Shown here piece by piece: positions 1 through 64,000 of a stretch of 64,000 bases of DNA (its first letter is position 1; every line of letters begins with the position of its first letter). Where the stretch lies: NCBI GenBank assembly GCA_009746045.1, contig RPFO01000065.1, forward strand, positions 8,184,741 to 8,248,740. Reading direction: 5' to 3'. This DNA is from Mesostigma viride (Eukaryota; Streptophyta; Mesostigmatophyceae; Mesostigmatales; Mesostigmataceae). The position numbers and the translations under genes are program-made. Under the pieces are notes generated by a model, which was not told the origin of the DNA, did no database searches, and worked only from the letters and a program-made list of their open reading frames with translations.

Positions 1-767
1 GGTTAGTCCGCAACCTGCAAGGCAACAAGCCCCCCCTTCGGCTCTGTGCTGCAGCAAAGCCTGGACTTGCAATCCATGCCGCACTGCGCCTGACGTTGGA
101 ACGCCATGCGTACAGGAATAGTTGTCTCACTTACTCCCGAAATGAGATCCTGTACTCCATGTGCATGGACGGCTGTGCTCGATGTCAAATGTTGCATGCA
201 TGGATCGACAGCGTGGCTTATTATGGTCAGCAATAACTAAGGCAGTCAGCAATAACTAGCTTGCCATCTGTATTAATTGTAATGAATTGATTAGCACATA
301 GACACTGCGTCGTGATTCAAGTACCAATAAAGGAACCTTCAACCCCGTGGACTTTCCGTGATAGGCTAGGCATGGACATGTGCTACCCTAGATGGGACCG
401 GCTCACGCCCGGGCATGCAGCCTCCTAGCTAGCTGGTTCGTCAACGTAATTAATATGGAGGCAGATGGCTCGCAAGCTATAGGATAGGTGGCAGGTACCG
501 TAGTGGTCAACATCATGCGCTTTGCAACATGCTGAAACTACTTTGCGAATTTACCTCGCAAACTGCTATTGACTAATTAATTAATTAATTAATTAATTAG
601 ACTCGTGCTCCCGTTGGGGAGTCACGGAGCATTATACATAACCCCGATGGATGGATGGATGGGTGCAAACAGTCCTACCGGTCTATATCTACATCAGCTA
701 CCTACTACATCTATCTAACAGCATTCTAACTACAACATTGCATCTATCTAGACAGCCTCACGCTGCC
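1..767. other. Noncoding region with short microsatellites
   Basis: I see no supportable gene here. There is an (ATTA)n tract near 571-600 and a short GATG(GATG)n tract at 646-663. The only open frames are short and carry no recognisable motif. Confidence 0.6.
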
Positions 768-1137
768 CTAGGGGAGCTGTCTGGCGTGCCTCCCACGGGT
801 TTGGCGTGCCTCACACGCGGGCGCTTCCCCACTGGGGGGGGGCTCGTTGTCCTCTATGACCTGGGCCCACTTGGCCTTGTCCATCATCTTCTTCCAAATC
901 ACGGAGAGGCCTAGGCCCCCCATGTCCTCTACTAGCTGTTTTTTAATTGAAGGTGCGGGCCTTGCGGCGTCTAACATCACTGGGCCCGGCCCACGTCAGG
1001 AGGTGCCGGCCAGGCTGGGCTGGTCGCAGTCCTGCGGGGGGGCCACGTGAGGTGTCTACCTGGTTGGTGCGAGCTAGGTGCCCTACTAGCTGCAGGCGTC
1101 GCTGGTATTGATGGGCTTCCTTTTGCATGGGTCGCAA
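768..1137 (-). pseudogene. C-terminal remnant of an APE-type LINE ORF
   Basis: On the minus strand, overlapping frames translate to the tail typical of non-LTR retrotransposon ORF2 proteins: RRLQLVGHLARTNQV, then a PGRHLL segment, then a KQLVEDMGGLGLS...KWAQVIED segment. The first part matches RRIAFVGHLARTSQV in the LINE at 8462-8957, so both are 3' ends of related elements. The frame breaks near 980 and no RT core is nearby, so this is a truncated fragment. The family assignment rests on this C-terminal motif only. Confidence 0.6.
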
Positions 1138-1283
1138 ATTAGTTCAAATGTTTCCGCGCCACTCCAGCACCGCGCCGCACAGCCCTAAGTCTAGCCAGTG
1201 AACGCGTCGAGCCGCATTTTTCACAATAATATTAAATAAGACAACTATAATTATTTAATGTTCAAGTACGTATATTATACTGA

Positions 1284-4082
1284 TCAGTGCTACGGGATAT
1301 ACCCACGTGCCACCCTCTCGACGAACTCGGCCACAAGCTGTTTCTCGTCACCCCCCGGCTCCTCTTAGCGCCGTTGGAGCGGGGCGTGCGTGGCGTACAG
1401 GGTGCGGTCATCGCTCGCTGCCGGCGGTTCCTCCTCGGGGATTGGGAAGGGCTGTGGGCGCTGCAGCCTCCGGCCTCCACCCGGGTGTCGGGGGCCGCCT
1501 CCTTTGCCCGGGTGGAAGCTGACGTCATGCGGTTGGTGAAGGTAGGTGAATTGAGCCGGGCCATGCAAAAGCTTGAACTGAGCGCGTTGGCTCCCTCCAC
1601 TCCCCCGACCCTGCAGGCTTTGCGCGACCTTCACCCCGACGAACCGGCCTTTGCGGTGCCCGCCCCGGCCACCCCCCCGCCCCCGCCTATTGTCCTGGAC
1701 CTGGACATCTTCACGGCTGTGCTCAAGGATCTGCCGAACGCCTCCTCCACCGGCCCCTCAGGCTGGCGCTACGAGCACCTCTCCGTGATGGCGGGCCATG
1801 GCGGGGCGACCGCACTCTTTGAGGCTGCCGCCGACTTGGCCGCGGGGTCCCTGGCCCCCGCGGCGCGCCCTTGGCTGGCTGGGGCACGCCTCATTGCCCT
1901 CCTGAAAGACGACGTCCCCCCGCCTGCTGGCCGCGTTCGTCCCATTGCTTGCGGCGAGGTCCTACGCAAGCTGGTGAGTAAGGTCATTTGTCGCCAAAAG
2001 GCCCCCGAGTTTCGCGCCTACTTCTGCCCCAACCGGAGTGATACTGAGGAGTCCGTCGCGGCCCAGCTTGGCGTCGCCACCAAAGGGGGCAGCGACATCA
2101 TCGTGCACACAGTTCAGGCCTACCTCGAGACGCATCCGACCCATGTGGCGCTGAAGGTGGATTGCCACAATGCGTTCAATGCTGTCACCAAGGCTAGCAT
2201 CTTTGAGGCCGTCGGCGAGGCGTTCCCTGACCTTCTTGCGTGGACAGCAGCCTGCTACGGCGAACCCACTCAACTCTCCTTCCTCATGGAGGATGGGACG
2301 TTCGCCGACATCGCTTCCCGCACGGGAACCCAGCAAGGTGACCCCCTCGGCCCCTTTTACCTGTCTGCCCCGCTGCACAAGGCTCTCCAAGGTGTCCACG
2401 CTGCGCACCCGGATGTCGTGCTCCTCGCCTATATGGACGATATCCATGCCCTTGGCCCGGCCGACGCTGTGGTTGCCGCCCTGGCTGCCCTTGAAGTGGC
2501 CATGGCGGCCATCAACCTTCGGCTCACCCTCCCCAAGTGTGCAGTCTTTTCGCCCCAGGGGGACTGCTCTGGCTTCCCCGCGGCTATCCCGGGGGCATTG
2601 GCGCGGGCGCGTGGTTTCTCGTGCCTGGGCGTCCCTGTGGGTGACCCTGACTACGTCGAAGAGGAGCTCCGGGCCACCGTGGAACAGCGCACCCATGTCC
2701 TCGAGACTTGGGCGCGCCTCAAGGACCCCCAGACCAAAGGGCTCCTCCTGTGGTTTTGCGCCCACCCGCGGGTGGTTCACTGGCTCCGTGGCGCTCCCCC
2801 CCACTTGGTGCGGCTTGCCGCGGAAGGCCATGACGAGCGCATTCAGGCCGCCTTGCAGGTGCTCCTCCCCGGCCCTAGCCTGCCAGCTCACTCCATGCGC
2901 TTGGCCACCCTCCCCTGCCGCATGGGCGGGTGTGGGCTCACCCGCGCCGCCCGCCTCGCCCCCGCCGCCTTCCTTGGCTCTGTTGCTCAGGCCTGGGCGG
3001 AGATCCGCCGGTTGGTCCCCAGCGCCGTCAGCGCCATTCCCGACTTGGTCACCCCATCCCCCTTCCCCTTTGTGCAGGCTGTGCAGGATTCTTACCTCGG
3101 GATCCAGCAGGCTTGCGACCTCGTCCGCCCCGCTCAGGCCGTCCACCGTCGCCTGCCCCGGGGCACGCCCGGCGTGTCCACTGTCGTCAGTCCTAGTGTC
3201 TTCCCTGCCTGCGTTCATGAAAAACAACAAAAGACCTACGCGGGTATACTACACTGTGCCGACTGGATGGGTCTGCATGCGAGCTTGAACGATCAGGGGA
3301 AGGCTTGGCTTCACTCCGTTTCCCTTGAGGGGAGCGTGGGGTCCGCATTCCTGCGCGCCCTCCCCATGAGCCCTTTGTTCACACTGGTTCCGGCCCTTTA
3401 CGCCATCGCTCTCCGCCACCAGCTCTTTGCCCCGCAACCTCTCATCACGGCGGGTGCGTCCTGCGGCAGCTGCGGGCTTGCTCTGGATACTACTGGGACG
3501 CACTACATCGCGTGCATGGGTGGCCAGCAGAACCAGAACTGGTTCCTCTATCTCCATACCGCTCTCCTCCGGGTGGTGTGTGCCATGGTTCGGTCGGTCT
3601 TTCCCCACTCCACCATCAAGTGCGAGGACGCGGATGGGGCCGCCCTCTACTCACCCAACCACCGCCCCGACATTACCGTGCTTGACTACGACGGGCAGGG
3701 TTGCCACCTGCTCATCGATGTCTCCGTGGCTCGGCCGCTTTCCGGTCGCCACATCCTCCGGGCGGCTGTGGATGCCGGCGCTGCTGCCGCTGTGGCTGAG
3801 CGCGACAAGTTTGCCTCCTACGGCAATGTGGGGCCCCACTGGGTCATCCCCTTTGTCCTTGAGGAGTTCGGGGCCATGGGCCCCAAGACAGCGGAGTTTT
3901 TCCACGAGTGCTGCCAGCGCCGTGAAGACCGCCTCGACCTCGAGGGTCAGACCGCCCCGTGGTCGGCCCGCACGTGGTCCTCGTATTGGCGGCAGCGTCT
4001 GTCACTCGCCCTCACTCGCACCGTGGCTGATGTGTTATTCCGCCGCACCCGGGCCGACTTTGTCGCGACCCATGCGGTCTAG
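1284..4082 (+). CDS. R2-like (RLE-type) non-LTR retrotransposon RT/endonuclease ORF, 5'-truncated
   Basis: The frame is open for about 930 codons after a stop at 1281. There is no convincing initiator at the 5' edge, and the first in-frame ATG is near 1529, so the N-terminus (normally with DNA-binding zinc fingers) is missing. Counting from the GTG at 1287: the RT domain starts with SSTGPSGWRYEHL (about residues 152-164), the first catalytic Asp is D292 in KVDCHNAF, GTQQGDPLGP follows, and YADD-type YMDD lies at 382-385. A CX2CX9HX3C knuckle spans 726-743. A restriction-like endonuclease motif follows (RPD at 793-795, then D811 in LIDVSV). The order RT, CCHC, PD-(D/E)XK is that of R2/NeSL-type LINEs, which nick target DNA and prime reverse transcription there. 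The frame is intact to the stop at 4082. The last 80 residues match a second fragment at 4462-4722. RNase H and APE domains were not seen. Confidence 0.88.
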   Translation, partial: SVLRDIPTCHPLDELGHKLFLVTPRLLLAPLERGVRGVQGAVIARCRRFLLGDWEGLWALQPPASTRVSGAASFARVEADVMRLVKVGELSRAMQKLELSALAPSTPPTLQALRDLHPDEPAFAVPAPATPPPPPIVLDLDIFTAVLKDLPNASSTGPSGWRYEHLSVMAGHGGATALFEAAADLAAGSLAPAARPWLAGARLIALLKDDVPPPAGRVRPIACGEVLRKLVSKVICRQKAPEFRAYFCPNRSDTEESVAAQLGVATKGGSDIIVHTVQAYLETHPTHVALKVDCHNAFNAVTKASIFEAVGEAFPDLLAWTAACYGEPTQLSFLMEDGTFADIASRTGTQQGDPLGPFYLSAPLHKALQGVHAAHPDVVLLAYMDDIHALGPADAVVAALAALEVAMAAINLRLTLPKCAVFSPQGDCSGFPAAIPGALARARGFSCLGVPVGDPDYVEEELRATVEQRTHVLETWARLKDPQTKGLLLWFCAHPRVVHWLRGAPPHLVRLAAEGHDERIQAALQVLLPGPSLPAHSMRLATLPCRMGGCGLTRAARLAPAAFLGSVAQAWAEIRRLVPSAVSAIPDLVTPSPFPFVQAVQDSYLGIQQACDLVRPAQAVHRRLPRGTPGVSTVVSPSVFPACVHEKQQKTYAGILHCADWMGLHASLNDQGKAWLHSVSLEGSVGSAFLRALPMSPLFTLVPALYAIALRHQLFAPQPLITAGASCGSCGLALDTTGTHYIACMGGQQNQNWFLYLHTALLRVVCAMVRSVFPHSTIKCEDADGAALYSPNHRPDITVLDYDGQGCHLLIDVSVARPLSGRHILRAAVDAGAAAAVAERDKFASYGNVGPHWVIPFVLEEFGAMGPKTAEFFHECCQRREDRLDLEGQTAPWSARTWSSYWRQRLSLALTRTVADVLFRRTRADFVATHAV

Positions 4083-4461
4083 ATCCCTTCCAGGCCTGCA
4101 TGGTGGGCCGGCAGCGCTGTTGCTGCGTGTAGTTTTGTGATGTATAGTTAGTTGTACCTTGTGCCGCCATGGCGTGATCCTTGGATGTCTGTGTCAGATT
4201 ACTATTAATTTCTTCCGGGTTATTCTCCTAGTTATCGGGTTTTTCCTTATGTTGCATGCCTATCTCACCTCCGTAATCTATTATCATTCTCAATGAATAT
4301 ATATTAATTAAAAATATAATTACTTATGTACAGCAGACTGAGCAGAGTGACATCACTCAAACCAAAGCAAACGCCCAGCTATAAACCTATATACAGAGCC
4401 ATGTCAAAGCTCTATACTACGAGAAGACCAATGGAAACTCCTAACGGCCAACGGGAGGAAC
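4083..4461. other. 3' flanks of two convergent LINE copies
   Basis: No gene. The segment follows the stop of the RLE-type LINE and becomes AT-rich around 4270-4325, consistent with its 3' UTR or tail. The rest lies beyond the stop codon of the inverted fragment that begins at 4462. I see no target-site duplication that I can defend. Confidence 0.5.
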
Positions 4462-4722
4462 CTAATAGCCCTGCTGCACCGCAAAATCAGCCCGCGTACG
4501 GCGGAGCATGATGTCAGCCATCCAGTCCGAGTCGATCAGCGCCACCGACAAGCGCTGACGCCAATATGACGTCCAGGTCCGCGCCGACCATGGGGCCCGC
4601 TGGCCCCCCAGGTCCAGCCGGTCCTCCCGGAGCCCGCAACACTCCTTGAAGAAGGCGGAGGTCAGGGGCCCCATGGCCCCAAACTCCTCCAGGACAAAGG
4701 GCACCACACAATGGGCACCCAT
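4462..4722 (-). pseudogene. 3' fragment of a second RLE-type LINE copy
   Basis: The minus strand encodes VPFVLEEFGAMGP, ECCGLREDRLDL, APWSARTWTSYWRQRLS and LRRTRADF. This is nearly the same as the last 80 residues of the ORF ending at 4082. Similarity stops abruptly near 4722. The fragment faces the first copy tail-to-tail. Such short 3' pieces are the usual outcome of incomplete target-primed reverse transcription. It keeps its own stop codon but has no RT domain. Confidence 0.85.
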
Positions 4723-5139
4723 ATATATTACCCAATTATACCCGAGCAAGCGGCAGGCTCGCATCCTACGCTTGCAGGACAAAATCAATGCGATGAAAAG
4801 CACTATTCCCCCCGCTTCCCTCCCCTCCGTTCCATCCCCACCCCGGCCACCTCCCGCTGCATGCATCCATCCCCACCCCCCATCGCCGTTCTCCCCTGTT
4901 GGGCCAGCAGGCATCCTTGGCCCACGCGACTTTTAACACACGTACATTGCTAGCACTGATGGCGATCATAGCTACCGGGTAGAGGAGCTCGTCGCCTTTT
5001 GCATAGCCCATTGTGTGTCTTAGAAGTAGCTTATTAGAATGTATTAAAAGCCATATGCCCCTTCTCTGGGATATGTGCTACATTTACTCCCAACACCGGA
5101 GTTATGTTCCTAATAAATTAATTAAAATTAATCGTGTGT
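4723..5139. other. Noncoding spacer
   Basis: Mixed-composition sequence between the LINE fragment and the next, decayed LINE. Short frames exist on both strands without recognisable motifs. Confidence 0.5.
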
Positions 5140-7920
5140 CTATTCTACGCGTGCAAGAGCATCGCCGCAAGGTGCCACTTGGCAAGGTGAGCACTGATGA
5201 TTCGCCTGGCGGGTGGCTGGCGGTTTTTACTTCGCTGGTAGTGGTACACCAGGCCAAGGTGGTGTCAGTTGGTCTTTTGTGTTCGCCGCTGGCAGTTGCC
5301 AGCCTCATGCAGCACGCTGAACTTTCTAACCCCGCGCCTTATGGTAGCACATTTCACCTCCGTCGAGGGGCGGTCTAAACACCACCTCACGGTGGGGGTG
5401 GACTACGCACCCCATAGTGGTCTACCTGAGTTGGAACGCCAGAAGTTCTTCGAGGACTTGCATAGCCTTGAGGGGGCCACCCCGGCCCGCCACTTTTTGG
5501 TTATGCTGCTCGACGCCAATTATGCCACGTACGCTCCCCGTGGGCACTGCTGGCAGTCGCTTTGCGCCTGCTAACACGGCTGCATGCTAACGACAACACT
5601 TCCCTGTTTTCTGCCTTTTTGCGGGATAGCGGGATGGTTGCTGTCAACTGCCACTTCCAACGTCCCTCACAGGTCGACTAATTGGTCACTGTTCGTGGCC
5701 CTAACGGCCGTCAGGCCTGTCTGGACTACGTGGTGGTACGGCAGCCCAGGTGCACCTCGGTTCTGGGCATGCACCCAAGTGTTTGACACACGTACCCGTA
5801 CGGTGTGCTCTGACCACTGGTCAATGGTGCGCGCGACCATTCGGCTCCGGTTCCACGTCGCCGAGCGCCGCGCCCCAGTGGCCCGCCCTGACTGGTCTGC
5901 CCTACGCCCGGTCCGGGGAGATCCTGAGGACTGGACGGATGCCGAGCACGCGCGGAACCGGTGCCGACTGGCGTACCTGTCGGCCCTGGACGCCCGGGCG
6001 GATGTCGACGATCGAGCTGGACAACTTAGGGTGCTCCCAACGCCGCCATTTTTGCGGGCTTTGCGGCCCGTGCCCCGTTGTTGGCGGCCCGGCACCTGTC
6101 GGTCATGCCCCGCCGCCGTCCCGGCCCGCTCTATACCGCCAGGACCCCGCGGTTTTGGCCGCCCGGCACCGCCTCAAGCGTAACCGGGACCCGCTGCAGA
6201 AACCGGTGCTCAAGGCCGCCCTCAATCGTGGAGGCCTACGAGCACGCTCAGGACGCAGAGGCGGCCCAGTGCATCGCAGATGCCAAGGCCTGCCAAGTTC
6301 GCATGCAACCAGGGCAAGGACATGTGGTACCACCTCGACCGGCTCGGCGGCCGGCGGCAGCGCACCCCGGTGGAGCACAGGGGGGCGGCACGGCGCCGGT
6401 AAGGCTGCCTTGACCGCTGGTTGGCCCACAATGTTTCCTTGACAGCTAGGTGCCAGGGGCTCGCGCCCCCCCCCCCCGCCGCTTCACCCCGAGATCGACG
6501 GCCGCCCGTACGTCTCGGGGTCGCCGGACCGCCGCCGCCGCCGGCGCCCGGCCCCCTCCTCGGCCGCGGACTACCAAGTCCCCGCCTTGTGCAAGGCGGG
6601 CTGCCTTAGCACAGGAGGGCTGCCTTAATTGCCACCAACGACGTCGTCCACCCCTTCACTTTGAAGGAATTGGACGGCGCCCTTCAGTGCACTCGCCTGC
6701 GGTACGACGCGGCACGGTGCCGACCACAGTTTCGGCTGAGCTGCTGAAGACCCCTGACCCGGCGGTGAGGGATCTTCTGCTGGCGTTCTGCAATCGTGTC
6801 CTGCTCTCTGACGAGCCCGGTCCTCCGCCTGCTGAGTGGCAGACGGCCATCCGCGTCATGCTGTACAAGAAGGGCTCTGCAGCTGACCCGGCCGGTAACT
6901 ACCGGGGTGTCTGCCTCCAGAGCGCCGCGCTGAAGGTCTTCATGCGCATGATGCTGCACAGGCTCCGCGCCGCGCTGGACCCACACCTGCCTGGGTGAGT
7001 CTCAGATGGGTTTCCGTCGTGGTCGTAACACTGTCATGGCTGTGACAGTTTTTTGTCGCGCGCCGGTTGAAGGATCGAGGAGGTGCGTCGCCTTTGCCCT
7101 GACAGTTTGCCGCTGGTCTTCATTTTTGTTGACTATATATCAAGGCCTTTGACACGGTCCTCTGGGAGGCTCTTTGGGCCATCCTAGCTCTGGATCGGGT
7201 GCCATGCCGCCAGCGTTTATTGCTGCCATTCGTCGACTGTATGAGGGCTCACAGGCAGTAGTGCGGACTGCGGAGGGCAGCACCCCACCATTCCCCCTTC
7301 ACCACGGGGTGTGGCAAGGTTGTGTCCTGTCCCCATACCTGTTCATCATTATTGTCGTGGATCACGTCATGCGCCGGGCACGTGCGCGCTTTACTGCATG
7401 CTATTAAGGGGTTTGAGCCACTGGCTTGGACATCCTTAACGAGCGCGAGCACGGCGGGGTGAAACCTGGCTACCGCCTGGCCGACCTGATTTATGCGGAT
7501 GACACCGCCCTCATCAGTCGCGCGCCCCAGGTGAGCACATTCAGACCTGGCTGCCGGAGTGTCTGGGCCTGGAGGCGAGGGCGGTGGGGAACTGGAGATT
7601 AGTGTCAACTGAGGCGATGGTGATTGGGGCCTCCAGTACACCGCCGCTGCCGCGCCTGCTCGACGGGACGGAGGTCCCGTTCCGCGATCGCTTCAAACTG
7701 TTGGGGAGTTGCATGGCTGACCCTGACACCGCAGACGATGTGGACATCCGCATCGGCCTGCATGGCCTGGGCCAGGCTCCGTTCGCTCAACACCTACTGG
7801 CGCTCGAAGGGCCTGGGCGAGCACCGCAAGCGCATGCCGTCTTCAAGGTCGGACCTCGTCCTCGATCACGGTGCTCACGTATGGCGCCGAGGCGTGGAGA
7901 ATCACACCCACACTGGCAGC
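5140..7920 (+). pseudogene. Decayed APE-type LINE ORF2, 5' part (endonuclease and RT)
   Basis: Broken across all three frames, but motifs appear in the expected order. Endonuclease pieces: GVDYAPHSGLPELERQKFF with LLDANY near 5390-5520, GRQACLDYVVVRQPRC near 5710-5750, and SDHWSMVRATIRLR near 5810-5850. RT pieces: AELLKTPDPAVRDLL (about 6738), the YKKGSAADPAGNYRGVCL block (about 6860-6910), MGFRRGRNT (about 7005), DYIKAFDTVLWEAL (about 7130), GVWQGCVLSPYLF (about 7300) and LIYADDTALI (about 7488). The segment ends in YGAEAWRITPTLAA (7879-7920), where a hairpin element interrupts it, and continues at 8462. The many frameshifts and stops show it is long dead. The YGAEAW...LDGT..RML arrangement is typical of APE-encoding clades such as RTE or L1; the exact clade is not resolved. 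Confidence 0.8.
7916..7920. repeat. Target-site duplication GCAGC, left copy
   Basis: GCAGC precedes the insertion and is repeated at 8462-8466 after it. Removing 7921-8461 plus one copy restores the LINE frame as PTLAAKLDG. Confidence 0.85.
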
Positions 7921-8461
7921 AGTTAGGTTAATATTGTGCGGAAACCTTTTGCCACTTGGGCTTCTCAGGTTCCGCACAATATTACCAGCGATAACCACTC
8001 GCTGGTAATATTGTGCGGAACCTGAGAAGCCCAAGTGGCAAAAGGTTTCCGCACAATATTAACCTAACTAAAACCTAGCCTCTTGGGGCGAGGACGAATC
8101 ACTAGGCTCGGAACACCTGTATATATGAATATGATCGAATATGAGCATCTCGTTGGTGCAAATATCGATATGAATATGTTCGAATATGAGCATCTCCTTG
8201 GTGCACATATATGATTAGAGCCGGGTGCCAAATCGGAACGAATTATTCCCCCAAATAATCCGCTTCCGAGTGGATTCGAACCTGCGCCCCGCAAGGATCC
8301 AGGTCTTAGTTAGGTTAATATTGTGCGGAAACCTTTTGCCACTTGGGCTTCTCAGGTTGATCCGCACAATATTACCAGCGAGTGGTTATCGCTGCAGTAA
8401 TATTGTGCGGAACCTGAGAAGCCCAAGTGGCAAAAGGTTTCCGCACAATATTAACCTAACT
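7921..8461. mobile_element. 541-bp hairpin-ended insertion element
   Basis: Both ends are the same long palindrome. The left foldback is 7921-8069 and the right is 8308-8461, each starting AGTTAGGTTAATATTGTGCG and ending in its reverse complement, with ACCAGCG...CGCTGGT at the loop. They flank a 238-bp centre with two tandem 44-bp units (about 8123-8204) containing GAATATGAGCATCT. The whole unit has inverted termini and a 5-bp GCAGC duplication. It encodes no protein. It looks like a nonautonomous element in which each end is itself a foldback. A GGTTCGAATCC-like string on the minus strand near 8274 resembles a pol III B box but has no partner A box. Confidence 0.8.
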
Positions 8462-8957
8462 GCAGCTAAGCTCGACGGCACGGTTTATAGGATGCTCCGA
8501 CAGGTCCTCAACGTAGGGTTTTCCAAGCGCCCGTCATCAGAGTCTTTGTATCAAGGCATGCCCCGTATTTCGGACGAGATTAGGCAGCGTAGGATAGCAT
8601 TTGTAGGACACCTTGCTCGCACCAGCCAGGTGCTCAGGTCGACACCGCCCTTAATTGGTCTGGCAGGCCCCCAGCGGCTTGGCCTGCCAGGGCGGCATAT
8701 AATTCTGACCTCAGTGGCCTGGCCCCAAGGGCATTCCCAAAAGGGTAGGGAAACATGCCATGAACTACACCCAGATGTTGATGGCCAACCTAGTGGTCCC
8801 AGCCCAGTTTGAACACCGCATCCACTCTCTCTCCCTTCTTTGGACTGCCATGCAGAACAAGACGCGGTGGCAGAAGATATCGTCAAGGCTCACACGCCAG
8901 CCCCTGTGGGCAAGCCACCTCCCCCCATGCAAGAGGAGGAGGCGTTTTGATGAGTAG
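8462..8957 (+). pseudogene. Decayed APE-type LINE ORF2, C-terminal part
   Basis: Continues the LINE interrupted at 7920: AKLDGTVYRMLRQVLNVGF, then IRQRRIAFVGHLARTSQV and PGRHIILTS. After a frame change it ends with KTRWQKISSRLTRQPLWA, before a TAG at 8955-8957. These are the thumb and tail motifs typical of LINE ORF2. The interruption is younger than the element, because the joint is exact. Confidence 0.8.
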
Positions 8958-9028
8958 TGTAGTTAGGATTTTTCTAGACTAGATAGCTTAGAGTTAGGTT
9001 AGTCCGATTTAATGCGGCTCCTTCCACT

Positions 9029-9253
9029 CCACCCATCCATCCAGGAATATGTGCTACAAGGATCCCAACGGAGGCATGTTATAATTCAATTTTTTTTTCA
9101 TGTTACCCAATTGATTTTAATCATATATCACCTATAGCTAGCCACCCATCCATCCAGGAATATGTGCTACAAGGATCCCAACGGAGGCATGTTATAATTC
9201 AATTTTTTTTTCATGTTACCCAATTGATTTTAATCATATATCACCTATAGCTA
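9029..9253. repeat. Tandem duplication, two 113-bp units
   Basis: Units 9029-9141 and 9142-9253 are almost identical. Each begins CCACCCATCCATCCAGGAAT and ends CACCTATAGCTA. The rest of the spacer (8958-9311) holds no gene and leads directly to the left LTR. Confidence 0.9.
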
Positions 9254-9306
9254 TGAGGTATTCATTAATTAATAGCGACACGTGGTGGTAGGTACAATTA
9301 GATTAC

Positions 9307-9311
9307 GATAA
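9307..9311. repeat. Target-site duplication GATAA, left copy
   Basis: GATAA immediately precedes TGTAAC of the left LTR. The same five bases follow the right LTR at 56383-56387. Confidence 0.85.
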
Positions 9312-10091
9312 TGTAACAAGCAAAAATGACTTTGTTGTTACATCCTTTGTTTTGTGAATGTTTGGCTTTTATTCGAGGACTTTTGGATCAGTATTGAGAA
9401 AGTTATGAGGTTTCTAAGACGACGGTACTTGGAGCTGATACTTTGTCAACCAACTGATAGGAACCCTCATTGGTCGTGGCCTGATCCACGTAGGGTTGTA
9501 GTTTGTTGGCTGATACTACTGATAGGAGCCCTCATTGGTCGTGGCCTGATCCACGTGGGGTTGTAGTTTGTTAGTTGGTACTATTGAGTCTTAAATGCTC
9601 CTTTGGGACTTCAGTGCTTACGACAGATTTAGGATCTCATGGAAAGATTCTGCCAGGCTGTGTGTGGTGTTGTTCTGCTTTGTGTGACTAGTAGGATGGA
9701 TACGAAGATCTTGTATAGAATTCCATGGTTCTGATTGGTTCTCTTCAGGCTAAGGTTGGAGCAAGTTCGACAAGCACGTCGATATCAAGGACGTGGGGTC
9801 GCCATTGTTGCTACGTTGGTTTTGATTCACCATGGTATAATAAAGCTTGTCTTTGTTGTCCATCATAAGAGCCCCTTGGCTATAGACGTCCTTCAGTTCC
9901 ACAGAGGTCGTCTATACACGAGCTTGTCTTTGTGTCTACAAGGGGTTGTGATTCCCTAAATCACGTGCTGTGGAATTTCCATCTCAACGTTGCTCGGATA
10001 CTTGAAGTTCTGCAACTCAGAAAGCAACCCAGGTAAAAGATCTTTCATATTGGACTGTGGATGATGCTGATGATCATTTTTAGTCGTTACA
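9312..10091 (+). repeat. 5' LTR (780 bp)
   Basis: Starts TGTAAC and ends GTTACA, the inverted TG...CA ends of LTRs. It contains a roughly 62-bp internal tandem duplication (about 9451-9569, with CATTGGTCGTGGCCTGATCC twice). A GGTATAATAAAGC stretch near 9833 could serve as a TATA or poly(A) region. It matches 55604-56382 along its whole length. Confidence 0.95.
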
Positions 10092-10092
10092 T

Positions 10093-10103
10093 TGGTATCG
10101 GAG
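10093..10103 (+). promoter_or_regulatory. Primer binding site (initiator tRNA-Met type)
   Basis: TGGTATCGGAG begins one base after the 5' LTR. It resembles TGGTATCAGAGC, the complement of the plant initiator tRNA-Met 3' end used as primer by many plant LTR elements, with one mismatch in the first eleven bases. Confidence 0.75.
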
Positions 10104-10465
10104 GATCTCTACTTTGGTGTTTCTCTTGAAGTCGCAACCTTCCGGGTAGTACAACGTTGATCAGATGTCTGTCATCCGAGAAGATTCATAGAGTTGCGGA
10201 AAACTTACGGTGTTACAGACTGAGACACATCCTGATGTGACTGTCTTGCTCTGTAACACTAGAAGTCAGCCGTAACCGTTGTCTCTACTAGGCAGACGAT
10301 CGCGACTCCATGTGGAAGTATGAGTAGTTCGAAGACACAATCACCTTTACCCCCTACTAATCAAGGTCAAGCGATCCGTCATCATCTCTGGAACCCATTG
10401 CTAGGGAAGGTGCTGAGACAACTACTCGTACTCCACGGCGTCAACTTGATTTCAACCGTACTTCT

Positions 10466-12068
10466 ATGTCTGAAGTGAGGCGGCCCTCGTTGTCCATAGG
10501 GCCCAAGTTTTCCGTCATTGCATCTGGTCTCCAACCAGGCGAGCCATCGCTGACAGGCGTGGGTCGAGGAGCGTCACTGTCGCCCAGGATTCCAAGCGCG
10601 CGAACGAGTCCTGTGCGAGTGCATCATCTTCATTTCTTTTCCCGCTAAATACCACGCCTGGAAGAGACGGGACCAGACTTGCAGCGGATCGCCTCTCAGC
10701 AGCTAAAATCAGATTATTACACGATGAACAACACGCAGCGATGTATAGAAAGATGGTGGAGGAGGTGGAACAGGATGTGGGAAGACTTCGTCAGAGAATT
10801 GAGGAGGAGGAGGCGGCCATGCGTGACATGGTTGCTGGATTGGGGAGAGAGGCTCCTCGGTTGGGTGACGGAAGGGTTTTACCTAATAGTACCGCAGTTA
10901 CTACGAGGAATGAGACGCAGGATAGCGATAGGCAGGATCCAGCGCAGACGACCTCGGTCACCTTCACCACCCCCGCCAGCGACGTCCCCGTGACCGTCAC
11001 TATACCACCGCATCAAGGTTCCGCCCCGCCATTTCCAAAAATCGAATCCGTAGACAAGCTGTCGCTCACCAATCTAACCCACCGCAGTTTCGATCATTTC
11101 TCTACTCGATTCCAGGATGTGTTCGCTATCCACTTTGCTAACTACGGCAAACGAGCGGAAGAACGACTTTCCCTGGACATCCAGAAGAAGATGGTTCGAC
11201 AGCGAATGAGCGACAGTGCAGCCGACAGGTTTGATGAGTTTTTACGATCCTCGGCAGGTAATACTTGCAAGGATTTGCCATCTCTCATGCTTTCATTTCG
11301 ACGTTTTCTCCTTCCCCAGGACCAGCTCCGTCTGGACCGGGACGCGTTGGCCAACTGTACTCAGTCGGCCTGACACTACCACAATATGTAGAGACGTTTA
11401 CCAACCTGAGGGCCAAAATCCCCCAGTGCTCTGATTCTGAAGCTCTTCACAGGTTTCTGCATGGGCTCTCCCCTCAAGTCAGGGTGGATATTGACAAGCA
11501 TTTCTCCCCTTTCGACTATGTCGAGTGGAAGTGGGATACTGTGCTGTCTTATGCCCTCACGCTGTGCCGTGTCCCTGACTTTTCCCTCAAGTGGGAGCCT
11601 GCTGCAGGCAACCAGGCGCCTGCTGTTAAGAAGCCCCTGAACCAGCTGAACGCTGTGATGGAGGAGCTCAGTGCCATGGAGCAGTCCAAAGGAGCCTGTT
11701 TCACGTGTGGCCAGCTGGGACACTTTGCACGGGATTGCCCCAAGCGAGACCAGTTCCCAGGCGACACCAAGGGTCCTCAGGGGGTTCTTCCATTCACCAG
11801 ACCATCCACCTTCCCTCCTGGGGTGAGCCAGAGCGACCACAGGGCACAGCCTGGGTTTAGACCCAACTTCCAGGCTTCGGGCAAGGGACCATTCCAGCCC
11901 AAGGGCTTCAGCAGGCAAGACAGGCGTCGGATGGTCAACGCCCTGTGGCACCTCCTAGCAGAGGAGGAGGAGGGAGAAGGGGAGGCAGACGGCATAGAGG
12001 ATCAGCAGGTGCAGCCTTCAGTGGGGAGCTCGTCTTCAGATCATCCTCCTGAGCTGCCAAAAAACTAG
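10466..12068 (+). CDS. gag polyprotein (frame-broken)
   Basis: Capsid/nucleocapsid precursor of the gypsy element. The ATG at 10466 gives MSEVRRPSLSIGPKFSV. The coherent frame then shifts near 10640 to a segment containing RLAADRLSAAKIRLLHDEQH and a coiled-coil-like region (VEEVEQDVGRLRQRIEEEE, about 10750-10810). A second break near 11345 (apparent one-base deletion) leads to LTLPQYVETFTNLRAKIP. The nucleocapsid CCHC knuckle CFTCGQLGHFARDC is near 11698-11740. The frame ends at TAG 12066-12068, directly after an AAAAAAC heptamer that would shift ribosomes into pol. The two internal breaks could be real mutations or consensus errors. Confidence 0.85.
12059..12065 (+). promoter_or_regulatory. 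-1 ribosomal frameshift slippery site A_AAA_AAC
   Basis: In the gag frame the codons are CCA AAA AAC TAG, so the heptamer sits exactly in the X_XXY_YYZ register. A one-base backward slip reads on as CTA GTG GAG, the protease frame, just before the gag stop. AAAAAAC is a known retroviral gag-pro shift site. A downstream pseudoknot was not modelled. Confidence 0.75.
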
Positions 12069-14366
12069 TGGAGCCCCCAGGACTACGTCCAGCGGTGGAG
12101 TTAACTGGTTTGCCTGCTGTGCATGTCCGTCCTGTGAACAACTTGTCTGCCTCTGATTCCACCACCCCATTGGGCCCTCCTATTCCCAGTCAACTCTTGA
12201 AGTTCCAGGCTAGGCTGTTGAACGTGCCAGTCCCTTTGGCTCAGCCTTTATGTCTCTTCATGATTGACTCAGGTGCAGGAAGTAACTACATTTCCACTTC
12301 CTTGGTGCAGGAGCTGCATCTACCAGTGCTCCCCACCCTGTGCCTGTTAAGGTCCAATATTCTGATGGTAGGCAGAGTAACTCACCTGGCTACGTGCAAC
12401 TGCTTTTTCAAGTGTGCTCACGTCAAACCTTGTCTGTCACAGCAGATGTCATTCCACTCACTGCTGCTGATGTGATTCTGGGGATGCCATGGTTGGAGTC
12501 TGCTAATCCTGCCATCTTGTGGTCTGAGAAGGTGGTGCAGTTTCAGGATGGGTCAGTGTGGGACGCCACCACAGTGATTAAGGGGGGAGAAAGACCAGTC
12601 ACAGAGTGCTGTTCTACTAATGAGGCTGTCAATGATGGGAGAGGGGTTGCAGGTGCCAAGGAGGACGTCAAGGTGCCTTCACTGGAAGAGAAACGTGCTG
12701 CATTACTTAAGCACGTATGGTCTGCCAATCACACCTTGTCTTACCTGGCTACTTACCCAGTGGAACACGTCTTTCTCTTACAGCTGGTTCCTAACTCACC
12801 CTCTGATGAGACTCATGGCCACACGGTGAATGCTGTGAACCCAGTACCAGCTGTCACAGAGGAGGAGCAGAAGCTGCATGATGCCCTTTTGGACAGGTTT
12901 GCTGCCATTTTTGAGGACAAAATGCCACAGTACCCTCCTGAAGGGCCAATCACTCATGTCATCAAGCTTGTGGATGGTGCCAGGCCTCCCTTTGTTCCCA
13001 TGTACAGGATGGGGCCAGCTGAGATGGCAGAGCTGAAGGTGATCTTGACAGGCTGTTGGAAGCTGGACTCATTCTTCCTGCCAATAGTCCTTTCAGCTCT
13101 GGGTGTTTGCTTGTCCCCAAGCATGATGGTGGATGGCGGTTGTGCATTGATCTGAGAGGCCTGAACAAGGTCACAGTGAAGTCCAAGTATCCCTTGCCAC
13201 GGATTGATGAGCTGCTAGAGAGGACAGCTGGATCATCTTACTTCACCAAGTTTGACCTTAGACACGCGTTCTGGCAGATCAGGATAGCTACTGAGGACAT
13301 TCCAAAAACTGCATTCTCCACACCCTGGGGTCAGTTCCAGTGGACTGTGATGCCCATGGGGGCCTCCAACAGCCCAGCTACTATGCAGATGTTTGTGAAT
13401 GCTATCTTTGGCCATCTGACAGGGAACTCTCTGCCTCAGATCTCCCCTGATCTCAGGAATCCCAGGTTCAAAGACATTGCCCACCTGTGTGACCCTGCAA
13501 GACCCGTGTTCAGGACCTGCGTGGTGGCCTACATGGACGACATCCTGGTGCACTCAAAGACGTTCAAGGAGCATCTGGAGAACGTGGAGGAGGTCCTGAA
13601 GGTCATCCAGCACTACCACTTGTCTGTCAAGAGGTCTAAGGTGGAGTGGGGGCATGAAGTGGGGTTCCTAGGGTACAAGTTGAGTTCCTTGGGTATGACA
13701 CCTGACAATGCTAAGATTGCTGCCATCCTTGAGTGGCCTGTGTTGCAGTCTGCACATGATGTCAAGTCCTTCCTGGGCATGGTGGGGTGGTACAGGCGTT
13801 TTATCCCTGACATGGCTGCCATCTCCACCCCCTTGCTTGAGTTAATCAAGAAGGATGTTCAGTTTGAGTGGACAGATAGGTGTCAGCAGGCCTTTGACCT
13901 GTTGAAGCAGAAGCTCACATCCACCCCTGTGCTAGTGGGTCCCAATCCAGATCTACCTTATCAGGTTAGGTCAGATGCCTCTCAAGGCGCCATAGGTGCT
14001 GTGCTGATGCAAGACCATGGCTATGGACCACAGCCAGTGGAGTACATGTCTAAAACCATGAGCTCAGCTGAACGTAACTACCCTGTACACGAGCAGGAGT
14101 TGCTGGGTTTAGTGGTAGCATGTCACAAGTGGGAGCATCTGTTGAAAGGAGCTCAGTTTTCTGTGGCTAGCAGTGCTACAGATGGGCTAGGGCAAGAGTC
14201 TATCACACTGATGACTGACCACAGGCCCTTGGTGCATGTGCTAGAACAGAGTAGGATGAGTAAGAGGATGGCTGGGTGGATGGAGTACCTAGGGGGATTC
14301 TATCCTTTCTCTGTGCAGTATGTCCCAGGCTCACAGAATGTGGTGCCAGACGCCCTCTCTAGGAGA
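12065..14366 (+). CDS. pol, first part: protease, reverse transcriptase, RNase H (interrupted)
   Basis: The aspartic protease has the active site IDSGAGSNYIS (Asp codon 12266) and ends with DVILGMPWLES. A one-base break near 12340 changes frame. RT begins around AIFEDKMPQYPPEGPITHVI, breaks again near 13050 and then is clean: WRLCIDLRGLNK, FTKFDLRHAFWQI (Asp codon 13254), YMDD at 13530-13541, FLGYKLSSLGM. The RNase H region has VRSDASQGAIGAVL (Asp codon 13974), HEQELLG and LMTDHRPL, and ends VVPDALSRR. The frame is cut at 14366 by insert 1 and resumes at 32206. Both breaks look like loss of one G from a GG pair. Confidence 0.92.
14364..14366. repeat. Target-site duplication AGA of insert 1
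   Basis: AGA precedes the GGGTGG terminus and follows the opposite terminus at 32203-32205. Deleting the insert plus one AGA gives the codons AGG AGA AGG GAT CTG in the pol frame. Confidence 0.75.
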
Positions 14367-14395
14367 GGGTGGTTTTACCGGATTAGGATACATTT

Positions 14396-14925
14396 TTTTG
14401 TCTAGGATACATTTGATGCACTGTGCAGTTTTCAGATGTGTTTGTGGGGGTTGATTGCGCCTAGCATGCATTTTATTGAAGCAATGAGTTTCCCAAGATA
14501 TACATTATATAAACTAAGACAATTGACCCATTAACGCAATGAGACAACATCAATGAGACAACATATGCCAATTGAAGGCTGCCCGCAACTTTATTCCAAG
14601 TTCATTATTATATGATTCCAAGACCATAACTCTTCCAAGACCGTACATCTTCAAGATATAGCACTACAGACACCCACGCGGCTTCCGCGGTCATCACGCT
14701 CCTCCTCCAAGACAACTCAACCTTACAGGACGTTGGGCCATCATACGTCCGGAATAATTGTGTCACTTATTACATAACCAAACTTTTTGAGGGATCGCCA
14801 TGGTTGCATGGTTTCAACACATGCGCCCTGCACTCATGTGCATCAAAGGTGTTGCGTAGTGCCAACTCAGTGTCAAAGAACTGATTCAATAATATTTCCC
14901 GTATGGCCATGAAGGCCCACATGAG
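14396..14925. other. Left subterminal region of insert 1
   Basis: Noncoding, of normal composition, with the start of the TIR repeated imperfectly (AGGATACATTTGATG at about 14404). The whole of 14367-15152 recurs inverted at 22499-23284. Confidence 0.6.
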
Positions 14926-15005
14926 TTAAACATGGCCGAGAGTGATTGCATCATCCTTCTTGGCGACATCGGTCTTGACGACGTCGATGGGGAAGACGGC
15001 AGCAC
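14926..15005 (-). CDS. Putative terminal exon of a minus-strand gene in insert 1
   Basis: A minus-strand 3' splice site (TTCACATGCAG) is followed by an 80-nt exon encoding AAVFPIDVVKTDVAKKDDAI and then LGHV and a stop at 14926-14928. Between it and the likely first exon of the same gene (start near 15787) the sequence has become CAGCCACG satellite, so the gene is broken in this unit. The intact-looking upstream exon is in unit 2 (24958-25493). Function unknown. Confidence 0.4.
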
Positions 15006-15152
15006 CTGCATGTGAACAAAAGAATCCATGAACTGTGGCATCCAAAGGCAACAACATATTAGCATCCCATTGAACACGAAGCCACGCTGACCCGGCCATC
15101 CAGCCGCCCACGCAGCCACAGAGCCAGCCAGCCACGCAGTGACGCACCCACC

Positions 15153-15480
15153 GGCAGCCACACATCCACGCATCCACGCACCCGGCACCCCCCCCCCCCA
15201 GCCAGCCACGCAGCCACGCAGCCACGCAGCCACGCAGCAGCGCAGCCACGCAGCCACACAGCCACGCACCCTCCTTTCCAGCCACGCAGCCACGCAGCCA
15301 CGCAGCCACGCAGCCACGCAGCAGCGCAGCTACACGCAGCCACACAGCCACGCACCCTCCTTTCCAGCCAAGCAGCCACGCAGCCACGCAGCCACGCAGC
15401 CACGCAGCAGCGCAGCCACGCAGCCACACAGCCACGCACCCTTTCCAGCCACGCAGCCACGCAAACCAAGCTCAGCAACG
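15153..15480. repeat. CAGCCACG minisatellite, unit 1
   Basis: Built from the 8-mer CAGCCACG with CAGCAGCG variants and a recurring CACCCTCCTTTCCAGCC block. Because the unit is not a multiple of three it gives long open frames on both strands (repeating AWLRGCVA on the minus strand), which are artefacts of the repeat. Confidence 0.9.
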
Positions 15481-15787
15481 CTTCTTGCCACGCACCTCCA
15501 TAGCCAAGCATCTCTCTCAGCGTCGCAGCCACGCAGCCACCAGCACGCAGCCACGCAGCGGCGGCAGCGGCTGGGCCACGCTCAGCGCAGCCACGCAGCC
15601 ACGCAGCCGCAGCAGCGCACCACGCCACACAGCCACGCACCCTGGTTTGCAGCCACGCAGCCACGCAGCCTACTTTCCATGCACCAGCATTTCTTTCCAG
15701 CACCCATTTTCCACGCATCGCCCCGGCACGCAGCCACACAGCAACGCAATTCGTCCAGCCATCGCTTCGGCTATCAGCATCGGGCAT
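15478..15787 (-). pseudogene. Satellite-eroded copy of the polyQ-protein exon
   Basis: Collinear with 25197-25493 in unit 2. Shared blocks such as CTCCATAGC, CATCTCTCTC, GGCGGCAGCGGCTGGG, AGCACCCATTTTC and CATCGCTTCGGCTATCAGC keep their order. The stretches between them are replaced by CAGCCACG satellite words. The minus-strand start MPDADSRSD survives at 15787, after which the reading frame turns into satellite peptide. The exon is therefore destroyed here although the flanks are nearly identical to unit 2. Confidence 0.7.
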
Positions 15788-15959
15788 AGTTCCCGTGGCT
15801 AGTGCCCATCATTCTTTCCACCTTGAGCGGGGCGAAGTCACGAATTCAAGCGCGAAGTGCATTTGAATCAAGCGGGAACTGGGTGACACTGCTTGAAGAC
15901 GTGCAGCTCCAAGGCATGCAAATGATGCAATGTATGAAAGATACGATACGCAAAGTTCA

Positions 15960-17165
15960 GGTGTTCAGGTGAAGCCGTGAAGACGTGGTGAAGACAGGTG
16001 AAGACGCGGTGAAGACGTGAAGACGTGAAGACGTGAAGACGTGAAGACACGATACGGCAAGTTCAGGTGAAGTTCAGGTGTTCAGGTGAAGCCGTGAAGA
16101 CGTGAAGCCGTGAAGCCGTGAAGACGTGGTGAAGACAGGTGAAGACGCGGTGAAGACGTGAAGACGTGAAGACGTGAAGACGTGAAGACGTGAAGACACG
16201 ATACGGCAAGTTCAGGTGAAGTTCAGGTGTTCAGGTGAAGCCGTGAAGACGTGAAGCCGTGAGGCCGTGAAGACGTGGTGAAGACAGGTGAAGACGCGGT
16301 GAAGACGTGAAGACGTGAAGACGTGAAGACGTGAAGACGTGAAGACACGATACGGCAAGTTCAGGTGAAGTTCAGGTGTTCAGGTGAAGCCGTGAAGACG
16401 TGAAGCCGTGAAGCCGTGAAGACGTGGTGAAGACAGGTGAAGACGCGGTGAAGACGTGAAGACGTGAAGACGTGAAGACGTGAAGACGTGAAGACACGAT
16501 ACGGCAAGTTCAGGTGAAGTTCAGGTGTTCAGGTGAAGCCGTGAAGACGTGAAGCCGTGAAGCCGTGAAGACGTGGTGAAGACAGGTGAAGACGCGGTGA
16601 AGACGTGAAGACGTGAAGACGTGAAGACGTGAAGACACGATACGGCAAGTTCAGGTGAAGTTCAGGTGTTCAGGTGAAGCCGTGAAGACGTGAAGACGCG
16701 AAGACGTGAAGACGTGGTGAAGACAGGTGAAGACGCGGTGAAGACGTGAAGACGTGAAGACGTGAAGACGTGAAGACGTGAAGACACGATACGGCAAGTT
16801 CAGGTGAAGTTCAGGTGTTCAGGTGAAGCCGTGAAGACGTGAAGCCGTGAAGCCGTGAAGACGTGGTGAAGACAGGTGAAGACGCGGTGAAGACGTGAAG
16901 ACGTGAAGACGTGAAGACGTGAAGACACGATACGGCAAGTTCAGGTGAAGTTCAGGTGTTCAGGTGAAGCCGTGAAGACGTGAAGACGCGAAGACGTGAA
17001 GACGTGGTGAAGACAGGTGAAGACGCGGTGAAGACGTGAAGACGTGAAGACGTGCATGCAAGGTATCAAAGATACGATACGCCGCAAGTTCAGGTGAAGT
17101 CGTGAAGACGTGAAGACGTGAAGACGTGAAGACGTGAAGACGTGAAGACGTGAAGACGTGAAGAC
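15960..17165. repeat. GTGAAGACG minisatellite with about 149-bp higher-order unit, unit 1
   Basis: The base unit GTGAAGACG and the variants GTGAAGCCG and GTGAAGACAG are arranged in a higher-order repeat. CACGATACGGCAAGTTCAGG recurs at about 16048, 16197, 16346, 16495, 16636, 16785 and 16926, spaced 149 or about 141 bp apart. The minus-strand frames repeat SSRLHVFT and are not taken as genes. Confidence 0.93.
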
Positions 17166-17698
17166 CAGGACTGACACGTGAAGACTGGGACGTGAAGGCA
17201 AGTTGCAGCACTCGGCCGCTGCAGTCGCACGCAGGTAGAAACGAGTATTGCTGCTTGAATCTGTCAAGACCCCATCGAATGTAAAACAGGTTTTTCGTAA
17301 AGAAATCCGATTTGTGGGCGGGCTTTACATATTGCTTCTGTCCAAGCACTACCGGATGTAAAACAGTATACTTCTTGAAGAAATAAGTTGGGGCTTTGTT
17401 GGGCGTCACATTTGACCGGTGGGCGGAGTTTCCTGCTTCTGTGAAGGCGCCATCGAATGTAGATCAGTAGATTTTCTAAAGAAATCTGAGTTGTGGGCGG
17501 GGCCTTTATTGCTTGTGTCCATCCACCACCGGATGTAGAACAGTAGACTTATTGAAGGTGAATCACGATACAACAGCTGTAGTTGACAACATCATGACCG
17601 GCACATCTTTCCCCCACCGCTGCTCAACCCGGTCCCCCCCAAACTCCTCCACACTTGCCCACCTTTCCACCCTCCTCCACGGCCCGTTGTGTTTGCAG
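17166..17698. repeat. Diverged about 180-bp tandem pair in the upstream region of the spliced gene, unit 1
   Basis: Two related blocks (about 17268-17375 and 17448-17555) share CATCGAATGTA, AAAGAAATC, TGTGGGCGGG, TTGCTT and CCGGATGTA in the same order. No coding evidence. They precede the first recognisable exon at 17699. Confidence 0.7.
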
Positions 17699-20600
17699 GC
17701 GTCGGCACAAAGGGAGGAGGCCGTGCGAGCCGGGAAACTCACGGTATGGTTTGATTTCTAGTTTTGTATTAGGACCCTAGGGTAGCTATGTTATATAGGC
17801 ATGTCTGACAGCATAGCTCACCATTTCATTACCATGGGATGCTGAGCATACCATTTCCAGAGAGGTAAGTCAGTCACTCTTCGCAGTTGACAAGTCAGAG
17901 AAAGCAATCAAGTGCAGCGTTCACAACTCTTGCCGCTCGTAACCTTTTGTCTGCCCTGTTTGGCAGCTCCCTGTCTTTGCTTTCTCTCGTATTTCTTTCT
18001 TTTGTCTCTTTTCTACATCTTTCTTTGCTAATTCTTGAATATATGATGCTATTGTAGCATCCTTCTAGCGCGGATCGCTCTTAATATCCTTCTCGCGCAC
18101 GTTTCCTCGCTTTTTCTCATGTAAGAGCGTCTTCCCTGCCCATGCAGCGTGTACCTGGTGTGTGTGGCTCTGCCTTGCCAATCACAACTGACCGACATGC
18201 TGGTCAGGCACTGCAGGTCGTTGCCCTTGCGTGTGTGAACCTGCTGTTTTGGCTGTTCCCATGGCCGCTGCGTGTGTCCGTGAATGATACCATGGGAGGG
18301 AGACTTCTCCCATGGGTCCCCTTCGCTGACACTCGTGATGTAGGTTCGCGTCGACTTGTTTCTCTCACTGTGCCCATATTGGCCTCGCACGGCTTTGTCT
18401 CTCATTCCTTGTTTGCATGCGGCGGCGTGTAGACCATCATCTTCATCCGAGACCGCAACAGCAAGGGCCAGGAGGTGAGTAATTGCTGAGGGCATGGCTC
18501 CTATCCCTTGATGAGTCTAGCGCCATGTACCACCCTCTATGCCTGCATATAGGTGACGCATTGAAAATGCAAGCATCTTACTAGAAGTAGCACGGGCCTC
18601 CGAGGTGAGATTCTGCGCAGGCCTCATGATCCCAATGGACCTGCGAAGCGCATGGCGCGCATGGGCGGCCGGCCGGCGCAGCTGGCATGCGGCGGGGCGG
18701 GGCTGTCGACGGGCGGCGGGGCAGGGCCGTCGGCGCGCGGGGGCCAGCGGCGCTGCCGGTGCGCGCGGGCGGCGGGCCGGCGCACCTGGCATGCGGCGGG
18801 GCAGGGCTGTCGACGGGCGGCGGGGCGGGGCAGTCGACGGGCGGCGGGGCAGGGCCAGCGGCGCTGCCGGCGCGCGTGGGCAGCGGGCCGGCGCAGCTGG
18901 CATGCGGCGGGGCGGGGCTGTCGACGGGCGTCGGGGCAGGGCTGTTGACGGGCGGCGGGGCAGGGCCGTCGGCGCGCGGGGGGCCAGCGGCGCTGCCGGC
19001 GCGCGCGGGCGGCGGGCCGGCGCACCTGGCATGCGGTGGGTCGGGGCTGTCGACGGGCGGCGGGGCGGGGCAGTCGACGGGCGGCGGGGCAGGGCCGTCA
19101 GCGCGCGGGGGGCCAGCGGCGCTGCCGGCGCGCGTGGGCGGCGGGCCGGCGCAGCTGGCATGCGGCGGGGCGGGGCAGTCGACAGGCGGCGGGGCGGGGC
19201 AGCCGGTGCGCGGCGGGGCGGCGCCGTCGGCGGGCGGCGAGGTGGCGCAGCCAGCGCGCAGCGAGGTGGCAGCGGCGGCGCAGCCTGCATGCGGCGGGGC
19301 AGGGCTGTCGACGGGCGGCGGGGCGGGGCAGTCGACGGGCGGCGGGGCAGGGCCGTCGGCGCGCGGGGGGCCAGCGGCGCTGCCGGCGCGCATGGGCGGC
19401 GGGCCGGCGCAGCTGGCATGCGGCGGGGCGGGGCTGTCAACGGGCGGCGGGGCAGGGCCGTCGGCGCGCGGGGGGCCAACGGCGCTGCCGGCGCGCGTGG
19501 GCGGCGGGCCGGCGCAGCTGGCATGCGGCGGGGCGGGGCAGCCTGTCGACGGGCTACGGGGCGGGGCAGCCGGCGCGCGGCGGGCCGGCGGCGCAGCCGG
19601 CGGGCGGCGGAGCGGCGGAGCGGCGGAGCGGCACAGCCGGTGCCTGAAAAACGCGGTCGCTCAATGAAGGTGCACCACGCCGTCTTCTTCCAGGTACAGG
19701 GCAACACAGAGACCTGGTTGTCCTACCGGACCACGGAGTCCCAAAAGACGCCGTGGCAGCCCGCGGGGACTCGACAGGAAGGCGCGCCACGGTGCGGGAA
19801 GGCGATGACACAGCCATACAGGTTTGATGCGGAGGGGCGGCCGCTGTTTGGCGTCCGACTTGTGGATCCAGACCGCATTCCGATGTTGCAGGACACCCCA
19901 GCCTTCGCACCATTGAACATGGAGTTTCTGGGGAAGGAGCTGGAGTCGATCAAAACAAGGGTCGAGAAGTTGCCCCATGGCATCTGGCAGTGGTACTTTC
20001 CGCCCGACACCATCAAGCCAAACAAGGCCTTTTTTCGCAAGTCAAGTCCCACATGCCCCTGAGGAGGTGCCTGAGGAGTGGCGCCCTTTGCCGTGGCCAT
20101 CTCGCGCGGACATCTCCGCCCTGCGTGAGCACGATGCAGCGCCTGAACCACCACCGACGCAAGAAGAGCACTTCATGGCGTTGGTCGACGCAGAGGCGGT
20201 GCGCGTCACCCCGCTGGTAGACCGAGTTCGTCATGATGGCCACACACAGCAGGAATGGGCGGCAGAAGACAGGGCCATGGCAGCCAAGGTCGCTTACTTG
20301 AAGCGCATGCAAGGCGTTGAGAAAGGCTCCGCTGTTCTATACTGGCACCCTTCAGCTGGTATTCTCTGCAACTCGAAGCTCACGTGGACTCCAGTCCTCG
20401 TTGGCATCATCAAGGAGGTGGTTGCGAAGGAGGATGGCGGCCAACCTTCTATTGAGCTCTTTGTATACCGCGCTAAGCATTTGCATGACACGTGGCACCC
20501 GTGGAATACAGACATTGCGCAATGGCCCCATCCGCCAACCACTGCGGCGCACACGGTGATCATCACCGCCTCAGACCTCGTCTTGACACAAGTGGTGGGC

Positions 20601-21194
20601 AAGCGAGGTCAGCCGCCCCATGGAGTCTCCTTGGGTGCGAACGAAAAGCTCACCAAGGAGTGCCTAAAGGCGCTGAAGGAGGTGCCCTATGACGCGGAAC
20701 ACCCGGTCGTGAAGTGGCAAGATGCTGAATGCTCGAAGGGCATCGTCGGCATGGCGAAGGCATGCTGGGAAGGCGTAACGCTGCAGGTCAAGAGTGGCAG
20801 CCGCAACCTCGTAGGGCAAGTCGTGTGTCATTGGGCGTCGGAGCGTGTGACATCCGCGGACGGTCGCACCGAAAGCCGGGACGGCAGGTACCATGGTCGT
20901 GTCGCTGTTGTCGACACGCAAAACGACATGGTAGCCATGTACTGGGGTGCCCGTTGGGAGGAGGACGCGGTTTCTTGCGTGCCTCTCCACGAGCTGGAGG
21001 CACAGATCTGCGGGTGCCCCGGTGTGGTCGTCCCTGCGTTGCAAGCGCCGGATATCACCCTGGCCGAGGCTCGATTGCGCGAGATGGTTCCACCCAGCGA
21101 CGTTGTGGCGGAGAACAACAACGCAGGCGCCTCCCGGCGTCGGAAGCGAGCGCTCATCCTTGCCGATGACGATGACGACGACGACGACTGCTGA
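17699..21194 (+). CDS. Spliced gene of unknown function, insert 1 copy 1
   Basis: Three exons are supported. Exon at 17699-17743 (after TTTGCAG, before GTATGG) encodes ASAQREEAVRAGKLT. Exon at 18433-18474 (after GTGTAG, before GTGAGT) encodes TIIFIRDRNSKGQE. A last exon runs from 19694 (after CTTCTTCCAG) to 21194. All three join in phase 0. The last exon reads VQGNTETWLSYRTTESQK and PLFGVRLVDPDRIPML, then changes frame at a T6 run (20030-20035), where five T would keep the frame open. It continues through VLVGIIKEVVAKEDGG and HDTWHPWNTDIAQWP to a basic patch and a run of eight Asp at the C-terminus. Earlier exons were not identified. No catalytic motif recognised; it may be the C-terminal part of the element's transposase or an accessory protein. 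An almost identical copy lies 9706 bp downstream. Confidence 0.6.
18650..19640. repeat. GC-rich minisatellite inside the second intron, unit 1
   Basis: Repeats built from GGCGGGGCAGGGC, GTCGACGGGC, GCGCTGCCGGCGCGCG and CGCAGCTGGCATGCGGCGGG in roughly 100-150-bp composite units. It gives long open frames in several registers on both strands (Ala/Arg/Pro-rich), all repeat artefacts. It lies wholly within the intron 18475-19693. G-run lengths (5 or 6 G near 18740 and 19370) are the main differences from the unit 2 copy. Confidence 0.9.
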
Positions 21195-22496
21195 AGCGCA
21201 AGCAGCGTTGTTGTCATTGAGCTGCTCATGTGCTGCTGCTGCTGCTGTGCTGCCATGCTATTGCTGCTGCATTGCTGCCGTACTGCTGCTGTGCTATTGT
21301 GCTGATGTGTTGCTGCATTGCTGCCGTGCCGCTGATGTATTGCTGTCGTGCTGCTGTGTTGATGCACTGCTGCATTGCTGCCGTGCTGCTGAGCTAGTAC
21401 TGCCTATTAGTGAATTTCCTATCAATGGACTATAGTCCACTGATAGGAAATTCAGGAATCGGCATACTAAGTTGCTGCTGCGCTGACTTGTGCTCCTGCT
21501 ATGCGGCCGTGTTGATGTGCTACAGTTGTGCTGCTGCTGTGCTACGGTCATGCTGCTGCTGTGTTGCTGGGCTGATGTGTTGTTGCATTGATGTAGTGGC
21601 TATTGTTCCGCTACTACAATTTGCTACTGATGCCGCTGCTGGTGCTTTTTTGCATGTCAGTGCCCGCTATGTTCACACCACTGTTGCCGCGGTTGGTATC
21701 GCGTGATTTCCACCGGTTGTGCGTTGACATGTGTTACTCATGCATTTGCCCCTATATTTGGTAGCACGCGGTTTCGCGTTAGTTAGGTGCAGACAGCTGC
21801 ATGTAGACAAACATCTTGTTTAAGTCGGTCAATTAACTGTTCTTGACGCATCATGGTCCAAGTCGACCGACCTGTAGGGACCAGTAGAGCAATTGTCTAG
21901 GAGAAAGAGCGTGATCGCTGCAGAAGCCGCGTGGCAGCCGTGGCTGTACCTGTAGTACGACCTGCATATATATGGATACTGTATTTGGATACTGGGTTGT
22001 TTATCAATTCTGGTTTTAATTTATTTAGTGTACCTGGTGTTGGCATGCCAACTCAGTGCTAAACTACTTTATGCACAATGATGCAACTTGATGCTATAGT
22101 GACGTGCCACGATGTAACTTTATTAACTTCACCATTAGTCATGGGGTCAATAGGATTGCTCATTATGCCATGTTAACATGAACCATGGGTTACGTAATAG
22201 TGAAAACAGTAATCATGATGCTCCACTTGAAGTCTCCAACATGGTCATGTTTGGAATTTTATTGATCATATTCACAATATATGAAAAGAGACAACAAACG
22301 TGGAAGCATGGCACGCCGAGGCCGATAATATATGTGTGAAATATGAAAAGAGACAACATCTTTGGCAAGCATGATCATATTATGCTTGCCAAACATATTA
22401 ATGATATCGACCATGTCCAGAAACCATGTTTGCCAATGGTGCATTTAGGATACATTTGAAGCCGTGCAAATGTATCCTAATCCGGTAAAACCACCC
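21195..22496. other. CTG-rich 3' region and right end of unit 1
   Basis: Just past the stop the sequence is rich in GCTGCTGCTG and GTGCTGATGTGTTGC words (to about 21600). It is interrupted at 21412-21453 by a 42-bp near-perfect palindrome centred on GGACTATAGTCC. The rest, 21700-22440, is AT-rich and noncoding. The unit ends in a complete TIR (22468-22496). Confidence 0.7.
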
Positions 22497-22498
22497 TG

Positions 22499-23284
22499 GG
22501 TGGGTGCGTCACTGCGTGGCTGGCTGGCTCTGTGGCTGCGTGGGCGGCTGGATGGCCGGGTCAGCGTGGCTTCGTGTTCAATGGGATGCTAATATGTTGT
22601 TGCCTTTGGATGCCACAGTTCATGGATTCTTTTGTTCACATGCAGGTGCTGCCGTCTTCCCCATCGACGTCGTCAAGACCGATGTCGCCAAGAAGGATGA
22701 TGCAATCACTCTCGGCCATGTTTAACTCATGTGGGCCTTCATGGCCATACGGGAAATATTATTGAATCAGTTCTTTGACACTGAGTTGGCACTACGCAAC
22801 ACCTTTGATGCACATGAGTGCAGGGCGCATGTGTTGAAACCATGCAACCATGGCGATCCCTCAAAAAGTTTGGTTATGTAATAAGTGACACAATTATTCC
22901 GGACGTATGATGGCCCAACGTCCTGTAAGGTTGAGTTGTCTTGGAGGAGGAGCGTGATGACCGCGGAAGCCGCGTGGGTGTCTGTAGTGCTATATCTTGA
23001 AGATGTACGGTCTTGGAAGAGTTATGGTCTTGGAATCATATAATAATGAACTTGGAATAAAGTTGCGGGCAGCCTTCAATTGGCATATGTTGTCTCATTG
23101 ATGTTGTCTCATTGCGTTAATGGGTCAATTGTCTTAGTTTATATAATGTATATCTTGGGAAACTCATTGCTTCAATAAAATGCATGCTAGGCGCAATCAA
23201 CCCCCACAAACACATCTGAAAACTGCACAGTGCATCAAATGTATCCTAGACAAAAAAATGTATCCTAATCCGGTAAAACCACCC
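22499..23284. repeat. Inverted copy of the left-terminal 786 bp of insert 1
   Basis: Exact reverse complement, as far as I compared it, of 14367-15152, including the TIR (now at 23256-23284). It carries the terminal exon of the minus-strand gene in plus orientation (22646-22725), so in unit 2 that exon is separated and inverted relative to its upstream exon at 24958-25493. Confidence 0.9.
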
Positions 23285-24180
23285 CCAGCCACACATCCAC
23301 GCATCCACGCACCCGGCACCCCCCCCCCCCCAGCCAGCCACGCAGCCACGCAGCCACGCAGCCACGCAGCAGCGCAGCCACGCAGCCACACAGCCACGCA
23401 CCCTCCTTTCCAGCCACGCAGCCACGCAGCCACGCAGCCACGCAGCCACGCAGCAGCGCAGCTACACGCAGCCACACAGCCACGCACCCTCCTTTCCAGC
23501 CAAGCAGCCACGCAGCCACGCAGCCACGCAGCCACGCAGCAGCGCAGCCACGCAGCCACACAGCCACGCACCCTCCTTTCCAGCCACGCAGCCACGCAGC
23601 CACGCAGCAGCGCAGCCACGCAGCCACACAGCCACGCACCCTCCTTTCCAGCCAAGCAGCCACGCAGCCACGCAGCCACGCAGCCACGCAGCAGCGCAGC
23701 CACGCAGCCACACAGCCACGCAGCCACGCAGCCACGCAGCAGCGCAGCCACGCAGCCACGCAGCCACGCAGCAGCGCAGCCACGCAGCCACACAGCCACG
23801 CACCCTCCTTTCCAGCCACGCAGCCACGCAGCCACGCAGCCACGCAGCCACGCAGCCACGCAGCCACGCAGCAGCGCAGCCACGCAGCCACACAGCCACG
23901 CACCCTCCTTTCCAGCCAAGCAGCCACGCAGCCACGCAGCAGCGCAGCCACGCAGCCACACAGCCACGCACCCTCCTTTCCAGCCACGCAGCCACGCAGC
24001 AGCGCAGCCACGCAGCCACGCAGCAGCGCAGCCACGCAGCCACACAGCCACGCAGCCACGCAGCCACGCAGCAGCGCAGCCACGCAGCCACGCAGCCACG
24101 CAGCCACGCAGCCACGCAGCAGCGCAGCCACGCAGCCACACAGCCACGCACCCTCCTTTCCAGCCAAGCAGCCACGCAGT
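23285..24180. repeat. CAGCCACG minisatellite, unit 2 (expanded)
   Basis: Same repeat as 15153-15480 but about 900 bp long, with at least eight CACCCTCCTTTCCAGCC blocks. The array starts from the same unique flank (CACACATCCACGCATCCACG). Confidence 0.93.
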
Positions 24181-24957
24181 CACACAGTCAAACCCCCCTA
24201 CACCCCCCCCCCCACACACCCCCCCACCCCACCCACTCAACACTACACGAATGACTCACAAAGAACTGCTGCACCACCGATGATCCCTGCGGGAACTGCT
24301 CTGCTGCCGACGGTCCCTGCGAAAACTGCTGCAGTGCCGACAATGCCTGTGGAAACTGCGACATTGCCGACGCTGCCTGCGGGAACTGAAGCGCTGCTGC
24401 TGCTCACTACATTTCGCCACCGCGGAAACCCAATTTATGCGAGAATGTGGTTCCGTCAATACGGCGGGGGTTACAAATTCAATTTCGAAGTTCGGCACCG
24501 TCGGATACCAGTAAAGCAACACTTGTTATCTAGAATCGCGCCATTTGGCATCAATTGGCCAGTTCTGAAAATTTGATGAAATCTCTAGTCCTTGGTCGAA
24601 GATTTCCCTCCGATTCCGATGACGAAATTTGAGTACGAATTTCTTAGTACAGTCCACCGTTTTGTTCAGTTCAGTATATTCCCACGCCGCTTGCTGACCT
24701 GACGGAGGCCGAATTCGTACTGAACACTAGCGCAAGTGCGCTCGATACTAAAAATTGCTACTTCCGAGATGTCTGACGGAATTTCTGCTAGGTCCATGCT
24801 TTGGTACTGGACGGATGCTGATATTCACTGTGGCTCTGTCCGAACGAGGAAAATTGTCAGAAATCTACTCTCGATACGAACGTAACGAAATTTCCAAGTA
24901 TCTGACGCTCGGAGACCTGCCACCGTTTTCCCCTACTTGACCGACCCACATTCCCCG
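24181..24957. other. Unit 2-specific noncoding segment
   Basis: Begins with a C-rich tract. Then come about four 27-bp repeats (CTGCCGACGGTCCCTGCG type, 24282-24395), followed by unique sequence of mixed composition without a convincing gene. Absent from unit 1. Confidence 0.6.
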
Positions 24958-24991
24958 CTAAAAAAGGTGTCCTAGGCGGCGAAATGTAGTG

Positions 24992-25054
<63 letters not shown>

Positions 25055-25103
25055 AGTTGTTGCTGCAGTTGCTGCTGCAGTTGCTGCTGCAGTTGCTGCT
25101 GCA

Positions 25104-25145
<42 letters not shown>

Positions 25146-25493
25146 GCTGGACCACTTGTTTCTGCACCTCTTGACGCAGCTGCAAACCAAGCTCTTCAAC
25201 CTTCTTGCTTTGGTTCTCCATAGCTCGTTGCATCTCTCTCATCGTCTGTTCCACGCCCACCAGTACGGGGGTCGGCGGCGGCAGCGGCTGGGTACGCTCT
25301 GGCTGGGTGCGCTCTGGCTGCCGTGCAGGACCTTGCCACATCGGCCGGCGCATTGGTGGTTTGCACCGGCCAAAAAATCTACTTTCATGGCACCAGATTT
25401 CTTTCCTAGCACCCATTTTCTACAATCGTCCCCGGCATAACACAAATCAATCAATTCGTCCATGTCATCGCTTCGGCTATCAGCATCGGGCAT
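24958..25493 (-). CDS. Putative polyQ coiled-coil protein, 5' exon(s), insert 1 unit 2
   Basis: The minus-strand ATG at 25493 gives MPDADSRSDDMDELIDLCYA and continues to RKWVLGKKSGAMKVDFLAG. A change of frame around 25350 links to PMRRPMWQGPARQ, PERTQ repeats, then TMREMQRAMENQSKKVEELG and LQLRQEVQKQVVQLE, a predicted coiled coil. A long glutamine tract (CAG codons, 24990-25150) follows, with a stop at 24958. The frame change could be an indel or an unrecognised intron. This is the least damaged version of the gene; the unit 1 homologue is overrun by satellite. Its probable last exon was flipped away with the 22499-23284 inversion. Function unknown. Confidence 0.45.
24992..25143. repeat. CTG/CAG trinucleotide tract with CTGCAGTTG interruptions
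   Basis: Near-uninterrupted CTG repeats broken by four CTGCAGTTG words. On the minus strand it encodes the polyglutamine tract of the gene above. Confidence 0.95.
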
Positions 25494-25665
25494 AGTTCCC
25501 GTGGCTAGTGCCCATCATTCTTTCCACCTTGAGCGGGGCGAAGTCACGAATTCAAGCGCGAAGTGCATTTGAATCAAGCGGGAACTGGGTGACACTGCTT
25601 GAAGACGTGCAGCTCCAAGGCATGCAAATGATGCAATGTATGAAAGATACGATACGCAAAGTTCA

Positions 25666-26871
25666 GGTGTTCAGGTGAAGCCGTGAAGACGTGGTGAAGA
25701 CAGGTGAAGACGCGGTGAAGACGTGAAGACGTGAAGACGTGAAGACGTGAAGACACGATACGGCAAGTTCAGGTGAAGTTCAGGTGTTCAGGTGAAGCCG
25801 TGAAGACGTGAAGCCGTGAAGCCGTGAAGACGTGGTGAAGACAGGTGAAGACGCGGTGAAGACGTGAAGACGTGAAGACGTGAAGACGTGAAGACGTGAA
25901 GACACGATACGGCAAGTTCAGGTGAAGTTCAGGTGTTCAGGTGAAGCCGTGAAGACGTGAAGCCGTGAGGCCGTGAAGACGTGGTGAAGACAGGTGAAGA
26001 CGCGGTGAAGACGTGAAGACGTGAAGACGTGAAGACGTGAAGACGTGAAGACACGATACGGCAAGTTCAGGTGAAGTTCAGGTGTTCAGGTGAAGCCGTG
26101 AAGACGTGAAGCCGTGAAGCCGTGAAGACGTGGTGAAGACAGGTGAAGACGCGGTGAAGACGTGAAGACGTGAAGACGTGAAGACGTGAAGACGTGAAGA
26201 CACGATACGGCAAGTTCAGGTGAAGTTCAGGTGTTCAGGTGAAGCCGTGAAGACGTGAAGCCGTGAAGCCGTGAAGACGTGGTGAAGACAGGTGAAGACG
26301 CGGTGAAGACGTGAAGACGTGAAGACGTGAAGACGTGAAGACACGATACGGCAAGTTCAGGTGAAGTTCAGGTGTTCAGGTGAAGCCGTGAAGACGTGAA
26401 GACGCGAAGACGTGAAGACGTGGTGAAGACAGGTGAAGACGCGGTGAAGACGTGAAGACGTGAAGACGTGAAGACGTGAAGACGTGAAGACACGATACGG
26501 CAAGTTCAGGTGAAGTTCAGGTGTTCAGGTGAAGCCGTGAAGACGTGAAGCCGTGAAGCCGTGAAGACGTGGTGAAGACAGGTGAAGACGCGGTGAAGAC
26601 GTGAAGACGTGAAGACGTGAAGACGTGAAGACACGATACGGCAAGTTCAGGTGAAGTTCAGGTGTTCAGGTGAAGCCGTGAAGACGTGAAGACGCGAAGA
26701 CGTGAAGACGTGGTGAAGACAGGTGAAGACGCGGTGAAGACGTGAAGACGTGAAGACGTGCATGCAAGGTATCAAAGATACGATACGCCGCAAGTTCAGG
26801 TGAAGTCGTGAAGACGTGAAGACGTGAAGACGTGAAGACGTGAAGACGTGAAGACGTGAAGACGTGAAGAC
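25666..26871. repeat. GTGAAGACG minisatellite, unit 2
   Basis: Copy of 15960-17165 at an offset of 9706 bp, same higher-order arrangement. No difference was noticed in the stretches compared. Confidence 0.93.
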
Positions 26872-27404
26872 CAGGACTGACACGTGAAGACTGGGACGTG
26901 AAGGCAAGTTGCAGCACTCGGCCGCTGCAGTCGCACGCAGGTAGAAACGAGTATTGCTGCTTGAATCTGTCAAGACCCCATCGAATGTAAAACAGGTTTT
27001 TCGTAAAGAAATCCGATTTGTGGGCGGGCTTTACATATTGCTTCTGTCCAAGCACTACCGGATGTAAAACAGTATACTTCTTGAAGAAATAAGTTGGGGC
27101 TTTGTTGGGCGTCACATTTGACCGGTGGGCGGAGTTTCCTGCTTCTGTGAAGGCGCCATCGAATGTAGATCAGTAGATTTTCTAAAGAAATCTGAGTTGT
27201 GGGCGGGGCCTTTATTGCTTGTGTCCATCCACCACCGGATGTAGAACAGTAGACTTATTGAAGGTGAATCACGATACAACAGCTGTAGTTGACAACATCA
27301 TGACCGGCACATCTTTCCCCCACCGCTGCTCAACCCGGTCCCCCCCAAACTCCTCCACACTTGCCCACCTTTCCACCCTCCTCCACGGCCCGTTGTGTTT
27401 GCAG

Positions 27405-30400
27405 GCGTCGGCACAAAGGGAGGAGGCCGTGCGAGCCGGGAAACTCACGGTATGGTTTGATTTCTAGTTTTGTATTAGGACCCTAGGGTAGCTATGTTAT
27501 ATAGGCATGTCTGACAGCATAGCTCACCATTTCATTACCATGGGATGCTGAGCATACCATTTCCAGAGAGGTAAGTCAGTCACTCTTCGCAGTTGACAAG
27601 TCAGAGAAAGCAATCAAGTGCAGCGTTCACAACTCTTGCCGCTCGTAACCTTTTGTCTGCCCTGTTTGGCAGCTCCCTGTCTTTGCTTTCTCTCGTATTT
27701 CTTTCTTTTGTCTCTTTTCTACATCTTTCTTTGCTAATTCTTGAATATATGATGCTATTGTAGCATCCTTCTAGCGCGGATCGCTCTTAATATCCTTCTC
27801 GCGCACGTTTCCTCGCTTTTTCTCATGTAAGAGCGTCTTCCCTGCCCATGCAGCGTGTACCTGGTGTGTGTGGCTCTGCCTTGCCAATCACAACTGACCG
27901 ACATGCTGGTCAGGCACTGCAGGTCGTTGCCCTTGCGTGTGTGAACCTGCTGTTTTGGCTGTTCCCATGGCCGCTGCGTGTGTCCGTGAATGATACCATG
28001 GGAGGGAGACTTCTCCCATGGGTCCCCTTCGCTGACACTCGTGATGTAGGTTCGCGTCGACTTGTTTCTCTCACTGTGCCCATATTGGCCTCGCACGGCT
28101 TTGTCTCTCATTCCTTGTTTGCATGCGGCGGCGTGTAGACCATCATCTTCATCCGAGACCGCAACAGCAAGGGCCAGGAGGTGAGTAATTGCTGAGGGCA
28201 TGGCTCCTATCCCTTGATGAGTCTAGCGCCATGTACCACCCTCTATGCCTGCATATAGGTGACGCATTGAAAATGCAAGCATCTTACTAGAAGTAGCACG
28301 GGCCTCCGAGGTGAGATTCTGCGCAGGCCTCATGATCCCAATGGACCTGCGAAGCGCATGGCGCGCATGGGCGGCCGGCCGGCGCAGCTGGCATGCGGCG
28401 GGGCGGGGCTGTCGACGGGCGGCGGGGCAGGGCCGTCGGCGCGCGGGGGGCCAGCGGCGCTGCCGGTGCGCGCGGGCGGCGGGCCGGCGCACCTGGCATG
28501 CGGCGGGGCAGGGCTGTCGACGGGCGGCGGGGCGGGGCAGTCGACGGGCGGCGGGGCAGGGCCAGCGGCGCTGCCGGCGCGCGTGGGCAGCGGGCCGGCG
28601 CAGCTGGCATGCGGCGGGGCGGGGCTGTCGACGGGCGTCGGGGCAGGGCTGTTGACGGGCGGCGGGGCAGGGCCGTCGGCGCGCGGGGGGCCAGCGGCGC
28701 TGCCGGCGCGCGCGGGCGGCGGGCCGGCGCACCTGGCATGCGGTGGGTCGGGGCTGTCGACGGGCGGCGGGGCGGGGCAGTCGACGGGCGGCGGGGCAGG
28801 GCCGTCAGCGCGCGGGGGGCCAGCGGCGCTGCCGGCGCGCGTGGGCGGCGGGCCGGCGCAGCTGGCATGCGGCGGGGCGGGGCAGTCGACAGGCGGCGGG
28901 GCGGGGCAGCCGGTGCGCGGCGGGGCGGCGCCGTCGGCGGGCGGCGAGGTGGCGCAGCCAGCGCGCAGCGAGGTGGCAGCGGCGGCGCAGCCTGCATGCG
29001 GCGGGGCAGGGCTGTCGACGGGCGGCGGGGCGGGGCAGTCGACGGGCGGCGGGGCAGGGCCGTCGGCGCGCGGGGGCCAGCGGCGCTGCCGGCGCGCATG
29101 GGCGGCGGGCCGGCGCAGCTGGCATGCGGCGGGGCGGGGCTGTCAACGGGCGGCGGGGCAGGGCCGTCGGCGCGCGGGGGGCCAACGGCGCTGCCGGCGC
29201 GCGTGGGCGGCGGGCCGGCGCAGCTGGCATGCGGCGGGGCGGGGCAGCCTGTCGACGGGCTACGGGGCGGGGCAGCCGGCGCGCGGCGGGCCGGCGGCGC
29301 AGCCGGCGGGCGGCGGAGCGGCGGAGCGGCGGAGCGGCACAGCCGGTGCCTGAAAAACGCGGTCGCTCAATGAAGGTGCACCACGCCGTCTTCTTCCAGG
29401 TACAGGGCAACACAGAGACCTGGTTGTCCTACCGGACCACGGAGTCCCAAAAGACGCCGTGGCAGCCCGCGGGGACTCGACAGGAAGGCGCGCCACGGTG
29501 CGGGAAGGCGATGACACAGCCATACAGGTTTGATGCGGAGGGGCGGCCGCTGTTTGGCGTCCGACTTGTGGATCCAGACCGCATTCCGATGTTGCAGGAC
29601 ACCCCAGCCTTCGCACCATTGAACATGGAGTTTCTGGGGAAGGAGCTGGAGTCGATCAAAACAAGGGTCGAGAAGTTGCCCCATGGCATCTGGCAGTGGT
29701 ACTTTCCGCCCGACACCATCAAGCCAAACAAGGCCTTTTTTCGCAAGTCAAGTCCCACATGCCCCTGAGGAGGTGCCTGAGGAGTGGCGCCCTTTGCCGT
29801 GGCCATCTCGCGCGGACATCTCCGCCCTGCGTGAGCACGATGCAGCGCCTGAACCACCACCGACGCAAGAAGAGCACTTCATGGCGTTGGTCGACGCAGA
29901 GGCGGTGCGCGTCACCCCGCTGGTAGACCGAGTTCGTCATGATGGCCACACACAGCAGGAATGGGCGGCAGAAGACAGGGCCATGGCAGCCAAGGTCGCT
30001 TACTTGAAGCGCATGCAAGGCGTTGAGAAAGGCTCCGCTGTTCTATACTGGCACCCTTCAGCTGGTATTCTCTGCAACTCGAAGCTCACGTGGACTCCAG
30101 TCCTCGTTGGCATCATCAAGGAGGTGGTTGCGAAGGAGGATGGCGGCCAACCTTCTATTGAGCTCTTTGTATACCGCGCTAAGCATTTGCATGACACGTG
30201 GCACCCGTGGAATACAGACATTGCGCAATGGCCCCATCCGCCAACCACTGCGGCGCACACGGTGATCATCACCGCCTCAGACCTCGTCTTGACACAAGTG
30301 GTGGGCAAGCGAGGTCAGCCGCCCCATGGAGTCTCCTTGGGTGCGAACGAAAAGCTCACCAAGGAGTGCCTAAAGGCGCTGAAGGAGGTGCCCTATGACG

Positions 30401-30900
30401 CGGAACACCCGGTCGTGAAGTGGCAAGATGCTGAATGCTCGAAGGGCATCGTCGGCATGGCGAAGGCATGCTGGGAAGGCGTAACGCTGCAGGTCAAGAG
30501 TGGCAGCCGCAACCTCGTAGGGCAAGTCGTGTGTCATTGGGCGTCGGAGCGTGTGACATCCGCGGACGGTCGCACCGAAAGCCGGGACGGCAGGTACCAT
30601 GGTCGTGTCGCTGTTGTCGACACGCAAAACGACATGGTAGCCATGTACTGGGGTGCCCGTTGGGAGGAGGACGCGGTTTCTTGCGTGCCTCTCCACGAGC
30701 TGGAGGCACAGATCTGCGGGTGCCCCGGTGTGGTCGTCCCTGCGTTGCAAGCGCCGGATATCACCCTGGCCGAGGCTCGATTGCGCGAGATGGTTCCACC
30801 CAGCGACGTTGTGGCGGAGAACAACAACGCAGGCGCCTCCCGGCGTCGGAAGCGAGCGCTCATCCTTGCCGATGACGATGACGACGACGACGACTGCTGA
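27405..30900 (+). CDS. Spliced gene of unknown function, insert 1 copy 2
   Basis: Exons at 27405-27449, 28139-28180 and 29400-30900 match copy 1 at an offset of 9706 bp, including the same splice sites, the same T6 run (29736-29741) that breaks the frame, and the poly-Asp C-terminus. Because the break is shared, it predates the duplication or is a systematic base-calling effect. Intron 2 again holds the GC-rich minisatellite (28356-29346), where two G-runs differ by one base from copy 1 in opposite directions. Confidence 0.6.
28356..29346. repeat. GC-rich intronic minisatellite, unit 2
   Basis: Copy of 18650-19640. One G is gained near 28445 and one lost near 29075 relative to unit 1, so total length is the same. 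Confidence 0.9.
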
Positions 30901-32202
30901 AGCGCAAGCAGCGTTGTTGTCATTGAGCTGCTCATGTGCTGCTGCTGCTGCTGTGCTGCCATGCTATTGCTGCTGCATTGCTGCCGTACTGCTGCTGTGC
31001 TATTGTGCTGATGTGTTGCTGCATTGCTGCCGTGCCGCTGATGTATTGCTGTCGTGCTGCTGTGTTGATGCACTGCTGCATTGCTGCCGTGCTGCTGAGC
31101 TAGTACTGCCTATTAGTGAATTTCCTATCAATGGACTATAGTCCACTGATAGGAAATTCAGGAATCGGCATACTAAGTTGCTGCTGCGCTGACTTGTGCT
31201 CCTGCTATGCGGCCGTGTTGATGTGCTACAGTTGTGCTGCTGCTGTGCTACGGTCATGCTGCTGCTGTGTTGCTGGGCTGATGTGTTGTTGCATTGATGT
31301 AGTGGCTATTGTTCCGCTACTACAATTTGCTACTGATGCCGCTGCTGGTGCTTTTTTGCATGTCAGTGCCCGCTATGTTCACACCACTGTTGCCGCGGTT
31401 GGTATCGCGTGATTTCCACCGGTTGTGCGTTGACATGTGTTACTCATGCATTTGCCCCTATATTTGGTAGCACGCGGTTTCGCGTTAGTTAGGTGCAGAC
31501 AGCTGCATGTAGACAAACATCTTGTTTAAGTCGGTCAATTAACTGTTCTTGACGCATCATGGTCCAAGTCGACCGACCTGTAGGGACCAGTAGAGCAATT
31601 GTCTAGGAGAAAGAGCGTGATCGCTGCAGAAGCCGCGTGGCAGCCGTGGCTGTACCTGTAGTACGACCTGCATATATATGGATACTGTATTTGGATACTG
31701 GGTTGTTTATCAATTCTGGTTTTAATTTATTTAGTGTACCTGGTGTTGGCATGCCAACTCAGTGCTAAACTACTTTATGCACAATGATGCAACTTGATGC
31801 TATAGTGACGTGCCACGATGTAACTTTATTAACTTCACCATTAGTCATGGGGTCAATAGGATTGCTCATTATGCCATGTTAACATGAACCATGGGTTACG
31901 TAATAGTGAAAACAGTAATCATGATGCTCCACTTGAAGTCTCCAACATGGTCATGTTTGGAATTTTATTGATCATATTCACAATATATGAAAAGAGACAA
32001 CAAACGTGGAAGCATGGCACGCCGAGGCCGATAATATATGTGTGAAATATGAAAAGAGACAACATCTTTGGCAAGCATGATCATATTATGCTTGCCAAAC
32101 ATATTAATGATATCGACCATGTCCAGAAACCATGTTTGCCAATGGTGCATTTAGGATACATTTGAAGCCGTGCAAATGTATCCTAATCCGGTAAAACCAC
32201 CC
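30901..32202. other. CTG-rich 3' region and right end of insert 1
   Basis: Copy of 21195-22496, including the 42-bp palindrome (31118-31159). It ends in the right TIR of the whole insert (32174-32202), followed by the AGA duplication. Confidence 0.75.
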
Positions 32203-33744
32203 AGAAGGGATCTGATGGGAACATTTCACGAGGATCTGGATATCTGTGCTGCCATGGTTTCTGTGGTAGAGTGTGGTGCTGTCACAAGGGCACAGGCAGC
32301 TAACCAGCAAACCTCCAAGCTGAGTCCACCCCCTGTAGAGGCTATAGCTTTAGACTGTCACGAGATGCTCATTGACCAGGGCTCTGTCCCAGGGGCCAGG
32401 GTCGACAGGCGTCCAGGGTGGGGATCAGTCACTGCAGGGCAGTCTTAGGGAGGGTCCTGCTGGTAGCCAGTCCACTCTCACAACACAATCAAGCACAGAG
32501 AATCCTAGGAGGGGGAGGGGACGGCCCAGGAAGTGGATACTGGAGCCAGGGATGCTGTCCAAATCTAGAGGATTGGCAGCTGAGATCAAGGGGAAGTCAC
32601 GTACTGACCTGTGGCTGATGTTCTGTCATCCAAGCATCTAGTCACTAGTCACCTGCAGGAGGGTGAGGTGCTGCAGCTGCAGCCTTTAGGACCTGGCAAA
32701 CAGCTAGTCCTGCCTAACCCTATGAGTATTGCCCTGCATGCTGGACGTGATTAAGGCCTTCACTAAAACTGAGGACCTGGCCACTAAGGCCATTCAGGAA
32801 GGAAGCTTTGGTAACAGGCCTGTGGAGTACTGGGAGGGAGTCCTTTATGTCCACACCCAGGATGCAGATCATGTAGTGACCAGGAAGGTCTATGTGCCAG
32901 AAATGGCCATTCCCACTGTGTTGCATTGCTTCCATGACGACGTGACTGCGTGTCATCCTGGGTATGCTAAGCTTCTCCATGAAGTACAAGAGAGGTTTTG
33001 GTGGCCCATGGCATGTTTCGTGATATCAAAGCCTATGTGGCTTCCTGTGACTCATGCCAAAGGAATAATAAGGTTAGGACTCAGGCAGTGCCTATCTTTC
33101 CTATGGCCATGCCTATTCCCCTTCGACCCTGGATCAGTGTGACCATGGACTTCATTTGTGGCTTGCCTGTTTCTGATGCTGGCAATGACAGGATACTGGT
33201 GGTGATGGACAGGCTGTCTAGAATGTGCCATCTCATCCCCTGCAATGCCCATCTCACAGCTGCCCAGTGTGTAGAGTTGTTCATGAAGGAGGTGTACAGA
33301 CTGCATGGCATATGCCACGTGTAATCATCACTGACCAGGATCCCTTGTGGATGTCTGGGTTCTGGAAGTCCTTCTTTGACATCCTGGACACTAAGTTGGC
33401 CTTTGGAGTAGCATACAGGTGTGCCAGCACGGGGGCTGTGGAGAGGCTGAACCGTATTGTACGGGAATGCCAGAAGCACTATTGTACCCATGATAACAAG
33501 GAATGGGACAAGAAACTTCCCTTCATAGAGTTTGCCATCAACAACTCACCCCTGGCTCCTCACCAAATGTCTCCATTTGTCATTTGCCATGGCCAGTGCC
33601 CCTTGACTCCATTTGACCTGGAGTTACCTGACAGGGATGCTGAAGGCCCCTTCAGAAGACGCCTAACCTCTATCCACCAGCTGATAGCATCCTTCCAGGA
33701 AGCTCACAGTATGGTTGCTGCTCAGATGTTGCATGCACAGGACA
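32203..33744 (+). CDS. pol, second part: linker and integrase (interrupted)
   Basis: Resumes pol after insert 1 with RDLMGTFHEDLDICAAM. The linker has an AT-hook-like RRGRGRPRK (about 32505-32530). The integrase zinc-binding region runs through LHCFHDDVTACHPG to ASCDSCQRNN (HHCC type). The catalytic core has Asp in TMDFICGLP (33148-33150), Asp in ITDQDPLW (33333-33335) and Glu in VERLNRIVRE (33441-33443). The last two are 36 codons apart, so exactly D-X35-E. Frame changes occur near 32440, 32700, 33000 and 33315. The segment stops in MLHAQD at 33744, where insert 2 begins, and continues at 53447. Confidence 0.92.
33741..33744. repeat. Target-site duplication GACA of insert 2
   Basis: GACA lies before the GGGTGG terminus and again at 53443-53446 after it. 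Deleting the insert and one GACA joins CAG GAC AAG TAT TTA in frame (AQDKYL). Confidence 0.85.
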
Positions 33745-33816
33745 GGGTGGTCCCACGCGGAATGGGGTCATTTTTGGCGCATTTTGCAAGAAAAAAACGC
33801 TAGTTTCAATCGTCCG
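33745..33816. repeat. Left TIR of insert 2
   Basis: Pairs with 53381-53442 on the opposite strand. The outer 24 bp are identical. An inner block with GCAAGAAAAAAACGCTA is shared after an indel of about 11 bp. Sequence from here to 34038 is noncoding. Confidence 0.88.
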
Positions 33817-34038
33817 ATATCTTTTTTTCGCGCGAATTTGGCGTCCGATCGCGTATTTTCGAGCTAATTTGGTGTCATAATGCTTAATTCATGTCAATTT
33901 GAGCGTACATTCCACATCGAGAGGCTTGAAAGTTAGTAATTCATGTAAATTTTACGTGGAGAGACTCGACATCATCCTAACCTTTGTATTAACCATAGGA
34001 CGAGCATTGCCAGCGCATGTCCAAGTGCTAACTTTCCC

Positions 34039-37000
34039 TCACACTTTCGAGGGCCTCTTCCGTAATTTCGCTTCCGCGATCTGCTGTTCCGTTTTCGAGT
34101 TCCTCCTCTTCTTATCGATCTCCTTTGTAGGCGCCCAGACTTCCACATCCTTCCAGCTCTTGCCATCCGTCAGCTTTACCACCTTCATCGCGTAGTCCAG
34201 CGGCATCCACCACAACTTGTTCTTCAACTTCCCTCCCTTCTCCCCCTCAGCGAAAAACTTAAATGCGACGTCCCTCCACTTGGTGTCGTATCCAGACACC
34301 TGCCCATAAAGCATGACGTCTTCTAGCTTGGCATACATTCGCGTAGCCGTATCCTTGTTCCCTGCTTGCATAATGGCTAAAGTCCACCCATCACACCAAA
34401 AGGCCTCTGGTGCTCCGAACCCCATTTCCCCGTCCATAAGTCTCATTTCCAACGTGGGCTTGTCATCATCCTCATCGCCCGCCTGACTGTCTTCCGCCCC
34501 CTTAGGCTCCTCCCGTCCGGAAGTGTCAGCATGTACAGCCGCTGGTCCGAAGCCCACCGCCACATTAGCCAAGCGAAGTAACTGCTCCACATCCTCATTA
34601 CCTGCGAGCAAACCGATCATGCCATCAACGCATGACTAAAATCGAGTTAGTAGAAATCGGACTGCCAACCGTGAAAAATCAAAACACTCTACATACCAGA
34701 ATTCACTCGCAGATTTTTTCTTACCCTTTTTGGCCTTTTCCTTCGACCTCTGCTCGCAGGTAGACCCCGTCTGGGGGTGGGGGGCAGGCTCCGGGGCGGG
34801 TTTGGCGGGCTCGGCAACCTTGGCAGTCTTCGCGGTCTTGGGTAACTTCTTGGAAGCAACGCGCTCCTTTCCCCCGTCCTCCTCCTCTCCGCCGCCATCC
34901 TCCTCCTCCTTCTCCTCCTCATCGTCCGAATCTGAAAGCACAACTTCTTTTCGACGCCGTTTCTGAGGCAGGGCAGGCTTGGGAGGCTTCCCCACCTTGG
35001 CCGATTTCTTGGAAGCAACGTGCTCCGCAGCCTTCCCACCCTTGGCGGATTTCTTGGTAGCAACGTGCTGCTCCTCCTCCTCCTCCTCCTCCTCCTCCCC
35101 CTCCTCCTCCTCAGCATCGTCGTCCTCCTCCTCCTCCTCCTCCTCAGCATCGTCGTCCGAATCAGCCACTGCCACAACTGGCTTACGAAGCTGCTTCTTC
35201 GGTACCTGAGAAATGGCCAGAGTCGGCGGGGGAACCCGAAGCTGCTTCTTCGGTACCTGAGAACTGGGCAGAGGCGCCGGGGTGGGCAGAGTCGCCGGGG
35301 GAACCCGAAGCTGCTTCTTCGGAACCTGAAAAACGGGCTGCGACGCGGCAGGCTTGGAAGGCCCACCTCCATCATCCTCAACAAGTGACACGACTGCCCG
35401 TCGAGTCACTTGAGAAGCGGGCTTCTTCGCCGCAGGCGGATCCGAATCACCTTCAGGCCCCGTCCTCTGTTCGGCCTGCTGCGTTCTGACCTCGACGGGG
35501 GTCTCTCCGCGGTTAGACCCTCCTGCCGGACCTCCATCCCCTCCATCCCCTCCCTCCAACAACTGTTGGTCATCCCTCTCCACCACGGCGGACGATCCCC
35601 CAGCTTCGTGGGAAGCTTTTCGCTTCTTCGCCCTTCCGAGCCTAGGCCCCCCATCACCTTCCCCCTGTTCAAGCCGCTCCCACAATTCACTCCCTTTCCC
35701 GATCCTTTCCACTATCTCTTGAAACCCCTTAATCTCCGTCTTGGTACCAAACACGATCACCATCGGTTCGAACCTGGAGAAAAAGTCGTGGGCGCAAGCC
35801 TTCAGCACATTATCGTACATCCCGCCCGGTTGGGGAATGGACGAAGCTGTCGGGCAAGGACCGAACGCCCACCACCCTCTCTGAAAGTTACTCCACTTAT
35901 CACCCCAAATGTTCGCCAAGTTCAGCAGGCTCAGGCACGGAAGGGACCTGCCCAAGGGAAAGGGGCGGGCTGAAGCTGAGGCAACCTCGCCTGCCACCTG
36001 CTTGACGAGCGACTTGTCATCATCATCACCGTCTAGTTCCTGACAGCAAAACCAGACCCGGCGACGGCCCCAGTCCACACTCTGCCACTCATACTTCACG
36101 TCCCATTCCTCCTCCTCCTTCGCCTCCTCCTCCTTCTTCGCCTCCGTCTCCTTCCCCTTCCCCTTCCCCTTCCCCTTCTCCAGCCCCTTCACCGGCCCCT
36201 TCATCGCCGCCTCCTTCACCCCCCCTTCGAGTAATCCAACTTTTGGAGCGTACTTCCTGAACGCTTCCGGAGCCAAAAGTGCCAAACCCACCGTCTTGTC
36301 CTCGCTCTCTTTTAGCAGAATCTCCTGAAAGTCGATCTTGCCACTACTGAGATCCTTTCTCGGAATCCTCAGATGTGCGGCGTGTTTTTTGGCTTTAAGA
36401 AGGTAGGCGATGTTCCTCGTTATGATGACGGCCACATCCCAAAATTGCCGGTATCTGGCCACAATCTCCTGCCTGCCGACCGGCCGAAGGAGAGGATGGA
36501 GATTGAAGACGAGTTCGAAAATATGAGACGCCACAAACTCCTTGCCCTTTGCGTCCTTGCATTGCGCTTCCAGCGTCTCATCCTCCTTGAATCTGGCGCA
36601 AATGGTCAGCCGCAGGCACTCCAGCACATCCTTGGCGAACTCCACCAACTTGGTGAGCTTTTCCGGTCCAACCTGGCAGCTCATGATGCAATCGATCACG
36701 GCGTCCATCATAGGAAGGCTGGCCAAGTTCCTGAAAGCGGTCCAAGAGACCTTCTGGCCTTTCTTCTCCCCCTCTGCATTCGCGAATTTGCACCTTTGCA
36801 TCATCACCTCCTCAGGCGCGGGTTTCGTTGAGGCAGGATCATCAGTCTGCTCCTGTGTCAGACGGAGAAACGTGTTGGCCAGCGTGCGACTGTAAGCGGA
36901 ATGCACTGAAGCAATGCTGTGGGCCGGCTTTTTCTTTCCTTCTGCTTCCTCCTCGTGTACATCCACCGCTGCCGGCTCCACATTCCCTTCCCTTCCCCCC

Positions 37001-40000
37001 GCTTGCCGCATAGCCGGGAGGATGTACGTGAGCAGATTGGTGTAGTGGCCATCCGCAATATAGTGGCCCTTCCCACGCGTGACTTTGCCGTATAGATATA
37101 GCTTGTTGTAGTTCCACACGTCAAGCAACGCCTGGCCCAGCGTACGATCCGCCACGGCTAAGTCCTCCGAATTCGCCCCCTTGGCGATGTCGAACAGCTT
37201 CTCCAGCTTGCCGGTCAGCACCGCCTGCGACATCAATTAACATCGAGCGAGCAACGACAAAACTCAGTCATAAAAGGCGAGGGGTATAGCTGCGGATAGA
37301 CCCTAACAAAATTCGAAAAAGAAACGGCCGACAATACGCAACGAAAATTCCAACAAAAAAAAGGAGAGGGTCTAGCTGCAGCGAGACCCTCGCAAAAAAC
37401 TTGAAGCGCACACAAAAAACAACCACGAAAATTCCGAGGGTCTACCCGCAGCTAGACCCTGCCAAAATAGATAGCTTACATCTTCTTTTGCCTTAGGTAG
37501 ATTTCGAAGCTCACTCCACGACGGGAGCAGGTCGCCACCCTTGAGAAGAATGACGTTCGTACCCATGTAACCACCACGGAATTTCCGCAACAGGTCCTGG
37601 AAGGCGTGCTCCGCCTCCTTAGGAGTACTTTGCGAAATTGGACTCCGCCCCACCCTCGCACATCATTGCCCGAACCTCTCCCCACCCGCCATCCGGCCCC
37701 CTGAGAAACGACTTTAACCCCTTAAAGTAGTGGTTCCCATCCACCACCGCGTACCGGAGAACCAGATACGGTACCGGTACCCGTTCCTCAAAAAATTTCG
37801 GATCGTAGGACTTCATCGCAGTATTGCACAGCAGGTTGAAAACTTGCCGACTGCCCTCGATCTCCTGAGGCAAAACTGCGGCCACCTCGTCCACCTGGCG
37901 TAGGTACGCCACTCAAGTCCTCTCGCAGGAAAGAGGTGGTGGACTCCGTGTTAAGCCACACGTCGACTTCAGTATCCGAAAGGGGCCGGAAGTACCTGGA
38001 CCCCACATCCTCCGCGTCAATCTTGGCGCCGTGGTAATGCTTCAGCCACTTGACGAAATCCGGCATGCACAAGATTTGCTTGTCGAACAGGTCAGGTTGA
38101 GATTCGGCAAGCGCCTGGAAAGGGAACTGCCAGACCGGGACAACAACCTTGAAGTGCAAGGCGTTGTCCCGCGCATTGAGGAGAATGCGGGCCGTTCTCC
38201 TTAATGGTTTCAAGGTTTAAACGCCGCTGCCTCAAAGCCTCTGGCAAAATAAGCGCGTTGACCGTCTGGATCCGCATACTGAAACATCCGGTCTGCTGAA
38301 AATCGGCCGGCCGAATCCAACGCGTTTCCCTGAGAGAATTGGCCTTCCGGATGTTCTGGTCCCTGACCTCCTTGTTCGAGTCGACCTTTTTCGAAGGCTT
38401 CCAGCTTTCAATGATAGGGTCGGTGTCCGGGTTCCCACTGCTCGTGAGCACCCCCTCCTTAAAAAGCTTGTTGAGTGACCGGAGCAGCTCAAGAAAGGGG
38501 GAGAACTCGGGCCAGTTTGGCAGGTCATCGACGTCCGCCATCCGCCTACTCGAGCAGTACTTGAGCATATCCTTCACCAGCGCGAACACGGCGTCATGAC
38601 CAGGTAACTTCTTCTCCACCGTGGCGTCTTCGTCCCCCCCGTCATCCTGAAGTAAAAAATCGAAAAGGACCGCAGGATTTGCTCAAGTCAGTAATCTTTA
38701 GGCCGACCACGACATCCTGTTCAGGGACGAACAAAGTTCTGTTGGAATAGTACCTTACTGACACTAAACACCAAGTCCCGCAGCCGTCAGCGTCTACCCG
38801 CAGCGAGAGGTCTAAATTTTCACAACAATCGTACCTGTCCAGTTTTCTGCTGCTTCTTGGCCTCCTTAGCCTTCTCCTTCTCCGCCTTCTTCGCCTCCTT
38901 CTCCGCCGCCTTCGCCTCCGCGTTCTTCTTACTGTTGGCCTTTGCCACCGCATTCAGCGCCCTTTTTCCCTCAGCGGCCCGACGACGAAAATCAGCCTTC
39001 ATGAATTTCTCGATCTTGTCAACCTTTGCCTCTGAGTACTCCTTAGGCTGCCACTTGAAATTCTTGGTGGCTTTCGACTTCACCAGATTTGCGAATTCAT
39101 ATGCCAATTCACTCTTAAAGGTAGCGTCACCCAACACCTCCGTATCGAAATCGGCATCGACTTCCGCCTCAAGTCGTGTCAGGTACTTGCGAAACTCGGA
39201 CCCCGCAGGTCCCTCCGAATCGACGCCATCGGGCGGAGACTTAAGCATGATCAGGCCAACAGCAATAATATGATCCTTCGCAACCTTCTTGCGGGAATCC
39301 AGCTTTTCCCTTTCATGCTCAGTCAATGGGGCTTCGCCGCCTTCCCCCCCGCAGTACCCCCAGCGACAGCCCCCGCCTGCATGACAAAAAAAAACGAACA
39401 AGAAGGGACTTGACCTCAGTTCGATTGTTGCACCATCGTCTCTCTGCGGAGATACCCCTCAGCACGAAAAAAATCACACGAACTCGCGGCGGATGAACGT
39501 ACCTGCACAGCCACTTCTCCCTCAGCGTCTCCCCCATCCTCATCTCCTCCAGCGTTTTCATCCCCCCCATCCTCATCTCCTCCAGCGTTTTCTTCCTCTC
39601 CGGCAGCGCCTGCTGAGGCCAAACCCCCCGCCTGTCAACACCGAATACGACAGCTCATTGGAAATCAAAATTAGTCGACATTTGTATATTTCGCATAATG
39701 CGCTCACTAAAACTTCAGGCGAAATGCAGACATCCGGATATCGTTTAATGCTTACCATTTCCATCTCGAGTCCAGACCAAATACCAGCACTGTCAACAGC
39801 CATCGCCGCAGCCGCCCCCTGAAAAAAGACAACAGATTGGTTGGGGGCACCGTTGAAATTAGCCGAACATGTCAGTCTCAATAAAAGGGTGAGGGTCTAC
39901 CTGCAGCTAGACCCCATGTAAGATGCTCGTGGAAACTCGACGGACAAGCACCCACCTTATCAACCAAGTCTGACAAATTAGGTAAATCCTCCGATACGTC

Positions 40001-42482
40001 CCCTGGCATGGAGCCCCCCTGCATGATATGACAGGACAAACCATGAAGGTTGGTCAGCATATAGAGCCCTATTCAGGGAATGGAAACAACCCAAATCGAT
40101 AAACGATATCGGCAAGTTAACGTACCGAAACGTAGAACTTCCACCTCCTCAAAATCTTCCCCAAAGGCCATATCGGCACTTGATGGGCTCTCTCCTTTTC
40201 CAGTTGCCGCCTCAATTCCGCCTCGAAGAACAACTCGAGGGACTGCCAATGGCCTCCCGCCTCTAAATCAGACCACTCCGTGTCTGTCTTGGTTCGGATA
40301 CTCTGGAGACAATCAACCAACGAGATTTGATCCAACCATTCCTGGACGACTTCCCGGTATGGCTTATATGTCTGAATAACATGGAAGTCCTCCCGGTGCC
40401 GGAAACTTTGGATCACCTGTCCAGCCCAATCCAAAAAGAAAGCGACCGCTTCCCGCGAAAGGCTGGCGTCCGGGCTGACAAGAAAGTCAGTCCGCCACTT
40501 AACAAAAGATTGCAGTAAGTGGTCTCTTGCCATGTCCAAATGCGCGATCACTTCATGTGCGCGGCTCCTCCAATCCTCTACGTCATTCATTTCTTCCGGC
40601 ACAATTACGATATAGTCACTGTTGGACGTGTCAACAAATCCTTGCCTGACAATATCAAACACTTCATCTTCCGACAGTGAAGCCCTCGAATCCGCTCTCA
40701 TATCTCCAGTCATGAGTTTAAAGAGCTGATGCAACGCAGTGTTTTCAAGGTTTCCATATAGGAAGCCTCGATGCATGTGAAGCCAATGTGGACCTCGAAC
40801 TTTTCAACCTCATCAAAGAGCGTCGACCATATTAAAGGACGACGGAAAGTAACGTCCGACATCTCCTTCAGATTAAGGATGCACGACTGCGCGATCTTCA
40901 AACCTCATACATGTCGTCACCAACGACCCTCTTCCCATGAATGGCTCGCTGTGTGGCTTCGAACAATGCAAGACGGCCAGGCGCGTCGTTCTTCCAAATT
41001 ATGTGTGCCGACTCCGGACGGTCCACGACGACACCGGACTTCTCTGCAAACGTATCTCGCCGAAAGAAGCGGATCAAGCCTCTCAAGCCCTTTTCGGTTT
41101 TACGACTCACCCCAGCCTCCAGACTCAGTCTGAGCCAGGTACTGTTTCAGAATGGCCACCGTGGAGGGCTGCAGACAACAAGAGTAAAAAAAAGGCCACA
41201 CATCGTCATCGTCGTCGTCAACAACCTTAACTCCTAGGTCAACGTCTCTCCGCAGCTAGACCCTTACGATCAATGTATGGCATAAAATCCCACCTTTCTA
41301 CGATACACACACGCCGTTCAAGCCATCTGAAAATGTACGTCTTACATTAAAAACATACCTGATAATCGACTGAAAATCGTTCGTGAAGAAGGGGTGGGCT
41401 CCCGTTCTCGTCCTTCTCCCCCTCAACTGCCTTCGCAGCCTCCCCTCCTTCCTCGCAGCCTCCTCCATCTTCCTCGCGGCCTCTTCCGCCTTCATCCTCT
41501 CCTGTCCATCTGCAAAAAAGAGCGGCCTCCTCCGCAAGAATTCCCTTCGCTGCCGCCTCGTCTTCTTCTTCGCTCCTCCTTCTGCTTCGCCACCAGGTCC
41601 TGTGCTCCTTCTCCTGGGCAGCCTTTTTTCCTTTACTCCCTCTCCTCCTCCTCCCTCTCCGCCTTCTCCAGCCTCTCCTTCTCCTCCTCTCCACCCTCTC
41701 CCTCTCCGCCTTCTCGATGGCCTCCCTCTCCGCCTTCTCCTTCTCCTTGTCCTTTTGTCGAGAGCCGCGTATTCGTCAGCAAAGCTTGCGGCCATTAGCT
41801 AACAAATCGGACAACCGCTTCTTGACGCGATCCCGAACCGGCGATTCCGGGTCTTCAGGCCTCCCGTTAGTCTGATCGCGCTCGTCCTCCTCAACAAGCT
41901 CACTGATAGACTTCCTCAGCTTCTGAGCTCTTGGTGCGGTCGTCTTCCTCTACCCACTCGCCGCAGGCTTACGCTTAGACTGAATGCTTGGGGGACGGCG
42001 AGCGGGACGCAGCAGCGGGGACTTGCTGGTGGCGGCGAGCGGGACTTGGGGGAAAGCAGAGCGGGACGGCGAGCGGGTCGCAGTTGCGGGGTTCTTTGGT
42101 TGACGGCGAGGGGGACTTGCGAGAAGGAGAGCGGGACGCCAGGTAGCGGGGGAACTTTGGGCGGGAAGGGGGGACTTGCGGTTCGGCGAACGGGTCGCAG
42201 TTGCGGGGACTTTTGGGGACTTGCGGGGCGGCGCGGGACGCAGTAGCCTCCGGCCGACTTGGGGCGGCGATGGAGACTTACGGGGCGGAAACGGGACGGA
42301 GCGCGAGACGCAGCAGCGAGAGAGGTGGGGGGTATAATTCTGTCCAACTCGCTGGGGGCAAGTTGGACTTGGAGGGCGAGGGGGACTCGGTGGGGGGGAC
42401 CTCGCAAGACTTTTACGGGACCGAACTGCAACGAAGGAAACTCCTCCGTTGCGTTCGGCTCCGGCGAGGTGTTCGACGTCAT
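34039..42482 (-). CDS. Multi-exon gene of unknown function in insert 2
   Basis: Exons with clear GT-AG sites on the minus strand: (41.1 kb to) 40126; 40018-39956; 39818-39756; 39631-39503; 39376-38835; 38646-37480; 37224-34697; 34601-34039. Donors include GTACGT, GTGGGT, GTAAGC, GTATGT; acceptors end TGCAG, TTCAG, GACAG or CGCAG. Most joints are phase 0; the exon starting at 39376 needs one G added to a G7 run and the final joint is off phase. Exon 38646-37480 has three frameshifts (about 38190, 37910, 37622) and the 5' part (40.1-42.48 kb) several more. A likely start is ATG 42482 (MTSNTSPEPNATEEFP), followed by a Pro/Arg-rich stretch and a Lys/Glu-rich coiled coil (KDKEKEKAEREAIEKAERE). The 37224-34697 exon ends with three VPKKQLR motifs, long Asp/Glu runs and basic NLS-like patches. 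No catalytic domain recognised. It may be a DNA- or chromatin-binding partner of the transposase; that is a guess. Confidence 0.6.
37225..37479 (-). other. Intron carrying three palindromes
   Basis: 255-bp intron (donor GTAAGC, acceptor GATGTCGCAG, phase 0). It contains palindromes at 37280-37304, 37367-37390 and 37437-37460, which take up almost a third of its length. Confidence 0.75.
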
Positions 42483-43079
42483 CTTGGGTGAAACGGAGTG
42501 GCCTTGACAGAATCGGAATAGGAGGACGACATCTGCAGAACTATCAAAAAAGCAAGTTTTCACAATGTCATTCAGAATCTGAATCGCCGGCAGAAAAACG
42601 ATGGGAGGGGTCTCGCTGCAGCTAGACCCTTTCGTGGATTCTAAAAGGACATTTAGTTTAATGCAAAACTTTGGCGTCTCGCTGCAGCGAGACCCTCACT
42701 TCAAGCAAAAACAAATCATTTTTAGGGTGAGCGTTAAACAAGCAACCTCCCATCATGCAAACATAAAAAAGTATACATTCCTTGGGGTCTCGCTTGCAGC
42801 GAGACCCTAACGTCAAACAAAAAACAAATAATTTTAGGGTGAGCGAAGGAAGCCCCTCCCATCTTGCAAAATTAAAAGTCGACATTCGTAGGGGTCTCGC
42901 TGCAGCGAGACCCTAACACCGATACAAAAACAAATCATTTAAGGGTGAGAAAAGAAAGACCCCCCATCATTGAAAAACATAAAAATTGACATTCCTTGGG
43001 GTCTCGACTGCAGCGAGACCCTAACGTCAATACAAAAACAAAATTCCGAGGGTTCTACCGCAGCGGACCCTTACGACCA
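42483..43079. repeat. Upstream region with six palindromes in about 107-bp tandem units
   Basis: Palindromes lie at 42606-42630, 42673-42696, 42784-42808, 42891-42914, 42998-43022 and 43049-43071. The spacers are related (AAAAACAAATCATTT, AGGGTGAG, CATCATGCAAACATAAAAA), so the block is a small tandem array. It lies just 5' of the minus-strand gene and could include its promoter. Confidence 0.8.
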
Positions 43080-43734
43080 CGTATAAATAATGTGGGGGGG
43101 GAAGCTACGTATAAATCATGTGGGGGGGGATGCTATGTATAAATGCATGTGGGGGGTGGCTGGCATTAATAATTAAATGTGGGGGTGTGATGGCATGAAT
43201 AAATAAATGGGGGGGGTGCTGCCATGAATAAAGAATGTGGGGGTGTGATGGCATGAATAATGAATGTTGGGGGTGCTGGCATTAATAATTAAATGTGGGG
43301 GGGTGATGGCATGAATAAATAAATGTGGGGGTGCTGCCAGAATAAAAGATGTGGGGGTGATGGCATGAATAAATAAATGTGGGGGGTGCTGCCATGAATA
43401 AAGAATGTGGGGGTGCTGCCATGATAAAAGAATGTGGGGTGTGATGGCATGAATAAATGAATGTTGGGGGTGCTGGCATTAATATAAATGTGGGGGGTGA
43501 TGGCATGAATAAATAAATGTGGGGGGGTGCTGCCATGAATAAAAGAATGTGGGGGTGTGATGGCATGAATAAATGAATGTTGGGGGGTGCTGGCTTAATA
43601 TTAAATGTGGGGGGTGATGGCATGAATAAATAAATTGTGGGGGTGTGCTGCCATGAATAAAAGATGTGGGGGGGTGATGCATTAATAATTAAATGTGGGG
43701 GGATGATGGCATGATAAATAAATGATACGTGCGA
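43080..43734. repeat. About 30-bp satellite, block A
   Basis: About 21 copies of a 28-31-bp unit of the form AATGTGGGGGGTGATGGCAT then GAATAAATA, with many small indels. The first units (43080-43140) read TACGTATAAATCATGTGGGG and are intermediate in sequence with block B in reverse orientation. Confidence 0.93.
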
Positions 43735-46208
43735 TCACCCCCCCACATGTATTGATAACGTAGGCATCACCCCCCACGTGTATTAATACGTAGCATCCCC
43801 CCCACATGTATTGATACGTAGCAGCACCCCCCACATGTATTGATACGTAGCAGCACCCCCCACATGTATTGATACGTAGCAGCACCCCCCCACATGTATT
43901 GAATACCGTAGATCCCCCAACGACATGTATTTGATACCGTAGCAGGCAACCCCCCCACATGTAATTGATACGTAGCAGCACCCCCCACACTTATTGATAC
44001 GTAGCAGCACCCCCCACATGTTTGATACGTAAGCAGCACCCCCCCACATGTATTGATACGTCAGCAGCACCCCCCCACGCTGTATATACCGTAGCATCCC
44101 CCCAACTGTATTGATACGTAAGCAGACCCCCCCACAATGTATTGATACGTAGCACACCCCCCCACATGTAATTGATACGTAGCGCACCCCCCCACAATGT
44201 ATTGATACGAGCAGCACCCCACATGTATTGATACGTAGCAGCACCCCCCACGTGTATTGATACGTCAGCAGCACCCCCCACCGTGTATTGATACGTAGCA
44301 GCACCCCCCACTGTATTGATACGTAGCGCACCCCCCACATGTATTGATACGTAGCAGCACCCCCCACATGCTATTGATTACGTAGCATCCCCCCCCCACA
44401 TGTATATTGATACGTATGCAGCACCCCCCACATGTATTGATACGTTGCAGCACCCCCACATGTATTGATACGTAGCAGCACCCCCACGTGATTGATCGTG
44501 CAGCACCCCCACATGTATTGATACGTAGCAGCACCCCCACTGTATCTGATACGCAGCACCCCCCCACGTGTATTGAATACGTTGCAGCACCCCCCACATG
44601 TATTGATACGTAGCAGCACCCCCCACATGATTTGATACTCAGCAGCACCCCCCACATGTATTGATACGAGCAGCACCCCCCACATGTAATATACGTATGC
44701 AGCACCCGCCCCCACGTGCTATTGATACGTAGCAGCACCCCCCCGTGTATTGATACGTAGCAGCCCCCCCCACAATGTATTGCTACGTAGCAGCACCCCC
44801 CCACATGTATTGATTTACAGCAGCACCCCCCCCATGTATTGATACGTAGCATCCCCCCCACACATGTATTGTACGTAGCAGCACCCCCCAATGTATTGAC
44901 ACGTAGCAGGCCCCCCACCATGTATTGATACGTAGCAGCCACCCCCCACCTACATGTCATACGTAGCAGCACCCCCCACGTGTATTCGAACTAGCAGCAA
45001 CCCCCCGACATGTATTGATACGTAGCATCCCCCCACACAATGTATGATCGTAGCACACCCCCCCACATCGTATTGACAACGTTAGCCAGCACCCCCACAT
45101 GTTATTGATAGTAGCCAGCCCCCACCACATGTATTGATACGTAGCAGCACCCCCCGTGTATTGATACGTAGCAGCACCCCCCACATGTATTGATACGTTA
45201 GCATCCCCCCCACACTTGTATTGAACGTTAGCCAGCACCCCCCAACATGTAATTGAATACGTAGCAGACCCCCCCACATGTATTGATACGTTTAGCACAG
45301 CACCCCCCCATTGATTTGATAACGTTAGCAGCACCCCCCACGTGTATTGATACGTAGCAGCACACCCCCACGTGTCATTGATACGTAGCAAGCACCCCCA
45401 CATGTATTGATACGTAGCAGCACCCCCCCCATGTATTGATACGTAGCATCCCCCCCATGTATTTGATACGTAGCATCCCCCACCACAGTATTTGATACCG
45501 TAGCAGCACCCCCCCACATTGTTTGATACGTAGCGCACCCCCCAATGTATTGATACGTGCAGCACCCCCCCACATGTATTGATATCGTAGCAGCACCCCC
45601 CCACGTGTATTGTTACGTAGGCGAAGCACCCCCCACGTGTATTGATACGTAGCAGCACCCCCCACGTGTATTGATACGTAGCAGCACCCCCCCTTGTATG
45701 ACCATACGTAGCCAGACCCCCCCAGCACTGTTATTGATAGTAAGCAGCACCCCCCCACATGTATTGATACGTTAGCCAGCACCCCCCCACGTGTGATTGA
45801 TACGTACGCAAGCACCCCCCACTGTATTGATACTAGCAGCACCCCCCCCATGTATTGATACGTAGCAGCCACCCCCCAGTATGATACGTCGCGCCACATG
45901 ATGAATCACGTAGCAGCACCCCCCCACATGTATTGATACGTAGCGCACCCCCCACTGTATTTTACGTCTGCACCTGGCACCCCCCACGTAGTATTGATAC
46001 GTAGCAGCACCACCTGTTACTGATACGTACGGACCCCATTATTGATACAGTAGCAGCACCCCCCCACATGTATTGATACGTAGCAGCACCCCCCCGTGTC
46101 ATTGATACGTAGCAGCACCCCCCACATGTATTGATACGTAAGAGCACCCCCCACATGTATTGATACGTAGCAGCAACCCCCCCACATGTTATTTGATACG
46201 TAGCAGCA
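43735..46208. repeat. About 30-bp satellite, block B (inverse orientation)
   Basis: About 80 copies of CACATGTATTGATACGTAGC followed by AGCACCCCCC, with frequent one-base indels. Its reverse complement resembles block A (shared TGGGGGGTG and CAT-TATT words), so A and B are diverged halves of one family arranged head to head. All open frames inside it are repeat artefacts. Confidence 0.95.
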
Positions 46209-48008
46209 CAATTTTTAGTAGCTACCATCCACGTTGCGGCAAAAGATACCATTTTTTTGTTTCGGCAATAATGAAGATTTCTTGCAAACTATCGTCTATG
46301 CAGGAGGTAGCACGTCCGATGTTATAATCGGCAGGTAGCATGCAAACGTCGAAACGATATGAAGGGAAAAAAGCATCAAACAGGAGCACCGATTAGAAAC
46401 GCAGCAATGCGTATGTGCACATCTACACATTAACCTAACCCAGACCAACAGGCATAGCAAACCTGGAAGGGACCCAGAAACGCCAGCACACATGATCGAC
46501 AATGTGCGAGACCAAGAAACGCTCCTGGCAACAGACTTAAAGGATGGATGCCAGTGTGGATTAGGATCGGCTAAGCTGACTCTCCGAGATGCCTGCAGGT
46601 TTAGCTAGCAACGAAAGAGGAAGCAGATTTTTTATCACTCTTGCTGCTAACCATTAGAGTTCTCTGGATCGGCCAGCGGAACCATGTTGTCGCCAGTGGC
46701 TAATGCATGTTCGTCGGTCGTGCATAGCGTTTGTTTAGTTTGCCGGTTTTTTGATAGAACATTTTAGTTCAGCCTACCATCCAGATGCGGAAAGCATCAC
46801 TCTTTTTTTCGTTGTGCGGCTAAAGGCAGGACAGATTCAAACTTCCGGCACCAGGCAGGTATCAACGTAGGATTTTATAATCCAGCAGGTAGCATGCAAA
46901 CGTCGAAACGATATGGCAGCTCGTATCAGCTATGGGGTCTCTCTGCGGCTGCGCTTCTTTTTCGATGGGCGATGGGACGGTCGCAATTCGCAAACGGACG
47001 CGGCGTCACAGGGCTGAACGGTATTGAAAAAATTGGAAACGTGGCATCCTCGTTCCTCCCCACGGAACTGAAAACTGGAAGCGCGGCGCTGGTGCAAAAG
47101 CTCGATCCCATCTTTTGGAACCAAGCTAGCGGATTGGACGACATCCAATATGCCGTCACCCGTGCTTGTGGCCGCAGGTATAAAAAGAGACGACCTCCAG
47201 CCCATTTACCTGGGAACATTCGGATGTTTGGCTGACATCGTTACCATGCGTCAATGTACAATGAGGTTCTGGGTTCGATTCCTGGTGTGGTCATGGAAAT
47301 AAATTTTTTTCTGCACATCTACTGAAATCAGTCATAGCACCAAACAATCACGCTGCAGCGAGACGCTATAGCCCTGGAGCCGCTGATAAACCTGACATCC
47401 GGTACGTCTTACTATCATAGATTGCCGAACTATATAATAATAATAGTCTATACCACTTTTTCTTGTAAATGATTTACTAAATAATGATTCTATATACTTT
47501 AACATACCATATTATTAAAGTATGTGGAATTTAACCATGCTATTCACAATATATTATAAAATCTTTTGCAAAATATACTGTAATTAGTATATATATTTTC
47601 TGATAAACAATTTTATCAATGCTACTGTGTTATTTTTGTTATTCTCGCCATGCAGGTATCTGAGTGTTCTGGGAGAACTAATAAGAGAATGAGCCGCGAA
47701 GGTGAGGAAAACCTGAAATCTTTTCGTCCTTATTGGGGTCTCTCTGCAGCTAGACCATTTATAACCACAAGCAATAGCTTAAATTCAAGGGTCTCGCTGC
47801 AGCTAGACCCTCTTTATGGTTGCTATAAAATTAATGAATCAGAAGTCTGTGATTTAACAATCGCACGCCGCAATGAAGGGTCTAGCTGCAGCGAGACCCC
47901 AATCTTGGTCGGGGTATGCTAAGTTCACCACATCAGGTAATCTTTTCGTCTAACGGAAAAAGCCCCTCTAAGGGTCTAGCTGCAGCTAGACCCCAATCGT
48001 GGTAAAAA
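46209..48008. other. Noncoding spacer with direct repeats and palindromes
   Basis: Two diverged direct copies of a roughly 150-bp block (about 46210-46358 and 46762-46914) share CTACCATCCA, GCAGGTAGCATGCAAACGTC and GAAACGATATG. Palindromes or halves lie at 46931-46953, 47349-47368, 47735-47756, 47788-47811, 47877-47900 and 47971-47994, the last four just before the transposase start. A GTATAAAAAG string near 47178 and a GGTTCGATTCC B-box-like string near 47270 are present, but no tRNA fold was found. Confidence 0.65.
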
Positions 48009-51000
48009 ATGATACACTTTCGAACTTTGTCTGTAATTGTCGCTTTTCCCAACGATACTCGATTTGCATGGATTTCGTTGTGCCGGTCGTCATGGCATGC
48101 AGCACGCGAACGGGTGGGAGTTTTCGCCCTTGCGTCCGGTCGTCCAGGATTCAGTGCAATTAAGTTGAACACCGGGACGAAGCAGTCAACTGGCGCAAAA
48201 AGGGTTTTCGGAGATGAGAACCAGAATCCAGCGCAGCCTGAAGCCAAGGAAGTCAAGCGGCCGGGAGAATACTCGAAATCAAAGAGGGTTATTGGGGAAT
48301 ATTTCGCTGACCAGGCGTTTGAAGCGGCTCAGGCGATGACAAAACCCGAGGGGCGGGGGCCGGCTTTCGACCAGATGATTGCTGGCTTTAACTCTAGGGC
48401 CGCTGAACTAGGTCACGGGAAGTATCATGAGGAGGCGAAAAAGCTTTACAATCAGGAGCGGATGGCAGAACTGAACAGGTTCTGGGTGGCTCGGATTAAC
48501 GGCTTTTTTGATGGTCTGACCAAAAGCGACGCAGACAGAGACGTCAGGATGGTGCTGATGTCCACGCTTTACTGTGGTGACGACTTGGAGAAGGAGTTTT
48601 CGGCCGCGGAGTTGGAGAACCTGACGGGGATGGACGCCAAGAAGATTCGCGGAATTCGCGCGATACGAAGGCAGCAGAAGTTGGACTACCTCAGACACGC
48701 GCAGGCTCGCAAGGGGCGCCCTTTGCCGCAATTCGTGATTGACGCGATAGTGGACGCGTGGATGCACGATGATGAGTCGCGCGCCTCCTCCCAGATGAAG
48801 GATGTCAAGCGCACTTACAGCAGGGAGGGTCGTGGCAATCACGGGGTGCTCGTCGCCGTTGAGGGAGCGCGCTATTACATGACCTCCAAGGAGGACATGT
48901 ACAATCACTTTCTCGAAAAGCATGCGTACTGGAACAAAAGGAGTAACCAGTATGATAAGGACGTGGGCATTCACGTGGGCTACACGACCTTCTGCAAATA
49001 CGCGCCCGATTGCATCAAGGGCAAGTGGAAGGAGAGGAACCTGTGCGCGTGTGAGAAGCACGTCACCATGCAGTCGGCCATGGGGGCGTGGACCAAGCAC
49101 TCCAATGCGAACCACGGCAAGAACTGCAAGTGTGGCGCGGAGTGTGCGGGATGCTCCAAGTACAGAGAGCCGGACGGTACTTGCGGAATGTGGAAAGCCA
49201 TTCACTCGACGGACTGGATCAAGCACTTTCACTGCCCGGTGTCCGCCGAGACTGACGGCAGGGATAACGGGCTGCGTGAAGGGGGCGGAATGGGCGGGGG
49301 GATGGAAGAGGGGGAGGGGGAAGATGAATGGCGGGGACGGGACCTGGAAGACCTCGACATTTCTGAGAGGCTGGTGGAGGACGAAGATGGGGTGCCGAGG
49401 ACGGAGAGGGTTCACCGCATACTGAAGATGGCGTGTGTGGAGGGGTTCTGTCCTGAGGAATCATGCGGCATCCATAATAACTGGGTGCAGTGTGATCGGG
49501 ACAAGAATTCCACGGAGATTCTGAATTGGTTCAAGTTCGAGATGGTGGAGCAGACTGTGACCCGACGGGTGAATGTGAGTTGGTTTCGATTTTATTTCTC
49601 CGTTAATATGTTGTTGACTTTTTTTTTTGTGACCTATAGCTGCAGCGAGACCCTTTGTGAGTTGCAGTTATCTTATCGAAATGCGATTTTATTGCAAATC
49701 GAAACTGTCTGCGGACCTTTGCGAAACAGGGCGAGACCGATGGCAGGGCGGCGAAGAAGGTGAAGCGGCCCGAGCAAGTCCAAATGAGGTCCACCCCAGC
49801 TGAGCTGCGGGACGAGATTCTTAAGATGTGGGACAAGTTCACCGTGCACTGCTTTACGGCCTGGTCGCAGGCGGATACAATCAAGGATCGGGAGAAGAAT
49901 CTGAGAGAGGGGGACGTGCTCGTGCACGGCGACTGGGCCGAGAACTACGAGAACAGCAGCTACGTCCAACTGCAGTCGCAGTACTTCCACAAGCGCAGCC
50001 ACATCCTGATGCCCATGATCGTGCGTTATCGGCTCAACGGCGAGCTGGAAAAGCGCGTCTTCTTTTTCCTGGGGGATTCCAGTATCAAGCGGGGCGAGCG
50101 CGCACTCGTATACGCTCTTCGCAAGATTCTGGAAACCCTGCGGGTAGAAGTAGGGGTAGAGGTGCGAAACCTGTACATGTGCTCGGACAACTGCGCGGTG
50201 CAGTTTAAGTCCAGGTACGTGATTAACCAGATTAACGGTCTGCTCATGGGGGATCCCGACCTGCAGGCCTTTGAGTTCCACTACATGGGGGAGCAGCATG
50301 GGAAGGGGGAGGTGGATGGTCAAGGAGCGAAGTGCAAGTGCGTCTTGAGGGAAATGCAGAGGATTCCCGAAAACCAGCACATACTTGAGACCCACCAGCT
50401 AGTCGCCTACTTGAACCAGAACTGGCAGGGCGGCAAGACATCGAGCAGGGAGTCGGCCCGCGCGCGGGCCGAGAACGTCACTCGCCACTTCTTCCTTTTA
50501 CCCCCGGTACGGAATTGTGTGTTATTTCAGGTTTTAAGACGTCAACTGCCGCTGTTCTATAAAAATTCAAACCCAATAAAGGTATCTCTGCAGAGAGACC
50601 CTATATACTGTCAATGGGTTGCTTTTCTTTTAGGTATGAAATTTCGCTTGTTCTATCGGTATGAAGGGGTCTCTCTGCAGCTATACCCTGTGTCGAATTT
50701 CGATCACTTGATATCTTGTCGTACGTTGTTATTATGATTCGAATGGGGTCTCTCTGCAGCTATACCCTGTGTCGAATTTCGATCACTTAATATCTTGTCG
50801 TACGTTGTTATTATGATTCGAATGGGGTCTCTCTGCAGCTATACCCTGTGTCGAATTTTGATCACTTGATGTCTTGTCGTTATTTTTTTTTTTAAGGGGT
50901 CTCTCTGCAGCTATACCCTGTTTTATTGATTTTTGGTCAATTTTGCTAACTTGAACGGTATTCTTTTTGCCCTAACTATTTGATGACAGGACGTCGAGTC

Positions 51001-51735
51001 CGGCCGACGCGCGGAGGTGAGGAGGTGCCTGGCATCAAGAAGGCGCATTGGTGGCGACTGGACAAGTCCGACCCTGGCCTTTTGATGATTAGGCGCTATT
51101 CCTGCTACTGTCCGCCCTGTTTGGCTGGGCGGTTTGAGGGATGTCTAAGCGAGTGGTCGTTTATCATCGAGTTCAATGATGCAGGAAGCTCGATGAAAAC
51201 TGTCCGTTTGCTGCCACCGAGCCAGCCCAACCCTCCGGTTCGCATGGTGACGCGGGGGGAGCAGCTGAAGGACAAGCGGGAGGCGATGGGCCGGCAGATG
51301 AGACTCCACGACTATGTGGCAGTTCCATCGGACAAGGACACGGATCACGATCCCATCCACCCGTTCTGGTTGGCTGAGGTTGTAAGCGAAGCCGGGCCGA
51401 TCGTGTTAGACGAGAACTTCGAGAGGTGGGTCGAGGGCCGGAACGGACGGGAGAAGGAGCTGTTCCTCGCCGGGAACGGCATTCTTCCCGTTCGGATTTG
51501 GAAGCGGGATAAGCATGACCCCCTGCATTTCACGCTCAACGTTGAGGATTGGCCACCGTCACGCCAGCCCGAGCTTGTGAATTGCTATCTCTGCGTCGCT
51601 CCGGCTCTCCGGCTAGAAGCACGCGTGCGCAGCGACGGAATGTGTGCCGACATCAGGATGAGCAAGGAGCTCGACAAGTGGCTTACTGCGCTGGTGATCA
51701 AGGATGAAGCCCCGGAGGGGCCGGCACCGACTTAA
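48009..51735 (+). CDS. DDE-type transposase of insert 2 (three exons)
   Basis: ATG at 48009. Exon 1 (48009-49574, 522 codons) has an NLS-like KEVKRPGEYSKSKR, then a Cys/His-rich region (CKYAPDCIKG, LCACEKH, CKCGAECAGCSKY, FCPEESCGIHNN) likely to bind zinc. Intron 49575-49729 (GTGAGT to AAACAG) joins in phase 0. Exon 2 (49730-50506) carries the putative catalytic core: Asp in HGDWAENYE (codon 49931), Asp in MCSDNCAVQFKSR (codon 50186, 85 codons on) and GEQHGKGEVDGQG, in which Glu codon 50291 (35 codons further) or Asp codon 50315 could be the third acidic residue. DFAENY / SDG..QFK / HGKG..DG blocks occur, as I recall, in poorly described animal transposase-like proteins. Exon 3 (50990-51735) reads RRYSCYCPPCLAG and ends EAPEGPAPT; its phase is off by one from exon 2, so an indel or a different splice site is involved. 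It presumably cuts and rejoins the GGGTGG ends. Confidence 0.75.
49575..49729 (+). other. Transposase intron 1 with palindrome
   Basis: 155-bp phase-0 intron, GTGAGT to AAACAG. A degenerate palindrome (ATAGCTGCAGCGAGACCCT) sits at 49632-49654. Confidence 0.75.
50507..50989 (+). other. Transposase intron 2 with five palindromes
   Basis: 483-bp intron, donor GTACGG, acceptor GATGACAG. Palindromes at 50580-50602, 50666-50689, 50745-50768, 50824-50847 and 50896-50919. The middle ones lie in an almost exact 79-80-bp tandem triplication (TGTCGAATTTCGATCACTT words), pointing to recent local amplification. Confidence 0.75.
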
Positions 51736-52022
51736 ACAAGAAATTGGGGTCTCGCTGCGGGTAGACGACGCCCTAGTTTCGGCTCGTATTATATCTTTAG
51801 AGTGGGGCTTCAGTAGGGTGTAAAAAGGTGGCCGCATATATTGTATATATTTTTCGAGATCTTTCTGAGGTCAAGTTTAAGGGTAGTTGATAATTTTTTG
51901 CGGCCTTCAATTAACAGTTATTTTTTACTGCAACATAATTTTATGCTGTATATTTAAATAATGATAAGGATTTCGATATTTTTTTGCACAATCTATTCGA
52001 CATTTGTTTCTGCATGTCGAGA
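51736..52022. other. Noncoding 3' flank of the transposase gene
   Basis: Contains one degenerate palindrome (51746-51766) and AT-rich sequence. No gene seen. Confidence 0.6.
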
Positions 52023-52236
52023 ATTTATTGCTCCACCCCCACAAAAAAAATCGTTCCGGAACTGTTCGAAGCGAATAGCACTGACAGGATTCGAACCCGG
52101 GTCCACCTTAATGTTCGGAGTGAGGTAGGCCAGCCATCATGTTCCGCACTCAAATCTGGCTCGGGTCCGATCCCTCCATTGCTCTTCGCTTCGAACAGCT
52201 CCGGAACAAGTTAGGTGTGGGGTTGGAGCAATAAAT
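52023..52236. mobile_element. 214-bp inverted-repeat (MITE-like) element nested in insert 2
   Basis: The outer arms ATTTATTGCTCC and GGAGCAATAAAT pair. Inner arms with GTTCCGGAAC and TGTTCGAAGCGAATAGC pair with their counterparts on the right (two mismatches). The unpaired centre contains GGATTCGAACC, which on the minus strand is an exact pol III B-box/T-loop string. No target duplication was recognised. It could be a nonautonomous transposon or a tRNA-derived repeat. Confidence 0.65.
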
Positions 52237-52556
52237 ACTTATTTGCCGGGCGCAGTTGTCATTCCGCCTAGTACAATTGCGTCACTAGTACAATTTTTGT
52301 CTGGGTACGGTACGAACCAATAACGCAATATTTAGTATCTAATCGCCGCTGCTCTTGCTGAATTTTATCCGGAAGCTGAAAAAGGTGTCCGGTGAAGCGA
52401 ATACTAGTGACTGGTGGTCGTGCCCTTCCATTACTCCTTATCGACAAATTTTGGGTTCTACCTGCAGTTATAACCCTTGCGCGTCTGGCTGTCGGGGTCA
52501 CCAATTTCCTGTCGATTGCAAGCAGCCAACCTTGCCGAAATTTAACACTGTCACAA

Positions 52557-52994
52557 ATGGAGCAGAGCAATATTTTCGGTTCTCAGCATACCTATGTGAT
52601 GGTCGACAAAAATGAGCACGCTGCAAACATCAGAATTGATGTAGAGTTGCTCGGACCTTCTGCACAGTGGGGTGCAGGTGTCATTGCGTTCGGCAATGGC
52701 ATGATCGATCTGGTGCCACCCGATTCAGATTTGAACCCTGCTTACCAATGCGTGCCTGACAATCAGGCGAGAGTGGTGGTGGAGAGCACGGAAATTCCGG
52801 GCTCTCCCAATGTATCAATGATGCGCCTGAGGGCCGAGGCCCAGCAGGAGTTCCTGGCTGCTGCGGAGAACGGCGGGGCCAAGTGGAACACCAAAATGTA
52901 TACAGGCGAGCCTCCCAACTACAGGGGAGACCAGTACCAGGGAGTGTACTCCTTCGGCGATTTTGACATCGACGGATGGGGCACCTTTTTCTAG
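52557..52994 (+). CDS. Small protein of unknown function in insert 2
   Basis: ATG at 52557 gives a 145-residue protein starting MEQSNIFGSQHTYVMVDKNE, with a middle GPSAQWGAGVIAFGNGMIDL and ending FGDFDIDGWGTFF. The frame is open further upstream to 52392, but that stretch is hydrophobic, contains a palindrome (52453-52476) and has weaker coding character, so I prefer the internal ATG. No transmembrane segment or known motif. It lies between the transposase and the right TIR, in the same orientation as the transposase. Confidence 0.5.
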   Translation: MEQSNIFGSQHTYVMVDKNEHAANIRIDVELLGPSAQWGAGVIAFGNGMIDLVPPDSDLNPAYQCVPDNQARVVVESTEIPGSPNVSMMRLRAEAQQEFLAAAENGGAKWNTKMYTGEPPNYRGDQYQGVYSFGDFDIDGWGTFF

Positions 52995-53442
52995 GCGCAA
53001 TGCCTAAGTTGTCAAATACTCCGACAATGTCAAAATTGCGAATGATAAAATTACGGACATGTGCACATATATGTACTGATTCAATAAAAACTTTCGGCAA
53101 TTTTGTTCCCGGCATTGATAATCAATAGCTGCTAGCAAGCCAAGGACTTCAAAAGTGGCAATAGATCGATGTAGGTCGTCGATAAACTTGTCTAGTCGTC
53201 ATATTTCGGTCGCAAAATTCGTGCGTGGCCTGCAGGCATCGGACAAAGTGCACGCAACAGCAGGAGTCGGTTGAGTTCGAAGCACGGCAGACACAAAATT
53301 TCGGCGCAAAGTCCGTCGGGCGAAAAATTCGCTCGGCTGCCAAATTTTCGGCAAGAATTTCGGCGCAATGTCCGGTTTTCGGACGATTGAAATTAGCGTT
53401 TTTTTCTTGCAAAAATCTACCCCATTCCGCGTGGGACCACCC
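52995..53442. other. Right subterminal region and TIR of insert 2
   Basis: Noncoding. It has repeated TTTCGGCG and AAATTTCGGC words around 53290-53370, resembling the left subterminal GCGAATTTGGCGTCCGATCG region, and then the right TIR (53381-53442). Confidence 0.75.
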
Positions 53443-53446
53443 GACA

Positions 53447-53996
53447 AGTATTTAAACAATGCTTGGCAACAGATGTTGGCTACACACACCTTTGTGGCTC
53501 CTGGTGACCTGGTGCTCTTGGAGGCTAATCGTGTGCTACCTGAAAAGGAGCAATGCAGGAAACTGCAACCCTTGTGGAATTGGGACCTTACCCTGTCCTG
53601 GACACCTTCCACTATGGGACTGTAGTTCAAGTCCAGGTGCCTTCCCACTGGAGGCTTAAGACTAATGTGTTTCACCTGGCCCAGCTCAAGCTGTATAAAC
53701 GCAACACCTTGCAGGGACGCCTTTCTGCTCCATTACCATTTGAGCTGGATACTGAGGGGGAGAGGATATATGAAGTGGAGCAGCTGGTGGCTCACAGAGT
53801 CAAAGGAAAGGGTAGGACCAAGCAGCTGCACTGGAAAGGAGAGTTAGAGTCTACTGCCACATGGCTGTGGTTGTCTGACTTGACTCACTGCCATGAGGTG
53901 GTCCAGGAGTATTGCCAAAAGAAGGGGCTCACTCTTCCTTCTTGGTATACTGAGTTGGTGAAAACCACTGCTCCCCTTCCTATATCCCAGGACTAA
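53447..53996 (+). CDS. pol, third part: integrase C-terminus and chromodomain-like tail
   Basis: Continues the integrase after insert 2 with KYLNNAWQQM and PGDLVLLEANRVLP (the usual GDxVLL segment). A one-base break near 53585 links to GPYPVLDTFHYGTVVQVQVP and VFHLAQLKLY (the Hxx-Lxx tail typical of gypsy integrases). The C-terminus has YEVEQLVAHRVKGKG, then LHWKGE, then TWLWLSDLTHCHEVVQEY. This matches the pattern of a chromodomain (YEVE..L..R, W.G, TW...L.....V..Y), which in chromoviruses directs integration to chromatin. Stop at 53994-53996. Confidence 0.88.
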
Positions 53997-54031
53997 CGAA
54001 TGGTTTCTTCGTGCATGCTGTGTGGTCCCAG

Positions 54032-55212
54032 ATGGAGGAGGAGTTCACGTACCCCAACTTGGGCCTGGGCGCCACCACGGAGGAAGGGGTCACGGGTATG
54101 CATCCAGAGACCCCCAACCCCATGAGTTATGTGGAATCCCTGTTTGACTCTATTGTCAGGCGTGACCTTAGGAGGGGTCAGCAGATGGATACCATTAACA
54201 AGCTCTTGCATTCAGTGATCTCCAAGCAGGATAAGCTACAGGAGCTTCTTCAGGGGTTGTCCTTGTCCCAGCCCCAGATGGGGAGTGGTGTTAACATAGC
54301 TCTCAGCTCCAGCAGCACTCCCATCATTCAGATTCCTCGTCATGTGGTACCTGTCAAGAATGTGGTGGCCTATGTGGATCACAGGAAGTGCACGGGACCT
54401 TGTGAGCATTGTGAGACGCTGGCCAAGGCAGTGGCTGCCCTGCAGGGAGGAGGGGGAAGTGAGCCCTGAGGGTTATGTGGAGGAGGTCTTGTCTCAGTTG
54501 CACACCAGCCTGTATGAGATTGGCTCTCCTTTTATGGGCCACCTGTTGCACAGGATGTTTGCCTTGACTCCAGGACCTGAGATTGACATGAGACCTGCAG
54601 AGGGGCAGGATATGTTGACCACCTTGCCTGAGGCTTTGAAAGGAGCCTTCATGCAGTTCCAGCCAGCCAGTGAGCATGGGTGAGGCCTCCTACATGGAGT
54701 TGTTGGAGTTTTCAGTTCAGCAGGGAGACTTTGACTTGGCTCCTTCTTCTTCCAGCTCGGTCAAGGGGTGCTTCCCTTTGGAGACATCCAACCTTTTCTG
54801 CAGCCCAGGGTTGCCTAAGTACACCATGGAGCTCAAGGTTCGTCTGACCCCATTGAGGGCCCCTCAATGGGGTCACGGTGTTGGCAACACGGTGTTGGTG
54901 CCTTTGATAGGTGCTAAGTGGTCAGTGGTCAAGACCTTTCTCCAGTTCTGGTGGGCGTACAGGTCATGGGTGAGCAGGCACAAGACGTCTTCTACTTGGG
55001 TGATGGATCCTGAAAGCCAGTCTGTGGTGCTTCTCTCCTACCCAGGGACATGCCTGCGTTATGTTGCCCAGATGGCAGCAGGGGCTGCAGAGACGTGCAT
55101 GGTGCTGCAGGTCAGCAGGAACTTGCCAGACTTGGTTCACATGGTGGAGCAGTTTCCCTTGTTTGGGACCAAGGGCAAGGATGGCGTGAATGGGGATTGG
55201 TATAGCCTGTGA
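54032..55212 (+). CDS. ORF3 downstream of pol, unknown function (frame-broken)
   Basis: Begins 35 bases after the pol stop at ATG 54032 (MEEEFTYPNLGLGATTEEG). The frame changes twice (about 54450 in a G-run, and about 54665), each a one-base step. Joined in order, the pieces read through AYVDHRKCTGPCEHCETLAK (two CxxC-like pairs), EEVLSQLHTSLYEIG, MGHLLHRMFALTPG, then WGHGVGNTVLVPLIGAKW and YPGTCLRYVAQMAAG, to a stop at 55210-55212, about 390 residues in all. There is no signal peptide or membrane segment, so it does not look like an envelope gene. Its position between pol and the PPT means it would use a spliced or separate transcript. No family recognised. Confidence 0.65.
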
Positions 55213-55591
55213 AGAACAGAGCTGAGCAGGAAGAGGATGGGGAAGGATGAGGGAAGAGCATGGAAGGTGCTTTGGATTGTGGTGTGAGGGGGGATTCCAG
55301 GATGGATGATGGGGGGGGGCTCCAGTCCAGTTCTGATGTTCCAGTCCAGAGTTCCAGGTTCCAGGATGCTGAATGGAAGACCTTGTATTATGAGATGTGT
55401 TTATCTGGATTTATAGTAGATAAGGTAGAGACTTGTCTGCTGTAGAAACCTGTGACTAGATGTTTATGAGATAGGAGGCCCTGTTTCCAGGGATGTAAAA
55501 ACCCATCTGCTTTTCCCAAGAGATGGTGGATTTCTGTTCAATGTTCCTCTGCCTTCAAGAGTTGGCTATTGGACCTGGGAGGTCCAGTTTT
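55213..55591. other. Gypsy 3' untranslated region
   Basis: G-rich on the plus strand, with several repeats of CCAGTCCAGTTC and CCAGGTTCCAGG type near 55320-55370. No gene; it leads to the polypurine tract. Confidence 0.6.
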
Positions 55592-55601
55592 GAGGGGGAG
55601 A
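55592..55601 (+). promoter_or_regulatory. Polypurine tract
   Basis: GAGGGGGAGA lies two bases before the 3' LTR, the usual position for priming plus-strand DNA synthesis. Confidence 0.85.
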
Positions 55602-55603
55602 TA

Positions 55604-56382
55604 TGTAACAAGCAAAAATGACTTTGTTGTTACATCCTTTGTTTTGTGAATGTTTGGCTTTTATTCGAGGACTTTTGGATCAGTATTGAGAAAGTTATGA
55701 GGTTTCTAAGACGACGGTACTTGGAGCTGATACTTTGTCAACCAACTGATAGGAACCCTCATTGGTCGTGGCCTGATCCACGTAGGGTTGTAGTTTGTTG
55801 GCTGATACTACTGATAGGAGCCCTCATTGGTCGTGGCCTGATCCACGTGGGGTTGTAGTTTGTTAGTTGGTACTATTGAGTCTTAAATGCTCCTTTGGGA
55901 CTTCAGTGCTTACGACAGATTTAGGATCTCATGGAAAGATTCTGCCAGGCTGTGTGTGGTGTTGTTCTGTTTTGTGTGACTAGGATGGATACGAAGATCT
56001 TGTATAGAATTCCATGGTTCTGATTGGTTCTCTTCAGGCTAAGGTTGGAGCAAGTTCGACAAGCACGTCGATATCAAGGACGTGGGGTCGCCATTGTTGC
56101 TACGTTGGTTTTGATTCACCATGGTATAATAAAGCTTGTCTTTGTTGTCCATTCATAAGAGCCCCTTGGCTATAGACGTCCTTCAGTTCCACAGAGGTCG
56201 TCTATACACGAGCTTGTCTTTGTGTCTACAAGGGGTTGTGATTCCCTAAATCACGTGTTGTGGAATTTCCATCTCAACGTTGCTCGGATACTTGAAGTTC
56301 TGCAACTCAAGAAAGCAACCCAGGTAAAAGATCTTTCATATTGGACTGTAGATGATGCTGATGATCATTTTTAGTCGTTACA
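55604..56382 (+). repeat. 3' LTR (779 bp)
   Basis: Matches the 5' LTR end to end. Differences seen by eye: three C-to-T or G-to-A type substitutions, one 3-base indel and two 1-base indels. Followed by the GATAA duplication (56383-56387). Confidence 0.95.
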
Positions 56383-56439
56383 GATAAACAACTTGCCACG
56401 AGCCATGAGGTAGCCATGGCTGACGGCGGAGCTCATAAA

Positions 56440-57080
56440 GTTTTGGCACCAAAAGGGGGGGGGGGGCGGGGGGGGGGGACCTCCAGGTGGCGGGGGGGGG
56501 GGGCGCGGGGGCCTTGCGACCTCCGACGCCGTCTCACTCAGACGGGGAGGCATCCTGTGGCGGATCTTCGTACTTTTCCGGTCTTTTTCGGGGGTCCTCA
56601 TGGTCGACGCCTGTCCTTCGCGCCACGCCTTTTCGCGGGGGGGCGGGGGGCTGCATCATGGCCGGCTGAGGGGGGACGGAGGGGGGGGGGGGGGGGGAAC
56701 CTCCGGGTGGGTGGGGGAGCGGGGGGCCGGGGGCGGGGGATCCCGCAGACCCTGGCGTCTCGCTGAGGCGGGGGCCGGGGAGCCTTGCGACCTCCCCGTC
56801 TCACTCAGGCGGGGAGGCATCCTGTGTCGGATCTTCTTACTTTTCCGGTCGGCGGGGGGGCGCCGGCATTGCCGGCTGAGGGGGGGGGGGGGGGGGAACC
56901 TCCGGGTGGGTGGGGGGGCGGGGGGGGCGGGGGATCCCGCAGACTCTGGCGTCTCGCTGAGGGGGGAGGGGGTTGCGACCTCGCCTGGGGCGGGGCGTCT
57001 CATTGAGGCGGCGAATGCCCTCCGGGTGGGTGGGAACCGACTGGTAAGGGCGGACGGACTGCGGTGTTTCATGCCCACAC
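56440..57080. repeat. G-run-rich repeated segment
   Basis: Many runs of 6-16 G on the plus strand, with repeated words GGAACCTCCGGGTGGGTGGG, TCACTCAGACGGGGAGGCAT or close variants (56528, 56805), and TCTCGCTGAGG. About three diverged units are present. High G-quadruplex potential. The Gly/Pro-rich frames here are not considered genes. Confidence 0.7.
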
Positions 57081-58648
57081 AGCTTGTCGTCATTTGTCTC
57101 CCGACTTTTTCCTTTTTTCAGCCCCCTTCATAAGCTTCAGTTGACCTTAATCGAGTTGCCATCTGTCGGCGGACAGATCGAATCTCGACTACTAGAGTTA
57201 CGGTCGGCTTTGCGCCTTCTTTTTGGGGGGGATGCGAAGCTTGTTTATCCTAACAAACTGGCGATCGTACCACACATACGTAACGTACACGTGTAGAATC
57301 TGGTAAACTGGGAATCAACAACAACAATAATTACTGCTTATTTACTACTGCTGACCATACATCTCAATGATTCTGCGGCGTGGGACACCCCCCCCCCAAC
57401 AACATTATTATTAACACAATAAAGAAATTGCTCATGATGTACTTTTGTTCCACCGCGCCACAGGCACTAAGCCGCCCCCGCCCACCTCCGGTGGCTTGCG
57501 CCACCTTTACCCCAGTCAACCCGTCGCCCCTCGGGTTGGGGACAACGCCTCCACCATCCGACGGCCCCAATCCCTCGCGTCGCGTCTATGTGGTTTTTCG
57601 GATACATCTTTGCGGTTTTCGGATACATCTTTGCGGTTTTCGGTTGTACCTGTCCGTCGGTCCGTTGGATTCACACATCTGACGGTCGTACATCGGTGGG
57701 AGAGTAATCGGTCGGGAGAGAAGAGCATTCTCATACTAAGAAGAAGTTCCACTTCGAGTCTCGAGTTGTCGAGTTGACTTGCAATATTATTAATTAATTC
57801 CATAATTAATACTGTTTTGCCAACAGAGTTTATTCCCGCGCCGGTGGTCCGACAGCGTGTCTGGAGGTGGCATAGGATCCGGGATCTAACGTCTGGTCGA
57901 GGAGGGGTGACATTGAGCCAAGCTAAATAGGGGCCGGATCCTGCAGCCGCCGGTCCAGAATGTCCGCCCCTATTCCCATACTAGGGGCCCGTGCAGCTAC
58001 CGGCACCAATTCTAGCTAGCCCCCATCTTTTCGGCCCCTATAGGGGAGATTCCAGGGGCCGAATTTTTATGCAGCCGCCAGCCCTAGATTTCGGGCCCCC
58101 ATATTGTACAGCAGGCGCGGCATGCCGCATCATGCCACGTGGCGTCCCATCTTGCCATGCCCCGGATGCCAGCTATGTACGGGCCTACGGATGCCTACAC
58201 AAAAAAACTGTGTCGGCATCCGTCCTCACGCCGCGCCGCGCTATACTGTCATGCAGTCTGCAGATGTCTTGCCCAGTTCAGTTCAGTTCAGTTTAGTTGG
58301 AATCCCACGCCGGTCATATCCAACAGAGATAGTTTGGCGACGTAAGTAGCTCGGATGGTAACCTTACTAGGGTACTGTGATATGTCTTGCCCAGTAATTG
58401 CCTGTCGCCTCCTTCTGGTCGTCTGGTATGGCCGGCTGGCCTGGTTACAGGTCAACGTGATTTCGTAAAGGTCATTTAGGCAAAACTAGGCATTTCAGGC
58501 TATTTTTGGCATACCTGGGTCACCTTAACTGTTATATGGAAATAAACTAACACCCATTTCACCGGAAAATTTCGTAAAGGTCAAAACTAGGCAAAACTAG
58601 GCATTTCAGGCTATTTTTGGCATACCTGGGTCACCGTAACTGTTATCT
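57081..58648. other. Noncoding intergenic region with small repeats
   Basis: No supportable gene. There is a triple tandem repeat of GTTTTCGGATACATCTTTGC type (57591-57640). Related GGGGCCG...GCAGCCGCC blocks lie at about 57927 and 58053. A 45-bp block beginning GCAAAACTAGGCATTTCAGG occurs twice (58481 and 58587). Confidence 0.6.
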
Positions 58649-58841
58649 GGCGGAGCCAATTTTCGGAAGAACCGTTAGGTTCGCCAGAATTGGCGAAGCT
58701 TATAAGGCCGTACACGTGAGAAAACATAGGAATAGGGGATGAAAATCCGTCAATCCATCCATCCATACATACATACATCCACCGAATTTGTCCCGAATTT
58801 GCAAGCATAAGGGTGAGGTTCTTCCGAAAATTGGCTCCGCC
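58649..58841. mobile_element. 193-bp inverted-repeat (MITE-like) element
   Basis: 25-bp perfect terminal inverted repeats beginning GGCGGAGCCAATTTTCGG (58649-58673 and 58817-58841) enclose noncoding sequence with CATCCATCCATACATACATA. The outer flanks share a GGAAATAAACTAA...CATTTCACCGG block (58541 and 58884). No clear target duplication. Confidence 0.65.
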
Positions 58842-59131
58842 GTAGAGTTTCAACGGGCAAGTTGCAAACACGCACGTTACTTGATATGGAAATAAACTAA
58901 TAACACCCATTTCACCGGAAATTTCGTAAAGGTCACGTGATTTATAAGTAATATTTCCCCGTCGAGGTGCTGATTATGCCGCTTGCGATGGGGGCCCGTC
59001 GATGGGGGGGTCAACGCACTTTATTACCTGCTAATGCTATCTAGGGTAAGCCATTGACAGGGCTGGTCCTCTGCAGGAATATTTACTTTGGGACATTGCA
59101 AAGTCTATTACTTTTGGCTCTACGGAGTTGA

Positions 59132-62100
59132 ATGGCTGCCGAAAAGCCGCGAACTCTGAAAAGTCTAGTTGCGAGTGGTCCTAATCGCCCCATACCAGCT
59201 GCTGGCCTGAGTAAACGTGCCGAGAAAGTGACTTGCGCAGATGGTTCCCTCGGCGGTGCCCGTCGCGGCAATTCCGAGCCTGGTGGACAACCTGTACTCG
59301 GCTCGCCTCCTTCTGGCGTAGAAAACTACGGGCTATGTGACGAGCGGCCGCTGCTGTTAGCGTATTCCAGCCGTGCATATTATCGGGCCTTCGGTGACAA
59401 TCCTGCGCGCGAGCATGGAACTCACAACGATAAGTCGTTAAGAGGTGCTTCTGAGGGGGTCGGGGACAACTTGGTGCCAGTCAGCTTGTGTCGGCTGGAC
59501 CTGCTGGAGCTTGGGAACCAGTTCGCTCGGCGCCTGCGCGCCATGGGCATCAACCGCGGCAACTTTGTCACCGTCGTCATGGGCAGCGTGCTGGAGACCC
59601 TGCCCGTGTTGTTTGGGACAACGTTTGCGTGCGCCGCTGCGTCCCCCTTGGACCCCTCCCTCACCTCCACCGAAATCAAGCGATATTTAAAGGACAGCGG
59701 CTCCCGATTGGCGGTTGTCTCGGAAGAACCGGGCTACGAGCACGCCAGGATGGCAGTCCTGGACGCCTGCAGGGAGGTCGGTGTCTCGGTCTGGTGCGTT
59801 TCCATCCGCAATACCGACCAGGGGCAGCACAAGGACGCTCCTCGTGATGCGGCACATCCGGAGTCGTCGTATAACGATGAGTCGTCCTACAACGATGACA
59901 TTTTGTTCTCTGGGTGCGCAACAGTACCAAACACCAACCTGTTTCTAGGCGTGGTTGCCTCACAAACCCCTATCGGCGGCCATGACTCCCAGTGTACGTC
60001 ACGGTCCCGTTTCGGTTGGGTTATCCAGCCCTTACTCAGCAGCTGTGGAGATGCGATCAGCCTCCCGGATGGCGACAATCCCCAAGTCTTTAATGCTGGT
60101 CACCCGTGCGGCGATCGGACCACCCGCGGTGAGGACATCATCGATGATGATGTCACCGCCCTGGGGGATGACCCCTCCCCCGATGACATCGCCGTCATAG
60201 TCTACACATCAGGCACTACAGGGAGCGACCCAAAGGGCGTCCCGATGCGCCACCACCAGATGTGCGCGTATGCCACCTCCATGACTCGCTTCTTGTCTCT
60301 GTCACCCTCAGATGCCATCGTGATGACCATGCCGCTGTTCCACGCTCACGGTCTCCACTCCGCCATGATGTCACTCTGTTCCGGCGGGCGGCTCATCTTG
60401 CTGCCCATGAGTCCCGCCGATCCCCACGCCGTGTTCGCGGCCGCGCGACGGCACGGCACCACCTGGCACACGGGCTCCCCCACGCAGTACTCCCTCCTGG
60501 TCGACCTGGCCGAGGCCGACCCGGGGGCTGTGTGGCCTGTGGGTCAGCTGCGGTTCCTCCGCGTGGGCAGCCAGCTGCTACAGGAGGCGTTTGCAAGGAA
60601 GATCGAAGGGTTGTTGCGGGCGCCAGTGGTTAATGGGTATGCTCAGACGGAGACAGCATATATCTCCGTGAATCCACCGTCGTTGAGTCGCCGACGGCTG
60701 GACACGGTGGGCATTCCTGTGGGCATCTCAGACGTTGCGATCCTGGTGGAGAAGCCCCGGGCCATGTTTCCTTCCCTTTCCTCTGCTGCTGCTGTTGGCC
60801 ATGGTGGTGGCAGTGGCAGCAGTAATAGTGGTGGTGGTGGTGGTGGTGGTGGTGGTGGTGGTGGTGGTGGTGGTGGTGGTGGTGGTGGTGGTGGTGGTGG
60901 TGGTGGTGGTGGTGGTGGTGGTGGTGGTGGTGGTGGTGGTGGTGGTGGTGGTGGTGGTGGTGGTGGTGGTGGTGGTGGTGGTGGTGGTGGTGGTGGTGGT
61001 GGTGGTGGTGGTGGTGGTGGTGGTGGTGGTGGTGGTGGTGGTGGTGGTGGTGGTGGTGGTGGTGGTGGTGGTGGTGGTGGTGGTGGTGGTGGTGGTGGTG
61101 GTGGTGGTGGTGGTGGCGGGGGCGGGGGCGGGGGCGGGGCCAGCATGTGGGAGATCACGGGAAAGGCCGGCGTGGAGGGTGAGGTCATCGTGTCGGGGCC
61201 CGAGGTCATGGTCTCATATTGGAACAAGCCAGCAGCAACGGACGCGTTGTTTTTTTATCCGACGGATGAGACTGTCATAACTGGCACGATGGAGGCCAAG
61301 GAAAGGGCGATCGAAACAGACAAGGCAGTCGGAGGCGATGGTCATTGGGAGGAGGAGGACGGGCGACAGTGCGGGGGTCAGACCCTTATCCTTGCAACGG
61401 GGGACATGGGCCGGCAGAGCGGGGGTCAAGTTCATGAACAGGGGGAGGAGGGTGAGAAACGGCAAGCTGGGGGTCAGGTTTGTTACAAGGGGGGCGAGGA
61501 GGGGATGAAGGAGGAAGACGTGGGGGCGGAGAAGGAGAAGAACCAGGAGCAGGTGGCAGTGCGGGAACTGGAGAGTTTGGCAGCCGCATGGCGCAGTCGC
61601 CGCTGGCTGCGCACGGGCGACCTGGGCTCCTTCTCCCCCGACGGCCACCTGTCGCTCTCGGGCCGCCTCAAGGACGTGATCCACCGCGGCGGCGACAAGG
61701 TGCTCCCCGCCGAGGTGGAGGCGGCGCTCGAGGCGCACCCGCGCGTGGCGCGCGCCGCCGTGGTGGGCGGGGCGGACGCCATATACAACGAGCGAGTGCT
61801 CGCGGCGCTGGTGCTGCGGCCGGGCGGGGGTAGGAAGGGACAGCCGAACGGGAATAGGGGCCAGGCAAGCGCCGTAAAGGGGGCACGAGAGATGGTGAAC
61901 GAGAGTGGTGGAGGGCAGTCAAGAACCGCAGAGGGGCAGCGAGAGGATGGGAAAGGGCAGAACCCGATGGCGACAGCGGCTCATGGGAGGGAAGGGGAAG
62001 GGGCCTCAGGGGAGGGTGTAATGATCACCGATGGACAGGGAAAGGGAAAGGGAGAGGGAGAGAAAGCGGACGGAGAGACAATAATTAACGGGGTTGATGG

Positions 62101-64000
62101 CGCCGCGTCATCATGTGAGGCGGATGGCGGTGATGCCGGTGACCTCCCCCTGACCCACGAGGCGCTGGTCGCGTGGTGCCTCTCTTACCTGGCCCCCCAC
62201 AAGGTGCCCTCCGCCTTCTACCTGCTTGACATGCTGCCTACCACCGCCATCGGCAAGACGCAGCGGCACCAGCTGGCCACCTTGCTGGAGGCGTGCGCCC
62301 CACTGCCGCGGCGGCACGCGCGCGCGGGCGCTGACCATCAGTTGGTGGGGGGCGTGGAGGCGGCGGTCGAGCGTGTGTGGAGGCAGGAGCTGGCGACGTC
62401 ACAACACCAAGGGGGGGTGGGGGTGGCGCTGCCTACCATGGGGGGGGTTCAACCAGCGTTTTCTGACAACGTGCAAGGCAGCCTCCAAGGCACTGACCTT
62501 CCACCACATGCTGCGCAGAGTGGCATTGCGCCTGGGGCTGCCATGGCAAGCGAAAGGGCAAACGAAAGGGCAAGTCTAGGCATCCATCAAAGAATGGAGC
62601 GAAACGGGGTTATGACGGGTGCGGGCGCTGCTGCCTGCGGTGGTGGCGGCGGTCAGGATAACCCGGTGTTCTCACGGGACGACAACTTTTTGGCGGTGGG
62701 CGGCACCTCGCTGAGTGCCATTGCAGTCACACGCGGGCTGAATCAGCTCTTCCCCCGCGCGGGCGTGTCGGTGGCGGACGTGTTGATGGCGGGCAGTTTG
62801 AAGGAACTGGCCGCGCTGATAGAATCGCGGGGAGGCAGCGGTGGGGGCGGTGACAGTGGTAGTTTCAATGGCTCATTGCCTCTGGGCCCAAACTGCTCAG
62901 ACCCCGTGGGTTCAATACCCAGCAGTGTGCCCTCTGCAGGTCTGCCCCAGGCCACAGGCACCGTCCACGCTGCACCCATCATGGCTGGGGAAGTGGCTGC
63001 GGTGCCGGATCGGCAGTCCCTGCCGCCCTACGTTACTGCCGGCAGATCCTCAGCCACACCTCCTTTTGCTTCAGGGGAGGGAAAGGCTATTGGGTGGATA
63101 CCGGCAAATGCGAGCCCCGCCGGCATGCCTGCATCCGGTACTGACACATCTTCGGGTTTGGCCTCTCATGAGGGTGCGGCTGCCGGCATTACCCGCGGGG
63201 AGTTGGTGGGTCCTGCCTCGTTCGGCCAGGAAGGCCTGCTGGCGATTGCGGGCCTGGCGCCGACCAGCCCCGTGTATCACCTTCCCTTGCTGTGGGAGCT
63301 GGCGGGCCCCTTGGATGCAGCGTGCCTGCGGGCCAGCGTGGCTATGCTGGCGGCACGCCATGATGTGCTGCGCAGCCACTTTCGGTTGGCGGCTGGGGAA
63401 GGAAGGGGAAAAGGGGGGGTAGGGGCGGGCAAGGGCGTTGATAGAGGGGAGTTGCCGCTGGCATACTCCGTGGCGGTTCCGTTGGAGGAGTTTGAGTTTG
63501 ATTTTACGGTGGTGGACTTGGAGGGGTTTGGGGCCGGGGACGGCTCTGGTGGGGATGTGGGTGGACGAGATCAGCATGGCCATGGTCATAGTAGAAGAAG
63601 GGAGAGGCAGACGGCGTTGGGGACTTGGAAATTTGATGATGGGCAGGGGGCCGTTGTCGTGGGTTGCAATGGTGGCCGTGAGAAGGAATGGGAAGGCGTG
63701 CCGGACGTGGTTGCTGATGAATGCCGGCGACTGCTGCGTGCCACAGCAGATGCTCCCTTTGACCTGTACCGCGGCCCACTCATGCGCGCACTGGTAGTGA
63801 CGCTGAGCCGCAACCGCCACCTTTTCCTGCTCACCCGCCACCATGCCATCAGTGACGCGACGTCGGTGGGCATCCTGCAGCGAGAGCTGTGCATGTGCTA
63901 CGATGCGTGCCGGGGAGCAGCACGGGATGCTGATGACGCTGGGCAGATTGGCGGGGAGTCAGCAGGCAGTGAGGGTCATGCTGGGCACTGGTGGGGAAGC
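59132..64000 (+). CDS. NRPS-like synthetase: AAE3-like adenylation, carrier and condensation domains (3' end outside window)
   Basis: ATG 59132 directly overlaps an in-frame TGA (TTGAATGGCT), so the start is well bounded. The frame is open for 1623 codons to the edge without an intron. The adenylation domain resembles plant AAE3/oxalyl-CoA-synthetase-type ligases: YTSGTTGSDPKGV (358-370, one residue longer than usual between G and PKG), PLFHAHGLHSAM, NGYAQTE (501-507), RTGDLG (827-832), SGRLKDVIHRGGDKVLPAEV (843-862), and catalytic Lys1042 in PTTAIGKTQR. A run of about 103 Gly (567-669) and Gly/Glu/Lys-rich inserts split it. The carrier domain has DNFLAVGGTSLSA, with Ser1193 as the predicted phosphopantetheine site. 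The condensation domain begins near residue 1420 (YHLPLLWELAGPL), with the active-site motif HHAISDATS (1570-1578; usual HHxxxD). It would activate an acid with ATP, hold it as a thioester and pass it to an acceptor. Substrate unknown. GC content is far higher than in the flank. Confidence 0.9.
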   Translation, partial: MAAEKPRTLKSLVASGPNRPIPAAGLSKRAEKVTCADGSLGGARRGNSEPGGQPVLGSPPSGVENYGLCDERPLLLAYSSRAYYRAFGDNPAREHGTHNDKSLRGASEGVGDNLVPVSLCRLDLLELGNQFARRLRAMGINRGNFVTVVMGSVLETLPVLFGTTFACAAASPLDPSLTSTEIKRYLKDSGSRLAVVSEEPGYEHARMAVLDACREVGVSVWCVSIRNTDQGQHKDAPRDAAHPESSYNDESSYNDDILFSGCATVPNTNLFLGVVASQTPIGGHDSQCTSRSRFGWVIQPLLSSCGDAISLPDGDNPQVFNAGHPCGDRTTRGEDIIDDDVTALGDDPSPDDIAVIVYTSGTTGSDPKGVPMRHHQMCAYATSMTRFLSLSPSDAIVMTMPLFHAHGLHSAMMSLCSGGRLILLPMSPADPHAVFAAARRHGTTWHTGSPTQYSLLVDLAEADPGAVWPVGQLRFLRVGSQLLQEAFARKIEGLLRAPVVNGYAQTETAYISVNPPSLSRRRLDTVGIPVGISDVAILVEKPRAMFPSLSSAAAVGHGGGSGSSNSGGGGGGGGGGGGGGGGGGGGGGGGGGGGGGGGGGGGGGGGGGGGGGGGGGGGGGGGGGGGGGGGGGGGGGGGGGGGGGGGGGGGGGGGGGGGGGGGGGGGGGGASMWEITGKAGVEGEVIVSGPEVMVSYWNKPAATDALFFYPTDETVITGTMEAKERAIETDKAVGGDGHWEEEDGRQCGGQTLILATGDMGRQSGGQVHEQGEEGEKRQAGGQVCYKGGEEGMKEEDVGAEKEKNQEQVAVRELESLAAAWRSRRWLRTGDLGSFSPDGHLSLSGRLKDVIHRGGDKVLPAEVEAALEAHPRVARAAVVGGADAIYNERVLAALVLRPGGGRKGQPNGNRGQASAVKGAREMVNESGGGQSRTAEGQREDGKGQNPMATAAHGREGEGASGEGVMITDGQGKGKGEGEKADGETIINGVDGAASSCEADGGDAGDLPLTHEALVAWCLSYLAPHKVPSAFYLLDMLPTTAIGKTQRHQLATLLEACAPLPRRHARAGADHQLVGGVEAAVERVWRQELATSQHQGGVGVALPTMGGVQPAFSDNVQGSLQGTDLPPHAAQSGIAPGAAMASERANERASLGIHQRMERNGVMTGAGAAACGGGGGQDNPVFSRDDNFLAVGGTSLSAIAVTRGLNQLFPRAGVSVADVLMAGSLKELAALIESRGGSGGGGDSGSFNGSLPLGPNCSDPVGSIPSSVPSAGLPQATGTVHAAPIMAGEVAAVPDRQSLPPYVTAGRSSATPPFASGEGKAIGWIPANASPAGMPASGTDTSSGLASHEGAAAGITRGELVGPASFGQEGLLAIAGLAPTSPVYHLPLLWELAGPLDAACLRASVAMLAARHDVLRSHFRLAAGEGRGKGGVGAGKGVDRGELPLAYSVAVPLEEFEFDFTVVDLEGFGAGDGSGGDVGGRDQHGHGHSRRRERQTALGTWKFDDGQGAVVVGCNGGREKEWEGVPDVVADECRRLLRATADAPFDLYRGPLMRALVVTLSRNRHLFLLTRHHAISDATSVGILQRELCMCYDACRGAARDADDAGQIGGESAGSEGHAGHWWGS
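60830..61138 (+). repeat. In-frame GGT tract encoding about 103 glycines
   Basis: About 95 GGT triplets, then GGC/GGG alternation at the 3' end, all in the synthetase frame. It falls between adenylation motifs A5 and A7. Frames in the other registers (polyVal, and polyPro on the minus strand) are shadows. Confidence 0.97.

Follow-up and report, generated by a model that had tools for sequence, protein, structure and literature searches.

What are the short palindromes that recur across one large insert in the genome of Mesostigma viride, and why are they kept? The window analyzed here is a 64,000-nucleotide stretch of that genome, and an earlier note, made from its letters alone, described 27 palindromes in what it called insert 2. 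We find that this insert is a family-A DNA transposon of 19.7 kb carrying approximately 28 copies of one short palindrome, almost all in non-coding sequence, and the original observation is upheld in part. Where the palindromes lie, how little they diverge, how their letters vary with the family, and their retention in non-coding derivatives all indicate that they are most likely cis-acting, family-specific DNA sites, predicted to be read by an element-encoded protein. The reading we favor, as a probable one, is that they are dyad binding sites for the element's own protein, which would mark the family as self and open its chromatin while sparing host genes.

A family-A transposon and its palindromes

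The complete element occupies positions 33745–53442 of the window, as judged from a scan for terminal inverted repeats (TIRs) and from its flanks. The TIRs begin GGGTGGTCCCACGCGGAATGGGGT, and a 4-bp target duplication, GACA, lies on either side (33741–33744 and 53443–53446). A second full family-A copy is flanked by the duplication CTAA. A transposase-like gene on the forward strand (48103–51735) consists of exons at 48103–49574, 49730–50506, and 50990–51735, and its core aligns with protein P0004 at an hhalign probability of 97%. The protein contains the motifs D.AENY, SDNC..QFKS, and HGKGEVDG; a transposase with an HGKxxxDGxGG core is one we take to be DDE-type and Sola2-like. It is in these motifs, the P0004 alignment, and the 4-bp duplication that the element resembles the DDE transposons provisionally called Sola2-like.

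In the window copy the reading frame is broken between the second and third transposase exons (50506–51030). The three protein matches to the transposase are all JGI predictions from M. viride; one of these, P0001, terminates in the same shifted tail as the window copy, while P0002, a family-B prediction, is longer and reads on past the break. The transposase exon has at least 138 scored matches in the genome, at least 13 of them at 67% identity. None of the nine window frames examined scored above any Pfam family's cut-off, the segment 48006–51735 had no match in phage records, and neither the transposase exon nor the exact palindrome was found in viral contigs.

Within the window, 20 places match GGGTCTNNCTGCAGNNAGACCC with at most three mismatches, all of them between 35499 and 52475, compared with a mean of 0.01 matches in 100 dinucleotide shuffles of the window. 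Weaker and indel-bearing cases bring the total to 28, made up of the 27 palindromes noted earlier, each recovered to within about four bases, and one more at 35499. Outside the element the window holds seven matches of 13/18 and none of 14/18 or better, so that the sites at 38790 and 47345 (13/18) and 46935 (12/18) cannot be told from chance matches by score alone. The count does not include a further 13/18 match, which falls within an open frame of the left arm at 34746.

The palindromes had been described as confined to introns and spacers. This is true of 27 of the 28 but not of all, since the site at 35499–35520 (16/18) lies within an 866-aa open frame; the 27 lie outside long open frames, with introns and spacers called from DNA rather than RNA data. 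The exceptional site is identical in all three other copies where it can be read. Three sites (37282, 37368, and 37438) fall in an intron of a reverse-strand left-arm gene (37225–37479, bounds as given in the earlier note), and single sites at 38790 (weak), 39436, 39893, and 41242 are scattered among the left-arm genes (38790–41263). A spacer cluster of six (42608–43070) lies in and beside a 106-bp tandem repeat (42671–43042), and two weak sites at 46935 and 47345 (46935–47366) are upstream of the transposase. The forward-strand transposase intron at 47702–48102, placed by mapping the P0001 exon junctions to the window, has four sites (47736, 47789, 47878, and 47972). The intron at 49575–49729 has one (49632–49653), and that at 50507–50989 has five (50580–50918), four of them within a 79-bp tandem repeat. 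The last two sites are found 12 bp past the transposase stop codon (51747–51768) and upstream of p5, a small ORF common to families A and B (52454–52475).

Several other repeats occur in the window. Inside the element, 29-bp units in both orientations make up a minisatellite at 43083–46209, and such arrays are present in other copies as well. In the region of insert 1 (15953–31269), a segment is present twice, approximately 9.7 kb apart, with tandem-repeat arrays at 15977–17152 and 25683–26858. Repeats of a single 65-bp consensus unit at 9453–9587 and 55745–55879, 46 kb apart, are perhaps the ends of a retrotransposon surrounding the inserts. A perfect GTG repeat of 96 units is found at 60828–61116.

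Genome-wide occurrence, derivatives, and divergence

The motif had been reported as absent outside insert 2. This holds within the window, where every site is inside the element, but not across the genome: an exact-pattern search of 440 Mb of genome sequence identified 1837 sites, with none for the reversed control. The available text of PMC6947507 gives a genome size of 442 Mb. Matches to the family-A TIRs number 210 + 202 (control, 0). The association of motif and element is nevertheless borne out, as among the matches listed (50 of 1837; contig C1 and part of C2) all 50 are in family-A elements or their derivatives. Thirty are flanked by two exact TIR matches. Another 17 belong to two copies that have one exact TIR each and the other end set by alignment (C1:652351–765992 and C2:4443648–4466111), two to an element half with one TIR (C2:4808–4814 kb), and one, at C1:7391307, to a degenerate MITE-related copy. 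The first of the two one-TIR copies, which was read in pieces, appears to be spread across approximately 113 kb, probably as a result of nested insertions. A literature search found no paper on the palindrome motif.

Two kinds of derivative keep the sites. MITEs of about 586 bp have family-A ends and two exact sites approximately 226 bp apart; the distances from the sites to the ends are 133 and 205 bp, and the target duplications are TCCA, CAGG, TGGG, AGAG, GGTG, CCCC, and TGAT. A MITE aligns with the full element only over its two ends, for 131 and 63 bp, and at the sites. TIRs, target duplications, dispersed copies, and short derivatives with the same ends are thus all present, as in a DNA transposon with MITEs. 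The second kind is a 10.3-kb element (loci L029 and L030) that has family-A ends and lacks any transposase match. Among its 22 sites scoring at least 14/18, 17 are exact and 20 form two inverted arrays (2082–2680 and 7112–7590). Its left end matches the full element for about 0.9 kb and includes sequence related to the first left-arm frame, with no open frame reaching 130 aa listed in this segment; a few hundred bases at the right end and several short stretches match as well. The MITE and the 10.3-kb element have nothing in common except the ends and the sites. TIR pairs at the spacing of the 10.3-kb element also occur on contigs C36, C280, and C335.

The sites have changed little between copies. 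When the window element is compared with four other family-A copies, of which one was covered in part, 17 of 2104 site bases (0.8%) and 702 of 21363 other non-coding bases (3.3%) differ. Calling the sites from the window copy in itself depresses their apparent divergence, by our reasoning at most about twofold. None of 5000 random placements gave a divergence as low. Differences in the flanks amount to 41/1923 at 1–10 bp from a site, 74/2075 at 11–22 bp, 96/3101 at 23–44 bp, and 141/4169 at 45–80 bp, and those in exons, whose bounds are approximate, to 442/30354. All of these counts omit columns near gaps, alignments shorter than 400 bp, and the site in the open frame. In seven of the nine MITE loci, leaving aside L005, which has an insert, and the degenerate L009, the differences are 0/308 in sites, 0/700 in TIR ends, and 48/3087 in the rest.

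Every readable site is present in the four other family-A copies except for one 79-bp array unit, which is missing in two. The number of site-bearing units in this intron array (window 50667–50918; L017, L023) is four in the window and in two of the copies, and three in the remaining two. Some indels are particular to the window, with one inserted base in each of the sites at 42785 and 42999 and several indels in that at 43049; the four other copies do not have them.

The MITEs could point to a different function, in which the palindromes are internal transposition sites, serving as enhancers or as a store for the transposase during cut-and-paste without any role in chromatin. Consistent with this, the MITE sites are close to the ends and, like the TIR ends, show no difference in seven copies, and the 10.3-kb element carries approximately 22 sites. 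However, the sites of the full element are at least about 1 kb from both ends, many are intronic, and the motif is absent from the TIRs. We therefore consider this explanation unlikely.

Sister families and arm pairing

Family B has a transposase exon 67% identical to that of family A, and at corresponding positions it carries a dyad with shifted letters, GGGTSRCNCTGCAGNGYNACCC. By our call there are 27 related sites in the family-B loci L025 and L026. The half-sites differ most plainly at position 6, which is A in 38 of 40 family-A halves and T or C in 39 of 42 family-B halves. In both families, sites are present in each of the three introns of the transposase (for example, family B carries AGGTATCTCTGCAGAGTGACCT in the intron matching 50507–50989 and has a site in that matching 49575–49729), just past the stop codon, ahead of p5, and in an array within a spacer. 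The family-B array consists of 58-bp tandem units, and its outer listed sites are 441–945 bp apart, depending on the copy. In one pair of family-B copies covering eight of the 27 sites, differences are 0/176 in sites, 24/1686 in other non-coding sequence, and 6/3550 in exons.

Genome-wide, the GGGTSRCNCTGCAGNGYNACCC pattern has 134 and 131 matches on the two strands, with none for the control. Of the 13 contigs listed for the family-B transposase, nine are among the listed places of the family-B motif; C28, C113, C353, and C488 are absent from them, and the copy on C113 bears other family-B sites. Some contigs among the motif matches are listed without a listed family-B transposase.

A third family, C, has a transposase exon approximately 42% identical to that of family A and the motif GTTRCGCC-N4-GGCGTTTC, which is not fully palindromic; its exact pattern has 871 and 1010 matches genome-wide (control, 0). 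Nine sites are found in the 10-kb locus L027, upstream of and inside the transposase gene (two introns), where no site of the A or B type was found; a match at L027:9077 was dropped as it lies beyond the right end of the element. One pair of copies covering these nine sites has 0/180 differences in sites, 48/3669 in other non-coding sequence, and 4/2554 in exons. Another 15 sites occur in L033, approximately 20 kb from L027. This locus encodes a relative of the family-A left-arm frame at 37791–38216 (27.6% identity over 105 aa, E 6.5e-10), and for that reason we take it to be the left arm of the element in L027. The same relative rules out the transposase as the only gene common to families C and A, so that the transposase is not the sole candidate for the binding protein. 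A frame in this presumed left arm (L033:5502–6281) has a MYND zinc finger (Pfam, E 2.5e-7). A search for the left ends did not find them in either family B or family C.

The sister families bear directly on whether the element might instead be borrowing a host transcription factor or insulator protein, with the palindromes as its binding sites. Their placement in non-coding sequence close to where genes start, within introns, and where genes end would suit such a factor. Nevertheless, three related families in one genome have three versions of the motif, and none of the 50 exact sites among the matches listed is outside the elements, which makes a host factor improbable.

The earlier note had also stated that compensating changes keep the arms of the palindromes paired. 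We find no such effect in families A and B, the two included in the test. With three indel-bearing sites left out, the arms of the family-A sites (20 distinct among 25) are paired at 163 of 220 positions compared with 161.1 for shuffled arms, and 53 distinct family-A 22-mers at 430 of 583 compared with 431.9. The arms of family B (21 distinct among 27 sites) give 162 of 231 compared with 159.6. As the pairing is no better than that of shuffled arms, the palindromes do not look like hairpins. Each half-site seems to be constrained independently, as in a dimer site.

These results weigh against intronic RNA hairpins acting in splicing, termination, or small-RNA production, one of the functions initially suggested. 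Sites do occur in introns and the palindromes are able to fold, yet the arms lack covariation in families A and B, the gene-less 586-bp MITE keeps two sites, and the window has no match to Rfam at the gathering score. Family C leaves some room, since all 24 of the sites examined in it (at least 13/16; nine in L027 and 15 in L033) are on the sense strand of neighboring frames. By our count these represent about ten independent origins, an arrangement rarely expected by chance, and the sites may therefore have an RNA-level or transcription-linked role, but RNA hairpins as such appear quite improbable. The half-site had also been likened to a 3' splice site; in the one gene model available there is no sign of such use, and the P0001 exon junction between catggcatgcag and cacgcg (48103) lies outside any palindrome. 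A tiny hairpin parasite hopping inside the element, as the many similar copies across spacers and introns might suggest, is very improbable and was rejected, as the sites of families A and B are in the same places while the motif changes with the family, the four other copies retain all readable sites bar the one tandem unit, and no clean empty site was seen among the copies read. Of the three options put forward initially, the one that fits best is thus binding by the transposase or by a partner protein: the palindromes are retained in non-coding derivatives, have diverged little, and differ from family to family.

A possible anti-silencing system

We infer protein binding, the encoding of the protein by the element (as the transposase or a left-arm gene), and an activating or anti-silencing outcome from the comparisons above. 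Under the self-recognition reading, each site would consist of two 11-bp half-sites, CAG[CA][GT]AGACCC, placed back to back with dyad symmetry. A family-encoded protein would bind these as a dimer, both along the whole element and on non-autonomous relatives in the same cell. The bound protein would mark the elements as self and hold their chromatin open for expression and movement. Host genes would be left alone because the motif is rare outside the elements. With one motif per family, a site and its binder would have shifted together, and arrays would gain or lose units by tandem duplication.

To our knowledge, the VANDAL elements of Arabidopsis are the best-described case of sequence-specific transposon anti-silencing, and the VANC/VANDAL system is the closest analogue. 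VANDALs are Mutator-type transposons with target duplications of approximately 9 bp. In contrast, the window element and other family-A copies have 4-bp duplications and other TIRs, and the likeness described here is one of motif layout. The family-A site also differs in being a 22-bp dyad that is kept even in MITEs. As far as the accessible text of PMC5735166 goes, VANC21 binds YAGTATTAY in the introns and intergenic parts of VANDAL21, where the motif is in tandem repeats, and the VANC6 motif is a different one. The similarities, drawn from the available portions of PMC5735166 and PMC10398659, are that in VANDAL21/VANC21 and VANDAL6/VANC6 a short motif is dense in introns, intergenic regions, and terminal non-coding parts and rare elsewhere, that it is spread by tandem repeats, and that a related family has another motif. 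The palindromes of family A follow this pattern, being short, specific to the family, located in introns and spacers, and in some cases part of tandem repeats.

A wider interpretation, which we offer tentatively, is that VANC-like self-recognition and anti-silencing arose separately in giant multi-gene transposons, where dimeric, family-specific sites shelter gene-poor derivatives too, one of them by way of two inverted arrays totaling about 20 sites. If so, this would be a second, differently built case of anti-silencing, in an early-diverging streptophyte alga from a lineage near the base of the Streptophyta, and it would suggest that an arms race between binder and motif is a general transposon strategy. 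Three families with three motif versions in one genome, together with the MITEs and the gene-poor element, provide a natural experiment for the co-evolution of binder and site.

In the Spm/En elements of maize, the element-encoded protein TnpA has many short sites, which are known only from the subterminal regions; the elements have CACTA ends and 3-bp target duplications. The family-A element resembles them in its many short sites, although there the sites are read by an element-encoded protein and here the binder is predicted. Unlike those of Spm/En, the family-A sites run through introns, and the element has neither CACTA ends nor a 3-bp duplication, its ends being GGGTGGTCCC and its duplication 4 bp. 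According to the accessible part of PMC10398659, TnpA activates Spm in correlation with demethylation, and Spm TnpA and MuDR MURA are also named among cases of transposon anti-silencing. The family-A element is also much larger than curated bivalve Sola1 elements: these have a mean length of 5445 bp in the available text of PMC10294476, whereas the family-A element extends over 19.7 kb and carries several genes.
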